Shown: positions 1 through 64,000 of the stretch, piece after piece
Numbering within the stretch: position 1 is the first letter of the stretch
Layout: each line of letters starts with the position of its first letter
From: Pomphorhynchus laevis
Taxonomy: Eukaryota > Acanthocephala > Palaeacanthocephala > Echinorhynchida > Pomphorhynchidae
Direction: 5' to 3'
Length of the DNA stretch: 64,000 nucleotides
NCBI GenBank assembly: GCA_012934845.2
Contig: WNNJ02000915.1
Coordinates: 78,857 to 142,856, forward strand
Notes under the pieces: generated by a model
Database searches by the model: none
The model's input: the letters and a program-made list of their open reading frames with translations, nothing else
Told to the model about the DNA's origin: nothing
Position numbers and translations under genes: made by a program

Positions 1-775
1 TACCAGAAAAGACTATCATGACAATCCTTGGTGTCCCTTTTGACAATAATCTCTCGTTTCTGCCTTTCATTCGTAGCAAGATCAGTTCATGCTCCCTCAT
101 CCTCCGTGACATCCGAAGTGTCCGTAGAAACCTCGACGTGAAATCGACAGCTATTTTAATTTCCAGCCTTTTCATGCCTCGTCTAGAATATTGCTTAGGT
201 CTTCTCGTAAACTGTCCAGCATATCAATTTCACTATTTACAAAGGATTCTGCACACGGCTGCTAGAGTCATCTTCCGCCTTCGCAAGTACGACCACATCT
301 CCAACACCCTCCGCATCCTTAACTGGCTCGACATTCCGAGCCGCATTACCTCTCAAATTCTCACAATTGCATGGCAAATCAAATTCCGGCACAACCCTCC
401 TTATCTATATCTTCCTGATAGCGCATCCTATATGACGACTGGTCTCTCCCTAAGATGTCATAGTTTACTCGCTTTTCGTTCCCCGTCACATCGGTATTCA
501 CAAATATCGTGCGTTCACCATCGCTGCACCACACCTTTGGAACAAACTTCCTCGTGACACAAAATCATTGACGTCGCTTAAACACTTCAAAACTTCCTTG
601 ATCGCCATACTTCTTGCAAACGAACTAAAATAACATTTTCAGCCGCAATCAATTCAATAACTCTACATACAAGTTCAAACATTCATCGGACCTAAACTTG
701 TCGTTTTAATTTTTATAGTGGGCCTGTAAGTGGTTCTATTCACCACAAAGGCCACTTTAAATAAATGTTATTCTA
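1..775 (+). mobile_element. Non-LTR retrotransposon 3' fragment (RT C-terminal part)
   Basis: An open frame at 18-557 reads like the region after the reverse transcriptase catalytic core of a LINE: a 'LGVPFD' segment, then an 'LILRDIR' stretch and a 'TAARVIFRLRKYDH' stretch. The same order occurs in the LINE pieces at 17180-18286 (plus) and 8296-8810 (minus), so this is a diverged member of the same broad family. The frame ends at 557, but coding-like sequence seems to continue in another frame to about 600. The tail near 715-775 (GTGGGCCTGTAAGTGG, then AATAAATGTT) looks like a LINE 3' end. The window edge cuts the 5' part. CR1/L2-like affiliation is a guess from motif style. Confidence 0.75.
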
Positions 776-1165
776 ATAGAGAGTCTAAGAGTTGAATATA
801 GTGATAATTTAAATTGTCACTCAAACAAATCAATTCGCTAACTTCTGACCTCACCAACATCCTTGACCCAAACCAACTAATCTCAATGCAATTGTTAAGA
901 CACGCAGTCGAGCAAGTGACCAATAATTCAAATCATATCAAATGACTTTTGATTTCCTGAATGTCTTTGTGTTGTATTTTATCATTTGTTTATACGTACA
1001 TTTTTGTTTTTTCGCCGCCCACATGCCGAAAGGCTATAGTTGCATAATAAATATTCTCAGATTATTTTGACTTACTATTCTTAATTTAATAAATAAATAA
1101 AAACTGATTACAATATAAGTTACTGCATAAATATAAAACTGATTGTAATGTAAACTTATTACAAA
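776..1165. other. Gene-free AT-rich spacer
   Basis: I see no coding or repeat signal here, only AT-rich sequence between the LINE end and the next element. Confidence 0.5.
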
Positions 1166-1516
1166 ATGCCTAAAGGACGTCCTGACAATATATTGAAATG
1201 CTGCAATTACAATAGACAGGCTGTCAAATGCAAAAACTGCAAATGTGTTACGGTCGGCCGAAAGCGCACAACATGTAGAGTGGATGGATGTTGCAATAAT
1301 ATGGATATACTTACATCGTCCTATGTAACAATTAAGACTGGAATTTCGGACTCTAATATATCCAAAAATGCTATAGGACGAGCAGATATTCAGCTTGGTT
1401 CATGTGATTACATAGCTTTTAATTCTTCACAATCAGACTTCAATAACTCCATCATGTACGGAAATTATTTTAAAGCATATTTGATAATTGCATTAAATGG
1501 CGTCCAAATTTATTAA
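1166..1516 (+). pseudogene. Cys-rich N-terminal piece of an RT retroelement
   Basis: A 116-codon frame opens with a compact cysteine cluster (CCNYN, then KCKNCKC, then TC and GCC within the first 45 residues). A similar cluster starts the minus-strand remnant at 20383-20547 (CCPCN, NCSRCEC). From memory, many invertebrate RT-containing predicted proteins start with such a C-x2-C...C-x-C cluster, probably nucleic-acid binding. The RT blocks follow about 500 bp downstream on the same strand, which supports one decayed element. No function is claimed for the second half of the frame. The ATG at 1166 is the first in frame and suits this start. Confidence 0.6.
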
Positions 1517-1893
1517 TTTTTCCTCGTGTTAAAGCTGTCATCGAATTCGTCACGATTATGGCATATCTTTATAGAGATGCAGTATAATCCTAAGTCACAT
1601 TTTCACTCATGAAAGTGACTTTCTTTTGTACATTAATAAGATAAAGGTTATAATGCAAAAAATTAATGTAATACATTAAGCACTTGAGCGGAGGTTGCAA
1701 GTTTGGCGAATGAAAGGTTGTTGAAATAGTGCCGCTGTCCTGGTGTTAATTCAAGAGAATGGAAGCACACGCTCAAATCATTTGACCGAGATTCTATCAA
1801 ATTGACAGAAGCAATGGGGAACGATGACCTACATAATTGCAACTATAGAACAGAGTTCTGGGACAATGAGTGCCTTTGTGATATCCAGATTAA

Positions 1894-2919
1894 TTGCACT
1901 GGATAATTCCCAGGCATTCGTCATATAGGCACCGTCGTATTGTGCCAAAAGTAATTTTGAGAAAGATATCCCATAATATTTTAGCCGTAGCGGGCAATAT
2001 TCAGCTATGTGCTGGACAACAATGTGGTATCGAATATGCCTTAAGAAATGTTCGTGCATCACTAGACATATATCCTGATTTATGCTTACTTCAGATTAAT
2101 GTACATAGTGCCTTTAAACGAATCAATAAGAATGTTGCTGTTACAAATATGAATAATATCTGTCCATCGTTATATGTGATATTCTACAACACTTACACAG
2201 AAAATCCGACGCTCGTTATAGACAACTATGTAATTTTTTTCAAGAAAGAGTTTCACCCAAGGTGATCTCTTGTCGATACTAGCATTATCTGCAGCCACTC
2301 TTCCCTTGATGTATCGCATACACCAGGCTTCTCCAACTTGGTTCAAAAATGGTACTCAGATGACTTGCTATGTGTCGGATCAGCTCAAGATCTCTCTGGA
2401 GTACTTGATATAATAATGGATGCTGGGCCCGTTTATGGATTCTATATCAATGAAAAAAAATGCAAAATTCTAACAGCTAACGATAACCTGTTAGTAGATA
2501 ATTTACTCTTATAGAAAGCAGTTCAAATTACAAACGAAAGCATCTAAGTGCTTGGCGGTCCGGTAGGAAACAGTACGTTTACTGAGTCGTGGATTAAAAC
2601 CAAGGTTGCTGAATGAGTGCGAATTATTGAAAGGCTTTCGTATCAGGCGAAAAATTATCCACAAGCGGCTTACAACTGCTATATGAGTGGCTTATCAACA
2701 TAAGTGATTCGATCATGCAAGTGCGAGTCAAGCTTGATAACCCAACTAGACTTTTGCATGAGCAAAATATTCTTATCTGAAATAACTGGCCAGATCCAAC
2801 TTGAAAATCTCAAACGGAAAAGCATTGCCCTTCCTGCAGTATTTGGCGTTCTGGGAATTGCCAGCCCCTCTTCGTTCTACACTTCGGAATGGGATTTCTC
2901 GGTGCCTATGTGTAATTAG
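1894..2919 (+). pseudogene. Decayed reverse transcriptase (Cys-rich RT family)
   Basis: RT blocks are readable but broken by stops and frameshifts. A motif-A-like 'HSAF' stretch ends near 2118. The 'TQGD' motif B lies at about 2256-2270, just past a frame change. A 'WYSDD' catalytic motif C lies at about 2351-2365, followed by 'LGGPVGN' near 2550. The order and spacing match the RTs at 9300-11190 and 23317-31200 (both minus), so these are copies of one family, related to the RT in the intact element at 25038-29780. Several in-frame stops make the copy inactive. The family resembles RLE-type non-LTR elements such as Utopia, but that name is tentative. Confidence 0.7.
2133..2264 (+). repeat. 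Direct repeat copy 1 (within decayed RT)
   Basis: About 130 bp that recur almost unchanged at 3433-3563, starting at TTGCTGTTACAAATATGAAT and ending at TTTCACCCAAGGTGAT. Only a few substitutions separate the copies. Copy 1 lies between RT motifs A and B. Confidence 0.9.
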
Positions 2920-3432
2920 TAGAAAAGTGAAATTAGAAGATTGACAAGCTTAGAACAGATTCCACATATGAAAAATGATGTCGGTTTATTGTTAAACAGA
3001 TGTTACGAGCTTACACAACAAGCAATTCTTCAATCGCAATCGGAGTGAGCGTCCACTCGGTTGTCTTCCGAAATCCATAAGGACGTGACTTTGCGTCTTT
3101 CAAATATTTAGTAGAGACAGTGTAAACGCTCGATACATTTGGCCACTTCAAAACCCACCACATAAATGTGTATGTGGGCATATAAACTTTGTTGTGCCTT
3201 CAGCAGAATGTTGTCTAAAATATTGAGGTACATCGAAATCTAGCCCGTTTTAAAAGAAATTTGTAGATCATTCGAATTTTTTAAATCCATTAACAACAAA
3301 GAATCGTTGTGCGCGTTTAGATATTGCGTGTTTAGGTCTATTTAGCGGTGTAACGGATCCGACGTTCTTTGACGTCACTATACATAATCTCTTTGCTCCA
3401 TCTTACATTAATCAAAAGCCTACAAGCATATT

Positions 3433-3563
3433 TGCTGTTACAAATATGAATAATATCTGTCCATCGTTATATGCGATATTCTACAACACTTACACAGAAA
3501 ATCCGACGCTCGCTATAGACAACTATGTAATTTTTTTCAAGAAAGAGTTTCACCCAAGGTGAT
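3433..3563 (+). repeat. Direct repeat copy 2
   Basis: Second copy of 2133-2264, 1.3 kb downstream and outside the RT reading order. It marks a partial duplication or a second truncated insertion of the same element. Confidence 0.9.
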
Positions 3564-3662
3564 TTAAATTTCAGATTTAAATTGTTGATTAAAGTTACCT
3601 ACAGTAGAAATGTCAGTACAGTAAATTTTATACAATCTAATATACATACATCAACATACAAC

Positions 3663-3830
3663 AACGGAAAATTGGATTAATTAACCACATTGGATTACCA
3701 ACTACTTACAACTACTTACCAACTACTTACAACTACTTACAACTACTTACCAACTACTTACAAGTCCAGCTCATACAAGACTAACTAAATTGGTTTAATT
3801 AACTACATTGGATTAACAACTACTTACAAA
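3663..3830 (+). repeat. Short tandem repeat (CAACTACTTAC type)
   Basis: Repeated AACTACTTAC units with interspersed TGGATTAATTAAC blocks, just before the CR1-like LINE. Possibly 5' repeat sequence of that LINE. Confidence 0.8.
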
Positions 3831-3887
3831 GAGAGAGAGCAAGGAGAGGTCATACAATAATTACAATATTGGACAATCAACGAGGAA

Positions 3888-4990
3888 ATGGTAAAAAAAT
3901 CAACAAAGAAATCAGGGCATTTAAGTCTCCAGATAGAATGTCTTAACGAATATTGTGATGTATGGACGACGGTCAGTGTTTTATCTAGTAAAAAAGATAC
4001 ATTCACTGATAAAAATTCTTCTGCGGTTTCTGTTGTGCTGAGATGTTCAGTAAGTGTTCTTCGTCGTCGAAACTCACATCAACGAACAATGACACAAAGA
4101 CCGCAGTGACCTCTGGAAATTCAGAAGCGGTGACTGGTCGTAAATTGGATGCGCTCACTACTGATGATGAGTGTCACATAGTGTCTGGTAACCTACCGAT
4201 GACTTATTTATCGTCACAGAATACATCTTGTTCAAGGAACAACGTTACTATATTGCGACATACCGATTCGGTATTTGAAGAGAGGTTAATACAGAATATC
4301 GCCACGGCAAGTTCAGTACGGGTACATGAGAGTTCACGTGAATCCAACGAAACTCCTGACAATTTTTTAACCGACAAAAGAATAGAGGCTGATATTTACA
4401 AACATAGACGAACTGAATCTTCAAATAGTGGGGATTTAAATTATGAACTGAGAAAGACTGTAACTTCATGCGATGCAATTGTTGATGACGAGGGCAATTC
4501 CTCAGGCAGAGCAGCCAATATAAGAAAAGTAAGGATTCGGAATTACGACAGAAGTATGAATGTTATTTTGAGTGGAATTGAAGAGTCGTGTATGATCAAT
4601 TCCCAAGTAAGAGTTGATGAAGACGTTTCTCGTGTGCGTGCAGTATTTACCAGACTTCTTAAGGAAGATGATAAGAATGTAGCTATTAAGCTGCAAGTTC
4701 GGAGTTTGATTCGACTTGGGAAGCGTACAACAGAGAAACCTCGCTTATTGAAGGTCGTCTTAAGTTCTGCTGACCACGCTAAGATGTTGCTTCATCGTGG
4801 TTACCTCTTAAAAGATTCTACTATAAGAATACTGAGAGACATTAATTTTGATGAGCGTTTGAAATTGAGGAAGGCTCGCGAGGAGCTACAGGGTAGAATA
4901 AGCAAAGGAGAGACGAATCTATGCATAAGAAATTTTCAAGTAGTTCGGTGGCGACCATCAGTACGTTGGACCCCGCTTCTCCCAAACTAG
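3888..4990 (+). pseudogene. LINE ORF1 (frameshifted N-terminus)
   Basis: The main frame is 4043-4990 (315 codons). An upstream frame (3888-4109) has coding character and overlaps it, suggesting a frameshift near 4030 rather than a true start at 4043. The C-terminal half contains 'NVILSGIEE', 'RLGKR', 'KPRLLKVV', 'LLHRGYLLK' and 'LRDINFDERLK', the order seen in ORF1 proteins of CR1-type and related LINEs. By analogy it binds element RNA. Its last 70 bp overlap the start of ORF2. Confidence 0.65.
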
Positions 4991-7850
4991 AGTATGGGTT
5001 TTATTCTGATTCCAATTTTGATGATTTAATTGATTTTTCTGAGGTATATGATAAAACTAGCAAAACCTTTACGTCATCAGAGACTCCGCTTCATATTGGT
5101 TACTCAAACGTTAGAAGTCTTCAATCTCAATTTCCTTTCTTGCTCGACCATATTGCTGATAATCATTATGATATATTCTGTATTTCAGAATCTTGGTTAC
5201 ATAGTGGCATCTCTGATAATCTGTTTAATGTTGTAGGTTATAAGTTAATAAGAGCGGATCGCTTTCCTGGTATGCGAGGTGGAGGAGTTGTAGCATTCGT
5301 TCGTTACGATCTCTCAACATCAAATATATCATATCTTTGTGATTCCGAGTGGTCATATGAGTGTCTGTCTTTTACTGTTAATCATCAATTGTTAAAATTA
5401 AATGTTTGTGTTGTTTATAGATCTCCATCTTTCACTTTGATAACAGATCGGCTTAAGGATTATTTATCTAATTTTTGTTCATCCCAACGATTTGTCCTTT
5501 TAGGTGACTTCAACCTTCCGAATGTAGATTGGAATATGAATGGGTATCAACCCTGCTCAGGCGTATCAAAACAATTTCGTGATTTATTTCTTGCTGACCT
5601 ACTTTTAGTGCAACATTGTAGACAACCAACTCATGTCAACGGTGCTACTCTAGATCTTGTGTTTACAAGATGTACTGGAGATATCGACAGTATTGCGTAT
5701 TATCCTCCTCTTGGTAACAGTGATCACTGTGTTCTCTTTGTTAAATTAGTGTCCAAGATCGTTTGTAGGTCAAAATTGGGTTATCCAAAACGAAATTGGA
5801 CTCGGGTGGATACCCAACATCTCTTAGCTAATTTCTATAACATTTTGTATCGTAGTTATAGGGCTACTACTGTTTCAGATCTGCTGACCATTCTTTATGA
5901 CGTTTTCTTAAATTTGTCAGATAAGTTCGCTCCGAAACGGAGAACTTTCATTAAGTCCACTCGCCCTCAGTGGTTTGATCATGAACTTCGTGCAGTGTTG
6001 AAACTGCGCAATGCCCTGTGGGCTACTACTCAAACCCATCCTGAAAACTTAGATAGGTATCGGTACGTGCGCAACCTCTGCAATAAATTGAAAATACATA
6101 AGCGAATAGCATTTGAAGATGGTATTGCAAATTGCATCGGGAATCAACCAAAGCGTTTTTGGTCATATGTGAAAGGTTCAAGGCTACTTCCCTCTAATAT
6201 AGCATTCATTACTTCAGGTGAATATGTTTATTCTACTGAGTCTGAAATTGCTGAATGCCTAGCGGACAGCTTCCATTCTCCGTCGACTATTGTTTCGGAT
6301 ATTTACTCTTTAAAATGGTATCCCATTCACAATATTACTCAGAATCTCGTTAAGCCAATCAGTGCATCTGAAGTATTGCACCTAATCACTAGGCTTAACC
6401 GATTTGGCTCTCCTGGTCCAGATGATATTTCACCTTACCTAATTAATGCGGTTGGACCTGCCGTAAGTAGTGTTTTAGCTCATATATTTTCATTTAGCCT
6501 GATCAATTCGTGGATTCCTGCAATATGAAAGTCTTCTATTGTTGTTCCAATCCCTAAAAAACAGCCAGCAACTGCTTGTTTAGATTTTCACCCTATCAGT
6601 TTGACCAGTGTTCTCTCTAAATTACTAGAACGAGTTATTGCCAAAAGGCTACTCTAGCATCTAAACTTTAACAGCATTCTTACTGATTCTCAACACGGAT
6701 TCAGACAAAGCCGTTCATGTCTATCTAACTTGCTTACCGCGAGAGAGAGTTGGATGGAAGTACTAAGCTCAGGACTTTGTCTTGACGTCGTATTTCTAGA
6801 TTTTTCGAAAGCCTTTGATCGTGTTCCACATAAAGGTATTGTGTCACTCTTAATTCACTACGGCGTCCCTCGTGTAATCTGCTCTTGGATTGAAAATTTT
6901 CTTTCATTGCGTACGTTTAAGGTAAGAGTTGGTGAGTCTTTATCTGCAGAAAGAAGTATGTCGACAGGTGTCCCTCAGGGTTCTGCATTAGGTCCTCTAT
7001 TATTCATCACGTTCCTTAACGATTTACTCTTACGTATTGAGAACTCTCACTTGGCATTCGCTGATGATCTTAAAATTTGGACTGCTATACGAGATATTGA
7101 TGACTGTAATTCTTTACAGGCAGACTTGGATCGCGTTCATGATTGGTGCCGCTCTACTGGATTACATCTTAACGTTGATAAGTGTATACTTATGAGGATG
7201 GGTAAAAAATCCAGTAATTTTACATATCATATCGGAGATGTTCTTCTCACTGAAGTATCACATCATAGGGATTTAGGAATTATCGTGCAGGCATCATTAA
7301 AAACTAAACTTAATAGTGAAAGAGCAATAAAAAGCGCTACTCGTTAAAATTAAAAAGCGCTACTCGTTAAGATTAAAAAGCGCTACTCCTTAAGATTACC
7401 ACGAATGTTTTTAGAAATTTGTTTAACACGTTGGTTCGTCCGCATTTAGAGTATGCAATTCAGGCTTCTTTCCCGGTCACCAAACAAGAAAGGACAGATA
7501 TTGAGTCAGTCCTAAGGCGAGGTTCTCGTTTATGTTCGAATGCGAGAGTGGATTACGCATCTCGATTAGATTTGCTAAGAATTCAACCGATGTCATCACG
7601 ATTTTTGTTTCTTGACTTAATAGGAATGTATGCACTTGTACACCGGTTGGACGGTTATCCGAGTGGTTCGATCACATTACGTTCATCGATTTTGAGAGGT
7701 CACAGCAAAACTGTCTATAAAACAAGGCATGGTAGGTATCCAAAGTGTTGGAGACTGTCGCACAGGGTACTTAATATTTGGAATTCTCTGCCTGAGGAAA
7801 TCGCTTACGCCCGGAGTCTGCGTTTGTTCAAAAAATTATTAAAGACATGA
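4921..7850 (+). pseudogene. LINE ORF2: endonuclease and reverse transcriptase, broken
   Basis: The endonuclease (about 5090-5755) shows 'SNVRSL', 'SESWL', 'RGGGVVAFV', 'LLGDFNLP' and 'GNSDHC', the usual order of AP-endonuclease (EEP) motifs. The RT follows with 'GFRQSRSC', motif A 'FLDFSKAFDRV', motif B 'GVPQGSALGP', motif C 'FADD', and a C-terminal block ending in 'VLNIWNSLPEEI' in a shifted frame (7419-7850). Breaks: TGA at 6526-6528, TAG near 6656, and stop plus shift in the 23-bp triplication at 7329-7397. The catalytic residues themselves are intact, so few mutations separate it from function. Confidence 0.85.
7329..7397 (+). repeat. 23-bp unit, three tandem copies, inside ORF2
   Basis: Three adjacent copies of AAAAAGCGCTACTCGTTAA plus four bases (7329-7351, 7352-7374, 7375-7397), differing by one or two bases. 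They introduce stop codons and shift the reading frame. Confidence 0.95.
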
Positions 7851-8295
7851 ATCATCAAGAAGACGAGAAACGAGTCATGGACATATTTGCAGTGATTTTT
7901 TTGCTTGTTGACTTCTTTTTCTTCATTTCTTATTTTTTAGTTTTATCATTTTTTAACTGTGATCAGGCAAAATAGCCTTATGGCTAAGCCTTGTAAGAAT
8001 AATAATATGTGAATTTCATGAAAATAGGAAGCGCGTAAAATATATATGGAAAGAATGATTAACATTGAAATGTCTCGTTTATACTGCTTGTATTTTCGGC
8101 ATTAATTGGAGTATCCAAGGAAGTAAGATCAGTGATGAAACTTCTTGAGCAAAAAGAATCGCATGAAACTCGGACGTAAGCTGACGTAATTAGCTCAATA
8201 AGAAAACGTATAGGTATCGGGCTAGTTTATGCTAAATCATGGAGTTTCCAATTTAACAATAAGTTTATTTACGATGTTAAAAAAATATTTATTTT

Positions 8296-8810
8296 AACGT
8301 GGCAAATGCGTGCCAGCACACGCTTACATGACCACAACAAAACAAAAATGTAAATCATGTGTCGAGAAGGTGTGAACGGAGGAGGTGTTTGAATGTGATA
8401 AAGGAGGAGCGCGGCAGACGTCGAGAGGGAGTTGATTCCAGGCGAGTGAGGCGGCGACGAGGAAGGATCGGAGACCGTAGTTGTTGGAGTAATTAGGAAC
8501 GTGGAGTAAGAGGGTATGACGGGAACGCAGCGATAGCGAGGTGGGGCGAGTATCGTCTAAGAAAGGAAGGTTGATGAACGATGGGGAGCCGACAGCGATG
8601 AGACGAAAAGTAACGAGAAGGCGGAGTTTGATGCGGATGTGGATGGTGGGCCAGGAGAGTTGGGCAAGATATGTGGATGTGTGGTCGAAACGATGGAGAC
8701 GAAAGAGCACTCAAACGGCGGAGTTGATTATGCATTGTAGGGTTAGGATGATGGATTTTGGAGAATTGGCGAAAAGGTTAAGGCAGTAAAGATGTTACTC
8801 GTGGTTAAGG
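8296..8810 (-). mobile_element. LINE 3' fragment, minus strand
   Basis: On the minus strand this matches the LINE at 17180-18286: an 'LFRLHRFDHTS' stretch, then 'LSWPTIHIRIKLRL' and 'FINLPFLDDTRPTSL', then a 3' end reading GGCACGCATTTGCCACG followed by TTAAAATAAAT. Similarity is very high, so both copies are recent. The copy is 5'-truncated, as is usual for LINEs. The 8011-8295 gap before it and 8811-9300 after it hold nothing I recognise. Confidence 0.9.
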
Positions 8811-9299
8811 TTTTAGTCACACAGTGAAAATAATGATTGATATTTTTTATTTTGTTGGACTCATTCAGGGTAACCCAGTAATTGTATTATTAATAATCGT
8901 TTAATGTACAAAATATTTTTTACATAACATTTGTTTTAAATGTAAATGGATTACCCGCAAATAGGTTCGGTCACATCAGTTTTTCAAATAGAATAAGTTT
9001 TATAATTCAAACAGAAGTTATGTTGGTTAGAAACTTTGTTTTGTCACTTAATGAGCGCGATCATCTTATACATAGTGACGTTAATGATATTTTTCGAATT
9101 TTTGCAATAGCATATACATATTTAACCTTGATTTTCATGAGTTTTAGTGTAGCTATCTTAATTTATTTTGCGTAGCGTTCAGAGCTTCTCGAGGTGGAAG
9201 AAATTGCTGCATTCATTATTGCTCCATATATCTCTACACATTCCAAGTCTCGAGAATTTTTTCGTTCTTCGTGATGCTAAAATAAACTGCGCGGGTTAT

Positions 9300-11190
9300 A
9301 AATCGAGTTTGACTGAGCGAATACGTTAACAACGCTAACATCAATATAAGCTCAGGCTCATTCCAACTATTAGAATGCCCACACCGCCCATTTGTGCTGG
9401 TAATGAGAACATTTGTCTCTCAACTGTCTATATCTCCTTATCAATTAAAGCTGGTATAAATGTTTTGGCAATCACATATTCCAGTTTTGTAATCATTTAT
9501 TTAATGCACATTGTGGTCCTCTGACAATACGTCCATGTACTTTACACATGGACGTATTAATCAGTAGACCGTATGAAGCATGTAGATAAATAGAAGCCAT
9601 TTATGAGAGTATGTATACAATCTTAGTTCATTTTGAAACCTCAGTTTCAATTTCCATATCCTCAAATTCAAATGACCCAATGGGCGAATCTAATACTGAC
9701 ATACTATCAGTAACAATATTTATACCTTCTGATGCAAATAAGTTTGAGGTAAATTGTTTGTTCTCTGGATGAACTAACAAAACACATTTACCAATGTTTA
9801 CTTTATATCCGTAAAGCGCTTCGACAGCAAATTAACCTCCATACCTGCAACAAATCCCGTGCGGTTCATGTACACGTCACGTAGTCTGTATGCTATATAT
9901 TCGTTGCTTTTGGTATGATAGTTTCTATGATGTTTATCAAAGCCATCATGTACATGGCAAACGCTGTTATTGCAACTGGGTCTCTTTGTGTAAGTTCTGC
10001 TTGAGACCATAATATCATCATTTATCGATAAAATGGTGTTCACGTTGTATGCATTATTCAAGGCATGTTTAAGATGAGGGCATATTTAACCTTTTTAAAT
10101 AGTTAATAATGATCCAATGGCATATTTAACCAATGCTAGCTAACGACACTTCTGTTTGCACTATTAAATGATTTTGTAGCATATATACTTAGAACACACT
10201 TATTTTTGTTCTCTTAAAAAAGTTGCATGATCGAATGAAATGCGTATTCGGTGCCACATTTCTAGCCCATGCATAATTGAGATTTGTCGCATACATCTTT
10301 TACTTCCTTCCGGGCTGATCTACTTATAACTTTCATAATAATGCGTCTTGAATCTCTCCGACTCCGATTGGTCGTACACAAGGGCACTTGTCTAAAGCAA
10401 CTAATCTGAAATCGTAAAAGCTTTAAGGCATTCAGAATTCATCATTCATGTTGAAATTCTCACTGCCAAACTCGCCATAAATGTCGCCAATTCAGCAGAC
10501 GGCTTTCAAACCCAGTAAGCATATTTCGCCAATTCCTGACATTAGTTCTAGACGGTAGAGCCGATCCCTTGGTGTAATTAGCTGTGGCTATTGTAGCGTA
10601 TTCACCAATGCATGAGAAAGTACCTAACTGGCTATAGTTTTTGATAAGGGTTTCATCTAGTATAGTTGCGGAATCTATTGTTGATGCGACGAGATGTTTG
10701 TCATGTTGAATTTCTATTCGGCTTCTGTCGTCCTGCTGTTATTCCTTAGTGAGTGTTTTGCTGGTAACTTCCCGTATTCCAAAGTGTTACCAGTTCTTGC
10801 TGTATTTCCCAAAAGGACAATGTTGATAATTGATTTCTGCCAATAATATGTTTTTTCGAACTTTCACATTACACCTCATATTCTGTAGGTTTCTCGCTTC
10901 ATCAATTAATTTTTCTTTCTACGGTTTTCCTGATATTACCTCTCTTAATGTAAAGTTTTTGAAACATGTATTGGCAAAAAACTTGCCATCATAAGTGGAA
11001 TACAATTTTCACTTGATGAACTTGATGCGTCTGAATACAACTTTGCTAGTTCGCATATGATTTGATGACTTGCTGTACATTTAGAATTTGAGTAATCGAG
11101 TATGCATTTTTCACCAAAGTACTTTCGGAGCTTCAAATGATTGCAGTTTACCAATGGATACGTATCAAATTTCCTTCGAAAGTGGCCCAT
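9300..11190 (-). pseudogene. Decayed reverse transcriptase, minus strand
   Basis: Reading the minus strand from 11190, a coding-like block (81 codons, 10945-11190) is followed by a 'RLVALDKCPCVRPIGVGEI' segment at about 10345-10405. This is the typical RT block before motif A in this family. Further on come 'VNIGKCVLLVHPE' and 'LDSPIGS' near 9680-9800, matching the segment after the catalytic motif in the copies at 1894-2919 and 23317-31200. Many stops and frameshifts are present and no catalytic DD is clearly readable. The copy looks old. Confidence 0.6.
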
Positions 11191-11245
11191 AAAAAGATAA
11201 AATCAGTACGAAATCTATGGATAAAAGGTCAGTAACGTTTAAATT

Positions 11246-11358
11246 GTTACGGAGGGTGTAGAGTTACTCCCGCCCATCCCAAAGTTAAGAAATCTTGTTA
11301 TTATAAAGATATTAAAGCCTATTAAAAGACATAATCTGTTCAATACGTTCTTACGACC
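11246..11358 (+). pseudogene. LINE ORF1 segment upstream of the LTR insertion
   Basis: Reads 'LLPPIPKLRNLV' and 'RHNLFNTFLR', and continues in the same frame at 15661 once the LTR element and one target copy are removed. The 62193-62447 minus-strand frame shows the uninterrupted version ('RHKLFNIYLRPF'). Confidence 0.8.
11354..11358 (+). repeat. Target-site duplication CGACC, left copy
   Basis: CGACC directly precedes the 5' LTR and recurs at 15661-15665 directly after the outermost LTR remnant. The flanking LINE frame becomes continuous when one copy is removed. Confidence 0.85.
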
Positions 11359-11474
11359 TGATGTGACATGAAGACTATTATTCGTTACATTAACCATGTC
11401 ACATTAACCTATTTATTATATTATGTTTGTTTGTAGATTGTTCAAATAAAGCTGCATAAATCGCTTTCAGTTCA
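11359..11474 (+). repeat. 5' LTR
   Basis: Begins TGATGTGACATGAAG and ends TTTCAGTTCA; 116 bp. It contains AATAAAG, a possible polyadenylation signal. It matches 15115-15230 with a handful of differences. Confidence 0.85.
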
Positions 11475-11497
11475 ATTTGTTTGAACAATTGTGATCT

Positions 11498-12775
11498 ATG
11501 GACCGAATTCTCAAGCCCGAAACACTCGTCGCAGATCCTAATGATCCACAATCGCCTATGATATGGATGCATTGGAAACAACGGTTCACTTACTTCCTAC
11601 AGTCCATAGTTGATATCACAGATGACAATAAGATCCATATACTCACGAATCACATTTCACCATCTCTTTATCATCACATTTCAAATGTCGACGATTACAA
11701 AACAGCAATTCAAACCCTTGACAGCTTGTTCGTCAAACCGAAGAACGAAGTTTTTGCTCGATTCAAACTGAGTTCATGCAAACAATCAGATTCGCAGTCT
11801 ATCGACCAATTCATCCAAGCGTTAAATACGTTTAGTAAGGATTGCGAATTTGCTGCGGTGTCCGCAATAGATCACAGAAATTTATTTGTGCGTGATGCCT
11901 TTATTGCTGGAATTCGCAGTACCTTTATTAGACAAAGGTTACTAGAGTCTACTCCATTGAGCATGGATCAAGCTTTCACAAAAGCCCGAGCACTCGAAAT
12001 GGCTCAAATACAAGCGGAACAATACACAAATCAAAAAAATTCGATTGCAGCCGTTCGAGATCTAGCTGAACCGGGTTTCGATTCTAACAATTCCGATGCA
12101 TCTAATGCGAAAAATGAATATATTGCAAGATTGAATCACAATTGCTTTTTCTGTGGACAATCAAATCATGCCCGTTCAAGGTGTCCGGCTCGAAATTCGA
12201 TTTGTCGATCATGTGGCAAAACAGGACATTACGCAGCTGTATGTAAGTCAAAACATCGCCCCAAAGTATACAACAGTGCATTAACACACGATATTATGAA
12301 CCCCAATCTAGATCATTTTCCAAGCTTGTCCACCATCATTTCATCATCGGTCCACTCTGAACTAAGAAAGACAACGGTACGGGTAATATTAAATGGTCGC
12401 GAAGTAGATGCACTCATTGACACAGGAAGCTCTGAAAACTTTGTTAGCGATAATATTGTCGAACAATACCAATTTAAAAGGAGTCCGTATAAAAATGTCG
12501 TTACTATGGCCACATCATCTTGTACTTCCAAGATTCACCATTGTATGTATGGGCAAGTATCGCTAAACGGATTAACGGATAAAAACGTCCGCCTTCTATG
12601 TCTACCGAATCTTTGTTCATATATCATACTGGGTCATCCGTATCTTTCACATCACGAATCTCTAACAATCAATTTCAGTGGCAGCAAGGCCCCGATTGTT
12701 ATCGCGTCGATAAAATCAATCAATATAGAGTGTCCATCGCTGTTTTCATCCTTGGAAGGTCATGTAAGCCAATAG
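11498..12775 (+). CDS. Gag with zinc knuckles fused to protease-like region
   Basis: The 425-codon frame opens 23 bp after the 5' LTR, so the start is natural. The N-terminal half is a Gag-like capsid region ('WKQRFTYFL', 'FARFKLSSCKQ', 'FIRQRLLES'). Two CCHC knuckles follow at about residues 214-248 (C-x2-C-x4-H-x4-C twice: 'CFFCGQSNH', 'CRSCGKTGH'). A retroviral-type aspartic protease motif 'ALIDTGSS' lies near residues 305-312. The frame stops at 12775, before the RT, so Gag-Pro and Pol are separated by a stop and a frame change that look like decay rather than a functional junction. Confidence 0.85.
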   Translation: MDRILKPETLVADPNDPQSPMIWMHWKQRFTYFLQSIVDITDDNKIHILTNHISPSLYHHISNVDDYKTAIQTLDSLFVKPKNEVFARFKLSSCKQSDSQSIDQFIQALNTFSKDCEFAAVSAIDHRNLFVRDAFIAGIRSTFIRQRLLESTPLSMDQAFTKARALEMAQIQAEQYTNQKNSIAAVRDLAEPGFDSNNSDASNAKNEYIARLNHNCFFCGQSNHARSRCPARNSICRSCGKTGHYAAVCKSKHRPKVYNSALTHDIMNPNLDHFPSLSTIISSSVHSELRKTTVRVILNGREVDALIDTGSSENFVSDNIVEQYQFKRSPYKNVVTMATSSCTSKIHHCMYGQVSLNGLTDKNVRLLCLPNLCSYIILGHPYLSHHESLTINFSGSKAPIVIASIKSINIECPSLFSSLEGHVSQ

Positions 12776-12831
12776 CAATCAAATATCGCTGATATTCCCA
12801 TGATCATTCTCAATTCATTCGCTCTGAAATC

Positions 12832-13443
12832 ATGCGTCTACTCAAGGACGGGTTAATAGAACATAGCCAGTCCCCCTGGCGTGCGCAGGTAGTGGTTGCT
12901 GAACATTTGGAAAAGAAACGCTTAGTAATTGATTACTCAATGACAGTTAATAGATTTACACACCAAGATGCATACCCACTATCACGCATTGATCAGATTA
13001 TTGAAAATATTTCGAAATTCGCGATATTCAGCAAACTATACATGAAGGCAACCTACCATCAATTGGTTCTTAGAGATGATGAACGAAAGTTTACCGCCTT
13101 CGAAGCCAACGGCCAACTGTTCCAAATTATACGCATGCTATTTGGACTCACCAACGCCCCAGCAGTGTTTCAACGTACTATGGATAAAATTATCAACCAA
13201 GAGAAGTTAAAATTATCAACCAAGAGTAATCTGGACAAGCTCAAGCGTGTAATTGCCAAATACAATATATCTCTTAATTCCGATAAATGCATTTACGGTG
13301 TCGATAGCATAAATGTCCTAGGAGTTCTTATTTGGAAGTGGCGAATCCGACCTGACCCACAACGGACAAGATGTCTTCTCGAAATGGAGCCACCTGCAAC
13401 ACAAGCCGAATTGAAGCGATTACTTGGATTATTCGCTTATTAG
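12832..13443 (+). pseudogene. Pol: reverse transcriptase lacking its YxDD core
   Basis: It shows 'HSQSPWRAQVVV', 'DAYPLSRID', 'KLYMKATYHQLVLRDDERKFTAF' and 'FGLTNAPAVFQRTMDKII'. It then jumps directly to 'KLKRVIAKYNISLNSDKCIYG'. The segment that should carry the YxDD catalytic motif is missing. At the junction a 17-bp block (AAATTATCAACCAAGAG) occurs twice, 22 bp apart, near 13187-13226. The RT is therefore catalytically dead. A stop follows at 13441-13443. Confidence 0.85.
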
Positions 13444-13506
13444 TCAAAATGGATATCAAAGTTTTCTGAAAAGGTAAGACCTTTATTATACGTCAACATT
13501 TTTCCC

Positions 13507-14196
13507 TTGACTGAAGAACAAATTAAAGTATTTGATTCTATCCGCAAGGATAGAGCAGACTCGGTCCTAGCAACAATCAGAGATGACTCAACATTGATGG
13601 TCGAAACTGATGCTTCATGTCACCCTGTCGCAGCTGTTCTGTCACAGGACGGGAAACCTGTTGCCTTTATGTCTAAGACTTTACACGGCAGTGCGAAAAA
13701 TTATTCAGCTGTAGAGAAGGAAGCTCTAGCCATAGTTGAAGCGTTAAAAGAATGGCGGCATTTCCTTATTGGTCGACACTTTCAATTGTTAACAGACCAG
13801 AAAAGTGTAGCATATATATTCGATACTTTTCACAAAAGTTCGATAAAAAACGAAAAAATGATTCGATGGAGGGTCGAGCTTGCTCCGTTTCGATTTGATG
13901 TCAGTTACCGTCCTGGAATCCGTAATGTCTCAGCTGATGTCTTTTCTCGAATAAACTGCTCTGCTGTTGCTGGTCCTACGAGATTGCGTGAGGTTCACGA
14001 GTCATTGTGTCACCCCGGTGTAACGCGACTATACCATTACGTTCGAAACAGGAATCTGCCATTTTCAGTAGATGTTAGAAGCATAATTAAAGATTGCAAA
14101 ACTTGTTCGCTACGTAAGCCGAGATATTACAAACCACAAAATTCTCATTTGCTAAAGGCGACCATGCCTTTTCGAGCGAATTTCGATGGATTTTAA
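13507..14196 (+). CDS. Pol: RNase H and integrase zinc domain
   Basis: RNase H motifs are visible: 'VETDAS' (Asp), 'AVEKEALAIVEALKEWRHFL' (Glu), 'LLTDQKS' (Asp). The integrase HHCC zinc region follows: 'HESLCHPGVTRLYHY' and 'CKTCSLRKPRYYKP'. In Gypsy elements the first removes RNA from the RNA-DNA hybrid and the second helps the integrase bind element ends. The frame ends at 14196, 11 bp into the next frame, which carries the integrase core. A one-base shift has split what should be one Pol polypeptide. Confidence 0.85.
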   Translation: MTEEQIKVFDSIRKDRADSVLATIRDDSTLMVETDASCHPVAAVLSQDGKPVAFMSKTLHGSAKNYSAVEKEALAIVEALKEWRHFLIGRHFQLLTDQKSVAYIFDTFHKSSIKNEKMIRWRVELAPFRFDVSYRPGIRNVSADVFSRINCSAVAGPTRLREVHESLCHPGVTRLYHYVRNRNLPFSVDVRSIIKDCKTCSLRKPRYYKPQNSHLLKATMPFRANFDGF

Positions 14197-14749
14197 AGGT
14201 CCACTGCCAACAAATTCGCGTAATCGGTATTTATTGATGATAGACGAATATTCGAGATACCCATTTGGGTTTGCGTGTCCCGATACATCAACCTCTACAA
14301 TAATAAAATGTCTTGATCAGTTATTTTATCTATTCGGACTGCCATCATATGTTCATTCCGACCGCGGATCAGGCTTTATCTCAAAAGAACTCAAAAGCTA
14401 CCTCACAAACCTCAATTTTGCAAGTAGTCACAGCAGTCCGTACAATCCTACATGGACTGGACAAATCGAGAAAAATAATGGCATAGTATGGAAAGCTATC
14501 GAACTAGACCTCAAAACAAGGAACATACATATATCGGAGTGGGAAAGATCGTTACCACGTGCATTGAACGCAATCAGATCCTTGCTTTGTACTGAAACTA
14601 ATGCAACACCACATGATCGTCTTTTTTTATTCCAACGACGAACACCGTCTGGTCAGTCATTACCTGAGTGGTTGCACAAAGATGAATCAGTGGTATTACA
14701 AAGGCATCCGAGAGTGAACAAATATGACCCGTCAACCGAAGTTGTATAG
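14186..14749 (+). CDS. Pol: integrase catalytic core
   Basis: A DDE-type core: 'MDFKGPLPT', 'LLMIDEYSRYPFGFA' (first Asp), 'VHSDRGSGFIS' (second Asp) and 'GQIEKNNG' (Glu). All three catalytic positions are present. A stop at 14747-14749 interrupts the protein. Coding character continues downstream in the same frame to about 15123, ending in a basic tail with 'RRSGRTRRQPTYL', as in other Gypsy Pol C-termini. The core is intact, but the polypeptide is split by a frameshift before it and a stop after it. Confidence 0.85.
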   Translation: MDFKGPLPTNSRNRYLLMIDEYSRYPFGFACPDTSTSTIIKCLDQLFYLFGLPSYVHSDRGSGFISKELKSYLTNLNFASSHSSPYNPTWTGQIEKNNGIVWKAIELDLKTRNIHISEWERSLPRALNAIRSLLCTETNATPHDRLFLFQRRTPSGQSLPEWLHKDESVVLQRHPRVNKYDPSTEVV

Positions 14750-15114
14750 ATTATCGACATCGACCCACATTATGCTCAAGTCAGACACAGTGACGGTAAG
14801 GAGAGCACTGTTTCGGTCAAGCATCTCTCACGTTATCCTAAAGAGAAAGGAAACACGGACCAAGACAAAGAAAATTACGAAGGCAGTGAGCGAATAGGAG
14901 ATAGCATCGACAGTGTACATGAACGTTCTGAAAATGATTCACCTGAACACATCAATAAAGATCACGACAACGACTCAACTGACTCAAACAATGAACAACA
15001 ATGTATCGACCAATGTCATTCAAGCATCGAACCGATACCCAGCCTAATCTTCCGACGTTCAGGACGAACTCGACGTCAACCTACATATCTAAGCGATTAT
15101 GTGGTGGGGGAGAA
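14750..15114 (+). pseudogene. Pol C-terminal tail beyond a stop codon
   Basis: In the frame of the integrase core, past its stop, the sequence reads 'HYAQVRHSDGKES', an acidic stretch rich in Asp, Glu and Ser, and a final Arg-rich motif. The purine-rich tract before the 3' LTR lies inside this frame. Confidence 0.7.
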
Positions 15115-15230
15115 TGATGTGACATGAAGAAAATTATTCGTTACATTAACCATGTCACAATAACCTATTTATTATATTCTGTTTGTTTAGAGATTGTTCA
15201 AATAAAGCTGCATAAATCGATTTCAGTTCA
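15115..15230 (+). repeat. 3' LTR (full length)
   Basis: A 116-bp match to the 5' LTR, preceded by a purine-rich tract. It is not followed by the CGACC duplication, which appears only after the second LTR remnant ending at 15660. Confidence 0.85.
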
Positions 15231-15572
15231 TATTCCGTTATACTATCTTATTGGCTATGATAAATGATTTACGTGGTAATCATCTGAACATATTTAATAT
15301 ATAATATATAATTAAAATTAATAATTAATAATTTAAAGTATAATTTATATTATAAAATATTAAATTATATATTATAATTATACTTTTTTTCGATATAATT
15401 TTTAATAAAAAAGATAAATACGGGAGAAAGTTTGTCTTCTTCGTGGAGAAATGTCATTCTTTTAGCAAGACTGGCTGCTACCACCAGCCTACCATGTGCT
15501 TGCCCTTTGGAGCCCTTTGGAGCTTGCCCTTTATAATTATTATTATAAATAATAATTTATTTTATTAATCTT
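15231..15572. other. 342-bp filler between two LTR copies
   Basis: An AT-rich block with TA-rich stretches (15295-15400) is followed by a mixed block with a local duplication (GCCCTTTGGAGC type, about 15501-15530). No coding signal and no match to the LTR element interior that I can see. Confidence 0.5.
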
Positions 15573-15660
15573 TACATTAACCATGTCAATTAACCTATTT
15601 ATTATATTCTGTTTGTTTGTAGATTGTTCAAATAAAGCTGCATAAATCGCTTTCAGTTCA
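15573..15660 (+). repeat. Truncated third LTR copy
   Basis: It matches the LTR from about its 27th base (TTACATTAACCATGTC) to its last base (TTTCAGTTCA) and is followed at 15661-15665 by the CGACC target duplication. This remnant, not 15115-15230, carries the outer element end. Confidence 0.85.
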
Positions 15661-16515
15661 CGACCTTTTGCCGATAAATACACAAACAGAATTTTGTTCA
15701 ATTTGATTAAATTTTTTGAAACCGAAATTAAAATTTCTTTTGCAACGCCAGATATATTAAAAAGCTATGTGAACTTCTTTGATTCTACACTTAAGGATAT
15801 GAGCATAATCCAGTTTAGACCGATTCTGGCTTCAATTAAAATTTCAAATTTTCCCAGTCACTTAGAAGTGAAAGACATATAAGGTCTTCAATCTATGTTT
15901 AAAGTATCGAATCTTCAAACAGTCATGGGGAAAAGCGGCTTCCCTCTGCCTATAGGTTTTTGTTCTGCACCACCAGAGCAGGCGGAGATTCTTTGAAAGA
16001 CGGACTTCAACCCCCTTTTTTAGGGTACAACCTACGCTTTTCGTATATAAACACGGATGAACATCGCAACCAATGCCACGCGTGGGGGCACTGGGCTTCC
16101 AGCTGCTGCAAACCGAAAACATGCGGTATTTGCAGTTTTTCTTCCTGTCAGGGACTAATTTTCGGAGAAAAGTGTATGGCTCTCCCATCCGTTCCAACTG
16201 CGGTGGGAGCCATCCAGCCTGGTCACGAAAATGCATTCGCTTCAAGAGTTATTGTAACTAGTTCATCAAGCAAGCACCGGTGAAGGTCACCGAAACATTT
16301 GCTCACACAGCCTCGCAAATGGCTAACAGCGAAATACTTCGTATTGTTGATGAGCGTGTCAAGACGGTCATCAAGAAGGTAGAAGATTTGGTTGCTACCC
16401 TTCTCTCCGTCATTTGTTCAAATCCGGTCTCGCCTATACGTATTGCTGTTCCTGAATCAAAGAAGAGGGGGCTTCGGCGCATCTCATCCCCCTATAAAGT
16501 TGGAAAATTCTAAAG
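15661..16515 (+). pseudogene. LINE ORF1 (gag-like) downstream of the LTR insertion
   Basis: It resumes the frame broken at 11358 with 'FFETEIKISFATPDI' and 'LKSYVNFFDSTLKDM', matching 'YESEIKIFFASCDI' in the minus-strand copy at 62193-62447. Past a stop near 15882 and a frame change it shows zinc-knuckle-like Cys/His spacing (around 16072-16130, 'CHAWGHWASSC' and 'CKPKTCGIC'). This is a Jockey-type ORF1, by family knowledge an RNA-binding protein. Frameshifts make it inactive. Confidence 0.7.
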
Positions 16516-17168
16516 GGGAAGAGAGTAGCCACTCGGGGAAATGAAGATGCTGCCAATGGGCAAGTACCCACCCTGGACGGCGCTATTAGCGGAAAGGGGA
16601 ACGTTTCTGCCCCTGGCTCTGTCTAGGTCGGCAATCACACTTCCAACTATTTCATCACAATGTAGAGTACTCGTGAGCCTCTTTCACTGATTATCCTTCA
16701 TTAGAATTCGGGAGGTGCTTCTGCCCTTAGACTTCTATCTGACAGAGATGCAGATGTTATAGTCCTTCAGGAGACGCGGTCTATCCGTCTCCCCAGGACA
16801 TTACTCGATTCATCCCTAAGCACATTTGTTCCCGCTATACTCCGTACATAACTCCCTCACTACTCTTCATCTCAAGAACTCTTGACCCTAGTTAAATGTT
16901 TCTTAAGATCGTCCCTCCTATTAAACTAGTCATGTCCAGCGATGTCGTGTTTAGTAGTTTCACTCTGTAAGAACGGTAAACTCCTCAGTCTAGCCAATGC
17001 CTACATCCGTCCAGGCGAGATTCACAATAACCGTAACCTTCTGGATTGCAAAATTGATAGCGGCTATGACATGATACTTGGATATTTCAACGACAGGACT
17101 GGTCGTTGAATTAATGCAGCATTTTGCAGAGCTAGGAACGGTTATCTGATTCACAAACCACCGCCTTC
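16516..17168 (+). pseudogene. LINE endonuclease domain, decayed and interrupted
   Basis: Readable pieces are 'RDADVIVLQETRS' (about 16745-16785), 'LLSLANAYIRPGEI' (about 16980-17020), 'DMILGYFNDRTGR' (17070-17107) and 'ARNGYLIHK' (17130-17157). The same series, ending in 'RRARNGYLIHK', is on the minus strand near 60594-60850. The 16516-16690 stretch between ORF1 and these blocks is not clearly coding. The domain is interrupted near 17168 by the next LINE fragment and resumes near 18287 ('HLSTSHDLIRWRIEED'). Confidence 0.7.
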
Positions 17169-18286
17169 GTTATGATTACGGCTTTTCTTCCTCCTCCGTA
17201 GCTTGGTTCGCCTCATATCTATCCGACCGTTCCTTTCGCATCTGTTCTAATTCATCATCCTCCCCTCCCATCCCTATTTTTTGCGGGGTTCCACAAGGTT
17301 CAGTCCTAGGTCCCTTGCTTTTCTCTCTTTTGCTTGGCGATCTCTCTCCATTTATCAAACCTTACTCCTTTAACGTCATGCAATACGCCGATGACATTCT
17401 AATCTATGCTCATGCACCCGCACATCGCATACACGATATCGTCATTTCTGCCTCCAACTGTCTTTCTTCTATCTACAAACGTCTCTCCAATCTCCATCTC
17501 GTTCTAAACGCCGAAAAGTCCAAAATAATGTGGATCCTTCCCCGTAAACCAAGCATATCTCCTCCCATTGTATCTTTTGCCTCATCGATCATCCCTATAG
17601 TCCACAATCTCACTTTCTTAGGCTTCCATTTTGATGATCACCTTTCCCTTAAACCCTTCGTCAGTGACAAGGTCCGCTCGTCTAACTTAATTCTTCGTGA
17701 CATCCGCCGTATCCCCCCATATCGACTTCCGTTCTTGTATGTCTCTTCTTTCATCGTTTCTTTTCCCTAAAATCGATTACTGCCTTAGCCTTTTCGCCAA
17801 TTCTCCAAAATCCATCATCCTACCCCTACAACGAATAATCAACACCGCCGTTCGAGTGCTCTTCCGTCTCCGTCGCTTCGACCACACATCCACATATTTT
17901 GCCCAACTCTCCTGGCCCACCATCCACATCCGCATCAAACTCCGCCTTCTTCTCGTTACTTTTCGTCTCATCGCTGTCGGCTCCCCATCGTTCATAAACC
18001 TTCCTTTCTTAGACGATACTCGCCCCACATCGCTATCGCTTCGTTCCTGTCATACCCTATTACTCCACGTTCCTAATTACTCCAACAACTACGGTCTCCG
18101 ATCCTTCCTCGTCGCCGCCTCACTCGCCTGGAATCAACTCCCTCTCGACGTCCGCCGCGCTCCCTCTTTTATCACATTCAAACACATCCTCCGTTCACAC
18201 CTTCTCGACACCTGATTCACAGTTTTGTTTTGTTGTGGTCATGTAAGCGTGCGCTGGCACGCATTTGCCACGTTAAAATAAATCCT
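17169..18286 (+). mobile_element. LINE fragment nested in the Jockey-like LINE
   Basis: A 5'-truncated LINE, starting in RT: 'GVPQGSVLGPLLFSLLLGD' (17286-17342), 'MQYADDILIY' (about 17378-17407), then 'FLGFHFDDHLSL'. A frame change falls near 17700, then 17697-18215 carries 'RIINTAVRVLFRLRRFDHTS'. The 3' end reads GGCACGCATTTGCCACG then TTAAAATAAAT at about 18254-18283. The minus-strand fragment at 8296-8810 is a close copy. Comparison with 60594-60922 shows that the host sequence continues from about 17168 to 18287, with a few bases lost. I see no clear target duplication. Confidence 0.85.
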
Positions 18287-19925
18287 TTTTTTTCATAGCA
18301 CATCAACAAATTCTATCCTCGACATTTTACTGTTTCACTCGAGGTGGTTGTTTAAACCCATCTGAACGGAGCAGTCGGGTAAACATCTGTCCACCTCTCA
18401 TGACCTTATTCGTTGGAGGATTGAGGAGGATAAGTTGCTTCGAAGGAGGTTTCACTTTAACTCGATCAGAGTGGTTTTTTTAGGCGGCTATCCAACTCTT
18501 TCCCAGAATTGGTAATGAGAGTCTGATCGAATTTAATACCTACCTCTTTTCGCAAGCTTCCTGGGTTTCTATCGACTACCCATAAAGGTCGTATATACAA
18601 TCCCACTACGATGAAATTCAAGGTCCTAGCGAAATTGCTTAACCTTTATAATCTCTCTGTAATGTAACAAGCCCTCTTGAATGAATACTGGAGCACTAGA
18701 TATAGGTTCCAGTTGAACAGCGATAGGACGAGCATTGCTCGCCTTAACCTTTCTCAGTCTTCCTTTTGGAAGATTTTCAAGAAGGAGAAGTTTGTTTGCT
18801 GGAAGGATGGGGCATTAAGTTGGATTGGTAATGTAGGCCTCGACAAAGTTTTTGAGGAGTCACTAGCCCTACATAACTATGGAGCCACACAATCACCTCA
18901 ACCAATCCCGCCTTGGGGTTGATCGACCATCTAAGTAGGCGTAATTTAATCCCTCAGGTTTTCATGGGTTCGTTAAAGGTCGTTCGGTCCATTCAGCAGT
19001 TGGTGAGGTGGAGCAGTTTGGTCGACTTAATAGCCATCGTCTAGTTGTGGCTATTTTCCTTGACTTCTCTGCTGCATTTGACCGCATCTCCATTCCTTTT
19101 GTGATCAATTCTCCTAGGTCCCTCGGGTTGCCTGTGAGAATTATGAAGAGGGTGCAGATTCTGATGTACACCAAGCGACTTTACTATGAAGACGACCATG
19201 ATGCGCTTCAGTTCTACCCAATTACGGGTGTGCCCTAAGGCTCACCTTTTTCTCCTATCTTATATCTTGCTGCCTCCATTAACCTCTTTAAAATATTTAA
19301 ACGCGAACAACATCTAGTGATGTACGCTGATGACACAACAGCCCTGTTCACTGGGCACAAGTGTAAAGACGTAGTCTCAGACATCAGCCGTTTCTTTTTA
19401 AGACTAAAAGATCAGCTACCCCAATCCAATCCCATTTTAAACTCCGCAAAATCGCAGGGTGTAGTCTTTCATGGCTACCCTGCTACTTAGCAAAAACTTA
19501 AGAGATTAGCACTCTCTGCGCTCTCCTCCATATTGACTAATCAGCCCCTCCTGTCTTCACGAGTCAAGTAAAATACCGGGGTTCACCGTTACGGTGAACT
19601 AGTCGGCGAAAGCTGACCTGGATAGACTCAAACGTATCCTGAATAAAGCTATGTGGGCCCTGAAACGGGCCCAACATCTGTCATTGAATGGGAAAACTCA
19701 AGTGCGCCTTTATGGCACTTGGGCTATCTCGGGATTAGTCTTCTTTTCGAGAAAACTTCCCCCAAAGCAAAGTCTAACTCTCTTAAGCTCCTTGTTTCTC
19801 GTTTACCCAGCATAGTCCGCCTCGATTGGATTCTTCTGGGCGTGAAAGACGCCAGGTGGTTCAGTCCGAAGGCGGCGTGTTGGATCGGTTGGAGGGCTCA
19901 GATCCCCCTGGACCTGAGGCCGTGA
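18287..19925 (+). pseudogene. Jockey-like LINE reverse transcriptase, decayed
   Basis: It starts with the rest of the endonuclease ('STSHDLIRWRIEED', about 18390-18432). A pre-RT block follows at 18677-18922 ('WSTRYRFQL', 'SLALHNYGATQSPQPIPPWG' with one variation), nearly identical to the minus-strand frames at 60065-60463. The RT then shows 'FLDFSAAFDRI', a motif B in which the Gln codon has become TAA (19237-19239), and 'YADDT'. The end near 19925 is approximate. Clearly non-functional. Confidence 0.8.
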
Positions 19926-20169
19926 GTCACGTAGAAATACTAACAATGTCATTATCGATTGGTTTTCGTCTAGTTTTTTTGCTTCTCTGTTTTCCCTGTT
20001 TCTGTCGGTTAACCTTATGTTTAGTTATTAAAGAAAACCCTTATTATTAGTACATTTAGGAGATGTGAAAATATTTGGTTTCCGCTTTATTACTTTTTTA
20101 AACATTTCAGTGATTGGTAATTTAGGTTGCAAGTTGTATATAGTGCTTACCAGTGAATCTCCTAAATAT
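19926..20169. other. Boundary spacer
   Basis: No gene seen. It holds the likely LINE 3' end (GAAAACCCTTATTATTAG near 20032-20049) and then unassigned sequence. Confidence 0.4.
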
Positions 20170-20547
20170 TAATCACAAGAATAATTTATCGACATGTGCG
20201 TTGATAGATCAGGGTCAACGTGGGTAATGATAGATAGAGAATCATTATAATCTGTATATATTGAGTGGCTCTTGCAATTTGGGGCCATACAGTTTGTACA
20301 AGCGTTTCTGCGCACAGTTGCATCTAAAGAATTTTGACGCAAAAATCGAGCAAGTACAACTCCGAGATTTAGGAGCATCTTTTTAATCTCTAGTGCATTG
20401 TTCATTTTGGATTATATTCACGCAACCATATACATTGCAGTTTACGCATGTTTGATTACTTGTCTCGCATTCACACCTAGAACAATTTGCAGCGGAGCCA
20501 TTACAAGGACAACATCGTGGGTTTGCTAGTGGTTTTCTTTTAGTCAT
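20170..20547 (-). pseudogene. Cys-rich N-terminal piece of an RT element, minus strand
   Basis: A 54-codon frame from ATG at 20547 to TAA at 20383 begins with a cysteine cluster (CCPCN, NCSRCEC, TCVNC, GCVN). It resembles the start of the 1166-1516 frame, including the short basic leader before the first Cys pair. A second frame (20405 to 20169) overlaps its end and carries further Cys residues, so one frameshift may separate two parts of one ancestral ORF. No RT follows before the LINE boundary at about 20050, so the element is truncated. Confidence 0.6.
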
Positions 20548-20672
20548 TGCAATGAATCAGGTAATCACGCATAATATCTTTGTAGGTATTTATACTGTAA
20601 GTATTTATTTTAAACCAAGAATTGTAAGTTTTAACAAAGTATTGTCAGTTAGACTAGCATAACTCCCACAAG

Positions 20673-20700
20673 TTTTATATTTTTATCTATTGGATTTTAT
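20673..20700 (+). repeat. Direct repeat flanking the minisatellite, left copy
   Basis: TTTTATATTTTTATCTATTG and the following GGATTTTAT recur with one or two changes at 23290-23317, right after the 14-bp array. The pair brackets the whole array. Confidence 0.75.
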
Positions 20701-20749
20701 CAGTTGTCATTGATGTAAATATTTCCTGTCGCCAAACGGAGCGAGGCGA

Positions 20750-23290
20750 CAATCTCCAATGGATTATCTGCAATGGACTATCTGAAATTGACGATCTGAA
20801 ATAGACAATCTACAATGGACGATCTGAAATTGACGATCTGAAATGGACAATCCACAATAAATGATCTGAAATAAACAATCTGCAATATACGATCTGAAAT
20901 TGACGAACTGAAATAAACAATATGCAATGAACCATCTGAAATTGAAGATCTGCAATGGACGATCTGAAATGAACGATCTGAAATGGACTATTTGAAATGG
21001 ACGATCTGAATTGAGCGATCTGAAATGAACGATCTGAAATGGACGATCTGAAATGGACAATCTGAAATCGGCCATCTGAAATGGACGATCTAAAATTGAC
21101 TATTTGAAATGGACGATCTGAAATGGACGATCTGAAATGGACGATCTGAAATTGACGATCAGAAATTTATGATCTGAAATGGACGATCTGAAATGGACCA
21201 CCCGAAATGGACGACCCGAAATAGACTACCCGAAATGGACGATCTGAAATGGACAATCGGAAATTGGCGATCAAAGATGGACGATCTGAAATTGACGATC
21301 TTAAATGGATGATCTAAAATTGACGATCTGAAATGTAGGATCTGAAATTAACAATCTGAAATTGATGATCTGAAATGGACGACCTGAAATGAACGATCTA
21401 AAATGGACTAACTGAAACGGACGATCTAAAATGGACGATCTAAAATGGACGATCTGAAATGGACGACCCAAAATTGACGATCTGCAATGGACGATCTGAA
21501 ATGAACGATCTGAAATGGGCGATCTGCAATGGATGATATGAAATAAACGATTTGAAATTGACTATCTGAAATTGACTATCTGAAATGGACGATCTGAAAT
21601 TGACGATCTCAAATGAATGATCCGAAATGGGCCATCTGAAATGGACGATCTGAAATTGACGATCTTAAATGGATGATCTAAAATTGACGATCTGAAATGG
21701 ACGATCTGAAATAGACGATCTGAAATGGACGATCTTAAATTGACGATCTGAAATGGACAATCTGAAATGAACGATCTGAAATAGACGATCTAAACTGTAC
21801 GATCTGAAATGGACGATCGGAAAACGACGATCTGAAATAGACGATCTGAAATGGCAATCTGAAATTGACGATTTGAAATGGACGATCTAAAATGCACGAT
21901 CTGAAATTTACGATCTGAACGATCTGAAATTGACGATCTAAATCAACTATCTGAAATTAACGATCAAATATGGACGATCTGAAATTGACTATCTGAAATG
22001 GACGATCTGAAATGGACGATCTGAAATGGACGATCTGAAATGGACGATCTGAAATGGACGATCTGAAATGGACGATCTGAAATGGACGATCTGAAATGGA
22101 CGATCTGAAATGGACGATCTGAAATGGACGATCTGAAATGGACGATCTAAATTTACTATCTGAAATGGACGATCTGAAATGGACGATCTAAATTTACTAT
22201 CTGAAATGGACGATCTGAAATGGACGATCTGAAATGGACGATCTGAAATGGACGATCTGAAACGGACGATCTGACATTGACGATCTGACATGGACGATCT
22301 GACATGGACGATCTGATATGGACGATTTATAATGGACGATTTGAAATAGTCGACCCGAAATTGACGATCTGAAATGACGACCCGAAATGGACGATCTGCA
22401 ATGGACGATCTGAAATGGAAGATCTGCAATTGACGATCTGAAATAGACGATCTGAAATGGACGATCTGAAATTGACTATCTGAAATGGACAATCTGAAAT
22501 GGACAATCTGAACTTGACGATCTGGAATGGACGATCTCAAATCGACAATCTGAAATTGACGATCAAGGAGTGAAGATCTGAAATTGACTATCTGATATGG
22601 ACGATCTAAAATGGACGATTCGAAATGAACGATCTGAAATGACGATCTGAAATGGACGATCTGAAATGGACGATCTAAAATGGACGATCTGAAATGTACG
22701 ATCTAAAATGTACTATCTAAAATGGACGATCTGAAATGGACTATTTGCAATGGACGATCAGTAATGGACGATCTGAAATGGACGATCTGAAATGTACGAT
22801 CCGAAATGGACGTTCTGAGATGGACGATCTAAAATGGACGATCTGAAATGTACGATCTGAAAATGACGATCAGATATTGACGATCAGAAATGGACGATCT
22901 TAACGATTTTAAATGGACGATCTGAAATGGACGATCTGAAATGGACGATCTGAAATGGACGATCTGAAATGGACGATCTGATATTGACGATCTGATATTG
23001 ACGATCTGAAATTGGCTATTTGAAATTGACGATCTGAAATTGACTTTTTAAAATTGACGATCTGAAATTGACGTTTTGAAATTGACGATCTGAAATTAAG
23101 ACGAGCTACAATTGAGAGTTCTTAAATTGACGAGTTGAAATTGACGATCTGAAATTAAGACGAGCTTAAATTGACGAGCTTAAATTGACGAACTTAAATT
23201 GACGAACTTAAATTGACGAGTTGAACTTGACGTTCTGAAATTGGCGATCGGAATTTGATGACCTGAAATTGACGATCTAAAATTTACGAT
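20750..23290. repeat. 14-bp minisatellite, about 2.5 kb
   Basis: Roughly 180 tandem units of GAAATGGACGATCT (complement AGATCGTCCATTTC). Units are nearly identical in 21990-22140 and 22920-22980 and more diverged at the ends, with variants such as GACCCG or TTGACG. Because 14 is not a multiple of 3, every minus-strand frame cycles through all three phases. The consensus has no minus-strand stop, so long spurious frames (21989-22540, 20764-21075) arise with a 14-residue period (DRPFQIVHFRSSIS). I do not regard them as genes. Confidence 0.97.
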
Positions 23291-23316
23291 TTTATATTTT
23301 TATCTCTTGGATTTTT

Positions 23317-25037
23317 TAGTTAATAATAAGTGATTATATAATACTTATGATAATAATTTTTCTATTATAATATAATAATGTTCAATAAAACATTATTATT
23401 CATAAAAAATTACAAGCAACTGGATATCATAAAATAATACGGTTACCGGCAAATGAGTTCGTGTAAAAATTTTAATAATCGTCAGTATTGTTAAAAAACA
23501 AATTCGAGATATACTTGTTTCTTGGTCAAGTTGCAAAGTCCGGAATATTTCCTTGATGTTCTTATTACAAGGGATGTGGCTTTTAGCCAAGACAAATTTT
23601 ATATGCTGTCTCAAATGTTTTATCACATTTGCAAATGTCTGCTTCTATTTCCAGGTTATGACGCAAACGATTCTCCGACACATTACATATGCATCGAAGC
23701 TCATACCGCCTGCAGCGAAAAAATATTACTGGAATGAAGATTCCATTTTCAATTATTGCGACTCTCTCCCCATATTTAGCGATCTTTTTATGATCATTGT
23801 ATTGAAAGTAAGATTCTTACGCGTTGTTTGTATAAGATAGCGCAAAATCATTAAACACGCATATGTCCATAAATAATCGCACCAATCCATCTCCATACGA
23901 GCATATACAATCGCCGTCCATCCTTGCTTGTCTGTCTCTACTCGTTTGTTGACATTCAAGTATTTGCTTGTCCGACACTGGCAACAATTAACTCAATTTT
24001 CACGTCGTTCGTATATTCCTTCATTCTCTTCGCAATTTCATCGTTATTTAAAAAATTCTTATTATTAATTCCATCCCTAACTATGTTGTACCTTATGATA
24101 GTTAAATCGCCCACCTTATATGTTTTATTTCGAATGGTTGATTGTTAACACATACATTATGTATATTTTTTGGTAGCCATTTATATCTTCTGGTAATTGC
24201 ATCTTTGAATTGCCTGATGTTCAGGCAAAGTTCTTTGTACTGGACAGAGGTAATTTTAATCAATTCGATGCTCATTTAGCAGATGCACTGTTTACTGATA
24301 CTTTTATTTCCATGGGCCGACCTTGTCTTTCTGTGTTCGCTTCATCGTTATTGTGTTGTTCTTGTTCCCATTTTATTTAAAATGCTATGTATTTTTGCAT
24401 ATATTTTATTAGGAGCGATTGTGATCCGTCGACAATTGAAACACATATGTACATCGAACTGTTATATTCTCGATTTCCGATAAGTAGTGGATCTCCTATT
24501 TCACATCTTCCTTGTTCTAGTAATAGATTGCATATCCCTTTAAATTGTGTATTTGTCACTTAATGGCTGACGATAGTTGGTAACACCTCAGATAAATTTA
24601 CATTGGATACTTATTTTAACAACCCGTCGTCGAATTCGCATATTCTTTGGAGATGAATTCATTTCGCTTAAAATAAGCTTGCCAACAAGTTGTACGCCAC
24701 ATGGCTATAGTTTTTAGCTATATGAAGTAGAATTCCCAGTTCTCATTTCGTTGATGTTGACTTTATCTCTGTCGATATACTATTTGTTTCCCACGTAGCT
24801 TCCTAAATATTTGACCTTGTTGGTTTCGATCTACATTCCAGATTCTTTCATTGTCGACAGCGACTGGGTTAAGCGTGTTCACTGCATGTTTGGACACATG
24901 ATTTTCTCCCTTACTCGGGTTTACGTCATGATTCTCTTTGTATATTATTAATATATCCTTACTCTGGTTTACGTTGTATTATTATATTAAATACGTATAC
25001 TCAGTTAGCTGATTTGATTTATATTTGTCCCCTCTTC
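23317..25037 (-). pseudogene. Decayed RT element, part after the nested insertion
   Basis: On the minus strand from 25037 the sequence continues the RT remnant of 29781-31200. A readable segment is 'ETNKVKYLGSYVGNK' near 24790-24835, the conserved block after the catalytic motif in this family (compare 'LGGPVGN' near 2550). Downstream the frames are shattered. Frames at 24377-24559 and 23396-23626 keep some coding character, but I cannot assign them. Heavy decay suggests it is much older than the element inserted into it. Confidence 0.5.
25023..25037 (+). repeat. Target-site duplication, left copy
   Basis: ATTTGTCCCCTCTTC, repeated exactly at 29781-29795 on the far side of the intact RT element. 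Confidence 0.92.
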
Positions 25038-25320
25038 CCGAGATAAAAAAAGTTTGAGATAAATAAAAAACGTTAAAAAAAGTTTGAGATAAATAACATA
25101 CACAAATTACATTTGAGATAAATAACACACAGTACAAACAGATAATATTTATATAGAGAAAAGATCTAAAAGATTTACACAAAGAGAAAAGATCTAAATA
25201 AGAAGAAGAAAAGGATCTGCAAACTTCAGATCGCTGCGCTCACAAAGATCGCTGTTCAAGCAAATTACAACCTTAAACACACAATCGTCGGCTCGCTTCG
25301 CTCGCCGACGCACAAAATAA

Positions 25321-28300
25321 ATGGTGCGAACAAGGCGTAAAGCATCAGCTATAGACAACAGTTCTCGTCAGCAATGTTCGCTTGGTGGATCGGTAAACAC
25401 TGGATGTTGTCCCGTATGCAGAGGAGTTTATCGGCTTAATGCTTCAGGGTGTCTTCGCGTTCACGGTCACTTGGACTCAAGATGCTCAGGCTCGGGTCAA
25501 TCATTGAATTTCGGCTCAATTAATTTGACGTCTCTAGATGGAGCTGGTCAAGTTGCTTTTGTGGGCGTGCGGGACTCCTTTGGAGCATCATCTGATCTCA
25601 GGTCGGCTACACCGCCTGTGGAGTTGTCGAGCAGTCCTTTCAAGGAACCTACGCGCACCACTTCAGAACTTTTACGCAGGGTTTGGATGCAACCCGTAAA
25701 TACGATTAAGCGCATACCGTGGAACCTGCGCCGTCGAATTGCAAATATTTACTCGTCGTTACTTTTACAGGCTATGTGTTCAAACTCATTTCACGACTGG
25801 GAACGTTTGCTATGCTTTCCGAAATTCTGTCTTGCGTCTACGATGAATCGTGCTCAAGCCTGCGATCACACTGGGACAAAGATAAGCTTGCTTTTGGACA
25901 AGTTCGAAACCGGCGAAGATGGTGATTGCTTTTCTCCATCGGATGTTCGACCCTCCAGAAAGCTCAACAGATTTGTTTCGACGAACAACGACTATTCAGA
26001 GGCGATCGAATTAACAAGAAGTGGAAATTATGGGAAAGCGATGCGACGTCTTACTTCAAGTAATATTTGCGAGTATTCACAATCCACACGCATACAATTG
26101 TCCGTGCTACATCCAGTGAACGGTGATCTCCCAGCCTCTCGCCCTCCATGCCTGACATTGCCTTTATCAGTCGACTCGGACATTATTCAGGCCGCAGTCT
26201 CATCTTTTCCTTCCCTTACTTCCCCTGGAAGCTTGGGTTTGAGAGCGGAACACTTAAAAGACATGATGTCGGTTGATCACGGGGTTCTTTTAGGGCGACT
26301 CACTTCGCTGGTCAACTACCTGATTGCGGGCTTAGCTCCAGTCGAACTTTCTCCGTTCTTAGCTGGAGCTAGTCTACTGGCCTTAAGTAAGCCTGACGGA
26401 GGAGTCCGCCCCATTGCAATTGGGGAAACATTACGTCGCTTATGTGCCAAATGCATTTGTCGAAAACTCCGGTCGCGGTTTTCAGAATCGCTCTTACCTC
26501 ACCAGCTCGGTGTCGCTACGCCAAACGGTATGGAGCAGATTATCCATAGAGTCCGTCGACTACACCATCTTCAACACCAGAATGACGATTGGGTTTGGGT
26601 CAAAGTTGACATTACCAATGCCTTCAATACGCTGAGCCGCAGATCCTTTATTGACGCTGTAAGGAGTGAGTTCCCTGAAATAAGTAGGTGGATATCCTGG
26701 TGCTATGGATCTGGTTCAAACCTTCGATTTGGGAACATGGAGCCTCTTCAATCCTTGAGCGGAGTGCAACAAGGGGATCCTCTTGGTCCCTTATTGTTTT
26801 GCCTAGCTTTGAAACCGATAATCGCCTCAATATCTACAATCGAGGGGATCGGCTTAAACTTGTGGTACCTCGATGACGGCATAGTGGGCGGAAGACCAGA
26901 GGCTGTTGGCAAAGCATTATCTCTGCTCTCTTTAGATTTTCCAGCGATTGGGTTGTCGTTAAACTGGAAAAAGACCGAACTGATAGGAAAGGCTAGTAAT
27001 ATCGATCTGGTAAAGAGATTATGCCCAGGGATTACTTTGGTTAATTCAACAGACAACTTCACAATTCTAGGGAGCCCTGTCGGTTCCCAGGAACACTGCT
27101 CATCACACCTCATTAATAAGGTACTCCCGGCACTGCAACTTGACCTAAAGACACTAGAAAACTTGCCGGACCCTCAGGTTGCTTTCATCCTGCTGCGCAA
27201 TTGCGCATCTGCCGCACGAGTAAATCATCTGATGCGTACGGTAGATCCCGCCTTCGCTCAAAAATTTTTCCGGCTTTTCGATGACTTGGTCTTAGATTGC
27301 TTCAGCAATATAACGTCTATTCACCCGGACAAGAAAACATGGTCACAAGCTTGCTTACCCCTGAAGATGGGAGGATTGGGCCTTCGAAGCTGTGTCGAAC
27401 ACTCCGCAGCGGCGTTTCTTTCAAGTGTGGAAATGGTCGCTAAACAATCGAACCTCGACCCTTACTCTTTCCCCAGTTTTGAATCTGCAATTTCTAACTT
27501 TCCGCATGATGACAGAGGACTACAATCAAATCAACGGGGTCTTTCTCACAGCATCGACGAGACTTCGCGTCGCAAGCTATTGGAAAGCGTCGATTGCTCC
27601 AATTCAGCCAGATTATTGGCAGTTTCGCGTCCGCATGCGTGTGCATGGCTGCAGGCTATACCAAACAAAGCCACGCTTATGAATCTTGCGCCGAATGAAT
27701 TTGTGGTGTTGCTTCGTATGTGGTTGGGAATGCCGCTCTGTAAGGGTGACTACCGTTGCAGACGCTGCCTTAGAATGGCAGACAAGTTTGGTTTCCACGC
27801 CCTAACCTGTCAATTTGGCGGGTACCCCGGTATTCGACACGATGGACTTCGAGACACAATATTTCAGGCGGCAGTTTCTGCAGGACTGAGAGTCGCGAAG
27901 GAGGTACCCAATCTCGTGCGCAACTTACGAGAGAGACCAGCCGACATTTTGATTTACGAGGATCCCCCTCTAGCAGTCGATTTTGCGGTGACAAACCCTC
28001 TGCAAAATGCCTACGTTTCCATGGCTGCTAAGATTCCTGGATATGCTGCAGACAGATATGCAGCATGTGTCAAGGACCGAAAATACAAGCGGAAAATGGA
28101 GGAAAGTGGGTATTGTTTCTCGGCCGCAGTTATAGAGACATATGGAGGTTGGAACGCCCAGGGGGAAAAACTTGTCAGATTCATTGCCCGATCTATGTCT
28201 TGGCGAGGCAATATTTCGTATAGCAAGGCGGCAAACCAGCTCTTTCAGCGTGTCTCGATCTCCCTGATGAGAGGGAATGCCAAAGCGATTCTCAAGAGCC

Positions 28301-29547
28301 TCGAAGATTTGGGGAGACCTATAATAGAAAGCAGTGTTGGTCTTTACGACGACCCAACCCCGCGTCTCAACCCTTCGGAATTTCTTACTCAGGTGGCAGC
28401 CTTATCCGAAGAAATCGTCATTCGAGAAACCATCCTTCCTACAGTCAGAAATGTGGACATCCATATCAATGATGTCAATCAAAATCTTCGAATCTTACAT
28501 AGCGGAGGCGTACTCGACTTTCAAACTGGGAAAGATGAAAGCCCGATCAAACAGACACCCTCATACCCCACACGCTTACTTGTGACACAGAGTAGTAACA
28601 CTGAGAACGAGGGCGTAGTGGCCACGACGAGCGTTATCGGAATAGAACAACCTTGCAATAAAACGAACCTAATAAATTTTGATTGTGAAGGTTGGACTGG
28701 ACAGAATTTTGTGATTGCTGGGGACAGTGCGGGCCACAACTTCGTGATGTCTGTATTTCTTATGTCAATGAAGAGAGGAATTCGAATACCTGATCGATTA
28801 TTTGGATTTTGCCCAGCCTACTGCTTAAGCTCGGGTATTTCACCTAGCCGACTTGTTAGCCTGGTAGGCCCATTTCTTAATTTCAGCGTCATGACGACAT
28901 GCGAAGAAACAAAGGGACTGGGGAAGGTTGTGGTTGCAGGTGGCTTTACTGATGCGCCCAATGTGATAAGGGGAATAACCATGGACACGTTTGACGTCCA
29001 GAATACCAGCATAATGAGCCGCAAATCTCCTCTTACAATTTGTATAACAAACGAAGAATTGGTGCCAAAATATTTTGAACTGGATGAGCATACATGTGCA
29101 GTAGACGCCAACGCAGGGTCAATATTGATTTTCGACTATTCAAAAGAATCAAATCAAATTATCAATTCAAATCAAGTAATAGGCGATATTGGAAGCCTCT
29201 GCTACCTGGATTATACGAAATCACAGCTGTTGTCACTGGATTCAATCCGCCTCGGAGGACCGGGACTGTACGAGATGCCGACAAATATGTGTCCGCGAAC
29301 GCCACTCAACAGCCTGCCGAATCCAGCAAGGGGAACGGAAAGACGTCAGAGGCAGAGAAGTCGACGGATGTGGCAGCAACAGAGGAGGACAACGACGCTG
29401 TTTTTCTTACCGCCTCGGAGGACCGTGACTGTACGAAATGCCGACAAATATGTAGACACCTTGCAACAGCTTGCCGAATCCAGCAACGTGGACGGGGAGA
29501 CGTCAAAGGCAGACAAGTCCACGGATAAGGCGGAATCAAAAGAATAG
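25321..29547 (+). CDS. RT / RLE-like retrotransposon polyprotein with lipase-like C-terminal segment
   Basis: 1,408 codons from the ATG at 25321. The N-terminus is basic with a possible zinc finger (CCPVC, then H...H...C, residues 29-60). The RT has 'DGGVRPIAIGETLRR' (359-373), motif A Asp430 ('VDITNAFN'), 'GVQQGDPLGPLLF' and motif C 'WYLDDG' (515-520). A zinc/nuclease region follows: C813-x2-C816-x9-H826-x3-C830, then 'RHDGLRD' (839-845), 'RPAD' (872-875) and Asp887, the layout of restriction-like endonucleases in R2/Utopia-type LINEs. From about 1010 to 1408 the sequence is atypical. Residues 1125-1196 resemble hormone-sensitive lipase (AGDSAG 1133-1138; 'SPSRLVSLV' 1174-1182). The last 100 residues include an out-of-phase tandem duplication. 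The RT and nuclease motifs look intact. Confidence 0.88.
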   Translation: MVRTRRKASAIDNSSRQQCSLGGSVNTGCCPVCRGVYRLNASGCLRVHGHLDSRCSGSGQSLNFGSINLTSLDGAGQVAFVGVRDSFGASSDLRSATPPVELSSSPFKEPTRTTSELLRRVWMQPVNTIKRIPWNLRRRIANIYSSLLLQAMCSNSFHDWERLLCFPKFCLASTMNRAQACDHTGTKISLLLDKFETGEDGDCFSPSDVRPSRKLNRFVSTNNDYSEAIELTRSGNYGKAMRRLTSSNICEYSQSTRIQLSVLHPVNGDLPASRPPCLTLPLSVDSDIIQAAVSSFPSLTSPGSLGLRAEHLKDMMSVDHGVLLGRLTSLVNYLIAGLAPVELSPFLAGASLLALSKPDGGVRPIAIGETLRRLCAKCICRKLRSRFSESLLPHQLGVATPNGMEQIIHRVRRLHHLQHQNDDWVWVKVDITNAFNTLSRRSFIDAVRSEFPEISRWISWCYGSGSNLRFGNMEPLQSLSGVQQGDPLGPLLFCLALKPIIASISTIEGIGLNLWYLDDGIVGGRPEAVGKALSLLSLDFPAIGLSLNWKKTELIGKASNIDLVKRLCPGITLVNSTDNFTILGSPVGSQEHCSSHLINKVLPALQLDLKTLENLPDPQVAFILLRNCASAARVNHLMRTVDPAFAQKFFRLFDDLVLDCFSNITSIHPDKKTWSQACLPLKMGGLGLRSCVEHSAAAFLSSVEMVAKQSNLDPYSFPSFESAISNFPHDDRGLQSNQRGLSHSIDETSRRKLLESVDCSNSARLLAVSRPHACAWLQAIPNKATLMNLAPNEFVVLLRMWLGMPLCKGDYRCRRCLRMADKFGFHALTCQFGGYPGIRHDGLRDTIFQAAVSAGLRVAKEVPNLVRNLRERPADILIYEDPPLAVDFAVTNPLQNAYVSMAAKIPGYAADRYAACVKDRKYKRKMEESGYCFSAAVIETYGGWNAQGEKLVRFIARSMSWRGNISYSKAANQLFQRVSISLMRGNAKAILKSLEDLGRPIIESSVGLYDDPTPRLNPSEFLTQVAALSEEIVIRETILPTVRNVDIHINDVNQNLRILHSGGVLDFQTGKDESPIKQTPSYPTRLLVTQSSNTENEGVVATTSVIGIEQPCNKTNLINFDCEGWTGQNFVIAGDSAGHNFVMSVFLMSMKRGIRIPDRLFGFCPAYCLSSGISPSRLVSLVGPFLNFSVMTTCEETKGLGKVVVAGGFTDAPNVIRGITMDTFDVQNTSIMSRKSPLTICITNEELVPKYFELDEHTCAVDANAGSILIFDYSKESNQIINSNQVIGDIGSLCYLDYTKSQLLSLDSIRLGGPGLYEMPTNMCPRTPLNSLPNPARGTERRQRQRSRRMWQQQRRTTTLFFLPPRRTVTVRNADKYVDTLQQLAESSNVDGETSKADKSTDKAESKE
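28693..28908 (+). other. Hormone-sensitive-lipase-like segment inside the RT ORF
   Basis: The 72 residues encoded here align by eye with the nucleophile-elbow region of animal hormone-sensitive lipase. Conserved pieces in the same order and spacing are 'AGDSAG' (active-site Ser at codon 1136), 'GIRIPDRL', 'SPSRLVSLV' and a Cys after 'PFLNFSVMTTC'. The upstream oxyanion HGGG motif and the later Asp and His are not visible, so this is a fragment, not a working enzyme. Flanking residues (about 1010-1124 and 1197-1320, including 'GKVVVAGGF') are unassigned and could be further captured sequence. Confidence 0.7.
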
Positions 29548-29573
29548 CGACGCTGTTTTTCCTTAAAATTTTA
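29248..29573 (+). repeat. 163-bp tandem duplication at the end of the RT ORF
   Basis: CGCCTCGGAGGACCG at 29248 recurs at 29411, and similarity continues across roughly 150-163 bp through the GACGCTGTTTTTC blocks (29393 and 29550). As 163 is not divisible by 3, the second copy is translated in a different frame from the first. Confidence 0.9.
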
Positions 29574-29780
29574 TTTATCTTTATTTTTTTTTATTTATTT
29601 GAACTGTATATTGATTGTTTAGACTTGTCTCCTTGTCATCTTGTATACTGCAATATAATAATGTAATAAGCTTAATGAAAGCTTATATAATAAAATATAA
29701 TAAGCTTAATGACCAAGAAGCAACTAAATACAGAACACATCTACCATCTGGCTTAAATTCGAACACATTCTGTTGTTAAA

Positions 29781-29795
29781 ATTTGTCCCCTCTTC
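29781..29795 (+). repeat. Target-site duplication, right copy
   Basis: ATTTGTCCCCTCTTC, identical to 25023-25037. Confidence 0.92.
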
Positions 29796-31207
29796 TATCA
29801 GATACTTCAACATACCTGCGATATCGTCTAGCTTGCCGACATGCTCCATCATCTGTGTATTATATTTTGGTATTTGTCGGTTGTTTAATTAGTAGAAATG
29901 TCGTTGCTGTGAAAGCTGCCATAGCTAATGTATTCCCCTGTGTGAATCCTTTCTATGAAAACATGGTTTCACTATTTATCATTAGTTTTGAGGACTCTAT
30001 CATAAGTTTTAAGCTACGGTATTTTCAAGCAGTCTACATAATGCATGATAAGTTTTAATGTTTCTTAGCCCTAAAGCGCGGTTCACACAATTAAATGCGT
30101 TGCTCGCGTCGATAAATCGCAATTGTTGACAACAATTTTTGACATCCCTCTACGCTTATCAAATCTTATCGCACTAACCTAACAATTGTCCTGTCTGCTA
30201 TTTGTCGTAGTACTTTGTTTGCACCAATCGAGCGAATCCCTGATGATTTGTCTGGTGATATTAACCTACTTGTTGTAAAGGCTTCTAGCCTGCTTGCTGA
30301 CAACCTTTTTGTTGCAATGTTTTTCGCAAATTCTGCGACTTTGATTGCTAGTTCGTTAGACTCGCGTCCTAATTTTTTGAGCATACATCTCCACGCACGT
30401 TCATTTAGCTTTGAATATCTGACTGATCCTTTATTATCTATTGAATCTTTGATTATGTTATCTGCAAATTTCGACAGGAATCGAATTTCATGGCTATTGA
30501 CAAGCAAGTGCATCTACAAGTATCGCTGAAGAATCTATTTCGTAAGCGGCCGAATGTAATCCTATCAATACATCTATGACAGTGTCTTCTCTCATAATTG
30601 ATTCCAACTCGTGTTTCCCTGATATTTGTCATCGATTGCGGATCAGTCTAGTTGATTCAGAAGTCCTGTCATTCTTAACCAGCCGGATAAAGTTTGCAGT
30701 CAGGTTGATCGAATTTTAGGTGTTTTCGGTGTCGACATCCTTTGATTTTGTAAATATTTTGACTTTGTGAGTATTTGTACTATTTTGTGATTTTTCCACA
30801 ATTGTAGTCGGCGTTCTGATGTTTATATTTTGTGCTTGATTCTGCGAGAAGGAATTTTATGTAAAATCAGTTGAATCATGATTGTCAATACTTAAAGGGC
30901 ATTCTCTAATTTTGAGATATATCTCATTAATGTGTTCAACTGACTCTTAGCCAACCCAATGAACTCGTAACTAGCGTTACATCTTGGAAGTATCAAAAGG
31001 TTTGACTGTCAACATATACTTCCGTACACATGCCGTCCCATGACACCTTCTAACCTGTCGAACGGAATAGTGGACGTAAATATCGGCGACTGTAACATGT
31101 CCACCGTCAACATGGTTTCTAGAAACTATTGATATGGGTTTGTCCGGATGGATAACCTCGTTGTGATGGTGTTGTTGTATCTGATGCTGTTCGATGCTAT
31201 TGTACAA
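29796..31207 (-). pseudogene. Decayed RT element, part before the nested insertion
   Basis: Minus strand. The frame 30513-30166 carries 'LNERAWRCMLKKLGRES', 'SRLISPDKSSGIRSIGANKVLRQIADR', the conserved RT block before motif A (compare the 10345-10405 segment). Just beyond, 'IDASNAFNCVNRAL' (about 30070-30112) is motif A. Past frame changes, 'LKYLIEEGTN' at about 29782-29812 reaches the insertion point, and the matching continuation starts at 25037. An upstream frame (31207-30977) has some coding character but is unassigned. Confidence 0.65.
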
Positions 31208-31660
31208 ACTAGAAATGTCATATTGTGCGTCAAACTATTCAAGTGATCCGCATAAGGCAATTGTGTTTGCTCTGAATAAATCAGATTTAATATTTTAATA
31301 AAATATTAAATATATAAATATTAAATATATTATATATTAAATCTATTAAATATTAAATAAATTATATTTTATTTTTTTATTTTGCTGATTTAAAATTCTC
31401 TATCAAAAAAAAGAATTCATCGACCTTGCTAGAAAATTAACAGAAAATAATAATGTCTTATTAATAATACATAGTATCAGTATTTTGAATAGGGTTATAT
31501 TACTGAAAAACAAAGTCCACATGTCAATAATAACTTGACGGTAGAACGAATTTGATCAGATACTGAGTCTACGTATTTTACACTGTATATAAATCTAAAA
31601 TAAAGATAAACAATTATAAAGATTTTATACAATTTATTTTATCAAATTTAAACTTTAAAA
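31208..31660. other. Gene-free AT-rich DNA
   Basis: TA-rich runs (31285-31380) and no coding signal seen. Confidence 0.5.
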
Positions 31661-31666
31661 TTGAAA

Positions 31667-31785
31667 TTTAAAATAAAAGTCAAATTTTATGAATTGACTA
31701 ATAACAGACGTTATATCAAAATAAAGATTAGAGGTCATCATGAGGAACTGCTATGCAATTATGTTTCGGCCCCTATTCTTCGTTC
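31667..31785. repeat. Dispersed repeat, copy 1
   Basis: Shares TTAAAATAAAAGTCAA, GAATTGACTAATAA and GATTAGAGGTCATCA plus GGAACTGCTATG with 32758-32885. On the minus strand both end in a GCCGAAAC motif, and copy 2 has CTGATGA, so a degenerate hammerhead-type element is possible but unproven. Confidence 0.7.
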
Positions 31786-32139
31786 TATCTATCTCACTGA
31801 TTTAAAATTTAACTCTAGCAAGAGTAAAATATTAATTTAACTCTAATTAATTTATTACTTTAATTTTCATAATTGACCCGGTATTGCAGTACCTCAGGGC
31901 TTGGTCAATCTTAAAAAATTAACAAAAATGTATGCTATTCGTATAAAGTGTAGTAAGTTATGTTATAATTTGCATTATTTGAAACTAGGAATGACATTAA
32001 ATGGAAAGATTACCAATTTTTAATTCAAAAAATCATTTTTAAAAATTATCAATTAAAATACATTATGATTGTAGGCATTTTCATCAAAAGAATCGGTAAC
32101 CAACTGATCGTTTAGGCACTCAAGTATACAAGTGGAATT

Positions 32140-32500
32140 GCCTCGCTGAACCGCTATGATTTAGCGCTGCCTGACGAAATCCATTGATCGAATTTAACCT
32201 GTGGCCTCCGACATCATCTTGCCTATATTTTCGATAAAAAATATCGTCCAAGACACCCAACGACTCAACAGCTATTGGAACCAATGTATCGATCTTGTTG
32301 TAAGATCAATACAACAAGATCTTTCCGATATCTTCAATAAAATACGAAGTTTCCTTGCCCAAAACATCCAAGGACTCAACAGCTACTGGAACGAATGTAT
32401 AGATACTATTATCGATCTTGTTGTAATTTTCCTTCTTGTATTCTGCAAAAGCGGCTAACTCACCGGTGCGAATGACTGATATATCCTCGTAACTCACTGA
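32140..32500 (-). pseudogene. C-terminal fragment of an RT-family protein, internally duplicated
   Basis: On the minus strand, 'KIDNSIYTFVPVAVESLDVLGKE' and, just downstream, 'NKIDTLVPIAVESLGVLDD' repeat the same segment. This 'FVPIAVES-G' block resembles, from memory, the region after the nuclease-like motifs in animal RLE-type RT proteins. The equivalent in the intact element is 'FSAAVIETYGGW'. The segment is tandemly duplicated (GACTCAACAGCTA at about 32263 and 32373). The plus-strand frame here (32201-32458) repeats for the same reason and is probably a shadow. Confidence 0.5.
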
Positions 32501-32510
32501 TAGAGGATTT

Positions 32511-32544
32511 ATGCAGGTAGCTTCCCATTGGAAGCTACCTGCAT
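32511..32544. repeat. Perfect 15-bp hairpin
   Basis: ATGCAGGTAGCTTCC at 32511-32525, 4-base spacer CATT, and its exact complement at 32530-32544. Confidence 0.97.
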
Positions 32545-32757
32545 AACATTGACATTTATTTGCACTAATTAGAAAGATGCATTGAACAAAAATGCATTAT
32601 TAAATCATAGCATGTAGTCGAGTCTAATATAAATTATACTAATAAATAAAATAATTAATAATTAAATAATAACGAATGAATAAATAATTAAAATAGTAAT
32701 AAATGATAAATTAATTAAATAGAAGATTTCATATAATCTATACCAAGTTTTAATTTA

Positions 32758-32885
32758 AAGCTGAAATTTAAAATAAAAGTCAATTTTCACGAATTGACTA
32801 ATAAGTAACGGACGATGTATCATAATAAGGATTAGAGGTCATCAGGAGGAACTGCTATGTTATCAGGTTTCGGCGCCTATTCTTA
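32758..32885. repeat. Dispersed repeat, copy 2
   Basis: Partner of 31667-31785, same orientation, with small indels. The 32545-32757 and 32886-33144 flanks are AT-rich with no gene seen. Confidence 0.7.
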
Positions 32886-33144
32886 TTCCGAACATAACAG
32901 CTGGTCAAGTACATGCTAATTACGTACTTTGTTGGAATTTAATTATCTGGTATATTATTCTAATACAAAGTATATTATTTATTATCCATAAAAATTTTCC
33001 GCTAATGATTTTAAATTTATTTTTGATATTATTGTGGTGATTTATATATTTCAATATTTTCTGTTTGATAATATTGTTAATGCATGCTAATGATGTATTT
33101 CCTCTGAAATAACTATCTAGTATCTTATTCTAATGCAAAGTATA

Positions 33145-35540
33145 TTATTTATTATCCATCCATAAAAATTTGCCACTTAAGAGTTTAAATTTATTCTTTA
33201 TATTATTGTGTTGATTTATATATTTTACTATTTTCTGCTTGATGTTATTTTTATAGTAACCTAGTTTAAAATATGTATCTATTAAATTATTTAAATGATT
33301 TTGAAGAAAGCCAATATCATTACATATTGTTGCAATTCTTAAAATTTCATTATTTAATGTATTATATTTTATATTATACGGTATGCATGAATGCTCATGC
33401 AAAAATATGTTTTTGTAAATTTAAATATGCCATCTTTACGATATAAATTAATAGTAGTTTTAGTTAATGTTAATTTAATGTTCATATCTAGATATATACC
33501 TTCTTATCATTAATATTGGTTTTGTTAAGAATGAAGCTTTCTGGATAAATTTGTTCAATAATTGAATAAAAATTATTAGAATAAAATACACATATATCAT
33601 CAATGTATCGAAACATATATTTCATATATTTATATTGTTTAGATTTAGTTTTTACACAGTTATGAACAAATTCATATTCTATAAAGCTTAAAAACAAGTC
33701 AGCTATAATTGGGCTACTATTACCACCCATTGGAACACCTTTTACTTGTCTAAATATAGATGTCCCTACTTTTAAATAATTTTGATTTATCAAAATATTT
33801 AAGGATTCTATTAATTCAATTTTATCCATATATTTATATTTATTTGATGGTTTAATTTTTGTTAGATAGGCGTTATAATTATTATAACATATATATGTAT
33901 ATATTTTTCCGAATATAAGATTAATTAATTTTACTAACGCTTCTTTAATATCTACTAAATCTAGATTTGTATAAAGCGTACTAAAATCGTATGTATTTAT
34001 ATTTTGAAAATTTATTCCTTTTGTCTGTTCTAAAAATTCTTTTGTAGAATTAATACTGAAATAGTGTTTTATACCAGTATTAATTTCGATTACCTTACAA
34101 TATTTTTTAAGTGTGCTTTAATTACTTTAAGTATTTTATTCATATAGTCAGAAAGTGGTTTTAATGTACATTTAAACGCATTACATATTAACCTAGGTTT
34201 TATTGGATTTTTATGTAATTTTGGATTCCAATATAATATAGGTATAGTTTTATTATCTAATTCAACCTTTATACCCTTTTTATCCATTATAGAACAGTGA
34301 CTTGTAATAATTGTTTCTAAACTCAACTCACTACGTTCATATGTTGGATTTACATTTAAATCATTAGAATTAACCTCTTTCATTAGTATATCATAATAAA
34401 GCTTTTTGCATATGAAGACAAAGTTATTACTAGCTTTATCAATAGTTGTTATTATACAGTTATCCTTTTATTTAGTAAGTTCTTTATACATATCTTTATT
34501 AATTTTATCTTTCCTTTTATAATTGTTTGTTATTTTCATTTTATTTTTAATTTTATCAAATATATAATCTTTCCAAATTTTTATCTTAGATATATTCGAG
34601 CTTTCACTATTAATCAGCTTACTAAAGTAATCATTTAAGTTATTATATAACGAATTGTAAATTTTATTGTTGTCGTTGTTATTATTTAATCTATATTTAT
34701 ACCTTTTTGATTGCAGCTTTCTTAATTCACAATTTTCAATTAATTCTAGATTATGGGTACATATATGTTCATTTATTTTATCAAAACTAAGACTTTTACA
34801 ATTGCATTCTGTTTCCATTATGTTTCTAATATTATCGTTACATATTGATTTTAATTCTTTATTATAATTACAAATTTTTCGTCCTAATGGTGGTAGGAGT
34901 TTATACCTTATTTTAGGAATATATTTACTTAAATCTGACCCTATTATTTCTTTACTTTTAGAATTATTTAAAAGTCCGGCTATATTTATGTTATCTATAC
35001 ATTTATTAATGAAGTTAATGGTTAATGTATATTTTCTATTGGTATTATTAACATTTACTGTACGATTATAGTATTTTGTATTACAATAACTGTCTATTAT
35101 ACAACTTAGCCTATCATAGTCGTTAATTAATTTTTGATTTATTGAACATATGATATCTTTAGAAAAACTTCTTATATTTACATAAAGATCTTTTAGCTTA
35201 TTATCACTTAAAAGTTGTTTTAATATTTCTAATTGTTCATTTATATACATATCTTTTTTAATATTTTAACTCTAATTTTCCTGTTCCTTTTATCACAATG
35301 GCTTCTTGGTTGGCGTTTAACCGGATTATTATAATATAGTTGTTTATTATGTATTATACTACTTCTGCCAATTCTTTGTACACGTCATTCAATCCTAATG
35401 GGTACATGGAATTAAGCGTTTTAATCCAAAAATCTTCGTTTTTTAATAGTTTTTGATTTAATATTAAAATGTTTTCTTCGATAAAATGTTCTAAAATAAA
35501 TAATTTACAGTTTTTAATATCATGTCCTATTAATATCATA
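33145..35540 (-). pseudogene. Penelope-like element reverse transcriptase, decayed
   Basis: Minus strand. The frame 35539-35354 ends in 'FWIKTLNSMYPLGLND', a block I associate with the N-terminal part of Penelope-like (PLE) proteins. The large frame 35250-34468 has 'KIRYKLLPPLGRKICNYN' but few landmarks. RT motifs follow: 'ILYWNPKLHKNPIKPRLI' (34383-34090), 'GVPMGGNSSPIIADLFL' and 'FRYIDDI' (33829-33488). The C-terminal linker follows (33402-33145, 'ATICNDIGFLQNHL', 'LGYYKNNI'). PLEs are retroelements whose RT is related to telomerase. No GIY-YIG domain follows here; one lies separately at 44222-44893. The composition is very AT-rich with long Asn/Lys/Ile runs. Neptune-like affiliation is tentative. 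Confidence 0.75.
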
Positions 35541-36868
35541 CATTCTTTTACCTTTAAAACGGATTTAATTGTTTTAAAATCCTTTAATTTACTATAAATT
35601 AACGAAGCACTTTAAATGCTTACAAATAGGCCATGAGCATATGAAAACAGCCAATTAAGAGTTTAATGGTCAATAATGCTTGAATAAGAATATAATCAAT
35701 TGCTAATTAAAATTTGAAAAAAAATTGAATACCAGTGACAAAAACAAAATTGTATTTAATAAATTTTGATGTAAATTGCAATGTCAGGTTTGCTATTGCA
35801 AAACGTTTCGGTGAAATTTAATAATTTGCAATGTAATATATACATTCTATATAACAAACTTTAACTAACTATGTAACGGTATTATAGATAACTCGGAACA
35901 TAACTCGATTTCTGAAAGCAGAAAGTGAATGCAAACTCTTAATTTTTATGTCAACGAACCCAAATAAAATATTTATTATGCAAAATATTGCATATTCCGA
36001 CAAAACATATTGCATATTTACGGATTTCTGTTTGATCATAGATGCAGTTTATCAGAATCGGATGAAGCACTGTCTATTCGAAAACAATAAACTGGATTTT
36101 ACTGTTAAAATTTTATAAATACAAAAATTATCATTAAATTAAAATATAACGAAGTGAAATCGATTAAATGTCGTCTTTAACTGGTGATTTATACGTTGAT
36201 AAAACCAATAAATCAGTAGTGTACACATATATATATACATTCGTTAATGAATAGAATCGTTTCAACATAACATTTTAATAGTTACTAATAGTTTCTTTTA
36301 TGCATTTTTTCTTTTCTTTATTTCTTTTCTATTTTCTAATAGTTTCTTTTTCATTGAAAGGCTCTAATATTACCTTCCAATAAATTTATTTTATAAACAA
36401 ATTAATAAATTAATTAATAACTTACATTAAAATAAAAAAGAAACAGATAACGAAAGAAAAATAGCCAAAAACATTTCTTGTATGAAATCTGTCTTCTGAT
36501 ATGGCTCGAGATCATAAGAATCTAGCCTAAAATATAGAGATTAGGATAAACCTTGCTCTCGAAAGCATACACCACCGGGTTGGTTTCTCAGAATAGTTTG
36601 CATAAACTCTATCTAAATCTGTCGATAATTGAAACTTTTCTTAGCAAACGATGGTGTAGAAAATGGATGCAGCACGATTACTTTTAGCCTTCGTTTAATA
36701 TGCTTTTGCGATGAAATTCGTTATGCTTTAACGTTACAAATTTTAAATCTAAGTTTTTGTTGATTTACAGTGCTATTTTTGTAATCACTATCCAGTGATA
36801 CGTAAAATATAATATTTAGCCTAAAACTCACAGACGGAACGAAAATTGGTTTGTTAGCCTTCCGTATG
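35520..36868. repeat. Left arm of a 1.35-kb inverted repeat
   Basis: Reverse complement of 47652-49035, nearly identical along its length. Seen differences are a longer TA run in the right arm, a roughly 22-bp extra block in the left arm near 36720-36741 (CGTTATGCTTTAACG), and divergence at the outer end. The arm abuts the start of the minus-strand PLE RT, so it probably is that element's 5' region. Confidence 0.93.
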
Positions 36869-37233
36869 CAAGCACTTGCACTGCAAAATAGTAATTTAAT
36901 TTTAAATTTACTACAAATTTTCATATTATGACATATGCATAATATGAAACATTTTTTTAATTTTACATTGTAAATCGATCGTAGACATATATTAAATTCA
37001 TTTTGTTGATAAAATTATATGTGCATTTTAAAAATATAAAATGATATTTTATAAATATATTATACATATTATATTTATATTTTATAAATATAATATATAT
37101 ATCTCAATAATTATTTTAGTTATTTTAAAATAAAATAATTAAAATAAAATCTTCATTAAAAAATTTAATGAAGATTAAATTTTTACATACATCTTTTTTA
37201 AATCTTCATTTAAACGTTTAAAATTAATTAAAT
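36869..37233. other. AT-rich spacer
   Basis: No gene. Runs of ATATTTATATTTTATAAATA type and A/T-only stretches. Confidence 0.5.
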
Positions 37234-37298
37234 ACGGCACACGAGTCATGTCTTTGAAGTACCAGAAAGATTTCTGGTACTCATGACTCGTGTGCCGT
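37234..37298. repeat. Long two-part hairpin
   Basis: ACGGCACACGAGTCATG (37234-37250) pairs exactly with 37282-37298. Inside, AGTACCAGAAA (37258-37268) pairs exactly with 37271-37281, leaving a 2-base apex. It lies 44 bp upstream of the hammerhead core at 37342. Confidence 0.95.
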
Positions 37299-37341
37299 CT
37301 GCCAGTCCTCCTCTGTATCCAGCAGTGGGAGGGATCTGGCA

Positions 37342-37382
37342 CTGATGAGTCATTGTGATGACGAAACAGTACTTGCTACTGT
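37342..37382 (+). ncRNA. Hammerhead ribozyme-like core
   Basis: CTGATGA (37342-37348), stem II GTCAT / ATGAC closed by TGTG (37349-37362), GAAAC (37363-37367), then stem III ACAGTA / TACTGT with a 5-base loop (37366-37382). The catalytic core consensus (CUGANGA...GAAA) and two stems are perfect. A convincing stem I is not evident, so activity is uncertain. Hammerheads of this kind occur in Penelope-like elements and animal retrozymes. Confidence 0.75.
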
Positions 37383-37808
37383 TATCGTCCTTATTCCGCG
37401 TCTGGCTAGAAATGATTGCGTACATAGTTCACGCGGAATGGTCTCACACGCTCTCTTGTAAGTTTTATTTATTTTATCCAAATGCATGTTTTTTAAATTA
37501 GAATTAATTCTGATTATATTCAATATTAATTTCGCAGGAAAAACTATTTTAAAATTGGTACGTAGCCAATCAAAAGCGGTATTTCATTTTTACATAATTT
37601 AATCTTTGAAATTTTTTTAAATTTTTGAACCAGGACCACAAAACACTAATTTACCTTTATATTCGATAGCTACTGCTATTATAATAATAGAAACAAAACA
37701 CAATTTCTTTAACAAAGCAGAATTAAATTTCAAATTAAAATAGCTCAAAATCAAGAAATATCTCAATTCAAGCGAAAACTGAAATATTCATATCAGACTA
37801 TATTTAAT

Positions 37809-37957
37809 AAAGAATTATTGGATCTTTAAAAATTTAGAAAAATTTATTTGATATTTTGCTAACCTTTGTTGAAAATAAGGTAATTTTCTGAAGATGTTAA
37901 CAATGGTTAACTAAATATGAACTAAAATTTTCCCGGATCCAGCTCCAATAATTCTTT
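37809..37957. mobile_element. MITE-like element, copy 1
   Basis: Starts AAAGAATTATTGGA and ends with the complement (TCCAATAATTCTTT). It shares with copy 2 an internal TTTGATATTTTGCTAACC-type segment and the complementary GGTTAACTAA-type segment near the far end. No coding capacity. The target duplication is not clear in AT-rich flanks. Confidence 0.7.
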
Positions 37958-38079
37958 AAATATAAAACTATTGAATGATATACATTGCCGATTATTTATT
38001 CACAGAAAGCCAGTGCTGATAACATCATTTGAAGGCCAATTGATAAACTACTGATGTATTGTATTATAATTTTATATCT

Positions 38080-38242
38080 AAAGAATTATTGCAGCTGGAT
38101 CAAAAAATGGGAAAATTTTGTTTGATATTTAGCTAACCTCTGTTAGCATCTCGGGAAATGGCATATGTAATTTTCTGAATATGGTAACAGAGAATAACAA
38201 ACTATCAAATAAAATTTCCCCATCCAACTCTAATAATTCTTT
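38080..38242. mobile_element. MITE-like element, copy 2
   Basis: A second element with the same AAAGAATTATT termini, GGGAAAATTTTGTTTGAT near the left end, and the complementary AAATTTCCCC and AATAATTCTTT at the right. It lies 120 bp from copy 1 in the same orientation. Confidence 0.7.
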
Positions 38243-38303
38243 ATCAATAATAGGTTATTATCAAATATTTATAATTTTGTTAATCTACACGCTGCTTTAA
38301 TCA

Positions 38304-38398
38304 TATCAATAAGGCAACGGACTACGCTACATTTCAGTATTGGTGGGCCTTATCAATAAGGCAACGGAATACGCTACATTTCAGTATTGGTGGACCTC
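38304..38398 (+). repeat. Tandem duplication, unit about 46 bp
   Basis: ATCAATAAGGCAACGGA followed by TACGCTACATTTCAGTATTG occurs twice in direct succession with single-base differences. Confidence 0.93.
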
Positions 38399-39365
38399 AT
38401 CAGCTACTGATCAAATATATACGTTTTAAGTTTCGATCATTTTAATGCTGGCTGACGATCACTCGACAAGCCTGTATTGACAATAATATTTAATAAAATA
38501 ATTTCGTCTTACATTTTGCCAATTTAAATGAAATCATTTTTGGTTTTAAATTAAGTAATCTATGGTAGAGGGAAGGTGCTACCTTCAATTTGAAAATTTA
38601 TTAATTTTTGAAAACCTCGTTTTTATAAAAAGATCGAAATAATTTATTTTTAGTCTATATGCTACGAAGATGTATTTTTGAATTTAAAAGTCCTTGAAAT
38701 TGAAAGGCGCCAAGAATGTCATTATGAATCGTGAAATTTTTGTTTCATTTTTTTTGTAAATTTGCTATTTATAGTGATTACTTAACGTAGTATTATATTT
38801 CAAATATCTAATAAAATTTAAGGTATGATTTTAGTGATTTCAAAATCTATTAAAATAAAACACGCTATGTTGAAAATGTTGAACAAAATTAAAATATAAT
38901 AATCGAAGTGATTCCATAAGGTCTATAATATTAATATTTTTGTTTAGTCTTGATCAATTACAACCATCATTTAAAATGATGATTTAATAAATAATTAAAA
39001 CTGGACTATAATAAATAATATTTTACTCTCGTCATAGTAATTAATGAGGCAAATTAGGAATGTATTCTATGCAATTTATATAATTTTAGATCGTTTATTC
39101 AATGCATAAAATTATATTAATTTAAATTTTATTAACACGTTATGTTGAAAACGTTGAACAAAATTTAAATATAATAATCGAAGAAATTACTTCTGTTAGT
39201 AAAATTACTTATATTTACAAAACCTTTATAATACCGAAATGAAATCATAAAAATAAAAAATATTCATTCTTAGACTAATAAACCACTTTTAACCTAATTT
39301 GTATTACAAAAGTAAATTCTCTAAATTAAATAATTTAGATAAAGTGCTATAGCGATCTAAATTCT

Positions 39366-39680
39366 TGTATGTGAATTAAATGAATTAAGTGAATTAAATC
39401 CTTGTAAGTAAATTAAATCCTTGTAAATGAATTAAGTGAATTAAGCGAATTAAATCTTTGCAAGTGAATTAAATGAATTAAGTGAATTACATCCTTGTAA
39501 GTGAATTAAATCCTTGTAAATGAATTAAGTGAATTAAATCTTTGTAAGTGAATTAAATCATTGTAAATGAATTAAGTGAATTACGTGAATTAAGTGAATT
39601 AAATCCTTGCAAGTGAATTAAGTGAATTAAATCTTTGTAAGTGAATTAAATCCTTGTAAATGAATTAGGTGAATTAATTT
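39366..39680 (+). repeat. Irregular minisatellite
   Basis: Repeated GTGAATTAAATCCTTGTAA and AATGAATTAAGTGAATTAA units in variable order, with no coding content. Confidence 0.93.
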
Positions 39681-41860
39681 AGATACCTTCATTTGATATA
39701 AAAATACAAAAAATATGTTTTTTTTATAATTTAAAATTGACATAATTTAAATCAAATGTTAAGCAGGTTATTTTAATTTATAGAATAAAAATAATGAATA
39801 ATGAATTATTATTTTATTAAAATTGCTCTTAAATAAAAATTATCGTTATATATAATAATGATTTATAATCATTAATACTTTTTATGAATTTTGTATAAAG
39901 ATACATTCGGGCGGACTTTATATTTTTAACGAAGGTGTAACATCATAAACACCTGTATTATGCCAACGACTGTATTACGCCGTAAACGTATATATATTTG
40001 AATAGATCTCTATATTCAAATAGAGATCTAGCGAGTTGATATTTTAAGCTTCAAAATACTAAAGTGATTAAATCCTATGATTCGGATGAATGTGATAGCC
40101 AAAATTATACTAAAACAAACATAAAGCAAAACTAAATGACTTTAAATTTCGGAAAAATTTTATATTTACGTAATAAATGAATTATAATTTTTGAAATACG
40201 GGGTTGGATTAAGTAATTTCCTTCAAATATATCTTATAACGTTAATGTTAAAAATAGAGTTGATACTCGATTTAAAGTGTTAAAAGTTTTATTTTTTTAT
40301 TCTGATAAACCTATATAAATTATAATGTTTTATAATTTTTTTATCAATCAAGTTATTTATTAAAACAAAACATATATCTTTGATTTAGTTTACAAAATAA
40401 TTTCAAGACTAGATACACATTTATAATTGTAAATTTTAATGATTAAAAACTGCGGTGAAAATAAGCTATACGTGTGTGAGGTTGATATGTCCTGATTCGA
40501 GAAAGAATCAGGACATTTTTCGTGTACATCTTATATTTTTAATGTCAAATAAAATTGTTAATAATTAAGTTAAAGTACAAAATTTTGATATTTTGTTTCG
40601 TATAAAGTATTATAAATGATAATAGTTCACAAAACGGTTTATTATAACGGTTCACAAAACGTTTAGATTTAAGAGATTTTATTTTAATTTTAAATAAACT
40701 GAACTTTTGTTAAGTTTTAGCAAACTTATTGAAAATGTTTTTAAAAAAAGTATGTAATTTGATTTAAAAAATTACTGCCTTTTAAAAATAGATGCTCAAT
40801 ACTAAATACTTGTAAATCTTATAATTACCTTTATAAAAACTGCGTACAAATGAGTTATGTGTGCGATGTTAACATATTAGGGTTTCATAAATGAAAAATA
40901 ATTTCATTAGAGTAGACCATATATCACTAATGTCAAATAATAATGTTAATGTATAAAATTTTAATTTTTATTCAGATAAACTTTAGTTAAATAAAAACGT
41001 TCATTTTAAAAGGTATTGATTTTGTTTTTTAAAACATTAAAAATTTTTTAACAAACCTTTGAAATACAATATTAATTTTAATACATATATAATAATTTTT
41101 ATCAAGGTATCAATAAAGTTAATTATTTATTTAGATAAACAATTATAAATTAATTTTTAAATTTAAATTAAAAAAAACATTACTTTAGTTAAACTAAACG
41201 TTTAGTTTAAAGTATTGTTTTCTATCTTGTTAAATAAACTAAAACTTTTATTTAGTGAGTTTACTGAGTGGGATCGAAAATGTGTTGTCGAGTTTGATGA
41301 TGTGATGCCTATGTTTAATAAGAAGAGTAATTTCCTTTTAAAAATCTTATTTGGTTTATATCAAAAAATGAAGTTGATAACTAAGTTAATGTATCAATAT
41401 ACAAATATTCGAAATTATAATTGAATATAATTGCCATCTAAAAATAAAATTTAATCTTGTCTACATATACTGGGTTGGTATCACAATAATCCATAAGAAT
41501 TGTAATTTAAAATATAAATGTGTTCAACCAAATACAAATAGCAAATAGGAACCTGTGGATAAAACTGATTCGTAGGTAAAGTAGATATTAAGAAAATTAA
41601 TAATCTCTATCAGTACACCGTGAAATAATCACAAGCGATTATCGAATGATTTTCCATTCGATAAAGCATTATCATAACGTTTCAGCTAAAACAGTAAACT
41701 AGTGACTTTAACTTCTTCAATCAACACTTGCATGTATCTGAAAGAGACATTACCATTTAAATAAACAAAACCAATAATACAGTTGAACAAACAATAAAAA
41801 TTTACTTTTTTAAAATTTAATAATTTTTAAATATATTTTCTAATTTAGCTGCTAATTAAC

Positions 41861-42229
41861 ATGCGACCTCGATTGAAGAAAAACTTGCTCGCGATTGGTA
41901 TTGTCGTGTATCTCTGTGTGCTTTATATAAAACAACGACATCAATCCTTTGATAATTCTGTAACTTACACAGCTGGAGTTAACGCTGTACGACTAAGCAA
42001 TATTTTCAATTTGATCATTAAAAATGAAATAAAATTTGCGAAAACAATGAAATTTCTCAATATTTCAGACCTATGCAAAAGCACTGATTGGAGATTACCA
42101 AATATGAAACTGTCTGCACACGAGAACGATAGCAAAGAATGTATAACTACACATTTGTTAGATCAATACGTACAATATCTTTGCTCTGTCAGCACGCACT
42201 TCTTACGAGGTGATCATTTACATGAGGAA
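41861..42229 (+). CDS. Candidate first exon of a membrane-anchored protein gene
   Basis: ATG at 41861 starts a 123-codon frame with a basic N-terminus (RPRLKKN) and one hydrophobic segment (residues 10-24, LLAIGIVVYLCVLYI), the layout of a type II signal anchor as in Golgi proteins. It ends at a good splice donor (GAGGAA then GTAGGT at 42230), phase 0. The rest is not recognisable. Exon 53973-54473 downstream begins in the same phase and resembles the C-terminal part of a family with this architecture (DUF1647-like, from memory), so both may belong to one gene with an 11.7-kb intron. A family-typical middle segment was not found between them. Confidence 0.45.
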
Positions 42230-43577
42230 GTAGGTACATAGAAACGTAGAAGTAGAAACATAGATTAATATAAAATTAATATTTAAATCAATAAAATATA
42301 TTAAGATATCATAAATTAATAAAATTAATATAAAATTTTTAATTAATTTTAAGCATAACTTAGACATTTTTACAAGTTGAATAAAAAATGTTTACAACTT
42401 ATAAATAAATTAAAAGAATATTTCAAAAAACTAGAGCGTATGATTTTTATGTTTAAAAGTAAGCTGAGAAGAGGAACATATACGAATTGCAATCAACGAT
42501 GATAATCTAACGTACGAAAAACCGTCAAAAATACAATCATTTTTTTGAAAAAACGGAATTATACTTTGACTTCTATTATTATGATTTTATCATCTTAAAT
42601 TTTATTATTACGATCTTCGATGATTAAAATATGATTAAAATAAAATTTCGATTACATTCTAAGATAATTTAATTAAGGGTGAAATCCACATTTCTTAAAA
42701 TATTTGACGTACACTGGCATAAGGTATCTCTATTAAGTTGTACCATCTTGGGTGAAAGCCGATTTTAAAACTATTTTAAGTGGTTATACAGCTTATTATT
42801 TGAATTCTTAAATCAATGAACTAGATTAAAATCTATTGAAATAAAAACAAGAAAAAGACAAAAAACAAGGTTAATAACAGTGAAAAAAACTGGTCAATTA
42901 TTGTAAAATATATAATTTTTATTAAGAATGGAAAATCTATATATATTCTTTATCATTATTATAAGTTTAATAAAGAATCAGGAATTGATTTTAATTAGGA
43001 ATTGTTTCCTTGACAAGAAGGAAACAAATAAATATCGAATTAGACAATATAAGATACTAAATGCAAAGACAAAAACACAAAATATCAGTGAACTGAGTTA
43101 AACCAATTTTTAATATACCAAATATAAAAATAGAAATTAGGAGAATAAATATTTCTCTAATTCGAATATTTTTAGTTTAAATTTTTGTTTAATACTTCTG
43201 TGAACTGAGTAATAGACTAATATTAAATCATATTCAAACAACTTACATAAGTCTAAATATAAATGTTCCTACTTTAAATATTTAACGTATCTTTTGATTC
43301 AATATATATATATTGTTATTGCGAGAAATCGCTTGAAACTGTGATACAGGAGAAAAGCTAGCTACGATTGATTTTTAATCCACATTTGCTGATAAATAAC
43401 CGAACTCCGATCATCAGCTATATCAGTCTAATGTATCACTCCGAGACGTAGCAAACCACCCAGCAGTCATCGTCAGTCGGATGAAGTGGTTAGGGTGCGT
43501 TTCGACTGCTTTTGTGATAACTATAAAGACACCAGCAATTCCTCACGATGCTAAACAAAACTCAGGTGCAGAAAGCG

Positions 43578-43581
<4 letters not shown>
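42230..43581. other. Gene-free AT-rich stretch
   Basis: If the exons at 41861 and 53973 belong together, this is intronic. No coding signal seen. A less AT-rich block at 43318-43580 looks like a repeat fragment but is unassigned. Confidence 0.45.

Positions 43582-43652
<71 letters not shown>
43582..43652. repeat. (TA)n microsatellite
   Basis: About 35 uninterrupted TA units. Confidence 0.99.
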
Positions 43653-43657
<5 letters not shown>

Positions 43658-43716
43658 ACGGCATTTTCTAATCGGTGTGACTCAGGATTGATAAAATCAA
43701 TTCTTTCCATATATAA

Positions 43717-43952
43717 ATGTAGATATTAACTAACCGAGCCAAATCAAAAACAAAATGACAAAATGTATATTTTTTAAAGCTTTCGGCGTGAGCCTTCTTC
43801 AGTAATTTACTAATCTAAAATCTTTTAGATTACTAATCTTTACTAATCTTTAAGATTAGTAAATTACTGAAGAAGGCTCACGCCGAAAGCTTTAAAAAAT
43901 ATACATTTTGTCATTTTGTTTTTGATTTGGCTCGGTTAGTTAATATCTACAT
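43717..43952. repeat. 100-bp perfect inverted repeat carrying a hammerhead-like core in each arm
   Basis: 43717-43816 is the exact reverse complement of 43853-43952, with a 36-bp spacer. Each arm contains CTGAAGA, then A, stem II GGC-TCAC-GCC, then GAAAGC: plus strand 43867-43890, minus strand 43802-43779. The core fits the hammerhead consensus CUGANGA...GAAA. Stems I and III are not obvious. Confidence 0.9.
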
Positions 43953-44107
43953 ATATATAATCCGAGTATTAATATATACAAGTATCCGTCAAAGGATCCC
44001 GGAGCTGATTTGAATAAATAATCTAAACTATATATATATATATAATCTGTTTAATTATCAGTTAATTAATCCAGAGAACAAAAACTTCTAATTTATTAAC
44101 ACAACGC

Positions 44108-44131
44108 GTTTCGAAAAATTTCTTCTTCAAG
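44108..44131 (-). ncRNA. Degenerate hammerhead-like core 3' of the PLE nuclease ORF
   Basis: On the minus strand CTTGAAGAAGAAATTTTTCG is followed by AAACGC. This resembles CTGAAGA-stem II-GAAAC with one substitution in the first box. It lies about 90 bp downstream of the minus-strand GIY-YIG ORF and in the same orientation, as in PLE terminal repeats. Confidence 0.45.
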
Positions 44132-44221
44132 TGATTACACTAGATATTTTCTGCAGTATATATCTTGATTCCGACATGAAAGAATTCAGCGTATATCAAT
44201 TACATACCAAAATTCCAATTA

Positions 44222-44893
44222 TCATGGTACATGATATTCATGATACTTATTTAGCATTTTATCACTCATGATTTGTCCTATCCAATATTGCTCCGTTTGT
44301 TTCCTTTCATAGATATTTTTAAACCCTCCTTGTACAATTTGCGTTGATAATATATGATTTGGAAACTCAATTTTGTGATTAACCACTCCATCAAATCCTA
44401 TTTTGTTCTTTAGAATATCAGCACGTCTATTGTTCATTCTCAAGTTTAATTGTCTACCGCTCTCTCCGATATACTGTTTTTGACAATCATTGCATGTTGA
44501 TAAATATATTATATTCTTTGATTTACAAGTATGGTTACCTCTTGTTTTGTACGTTAACCCGGTGTGTTGACTCTTAAATGTGTTTGTAACATTCACTATA
44601 TCCGCACAACATTTACATCTTTTATCTTTACATGGAGCTGAGCTACCCATACTTTTCGTCGCTTCTGTCATATTTTTAATTTTTGAATGTACAATTTGAC
44701 ATTTAATGTGTTTGTTGTTTTTAAAATACACCTTAACTCTGTTTAGGCTGGTCAAATTTCGATCTTTGTTTGTGTTTAGTAATTTGTTAATATTTTCAAA
44801 TGCTGCGTTATACTCTAGAATACAATTAATATTTTTATTGTCCTCCGAGCAGGCTTCCTCTTTGTGGTTTTTCAGCAAAATTGATCTGTTCAT
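44222..44893 (-). CDS. GIY-YIG endonuclease of a Penelope-like element
   Basis: A 223-codon minus-strand frame. It has a Cys cluster (CKDKRCKCCADI, about residues 89-100), then 'TGLTYKTRGNHTCKSKNIIYLSTCNDCQKQYIGESGRQLNLRM'-type order with the GIY-YIG motifs as 'IIYL...QYIGES' (about residues 126-143) and a conserved Arg, and further His and Glu. In PLEs this C-terminal domain nicks target DNA. Here no RT precedes it in frame, so the element is 5'-truncated or the RT is elsewhere (33145-35540 is a candidate relative). The frame itself is intact, which is notable for a truncated copy. The internal Met start may not be the real start. Confidence 0.85.
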   Translation of the reverse strand: MNRSILLKNHKEEACSEDNKNINCILEYNAAFENINKLLNTNKDRNLTSLNRVKVYFKNNKHIKCQIVHSKIKNMTEATKSMGSSAPCKDKRCKCCADIVNVTNTFKSQHTGLTYKTRGNHTCKSKNIIYLSTCNDCQKQYIGESGRQLNLRMNNRRADILKNKIGFDGVVNHKIEFPNHILSTQIVQGGFKNIYERKQTEQYWIGQIMSDKMLNKYHEYHVP

Positions 44894-45046
44894 TTTTCTA
44901 ACTCTGTTGTACTGTGTTAGGCACTGCCTATGAGAATATCCACTATTTTTTTAATATATATATAATCTTATATATATAATCTTAAGAGTTTCGTTTGAAT
45001 CGGAATATATAATAAGCTGGTGTATTTTCATAATTGTATATATAAA

Positions 45047-47225
45047 ATTAATTACAACGGAAACAGCACCGCCGTAAGGGATCCTGAGAAGACCAGTTAA
45101 TAAATTAGAGGATTAATTCAACCAGGACTGTCTATTACACCCATCTGCTTTTCTCTATATATAGAGAATTTTATGCTTCTACACTGCGAGACAGCGTACC
45201 GTGTCGGCTTTGATAAGCATCACCAATCGCAGCAATACAATGTATACACATCACAAACAACCCATATATAGATTAAAGCAGAAAGAATTCACTATATGCT
45301 AATTGCATGATGTAGCTCGCGCTTTCGAAGTCAATGCAATGCAGTGAATTCTTTTCAGTGTAATAAACATCAGCGGGATAACTAAATGACTAATACAATT
45401 AATTACAAAGGAAACAGAACCGCCCCCTGAGATCCTCAGAGTGACCAGAAAATAAATTAGAGGTTTGAGTCAACCAGGACTGTCTATTACACCTATCTGC
45501 ATTTCTCTATATATAGAGAATTTCATGCTTCTACATTGCAAAACGGCAAACTGTTTTGGTTTTGAGAAGCCTCATCAGTTGCAGCAATACAATGTATACA
45601 CATGAAAAACATACTATTTATAGATTAAAGCAGAAAGAATTCACTATATGCTAATTGCATGACGTAGCTTGCGCTTTCGAAGTCAATGCAATGCAGTTAA
45701 TTCTTTTCATTGTAATAGACATCAGTAGGATCACTAAACGACTAATATAATTAATTACAAATGAAACAGCATCGCCGTCTGGGATCCTCAGAAGACCAGT
45801 AATTAAATTAGAGGTTTGATTCAACCAGGACTCTCTAATACACATATCTGCTTTTCTCTATATATAGAGAATTTCATGCTTCTATATTGCAAAACGGCAA
45901 ACTGTTTTGGTTTTGAGAAGCCTCGTCAGTTGCAGCAATACAATGTATACACATGAAAAACATACTATATATAGATAAAAGCAGAAAGAATTCACTATAT
46001 GCTAATTGGATGACGTAGCTTGCGCTTTCGAAGTCAATGCAATGCAGTTAATTCTTTTCATTGTAATATATATCAGTGGGATCAATAAATTACCAATAAA
46101 ATTAATTACAAATAAAACAGCATCGCCGCCTGGGATCCTCAGAGGACCAGTAAATAAATTAGAGGTTTGATTCAACCAAGACTGTCTAATACACATATCT
46201 GCTTTTCTCTATATATAGAGAATTTCATGCTTCTACACTGAAAGACGACGTACCGTTTCGGATTTAAGAAGCCTAATCAGTTGCAGCAATACAATGAACA
46301 CATGATAAACATACTATATATAGATTAAAGCAGAAAGAATTCGCTATATGCTAATTGCATGATGTAGCTTGCGCCTTCGAAGTCAATGTAATGCAGTTAT
46401 TTCTTTTCAGTGTAATAGACATCAGCGGGATAACTAAATGACTAATATAATTAATTACAAAGGAAACAGAACCGCCGCCTGAGATCCTCAGAGTGACAAG
46501 TAAATAAATTAGAGGTTTGAGTCAACCAGGACTGTCTATTACACCTATCTGCATTTCTCTATATATAGAGAATTTCATGCTTCTACATTGCAAAACGGCA
46601 AACTGTTTTGGTTTTGAGAAGCCTCATCAGTTGCAGCAATACAATGTATACACATGAAAAACATACTATATATAGATAAAAGCAGAAAGAATTCACTATA
46701 TGCTAATTGGATGACGTAGCTTGCGCTTTCGAAGTCAATGCAATGCAGTTAATTCTTTTCATTGTAATATATATCAGTGGGATCAATAAATTACCAATAA
46801 AATTAATTACAAATAAAACAGCATCGCCGCCTGGGATCCTCAGAGGACCAGTAAATAAATTAGAGGTTTGATTCAACCAAGACTGTCTAATACACATATC
46901 TGCTTTTCTCTATATATAGAGAATTTCATGCTTCTACACTGAAAGACGACGTACCGTTTCGGATTTGAGAAGCCTCATCAGTTGCAGCAATACAATGAAC
47001 ACATGATAAACATACTATATATAGATTAAAGCAGAAAGAATTCGCTATATGCTAATTGCATGATGTAGCTTGCGCTTTTGAAGTCAATGCAATGCGGTGA
47101 ATTCTTTTTATTGTAATAGACATCAGTGAGATCACTAAATTACCAATATAATTAATTACAAAGGAAACAGCATCGCCGTCTTGGATCCTCAGAGGACCGG
47201 TAAATGAATTAGAGGTTTGATATAT
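45047..47225 (-). repeat. 350-bp tandem array with hammerhead-like cores (retrozyme-like)
   Basis: Six full units plus a partial one. ATTAATTAC recurs at about 45047, 45398, 45749, 46100, 46450, 46801 and 47150, and the CTCTATATATAGAG palindrome recurs once per unit. On the minus strand each unit has a hammerhead-like core. The best, at 46981-46935, reads CTGATGA, stem II GG...CC, GAAAC, and a short stem III ACG/CGT ending in GTC, the expected cleavage triplet. Sequences flanking the core can form a partial stem I (TGCAA / TTGCA in some units). Other units carry substitutions in CTGATGA or GAAAC. Short frames of 64 codons in several units are by-products of the repeat. Confidence 0.85.
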
Positions 47226-47334
47226 ATAATCATAGTTGTACTGCCGTCTGTGATCATCAAAGACCTTTCCTGTATTAAAAAGTAGAAAACATAAGACGAT
47301 ATCTTATCTAAAATTCTTGATTACTAACTACGAA

Positions 47335-47362
47335 CTGACGAAGTCCCACATAGGTGTGAAAC
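47335..47362 (+). ncRNA. Hammerhead-like core
   Basis: CTGACGA (47335-47341), a partial stem II (CAC/GTG), then GAAAC (47358-47362). The core boxes match the consensus; stem II is weak and stems I and III were not found. Confidence 0.45.
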
Positions 47363-47651
47363 GTTTTTAGAAAGAAGTTCCCGTCTTCTGTTTTCAACTT
47401 GTTAATACTTTTAAAGCTCTTTGAGGATTACATATATAATATGTAACATCATATATATTATATATATTATACTATATAATATAATATTATATATAATATT
47501 AAAACATGGCAGTATATATTATATTATAATATATACATATATAATATATAAGCCAAAAATAAATTCCAGCAGCAGAAAAATGTTACATTTAAAATCTGTT
47601 TAAAATTTCAATTATCAATTGCTTATATTATTATGCACGCATCATAAACTT
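47363..47651. other. TA-rich spacer
   Basis: Dense ATATAATATTATATA-type sequence before the right inverted arm; no gene seen. Confidence 0.5.
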
Positions 47652-48256
47652 TCATACGGAAGGCTAACAAACCAATTTTCGTTCCGTCTGTGAGTTTTAG
47701 GCTAAATATTATATTTTACGTATCACTGGATAGTGATTACAAAAATAGCACTGGAAATCAACAAAAACTTAGATTTAAAATTTCATCGCAAAAGCATATT
47801 AAACGAAGGCTAAAAGTAATCGTGCTGCATCCATTTTCTACACCATCGTTTGCTAAGAAAAGTTTCAATTATCGACAGATTTAGATAGAGTTTATGCAAA
47901 CTATTCTGAGAAACCAACCCGGTGGTGTATGCTTTCGAGAGCAAGGTTTATCCTAATCTCTATATTTTAGGCTAGATTCTTATGATCTCGAGCCATATCA
48001 GAAGACAGATTTCATACAAGAAATGTTTTTGGCTATTTTTCTTTCGTTATCTGTTTCTTTTTTATTTTAATGTAAGTTATTAATTAATTTATTAATTTGT
48101 TTATAAAATAAATTTATTGGAAGGTAATATTAGAGCCTTTCAATGAAAAAGAAACTATTAGAAAATAGAAAAGAAATAAAGAAAAGAAAAAATGCATAAA
48201 AGAAACTATTAGTAACTATTAAAATGTTATGTTGAAACGATTCTATTCATTAACGA

Positions 48257-48322
<66 letters not shown>

Positions 48323-49035
48323 GTACACTACTGATTTATTGGTTTTATCAACGTATAAATCACCAGTTAAAGACGACATTTAATCGATTTCACTTCGTTA
48401 TATTTTAATTTAATGATAATTTTTGTATTTATAAAATTTTAACAGTAAAATCCAGTTTATTGTTTTCGAATAGACAGTGCTTCATCCGATTCTGATAAAC
48501 TGCATCTATGATCAAACAGAAATCCGTAAATATGCAATATGTTTTGTCGGAATATGCAATATTTTGCATAATAAATATTTTATTTGGGTTCGTTGACATA
48601 AAAATTAAGAGTTTGCATTCACTTTCTGCTTTCAGAAATCGAGTTATGTTCCGAGTTATCTATAATACCGTTACATAGTTAGTTAAAGTTTGTTATATAG
48701 AATGTATATATTACATTGCAAATTATTAAATTTCACCGAAACGTTTTGCAATAGCAAACCTGACATTGCAATTTACATCAAAATTTATTAAATACAATTT
48801 TGTTTTTGTCACTGGTATTCAATTTTTTTTTAAATTTTAATTAGCAATTGATTATATTCTTATTCAAGCATTATTGACCATTAAACTCTTAATTGGCTGT
48901 TTTCATATGCTCATGGCCTATTTGTAAGCATTTAAAATGCTTCGTTAATTTATAGTAAATGAAAACATTTTAAAACAAATAAATCCGTTTTTAAGGTATA
49001 TTTTATAAACATATGATATTAATAGGACATTAATT
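47652..49035. repeat. Right arm of the 1.35-kb inverted repeat
   Basis: Reverse complement of 35520-36868, near-identical. It includes a longer TA microsatellite (48260-48322). It ends where the 355-bp dimer begins, at about the position that corresponds to the first codons of the PLE RT in the left copy. Confidence 0.93.
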
Positions 49036-49620
49036 AGGATGGTCCGGAAAGCACATGGTTAGTGTAAAGAGGCTAGACCCATGCTACCACGTTAGCAAAT
49101 TCTCGGAAATGCCTATTTATTATATCACAAAGCAGCCGAAACGACTGATGGTAGTTCACCCTACTGATGAGTGCTGCCGATTACCATCAGCTCGTCTAGG
49201 AGTGATAAGGAAGTCTGCTCTACTTGTAATCGAACTCCAGTTTTTGGCAACATCTACAATTATGAAACTGAAGCCTATTAGCACCGGAGCACAGTTTAAC
49301 AAAGTCAGATATTAAATTATAAAAATGTATCCTCTAAAGGATTCTGTGAGAAAGCAAGCAACGACAACAAGTAAAATTCCTGCTGAATAAAATTAGGATG
49401 GTCCGGAAAGCATATGGTTAGTTTAAAGAGGTTAGACCCATGCTACCACGTTAGCAAATTCTCGGAAATGCCTATTTATTATATCACAAAGCAGCCGAAA
49501 CGACTGATGGTGGTTCACCCTACTGATGAGTGCTACCGATTACCATCAGCTCGTCTAGGAGTGATAAGGAAGTTTGCTCTACTTGTAATCGAACTCCAGT
49601 TTTTGGCAACATCTACAATT
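49036..49620 (+). repeat. Dimer of a 355-bp unit with hammerhead boxes
   Basis: ATTAGGATGGTCCGGAAAGC at about 49035 recurs at about 49391, with near-identity over about 230 bp. Each copy has GCAGCCGAAACG and, 30 bp later, CTGATGAGTGCTG. CAGC/GCTG and C/G next to the boxes can pair as stem II, giving a circularly permuted hammerhead arrangement. Stem I is not evident. Frames of about 70-98 codons across both copies look like by-products. Confidence 0.7.
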
Positions 49621-49742
49621 ATATATATGTTAAATTTTCTGCTGTTAAGATCTATTTTCGACTTATATATTGATTTTAATTTATACTTACAATATATAAG
49701 CTGGAAATAAATCTTAGCAGCAGAAAAATGTAACATTTAAAA

Positions 49743-49945
49743 TCTATTTTAAATTTTAATTAGCAATTGATTATGGTCTTATGCAAGCATCGTTGACCAT
49801 CAAACAATTTATTGGCTGTTTTCATGTGCTCAATCTTTTTTATTTTATTGGCCTGTTTGTAAGCATTTAAAGTGCTTCGTTAATTTATAGTAAATTAAAG
49901 GATTTTAAAACAGTTAAATCCGTTTTAAAGGTAAAAGCCAAAGAA
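49743..49945 (+). repeat. Partial copy of the inverted-repeat arm
   Basis: It matches the outer 200 bp of the right arm (AATTAGCAATTGATTAT to AAATCCGTTTTAAAGG) with about 10-15 percent differences and one short insertion (near 49832). Confidence 0.85.
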
Positions 49946-52059
49946 TTCAATGTTATTACTGCTATGTGCAGTAGATACTACAGCCTATTTATGTCTCACT
50001 ACCATCACAATATCAAAATATTTCAAGGAATTGTAATTTATGATCTCGGATTGAAAGGTTATCAGAAGAAACAGGTTGTCTTTTTATTCAAATATATACA
50101 GTCACTAATAATATAATTTACATTGTTAAAGTTCATTTGTCTCTTATATTAATTATCAAAACATATCGCAAAAACACAAAATTTTCGAGTTATTCCTGAA
50201 TGCAATGTTGCAAAAGTTATTACCATTACCTACATTCATTTAACGACAATTTAAGTGAAGTTTACACCATAGAACAAAGGGCAGTTAGGCCAAATGTCTA
50301 GATCACGAACATTAAACCTTATATTGTCATTACGATTAGAAAAAGTCGAGTAATAAAATATAAATATATAATAAGAAAGCCAAAATATAATTATATTACA
50401 ATTTTAATATTTTTTAAAAAATTACATTAATACAATATAATAAAATATATTAAAATGTTTTATGTTATAAAACATTCCTATGATAATTTAATATTTCAAA
50501 TAGTAAGTGAATAATTACATAAATTAAATACAATTCACAACATTTTGTATAATTTTAATAAAATTTATATTGAAAATTTTTAATTAATACAATTTTATGC
50601 ATTGAATAAACGGTCGAATAATGAAATATTATTTATTTTAGTTCAGTTTTTAATTATTTATGCAAAATTCTCTATTTTTTCGAGCATTTTAATAAATTGT
50701 TCATTTACATGCAAATTTTTATCCAACAACCTTATTTGGACAACCGTGTAATAGTGATAATTTGATATCCCTAAATTATATCAATACCTTAGTATAAAGT
50801 TATTGTAATAATCACATAAAAAGAATATATTTTCGAAATATTGATATAATTTAAATTCAAATATATAAATATAATTTTAATACGCTTTATCCTAATTTAG
50901 ATTTAGCTGATATTAAATCGAATAGTCTATAATTATATTTTTAAAGTCTATATTTTTTACAGTCTTTGTATGTTATCATGTTACTGTGCTAGTTATTGAA
51001 TTCGTATCTTTTACATTTTCCCATATTATAAATATTATAAATATTTCTCATATTATATTTGAATAATCACATATTAGGAATGAATTTTTGACAGTGTGCT
51101 GTTAAGCGTGATTGAGATATGACTGAGGTTTTGATAAACAAGAGTGTTGCCAACGGTATATTTTCATTTCAATTTAATTTATGATATTGTTATAAGTACA
51201 TATTATTTGCAAACGTGTAAATTATAAACTAACAATTTTAGAATAATAAAACTATAACATTTCTTTATATTTTGTACATATTCGTTTTAGACAAATTCTA
51301 AAACTAATAGAATAATATAATCAAAGTATATTTATTAACGAAAGTTTATTAATATTCATTGAATTCTTCTGTATCTTACCAAAACATCAATCAAGTACAA
51401 ATATTTGGTTTGCAAATGTTAGAATGTGATGCATTTTCTAATTATAAACGCTGCGAATCGTAGTATATGATAATCGTTAATTTATTCACAAAATTTCATT
51501 ATTATCTTGATTGAATGTTCAGCTTATCAGCTTGGGATGCAAAATTCGCAGATTTCCATTTGAGCAGTTTCCCAGACATGTCAAAAATCTTGATAATTAT
51601 GCATTCAAACCGTTAGTTATTCAGGTATTTAATATTTAGTATATCAAAAATTGTGATTACCTAAATTTACTATATCAAATTGTGTGTTTATTTATATAGT
51701 ACACATATTCTTTATTTTAAAGTTGATATTCTTGAGCTTATAAGCCCATATTATTTTCAAAAAATACTTATAATGTTTAATGAGAAAATGCAATTGATTT
51801 ACTTGTAGTTTAAATTCTATTTGGTTATATTGGATTTTTGCAATCTTACATAACCGAAAATTCCGACAGATAAACAGAAAAGAGTTTTTCATCAAATTAC
51901 ATAAAATATTATTATACCTGTATATTGTAAATTGTATATTACCACTTTGAAATACAAGTTGTGAAGCCTTAATAATCTAAAAGAATTAATCCGGAAAGTA
52001 TTTGCAAATTCTATTATGAAGTTTACTAAAAATAAGAGTAAGTTCTTGTGTAGCTACAA
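49946..52059. other. Gene-free AT-rich region
   Basis: No coding signal. A segment at about 51826-51905 (ACCGAAAATTCCGACAGATA) recurs diverged at about 52258-52330. Confidence 0.5.
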
Positions 52060-52132
52060 GGCCACACTGATGAGACCACGCTGTAGCGATGAGTAGACAC
52101 AGGTCGAAACGCCCCATCGATGGCTAGTGGTC
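52060..52132 (+). ncRNA. Hammerhead ribozyme-like sequence
   Basis: Stem I GGCCAC (52060-52065) can pair with GTGGTC (52127-52132). CTGATGA lies at 52067-52073, stem II GACC / GGTC at 52074-52077 and 52102-52105 with a 24-base loop that can itself fold, and GAAAC at 52106-52110. Stem III GCC / GGC (52111-52113 and 52122-52124) is followed by TA before the cleavage point. One mismatch at stem III (C opposite C) and one unpaired A next to CTGATGA weaken it. It is the most complete three-stem candidate here. Confidence 0.6.
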
Positions 52133-52477
52133 AGTGGTAATACAGTGCATCTTGGAATAAGTTGTCCGATGAATTTTTTATAAATCATATCAAGTTTTAG
52201 TTCTTTTCCCTGTTCGTGTTGTAAATAAAAGTTGTAGCATAATTTTTTTCAGATTAATTCTTTTAATCTGCATAACTGAAAATACCGACAGATATGCAAA
52301 AGACATTTTAATCAAATTACATATAATTATATATATTGTACAATTATATATCTTATATAAATTACAATATTATAATATTACATCATATTACTAATTATGT
52401 ATTACATTATATTCCATTATTTATTATATAATTATATTTTGTATATATTATTGTATATAAATTTTATATATACGTTG

Positions 52478-53530
52478 CCACCTCGATGAAATTTTAAATC
52501 TGAGTTTTCGTTGATTTACAGTATTTTTGTTATCACTATCCAGTATTTTTGTTATCACAGACGGGACAAACATTTGTTTGTTAGACTTCCGTATGCAAGC
52601 ACTTACTAAATGAGTGACATCAGTTTCATGACCAACGTTCTTATATCTCATCAGATGTTCTTAGTCATGTTATTGTCAATGATTCCAATTAATTTAGATT
52701 ATTCTAAATTATTGCATATGATGATAATGTAAATGCTGTTGGATCGAATATGCAGTTAATCAGAATCGAATGAACCATAATTTATTCGAAAACAATAAAC
52801 TGGACTGTTAAATTTCGCTGCCACTTTGATAGATAATCAAAAATTTAGTCATTTCATTACTAACTTGGTACTACCTTAGTTTCATTTGCGAATTTTTTAA
52901 ATTTTAGAACTTCCATTGTAGTTAAAGTTGTAATAATTTAGTGTTCCTATGAATGTGGATAATTAACATTTAAAAACATTTGGTTATATCTAGCCTAAAT
53001 AAAAAAATTATTAAAAAATGTTATTAACAATTATTCATTACTGCTAATTTTACTATTCATTTATAGTTTAGTCCATTTATAAATTTAAATTAATTTATAA
53101 ATCCTTTTAAATTGTTAAAAATATAAAATTAAAAAATTATCATTTAATTGAAGTGTACTAAATGTCGTCTTTAAATGATGATTTATTTGTTGACCCAATC
53201 AAAAAATCATTAGTGTACGCTGATATATTCGTTAACTTCAATATAAAGGGCCTAAATAAATAGAATCACTTCAACAGAACCTTCAAATAGTTACTTATAG
53301 TTTATCTTATTTTTTCTAATAGTTTATTTGTTATTAAAAGTTTCTAATATTACATTCCAATAAATTTATTTTATAAATTAATTAATTAATTAATAACTTA
53401 CATTAAAATAAACGATAAACAGATAACAAAAGAAAAATAGTCAAAAACATTTCCTGTATGGAATCTGTCTTCTGATCTGGCTTGAGATCAGTACAAGCTA
53501 GACTAAAAATCTAGAGATTCGAAACCAGGC
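52478..53530. repeat. Diverged, permuted copies of the inverted-repeat arm
   Basis: 52478-52605 matches the inner end of the left arm (ATCACTATCCAGT, CTTCCGTATGCAAGCACTT). Then 52730-53530 matches its middle part (ATTCGAAAACAATAAACTGG, AATGTCGTCTTTAA, CCAATAAATTTATTTTA, GAATCTGTCTTCTGATCTGG) in the same orientation. The end segment thus precedes the middle segment, as expected from head-to-tail tandem copies. Confidence 0.75.
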
Positions 53531-53972
53531 AATTCTTTAGTGCTAATGCTTAGACTAATCTCTTGTAATGTCGAAATGTAAAGATAAAAACAATAGCCGT
53601 ATTATAGAGTGAGCTTATTTAATTACCGAAAATAAGAATAATTCATCGTGAATATTTCAGTAATCATTAAAAGATTATAAAGGTTGCACATTAAATGCGC
53701 AGACGTAGCTAATCATGTATATAATAACCGTTATGTTATTATTTTATTATTACATTTTATATGACATTATTAATTGTATAACTATTAAAGAACTTGGGAA
53801 ATAAAGAAACGTTCTCTGTAATTTAAAAAAATTAACATTTAAACTATTTTATGTTATCAAATCAATTCAAAATGCTGTCGTTATGCTTTTGCGATATTAT
53901 AATTTTAGATTATAAATAAATATAATATAAATTATATTTTAAGCAATAATTATTATCTACACTGTAGTTTAG

Positions 53973-54473
53973 CTGGCACTAAATGAATTCGGTCCAAGAA
54001 TAATTTATGGTGACACGTCTATTCGTTATTTCAATGTCAGCTGGAGCAGACTATTATCGGACAGTGATAAAAGAGGAATTACCGCTCGTGAGCTACCCGA
54101 AAATTACATTCCCAAATATACATGTTCCAATATGTTCAAGTGGTTTCGAGAGTATTCACTTGATCATACAAAAAATCTAATTACGGAAGCAGGTCTTATA
54201 GTGATATCTTACGACTCGATAATATCGCATGTATTAATGAGAGCTTGGATTGCTTGCGCTCTTGATATGTCATGCATTACATGCACAACATTTGATGGAA
54301 TTCACCGCTACGACCAAAGCGCATTCAGTATTCTGCTAACTTTCTTCTACTTGCCGTCTAACAACGAGACCAAGAACGTATCAAAACCTAGCGTATATGA
54401 TGTTTTAAATTCAATTGATGTCGACATTGCTGTTGTAATGAGAACAATGGACTTTGGTGATTTCGACAAGTAA
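53973..54473 (+). CDS. Candidate terminal exon, DUF1647-like protein
   Basis: An AG at 53971-53972 after a pyrimidine-containing stretch precedes an open frame of 166 codons ending in TAA (54471-54473). Residues include 'GDTSIRYF', 'AGLIVISYDSIISHVLMRAWIACALDMSCI', a Cys pair and 'HRYDQSAFSILLTFFY'. From memory this order (a DTSIR-like segment, a membrane-proximal alpha/beta segment, a CALE-type Cys region and an HRYDQS motif) is typical of the C-terminal half of DUF1647-type, probably Golgi glycosyltransferase-like, proteins of insects and nematodes. The acceptor phase (0) fits the donor at 42230. Surrounding DNA is repeat-rich, so this may be a gene fragment. Confidence 0.5.
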   Translation: MALNEFGPRIIYGDTSIRYFNVSWSRLLSDSDKRGITARELPENYIPKYTCSNMFKWFREYSLDHTKNLITEAGLIVISYDSIISHVLMRAWIACALDMSCITCTTFDGIHRYDQSAFSILLTFFYLPSNNETKNVSKPSVYDVLNSIDVDIAVVMRTMDFGDFDK

Positions 54474-54884
54474 TTAACAGAAGATGATAGTTTAATTAAA
54501 CTCAAAGTTAACGTTCTATTTCGTAGATAAAGACAAAATTATTTTATATTTAATACGGAAATGTTTTTATTTCGAGCTTTTAAAATGTTAAATTTCGTTA
54601 TTATTAACGAAATTAAAAATCCATTTTTATTTATTTATAAAATCCATTTTTATCAGTTTCGTTCAAACGTTTTGATTATCAATCGGACAATAAAAGCGTT
54701 TCTGTTTGCAACTAACTTCTTCGCTATTCAAACTTCAAGTTTTCGGAATCAAGAGCTATATTGGTAGCTGAGAGGTGAGTTTTTGCTGTTGATATAGTTT
54801 AGTTTAGTTTATTTATTTTTTATTTTTTTATTTTTTTTTGATTTTTGTTTGTTGTATCTGCTTTTTGTTTTTTGTTTTTATTTA
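54474..54884. other. Spacer, T-rich at the end
   Basis: Possible 3' flank of the preceding exon. A 68-codon frame (54561-54767) has no recognisable feature. 54800-54890 is T-rich low complexity. Confidence 0.4.
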
Positions 54885-54946
54885 TTCATATATATACATC
54901 TAACATAAGTACGTAAGTACAGTTGGAAGGAACTAATTGCCTTAAG

Positions 54947-56280
54947 CCAGTTGGGAAGAGAAAATCTTCTTCCCAGCTGGAGGAAAATTTAAAAAATATA
55001 GAAAAAGAATCTTCAGTGCAAAAGAGGCTCTTGCCTATAAAGCAAGACTCTTTTGCACTTAAAGTAACATGTAAAGAAAACCATAATCTAAACAAAAAAT
55101 AAGAGAGATAGAGAGGGAAATAAGAAAAACTGTTCGAGGAGAAATCTTCGAACGGTTTTTCAAAAGAGATAATTTCTACCGAATCTCTTTCAAAAGCTTA
55201 GCTTTGAAAGATAAATTCAAAGCGGCTTTAGTTGGAGAAGAGGGTATAGAAATTATCGACATTTCTCCACAAGTGACGGCCATCCTTAGGGATGTGCCGT
55301 CATTTGCGGAGAAAGAAGATGTTGAAGAATTCTTACATCAATATGATGTAAGGATTCTGAAAACATGCAAATCATACAATCAATCATATAGTTCCTTTCT
55401 TTTGAAGGGAACTATATGTAGTTTGAAAAAATTAAAAGAAGATGGAGGCAGCATCTGCGGACATCGAATATCTGTAAAGATATTCGACGAAGACGATGCT
55501 GCCTTTCGGTATCCGCAGTGTTATAGATGTCAGCGCTGGGGACATTTTTCGAACATGTGTCGAGAAGTGTCACCGCGTTGCGTCCACTGCGGAGAAGAAC
55601 ACGAAACACAAGCATGTGGAAATAAAAATAGGCCGACATGTGCAAACTGTAGGCAACCTCACAAGGCGTACTCACACGTTTGTCCAGAGTTCAAGTCTTA
55701 CTTGGCCTGGGTAAACAGTGAGAACAAGAAGGCTTGTGAGGAAGCTCAGTCCTACCTTAGGGCAGCCAAAAGTCACTCTCTGGATCAACACGCTGAACAA
55801 GCAGCGATGCTGATCGAGAGAGTACTTACTCTTGAAAAAGAAATGGCTGCCTTAAGGCAGGAAAATGCAAAATTAAAAAAAGATACTGTAATCCACGAAT
55901 CCGATTTGAAGAAATTCAAATCGGAGTTGAACGCAACAACATTACGCAAATACAGATCGTTGAAACAGGAGAAAGACAAGTCATCGATTTCGGTGACTAC
56001 TTTTAATCGTTTCAACGATTTGTCACAAATACAAGGCCCTCAGAATGAGGACAATAATAATTGTTCAGTAGTATCGACGGATTCTGAGGGTCTTTCGATT
56101 AAAGCGCCAGGGACTGCTATAAAGATGCTGACGTTACCTGAATCACTTCAGGTGGCGTCGAGTCGGAGGGGCAGTTCCTGGCACAAAGCTTCGAATGCAA
56201 GAAAAAAAACGAAGAATTGAGTATTCTTCGCTTGAAGACATCTGCCTAATGAGTTGGAATATAGGTTCTGTTAAGAACCT
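54947..56280 (+). repeat. Cluster of hairpins across ORF1 of the LINE
   Basis: Stems (arm pairs) include 54947-54959/54968-54980; 55015-55059 (12+6 bp with 2-nt bulge); 55125-55140/55145-55160 (GAAA loop, wobble pairs); 55163-55170/55183-55190; 55274-55285/55290-55302 (TTAG loop, one bulge); 55326-55339/55345-55358; 55385-55399/55404-55418 (TTTT loop); 55446-55455/55495-55504 with inner 55464-55472/55479-55487; 55900-55910/55915-55925 (GAAA loop); 55956-55966/56009-56019; 56035-56046/56081-56092; 56130-56142/56147-56159 (TCAC loop); 56210-56217/56223-56230; 56263-56269/56274-56280 (GTTA loop). G-U pairs are allowed in several. Confidence 0.9.
55087..56220 (+). CDS. LINE ORF1: zinc-knuckle Gag-like protein
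   Basis: Open from 55087 to TGA at 56218-56220, but the first in-frame ATG is past 55550. The native start must lie upstream in another frame or be lost; 55204 (TTG) is only a convenient boundary. The N-terminal part ('VTAILRDVPSFAEKEDVEEFL', 'VRILKTCKSY') resembles an RRM-like ORF1 region of Jockey/I elements. Three CCHC-type knuckles follow at about 55519-55560 (CYRCQRWGH), 55576-55616 (CVHCGEEHE) and 55639-55683 (CANCRQPHK). A Lys/Glu/Leu-rich stretch suggesting a coiled coil follows (55800-55960). By family knowledge it coats element RNA. Confidence 0.8.
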   Translation, partial: SKQKIREIEREIRKTVRGEIFERFFKRDNFYRISFKSLALKDKFKAALVGEEGIEIIDISPQVTAILRDVPSFAEKEDVEEFLHQYDVRILKTCKSYNQSYSSFLLKGTICSLKKLKEDGGSICGHRISVKIFDEDDAAFRYPQCYRCQRWGHFSNMCREVSPRCVHCGEEHETQACGNKNRPTCANCRQPHKAYSHVCPEFKSYLAWVNSENKKACEEAQSYLRAAKSHSLDQHAEQAAMLIERVLTLEKEMAALRQENAKLKKDTVIHESDLKKFKSELNATTLRKYRSLKQEKDKSSISVTTFNRFNDLSQIQGPQNEDNNNCSVVSTDSEGLSIKAPGTAIKMLTLPESLQVASSRRGSSWHKASNARKKTKN

Positions 56281-58747
56281 GATACAGTATTTCAGTCTCA
56301 TACCGGCAGATGTGCTTCTCTTGCAGGAAGCAAGATCACCCGATCAATTGAGGATTTTTAGCAGCAAGATCGACGACTGCGACACATTTGTGTCAGCAGA
56401 AGGTCTCAGGATGGAACTCTTCCTAGTGTCGGTGGTAAAGAAGCGTTTTTGCGCATCTTTACTATCGCATGGCACTAGCGAAGTAGGTTCATTCCAGCTC
56501 CTCCGGTTTTTCATCTCTAGACGCCCAGTTTATGTAGCAAATTGTTACATCAAGCCGGGGGCCTGGAGTTCGAAAAAGGGGAGGAGAGAGATTCGATCAA
56601 TGCTGTTGAAGATCTTCAATTTGGGTGGTCAATTTTTAATTGGAGATTTCAACGACGACGGTGGGTCTCGGGTGGGCAGCATGATCGCTCCAGCATGGGA
56701 GGTCATATGTCCCCCGGAAGGGACATTTATCCGTCGTCGCAATGGTTATTGCTCCACGTTAGATTTTGCTATGCAAAACAAAAATACAAATTTTAAAATT
56801 AAATGGCAGCAGAATTTGCTGCCAGATACTTTTAATGATGGGCATAAGCTTGTATATTGGTCGTGGAAGGAGGAACTAGTTTTCAAGATAAGATTCCAAC
56901 CGACACGGGCCGGTATACAAGCTTTTAATAGATCAATAAGCGAAGTAATGATAAATTTAAATAATAAAGATATTTTTTGTACTATTTTAAAAAATACTTT
57001 TAATGAAATAATAAATTTTAGTATTTGCAATAATAATTTTATAATAAATAATAATTTTAATTTTTTCGATTGTTTGAATATTTTAGATGAGACGTTTTTG
57101 ACAAATTTTACAAATAAATTAAAAGAATCAAATTCTCTATTAATTTTAAATAATGAAATTTTTAGTAATGCAAATAAATTTTTAACTACTAAACGACCGC
57201 CCAACATCAAGTACACTCCTAAAGCTCTTCATTTGAAACGTATTCTCTGGGGTTTACGAACGGATACGAATCCTTCGTCTCAGAGAATCGCTCAAATGGC
57301 TCTGCTCAAGAATGATATTCAAGAGTTGGAGCAGAGGGTAGACGCTAAAAAGTTGCTGTCTTACAAGAATTTTTCAAAGGAATGGTGGCAAACCATTAGG
57401 CGAACCACCTTCCGTTCTTGGAGGGCAGCGGCTTCTAAGTGGATATCCTCTAAGGGTTTTGGGAATGTACTTCATGAAATGAAAATGAAACACCTAGCCA
57501 ATGCTGAAGGATGGACCGAGAGGAAAATGATGAAGATCCGTATGGAACTCTTGTTTTCGACAATCGACAATTCGCAAGAGGACATCACTATCGAGGACAT
57601 TTTGAGTGCGTGGCCAGTCGTGCCAAAGACTTCGTCTAACGGGTCTTCGGCATGCGCTGCTGCGACCAAATTGGTCGTCGATAGGGTTCGGACGGATATT
57701 GCTGCCAAGATGCTAGGAGTACCTTTAGCATCTTGGTGTGATATTGCGGTCGGAAAAGTGGTGTTCCTTGCGAAGGGAAGATGGGTGTCGAATGCTAAAG
57801 ACACAAGACCCATAACAATATCTAATAATATTGTTATGGTGTATGAGAGAGCTCTTGCTAGGATCCTTTCCCGATTCTACGAAGATCGTGATATGTTAGG
57901 AGACCACATTCACGGGTTTCGTAGAGGAAGGGGAACTGTTAAGGCAGTAAGGTCCATGCAGAGTTTTCTCACCAGCGATAGACGACCTGCAGTCCTCTAT
58001 TCGCTGGATGTGTCGGCGGCCTTCGACAACTTGGGGCATGATGCAATAGTTACAACGTTAACCAGTGATGGTATTCCGAGTAATTTGTTGCATCGTGTCC
58101 TGGGTATATTAAAAGCAAGAACTTTCTACTTGGATGATGACGGGGGTAAGTACTATCATCTCAACAAAGGACTTCCCCAGGGCTCACCTCTGTCTCCTAT
58201 CATTTATATGATAGTGACGAGGGGAGTTCTGGAGGGTCTTTTGGATAGGAACACCCACGCCATCATTTATGCGGACGACATCTCGATCGCATTTAAGAGA
58301 AATACTCTGTCGGATGCAAGGTTTGAAGGGCGAATGAAGTCTGTAATGGACATTGTTGCTCATCGCTTAGCGAAGTTTGGCTTGTCTTTAAACCCAGCGA
58401 AGAGCAATTTTGTTCATTACAGATTTCGGCGTCCTGGAAAGCACACTCGTCTCCTCGATTCTCTTCCAGGGAATCGAAAGCGTCGGGTGCGCATTCTGGG
58501 ATCCGTTTTCGAACCACGTTTGCATCCTAGGTCAGATATGGCCAGGTGTTTCAAATTAGTTAGAAAAGGGCTACGTATGTTTGAAAGAGCGAGACGATTA
58601 AATGCCGGTTTGGGTAGATGTGTAATTGTGCTCAATGCGTTTGTATTGAGCGGATTGTACTTCTACTCAAACAATCGCCCTCCAGAACAACGATATCTAT
58701 TTTTAAAACGATTATTAATTTTAATAAATAAATTTTTTATGAATTAA
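56195..58747 (+). CDS. LINE ORF2: endonuclease and reverse transcriptase
   Basis: 850 codons from an ATG that precedes the ORF1 stop. The AP-type endonuclease has 'MSWNIGSVKNL', 'LLLQEARS', 'YVANCYIKPG' and 'LIGDFNDDG' (about 56640-56666), with 'FNDGHKLVYWSW' near its end. A very AT-rich linker (about 56935-57190) follows. RT blocks are 'AKGRWVSNAKDTRPITIS', 'HGFRRGRGT', motif A Asp at 58007-58009 ('SLDVSAAFD'), motif B 'LPQGSPLSPIIY' and motif C 'YADD' (58268-58279), ending with 'RILGSVF'. The RT C-terminal part is short compared with Jockey ORF2. No internal stop. A hairpin spans the ORF1 stop codon just inside this frame. Confidence 0.85.
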   Translation: MQEKKRRIEYSSLEDICLMSWNIGSVKNLIQYFSLIPADVLLLQEARSPDQLRIFSSKIDDCDTFVSAEGLRMELFLVSVVKKRFCASLLSHGTSEVGSFQLLRFFISRRPVYVANCYIKPGAWSSKKGRREIRSMLLKIFNLGGQFLIGDFNDDGGSRVGSMIAPAWEVICPPEGTFIRRRNGYCSTLDFAMQNKNTNFKIKWQQNLLPDTFNDGHKLVYWSWKEELVFKIRFQPTRAGIQAFNRSISEVMINLNNKDIFCTILKNTFNEIINFSICNNNFIINNNFNFFDCLNILDETFLTNFTNKLKESNSLLILNNEIFSNANKFLTTKRPPNIKYTPKALHLKRILWGLRTDTNPSSQRIAQMALLKNDIQELEQRVDAKKLLSYKNFSKEWWQTIRRTTFRSWRAAASKWISSKGFGNVLHEMKMKHLANAEGWTERKMMKIRMELLFSTIDNSQEDITIEDILSAWPVVPKTSSNGSSACAAATKLVVDRVRTDIAAKMLGVPLASWCDIAVGKVVFLAKGRWVSNAKDTRPITISNNIVMVYERALARILSRFYEDRDMLGDHIHGFRRGRGTVKAVRSMQSFLTSDRRPAVLYSLDVSAAFDNLGHDAIVTTLTSDGIPSNLLHRVLGILKARTFYLDDDGGKYYHLNKGLPQGSPLSPIIYMIVTRGVLEGLLDRNTHAIIYADDISIAFKRNTLSDARFEGRMKSVMDIVAHRLAKFGLSLNPAKSNFVHYRFRRPGKHTRLLDSLPGNRKRRVRILGSVFEPRLHPRSDMARCFKLVRKGLRMFERARRLNAGLGRCVIVLNAFVLSGLYFYSNNRPPEQRYLFLKRLLILINKFFMN

Positions 58748-59008
58748 ATTGAAATTAAAAATAAATTAATTAAAAAATATGTTTTATTTTACAATTTGAA
58801 AATCAAATGTTTTGAATAAGTTTTTGTTTATCTTGTTTGGAATTTGTTTGATTATTTTTCTAAACTTAGATGTATATATTAATTTTATAGTGCGCTTGCC
58901 TACAAGTGCTTTGTCAGAGAAATTAAGAAAAGTATAATTAAATGTATTATATCTTCATTTTTTTGTCATTGTTTAAATGACAAAAAATATTTTGTTACAA
59001 AATATTTT
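56707..59008 (+). repeat. Further hairpins in ORF2 and the 3' region of the LINE
   Basis: Perfect or near-perfect stems: 56707-56713/56720-56726; 56804-56811/56817-56824; 56846-56856/56913-56923; 57381-57386/57392-57397; 57621-57630/57643-57652 (one mismatch); 57663-57668/57672-57677; 57705-57715/57726-57736; 57810-57821/57828-57839; 58197-58203/58208-58214 (TTAT loop); 58455-58461/58471-58477; 58630-58636/58645-58651; 58961-58970/58976-58985; 58984-58994/58998-59008. Confidence 0.9.
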
Positions 59009-59050
59009 TTATTTTTTATTTTATTTTTTTGGTAATATCAATTTTATCCA

Positions 59051-59399
59051 AATTTTGTTTTTTATGATGATTTTGAATTTTTATTTTTTAGAATTGAATT
59101 TTAGCAGTTTATCATTTTTAATTTTTGTTTAAAATTCTTATCCTCGACATCCAACCAAAGAAATCTCAATCGAAACCTGCAAAAAGAAAGAAAAAAGAAA
59201 AAAGAACGGAAACTCGATGGGGCTCCATACTTGGCTGGGGTCGAAAAAGTCAGAAAAAAAACGAAAATATATATGAATTTTGTGTTTTTTACTTTAATAA
59301 ATCATTAATTTTTTTTAATAATAAGGTTTTCTTAATAAATTAAACAAGGGAATAAAAAAGTCACAAAAAATAAATAAATCATCCAGACTGAAAAGCGCA
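59051..59399. other. T/A-rich junction between two LINEs
   Basis: Low-complexity T-rich and A-rich runs and a 72-codon frame (59125-59343) rich in Lys with no recognisable feature. It holds the 3' ends of the plus-strand LINE and of the minus-strand LINE, facing each other. Confidence 0.4.
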
Positions 59400-62300
59400 A
59401 AAAGCAGTCAGCCACTAGACGTTGTTCGTGCATAAATATTTTAAAGAGTTAAATGGAGGTAGCAAGAAACAAGATGGGAGAAAGAAGGTTCCTTGTATCA
59501 CACCCGTAATAGGGTAGAACTAACGCGCATCAGGGTCGTCCTCATAAAATAATCGCTTTGTATACAACAGTATCTTCATCCTGTTAACAATTCTCACAGG
59601 CAACCCGAGGGATCTGAGAGAAGAGATAACAAAGGGAATAAAGATGCGGTCAAATGCAGCAGAAAAGTCAAGCAAAACAACCACAGCGAGTTGATGACTA
59701 TTTTCTTGACAGAACTGATGCATTTCACCTACTGCTGAATGGACCGAGCGACCTTTGACGAACCCATGGAAACTGTTGGGATTAAATTTCGCCTATTTAG
59801 ATGATCGCGGATTATACGCGCAAGCGTTTTATCGTAGATTGAGACGAGAGAATTTTGAATTTAAATGGACCGCAGGTCTTTAGAACATAAGACCGAATTG
59901 TTCTTTGGTAAAAATATTCGTCTACAAATGTTGATGCTGGCTACATCGAATGGGGCGGCTAATAGCATTGTGACGGCTACTTCTCTACTTTGTTCGGCTG
60001 TTGAAAGCTGACAGACACGAAAATATTGTGGAGCGATGGATTTGGAGGTGCCAGGTAGAGGCCCCTAAGAGTTAAGGATATCTGAGACAGATAGATCCCT
60101 ACTCCTAACGTATCCCCAGGGTGGAATTGGTTGAGGTGATTGAGTGGCTCCATAATTATGTAGAGATAGTGACTCCTCTAAAACTTTGTCAACACCTATT
60201 TTACCAATCCAACCCAAAGCTCTATCCTTCCAACAAACAACCTTATCCTTCTTGAATATCTTCAAGAAGGAAGACTAAGCTGGATTACGAGAAGTAATGC
60301 TTGCCCTATCCTTACCCAGTTGGAACCTATATCTAGTGCTCCAATATTCTTTCGAGAGAATTTGCCTGGCAGAAATAAAGAGATTGAGAAGACGGAGCAT
60401 AAATGCTAAGGTCTTGAGTTTTGTCGGAGTGGGACTGAAAATACGACCTTTGTAGGTAGTCAAAAGTATCGCGGTACTTTGCGAATAAAGGTAGGAATTA
60501 AATTCGGTTAGACTCTCATTACTAATTCAGGGGGTAGTGTTGGATAGCTGCCTGAAAGAAAGCTACTCTGATCGGATCAAAGTGGAATCTCGTTCAAAGC
60601 AACGTATCCTCTTCTATCCGCCAGCGAATCAGGTCATGAGAGGTGGACAGATGTCGTCGCGACTGCTCCGTGCAGTAGGGTTTCAATAACCATCTCTCAT
60701 GGATCAGTAATAAGTCGAGGTGTGAATTCGTTGATGTGCAATGAAAGGTGGGAGACGGTGATTTATGAATAAGATAACCGTTCCTAGCTCTGCGGAGTGC
60801 TGCATCAATCGAACGACAAGTTTTGTCGTTAAAAGTACCAAGTACCATGCCATAGCCGTTATCAATAATCCTATCCAGGAGGTCACGGTTCTTGTGAATC
60901 CTCCCTGGACGGATGTAGACATTGGCTAGACTGGGGCGTTTCTTATTCTTACAGAGTGAAACTACTAAACAAGGCAGGGCTGGACAAGAATAGTTGAGTA
61001 GAAGGGACGATCTTAAGAAACATTTAACTAGGGTTAAGAGTTCTTGAGATGAAGAGGAGTGAGGGGGTTGTGTACGGAGTATAGTGGGAACAAATGTGCT
61101 TAGGGATGAATCAAGTAATGTCCTTGGAAGACGGATAGACCGCGTCTCCTGAATGACTATAACATCTGCATCTCTGCCAGATAGAAGTCTAAGGGCAGAA
61201 GCTTCTCCTAAATTCCACTGAAAAATATTCAGTTAAAAAGGCTCACGAGTACTCTGCATTGTGTTAGATCAGTTGGGTGGGATTGCCTTATCCCTAGACA
61301 GAGCTAGGATCGGAATAATTGCCCTTCTCGCCACCAACTCTGTTCTGGGCGAGCACTCGCCCACGGGCATTGTCTTTATTTTCATTTGAGGCGCTTTTGT
61401 CCTTCGCTTTCAGGAATTTTCCGATCTTGATGGGGGAACGGAATGAGCCAATACACCCCTCTTTTTAGATTCTGGCATAATTTGTTGCTTGGAAATTTCA
61501 GGCGAAGAGTACAATGCCGAAAGTATACCGGCCGCCATACTTTCCATCTGTTTTAATATGGATAGTTTATTAGAATCTATAATTTAGAGGATATCCTTGT
61601 CCGACATTCTTGAAGCTGCTGTGGAGAAGTTTGCATCATCCTTCTTAATTTGAGCCGGATGAGAAAACTTCATCCTATAGTTTTTAAAGACGAAGCATTT
61701 GCGGGACCAAGCTGAGTGGTCACCGTGGCAGTTAGAATATTAGGGGAGAGCCCCGCATTTCTCCCCCTTAACTTAGCTTTGACAGGAATCAAGGCTACAT
61801 ATACCACTGGATTTTTTGTTGAGGCAACTAGAGCCTAACAAACATTCACTAGGCTCTAAAATTGTTAGGCTTAATACTCCACCATTTTTGATGGGGTCAT
61901 TGGGGCTCCCCTCCAATGCCCCCCATCAAGTACGGTAACCTTCACTGCAATGGCATACATTGCAATGGGGGTAAGTGAGATCGTCTGCATCAAGTACGGT
62001 AAATTTAAGATTGTAGCCAAGAAATGGATTAAACACGGAGTTCGCGAGAATTTCTGCATTATCCACCGACGACGAACAAATGCAATTGATTAAGAAAAAC
62101 CATTTTTAATCTTAACAGATCGGAAATTTGCTAATTTGTATACCCGTTTGAGTGATTCTAAATCTTTATCCTCTAAGTGCGGAGGTAATTTATTAATTTT
62201 TTAAAGAGGCCTGAATCGTTTTGTAATGTAACGTACCAAATTGCTTTAAATTCGAGTTAAAGAATCTTTCATACTCCTTTGCTATATCGCATGAAGCGAA

Positions 62301-62644
62301 GAAGATCTTAATTTCCGATTCATAAAGTTTAACAGAATTAAAAATAACTTGATTTTTATAGTTGCTAACGAATGGTCGTAGGTAAATATTAAATAACTTG
62401 TGCCTTTCTTGCGACTGGGTTAAAGATACAACGACTAAATTCTTCAATTTGGGGATAGAGGGAGTAGCTTCGCTCCCGGCTGATTAACAGACAATAAATC
62501 ACTTACTTGCTTATCTTGAATATCAGAAAAAATCGTTGGAATACCTTTTGAAATAGCCGTTTTGCTTGAATTATCACTCATCTTTAAAGCACAGATTGTA
62601 CTTATTGCTCCTGAAAAACAGCTTATGTACATTTTAAAAAACAT
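59400..62644 (-). mobile_element. Jockey-like LINE, minus strand, decayed but uninterrupted
   Basis: On the minus strand the order is ORF1 (62644-62193 with 'RHKLFNIYLRPF' and 'YESEIKIFFASCDI'), a zinc-knuckle region broken by frameshifts (about 62060-61680), the endonuclease ('FNDKTCRSIDAALRRARNGYLIHK' split over 60850-60740; 'STSHDLIRWRIEED' near 60610-60650), the pre-RT block ('WIGKIGVDKVLEESLSLHNYGA', 60265-60120) and the RT ('LLDFSAAFDRIFIPFVISS', near 59680-59620). All parts have close counterparts in the plus-strand LINE at 11246-19925, and here they are contiguous, which proves the nested insertions there. Many stops. Confidence 0.85.
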
Positions 62645-63560
62645 TGTCAGTTTTCACGGTTCGCAACTACCAGCGTAAAGTTTCACGTTTAATTCAGTTC
62701 GCAATCACAGCAAAGTTCCAAGCGTACTACAATCATCATTGACAAAGTAGCCAGCAAAAATAAAAGTTTTAAAATAAAGATTTCTGAAGCCGATAATAGC
62801 CTAAATTCTACTAAACATAGCAAGAAGAGAATTAATTCAGTACATCCGAATTCAACAATAGAAGAGGACTGGATAATTAATGAACCCGTAAAAGAACAAA
62901 ATCACCAACATCTAAATGATGAAATTCAAAGGACAAGGAGAGAGAAAACTCTCAACGGCAACACCCAGGTAATATATTTTGTTAACCAAAATTACTTATA
63001 TCCTAGAAAAAGATCCTTATTTATTAAACATAAAATTCAAAAACTGTGAGGTGTTGAATAATTGGCACCTAATGCACAGAGATTGGAAGAATAAACAATA
63101 GAAATAATTTTTGTTCAAATATATCAAAACACAGGGGGTTATGAGGATAAAATAGCTTTCACCGAAAAAATTCACTTAGACACATACCTAGATACGTTCA
63201 AAAGTGTAAATGGTTTAAGTATAACTGACGCCTCGGTTAAAAAAAAGGTTAATCAAAAACTTTCCTGCATATGTTGACGCCAAAGAATTTGAAGATTTCT
63301 GTCAAAAGAATAAATTTAACATCCTGAGATGTAAAGATAGATGTTTTGGTGACATATCGTATGTGGTAGAGGCCACAGCGGAAGACTTTTAAAAATTTAA
63401 AAAGACCGACACGGTTTAGGGGGCCAGGAAATCACGATATTTGAATTTGAGAACGAATGGAAAGGATGGATTTTTCCACAGTTTTTACTGTCAGTGCTGG
63501 GAACAGTACTCCTCTTAAGCTTACATGGAGGTGTTTACAGTTGCACCTCCATTAAAGTGG
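62645..63560 (+). pseudogene. Unassigned coding-like remnant
   Basis: Plus-strand frames near 62745-62990 read as a charged protein ('KISEADNSLNSTKHSKK', 'EEDWIINEPVKEQNHQHLNDE'). Further pieces lie near 63150-63330 ('AFTEKIHLDTYLDTFKSVNG'). Stops and frameshifts break it up. It could be an ORF1 of another LINE, but I find no diagnostic motif. Confidence 0.35.
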
Positions 63561-63641
63561 CAAGACCTCACGTAACGAATAATAATTCGCTTTTCCTACA
63601 TTTTTTGCATTGTGACTATGATTTTGTGTTTTCTAGATAAA

Positions 63642-63669
63642 CTGACAAAGTCCCTATAAAGGACGAAAC
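63642..63669 (+). ncRNA. Degenerate hammerhead-like core
   Basis: CTGACAA (consensus CTGANGA with one change), A, stem II GTCC / GGAC (63650-63653 and 63661-63664) with a 7-base loop, then GAAAC (63665-63669). It resembles the PLE and retrozyme cores at 43867 and 47335. The changed G suggests loss of activity. Confidence 0.5.
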
Positions 63670-63768
63670 GTTTAAATAAATTACAAGTGTCTTTGGGTGT
63701 TTTCTCCACTTCATGAAAGTATCTAATCATATCCGAATGGATCCAGGCCCGCAGCTTCAACTCAATCA

Positions 63769-63771
<3 letters not shown>

Positions 63772-63855
<84 letters not shown>
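63772..63855. repeat. (TA)n microsatellite
   Basis: About 42 TA units just after the hammerhead-like core; a similar TA run precedes the ribozyme-bearing inverted repeat at 43582. The last 145 bp contain CTGGGATCCTTACTG, which recalls the CTGGGATCCTCAGAG segment of the 350-bp array. Confidence 0.95.
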
Positions 63856-63859
<4 letters not shown>

Positions 63860-64000
63860 GACTACCTTCTGCATTGCGAAGGGGTAATGAACCGTCCTCT
63901 GGGATCCTTACTGCTAACGGATTCAATTGCATAATTTAAATATTAAAGACAGAACCAGAATGCTTATATTTTTTTCAATCGAATTCAATAACGTTTTCGA

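Follow-up and report, generated by a model that had tools for sequence, protein, structure and literature searches.

GORS, as described from RNA viruses, consists of several hundred consecutive stem-loops whose individual pairings are poorly conserved (PMC7642675). The values of MFED (mean excess folding energy) printed in that paper include 15% for SARS-CoV-2 and 23.4% for a deltacoronavirus, given there as the highest recorded among vertebrate RNA viruses, and structured viral transcripts are described as less well recognised by mammalian cells (PMC3950689). The RNA structures of LINEs are discrete elements in the papers cited here, for example the 3′ stem-loop of L1 (PMC5135761) and the 5′ ribozyme of R2 (PMC3774820), and our search of open-licence papers found no LINE with a structured coding region, in agreement with an earlier note on this DNA that knew of no described LINE of such organisation. 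The genome of Pomphorhynchus laevis is reported to consist of about 66% repeats, with LINEs making up about 52% of its TE content (PMC7943196). In the window, by which we mean the whole stretch of 64,000 nucleotides that was analysed, one LINE carries a dense row of hairpins in its coding sequence that seems to be maintained by evolution, which is unexpected for such an element. The element is of a known type and shows, in an extreme degree, a property that RNA viruses are known to have.

The likeness to GORS lies in a coding-wide folding excess that arises from many consecutive local stem-loops and extends over the whole RNA rather than residing in discrete elements, although it is weaker in the ORF2 linker and the 3′ region. 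As in GORS, pairings are poorly conserved between relatives while foldedness is kept (only 12 of 48 hairpin domains keep at least half of their pairs in family B), and some related groups have the trait while others lack it: against the 3% threshold given in PMC3950689, MFED is 47% in the family of the window copy (A), 38% in family B and 28–32% in family C, and 2.4% in family D. The values of 47% and 38% exceed those printed in PMC7642675, from which our calculation differs in shuffling program, step and number of shuffles. Unbroken helices are short here, one of 21 bp and the others of at most 17 bp, whereas GORS duplexes never exceed 11 bp according to an unpublished analysis mentioned in PMC3950689. 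The bearer, moreover, is a genomic LINE with endonuclease, reverse transcriptase (RT) and dispersed copies, not a plus-strand RNA virus, and is therefore better called GORS-like in its working than filed as a GORS virus. In its other traits it resembles AP-endonuclease LINEs, namely in an ORF1 with three putative CCHC knuckles (by eye), an ORF2 with endonuclease and RT, 5′ truncation and some direct repeats. Family D has this same architecture in 372 + 910 codons (L045, L046) and differs in having no folding excess.

Anatomy of the element and its relatives

The main parts of the element and the families compared with it are as follows.

54650..59316, + strand: whole LINE copy of family A, with ends common to other copies in the genome
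54650..54733, + strand: 5′ monomer-like sequence, tandem upstream in some other copies (by eye)
55087..56220, + strand: ORF1, 377 codons stop to stop, densest folding, three zinc knuckles by eye
56132..58747, + strand: ORF2 of 871 codons (stop to stop), coding for an AP-type endonuclease and a reverse transcriptase
56780..57200, + strand: AT-rich, weakly folded linker of ORF2, from the folding windows
L031–L033, L035, L036, L038, L042: family B, about 66% nucleotide identity to A and 60% amino-acid identity in ORF2
L034, L037, L039: family C, older, about 83% identity to B
L045–L048: family D, two fetched copies with 372 + 910 codons open

A LINE is indeed present where the earlier note placed one, at 54947–59008, while its true extent is larger: most family A copies start at 54650–54653 or 54733–54736, and the 3′ end lies at about 59316. 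The label 'Jockey-like' is plausible from the RVT_1 match of ORF2 (E 2.9e-31), a borderline endonuclease (Exo_endo_phos, E 2e-5, a narrow pass with 24.9 bits against a cut-off of 24.5) and the three CCHC knuckles seen by eye in ORF1, where zf-CCHC scores below the Pfam cut-off (E 0.0093); on these features the element probably belongs to the AP-endonuclease LINEs of the I/Jockey/R1 group. A DNA search of the genome (249 Mb in 3242 contigs) gave at least 44 matching stretches for family A, of which 30 were fetched and aligned. In this alignment 673 of 908 minor variants are singletons, which indicates that the copies are recent. Both hallmarks of target-primed reverse transcription are present, 5′ truncation in L026 and L027 and short direct repeats at the ends of L013, L024 and L027, the copies in which they were scored by eye.

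Some further observations concern the 5′ end and the flanks. Family A copies open with either of two short tandem monomers, of about 26 and about 33 bp by eye (compared in 54650–54790 and the 5′ flanks of L002 and L008–L022), as if one LINE had swapped its 5′ promoter unit. Ahead of ORF1, long T-rich tracts separate a splice-donor-like GTGAGT at 54775 from an ACAG at 54919–54922 that resembles an acceptor. The ORF1 frame of L003 and L004 extends upstream to about 54917, with no methionine among the 70 residues read, and the window copy has this N-terminal stretch in a different frame from the remainder of ORF1. A host ORF at 53973–54470 adjoins the element and has 92% identity over 96% of its length to a P. 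laevis hypothetical protein, which marks the host as this acanthocephalan or a close relative. On the other side, 59400–62400 on the minus strand holds a decayed LINE of a more distant family, whose folding excess is mild, averaging 9% on the sense and 8% on the antisense strand.

A protein search of the genome with the family A RT gave 88 matches, and families B, C and D were chosen from this search, a further DNA search and a protein search with a C copy. Family D is 44% identical in the C–D RT comparison, 35% to A over ORF2 and 32% to A over ORF1. The protein database yielded 10 matches at E ≤0.001, the best with 25% identity over 31% of the query, and no relative was confirmed in the viral contigs searched; all families compared accordingly come from one genome.

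Hairpins and folding excess

Between 54880 and 59050, there are 17 perfect stems of at least 7 bp with loops of 3–10 nt, against 3.8 ± 1.7 in 60 local dinucleotide shuffles (maximum 9), and eight stems of at least 10 bp with loops of at most 40 nt, against 0.5. The stems thus go beyond chance, as had been claimed, and they were not reproduced by codon-preserving shuffles, the control that the earlier note had set against its own reading: ORF1 holds five perfect stems of at least 7 bp with loops of at most 10 nt (0.71 in the shuffles) and ORF2 nine (1.35), and none of 100 shuffles reached the observed number for either ORF. The perfect-stem excess is 4–5-fold over dinucleotide shuffles and 7-fold over codon-preserving shuffles in either ORF. 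When G-U pairs are allowed, the corresponding count for ORF2 becomes much less extreme (24 vs 17.8, with 8 of 100 codon-preserving shuffles reaching 24), and that for ORF1 is still reached by none of 100. The two comparison elements proposed in the note have no enrichment (25321–29547, 1 vs 2.2; 4921–7850, 1 vs 1.6).

With pairs limited to 100 nt, the folding energy of ORF1 is −455 kcal/mol, compared with −246 ± 10 in 30 codon-preserving shuffles (z −20.7), and that of ORF2 is −821 compared with −565 ± 15 kcal/mol (z −17.1; 30 shuffles). The gain in ORF1 is all local, being 136 kcal/mol at a span of 40, 212 at 100 and 201 at 250, whereas in the RT half of ORF2 it still rises from 152 to 191 between spans of 100 and 250, which implies that some helices there are longer-range and are cut by the 100-nt limit. 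All five hairpins that the earlier note gave with coordinates are present, and the following list includes them.

55015..55059, + strand: 5′ hairpin with a perfect 12-bp outer stem; L031–L033 have a 16–17 bp stem with a core in common
55124..55161, + strand: hairpin of 17 pairs, two of them G-U, with loop GAAA (predicted fold)
55319..55366: hairpin of 20 pairs with a perfect core at 55332–55352
55385..55418, + strand: hairpin of 15 pairs, one of them G-U (predicted fold)
55445–55505 and 55506–55598, + strand: two abutting hairpin domains (predicted fold)
56210..56230, + strand: perfect 8-bp hairpin whose loop holds the ORF1 stop codon (56218–56220)
56409..56495, + strand: long hairpin of 35 pairs, 25 shared with B's predicted fold
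57343..57441, + strand: hairpin domain of 34 pairs, 28 shared with B's predicted fold
57705..57736: perfect 11-bp hairpin with a loop of 10 (perfect-stem search)
57810..57839, + strand: perfect 12-bp hairpin with a loop of 6 (perfect-stem search)
57861..57955, + strand: hairpin domain of 38 pairs, 25 shared with B's predicted fold
58165..58243, + strand: hairpin domain of 33 pairs that covers the RT core, 26 shared with B's predicted fold
58336..58427, + strand: hairpin domain of 32 pairs, 22 shared with B's predicted fold

The folding excess is found in windows across both ORFs, is densest in ORF1 and is weaker in the linker and the 3′ region. Weaker structure in the AT-rich linker had been noted before and was found again (z −2.7 for the window at 57001, against −6.8 to −15.8 for the five windows starting at 55001–56001). 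Of the accompanying claim, that hairpins also extend into the 3′ region, only part is borne out, folding there being weak (mean MFED 9.7%, 3 fragments). A perfect 13-bp AT hairpin does occur in the 3′ region, at 58982–59010; changes common to six copies break six of its pairs, and in this the region is unlike the coding part. An RNA family search of 54600–59400 gave no match that reached its gathering score; weak matches to HLE, GA-cis and SurA fell below that score and were taken as chance matches on hairpins.

Scanning the 64 kb in 300-nt steps gave a median excess of 43% in the 17 windows in the element and of 3.4% in the 235 outside it. A z below −4 on at least one strand occurred in 17 of the outside windows; in several of these the two strands scored equally, the pattern expected of inverted repeats. 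At 37001–37550, 43501–44050 and 49501–49800 the excess is strong (z −5 to −16) and similar for the two strands, again the pattern of inverted repeats; these stretches lie in an AT-rich part that also holds putative Penelope-like ORFs.

Mean MFED (350-nt fragments, step 75 nt, 15 dinucleotide shuffles) is 47.1% sense and 38.4% antisense in family A (45 fragments), 38.1% and 31.9% in family B (48 fragments), and 28.2% (L039, 47 fragments) and 32.0% (L037, 20 fragments) in family C, as opposed to 2.4% sense and 1.8% antisense in family D (47 fragments), whose folding z values of −2.6 and +1.3 represent no excess. Other elements of the window are likewise near zero (LINE 4013–7344, −0.6%; LINE 25321–29544, −1.5%; LTR element 11495–14193, −0.2%), and the flanking ORF is at −3.9% (2 fragments). 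In the RT region only, MFED is 38–41% in five A copies, 32–39% in B, 24–36% in C and 4–6% in D; a value of 14% for L040 comes from a stretch that includes foreign sequence and was left out as evidence. The D homologue of the RT-core domain 58165–58243 folds no better than shuffles (z +1.3). Family A thus belongs to a folded clade, with D its nearest unfolded relative here. Because D thrives with 910-codon frames unfolded, the trait is not needed for a LINE of such build.

Pairing maintained in the sense RNA

The earlier note took G-U pairs as a mark of structure kept in RNA, and the mispairs in the stems agree with it. Inverted copies in DNA should decay to G-T and A-C equally. In stems of at least 8 Watson-Crick pairs located by a strand-blind detector, G-T and A-C stand at 38:12 in family A (11.8:10.1 in shuffles; p 0.001) and at 39:12 in family B (9.7:8.8; p 0.0004), these p values being one-sided with pairs taken as independent. 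A-C counts are near background in both, and an excess of G-T only speaks against a DNA-level origin. The ratio is 34:13 in a second B copy, 13:4 in L037 and 5:4 in the old copy L034, shuffles of all three giving about 1:1, and 6:11 in family D (8.5:12.1 in shuffles). Selection on the sense transcript would produce such an excess of G-U without A-C, and the sense RNA seems to be its target. Sense folding also exceeds antisense folding beyond the codon null in 5 of 5 A and B stretches tested, although antisense folding is itself far above its null, and in L034 the antisense strand folds slightly better than the sense strand (dinucleotide null). GNRA loops make up 14 of 56 tetraloops, compared with 37 of 388 in codon shuffles, and beyond this enrichment no common loop or stem motif was found around the 56 tetraloops.

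The fold of A was mapped on B by protein alignment, with pairs taken in stacks of at least four. Doubly changed pairs that still pair number 100 of 170 from A to B (70.8 ± 6.0 permuted) and 79 of 149 from B to A (62.6 ± 5.3), neither reached in 2000 permutations. Pairs of A able to form in B number 557 of 837 in ORF2 and 202 of 338 in ORF1, against 453.5 ± 9.9 and 171.8 ± 5.9, respectively, in synonymous shuffles. The excess of double changes over this synonymous null is modest, 77 vs 63.5 ± 5.8 in ORF2, where some shuffles reach 77, and 36 vs 32.1 ± 3.9 in ORF1. Among single structures, the long hairpin at 56409–56495 has both-side changes at 8 of its 35 pairs in eight sequences of A, B and C (24 both-side-change cells vs 9.1 in shuffles) and loses its pairing on sliding by 1 to 3 columns, and all 15 pairs of the hairpin at 55385–55418 are also predicted in B, three of them through both-side changes. 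The perfect hairpin at 57810–57839, on the other hand, could form 10 of 12 pairs in B and has none in B's predicted fold. Homologous copies thus give a divided answer: compensatory changes are present, while roughly three in four hairpin domains pair differently in the two families. With so few domains kept, foldedness appears to be maintained more than particular helices.

Random drift would not have left this much folding. In a control with 12 fragments per sequence, MFED of A falls from 53% to 31% at 5% drift, 17% at 10%, 3.5% at 20% and 2.4% at 34%, whereas family B, about 34% distant from A, holds 38%. As far as predicted folds can tell, folding is upheld between A and B while its parts are re-drawn. 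Evidence from within families is more mixed. Among the 30 A copies, pairing survives changes found in at least three of them more often than it survives singletons (25/50 vs 130/418, p 0.010), and such shared changes fall less often in firm pairs (12/46 vs 201/450, p 0.018), but within firm pairs the difference in pairing kept is not significant (8/12 vs 77/201, p 0.07). Fixed B–C differences keep pairing in 59 of 130 cases, more often than C singletons (52/162, p 0.02) but no more often than B singletons (52/122, p 0.70), and at pairs of p>0.9 the comparison is not significant (17/34 vs 23/64, p 0.20). Fourfold sites are identical in 68 of 139 cases where paired in both folds and in 24 of 113 otherwise, a test that is partly circular because conserved letters give like folds.

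Possible roles of the folding and rival explanations

The hairpin structure predicted for families A and B is very probably real. Good support exists here for an excess of folding that does not depend on protein or codon usage and that belongs to the sense strand, for compensatory changes, and for the folding being maintained between A and B. Of the earlier proposal of selection for a structured genomic RNA, the part that stands is RNA structure kept on the sense strand, as indicated by the codon null, the G-U pairs, the compensatory changes and the drift control. Selection would act on overall foldedness and not on individual helices. A compact RNA with few open stretches may be less accessible to host RNA-level control, such as small-RNA-guided silencing and single-strand nucleases, and an RNA so shielded might persist longer between transcription and reverse transcription. 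Worms are not known to have interferon, and by analogy lower access for small-RNA silencing or nucleases would be the favoured form of a GORS-like reduction in host recognition of the LINE RNA. Given the structure, such shielding is a tentative proposal, for which we would put the chances slightly below even; the explanation as a whole is the best we can offer and is held with the same reserve. The host encodes RNase III enzymes (6 matches), and hairpins of at least 30 pairs, such as 56409–56495, might themselves be RNase III substrates, which would go against shielding.

The main rival, which we consider unlikely, is an assembly code in which the ORF1 protein, through its zinc knuckles, would bind many dispersed stem-loops and compact the RNA into a particle; assembly through dispersed stem-loops has been proposed for some small RNA viruses. 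Structure is indeed densest in ORF1, spans of at most 100 nt give the whole ORF1 gain, and tetraloops are enriched, GNRA foremost, yet among the loops and stems no common sequence is prominent (GAAA, the commonest, makes up 7 of 56 tetraloops), most hairpins are re-drawn between A and B, and family D has a similar ORF1 (32% identity) without the structure. Control of translation, through pausing along ORF1 and ORF2 or reinitiation at their junction, is improbable as an account of hairpins across most of 3.6 kb, since it covers local elements only. Two such elements fit it, the ORF1 stop codon in the loop of the perfect hairpin 56210–56230 and the ORF1 ATG of family B in a hairpin stem (L031 337–359), although B could form 5 of the former's 8 pairs and is predicted to form none of them. 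This stop-codon hairpin sits just within the start of ORF2.

Template switching by the reverse transcriptase or a polymerase, which the earlier note had offered as a process that writes short inverted copies, would make the hairpins a by-product; many stems are perfect, antisense folding is far above its null, and template switching could also mimic compensatory change. We regard it as very improbable and disfavoured by the mispair test, in which the excess is of G-T only (38:12 and 39:12) where DNA-level decay predicts A-C equally, and it also runs against the sense over antisense difference in A and B beyond the codon null, the GNRA enrichment and the lack of a hairpin excess in the intact sister D. 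Chance, base composition, codon usage or repeats can practically be dismissed: some simple-repeat ORFs score too (L020), but the dinucleotide, codon-preserving and drift controls and the agreement of three families stand against them.

If the reading of a maintained, pervasively folded LINE RNA is correct, such folding is not private to RNA viruses and can evolve in a genomic retrotransposon, to a degree above the printed virus values and with a sister family in the same genome, D, that is without the trait. With A, B and C on one side and D on the other, there would be a natural pair on which the purpose of GORS could be tested away from vertebrate immunity, in a setting that rules out interferon as the answer. 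It would also mean that synonymous sites of LINEs can be strongly constrained, which matters for the dating of copies and for work on evolutionary rates.

Folding is not confined to this clade. Among 45 other ORFs of at least 150 codons from the window and the fetched loci (50 before near-duplicates were dropped), five exceed their codon shuffles by over 20%. Two of these are simple-repeat ORFs; the other three, two DIRS-like pieces and a distant LINE ORF1, leave room for the reading, which we doubt, that a host-specific pressure at the RNA level drove a number of unrelated retroelements in parallel towards hyper-folded sense RNA. D and, in the window, the R2-like and CR1-like elements, all of them unfolded, would then escape the pressure by another route. 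A putatively DIRS-like RT fragment at L048 3–1442, with an RVT_1 match, has an MFED of 28.4% over 3–956, and 24% sense and 13% antisense over 1–1500. The distant LINE ORF1, at L014 6549–7073, has about 24% sense and 21% antisense and is about 26% identical to the ORF1 of family A.
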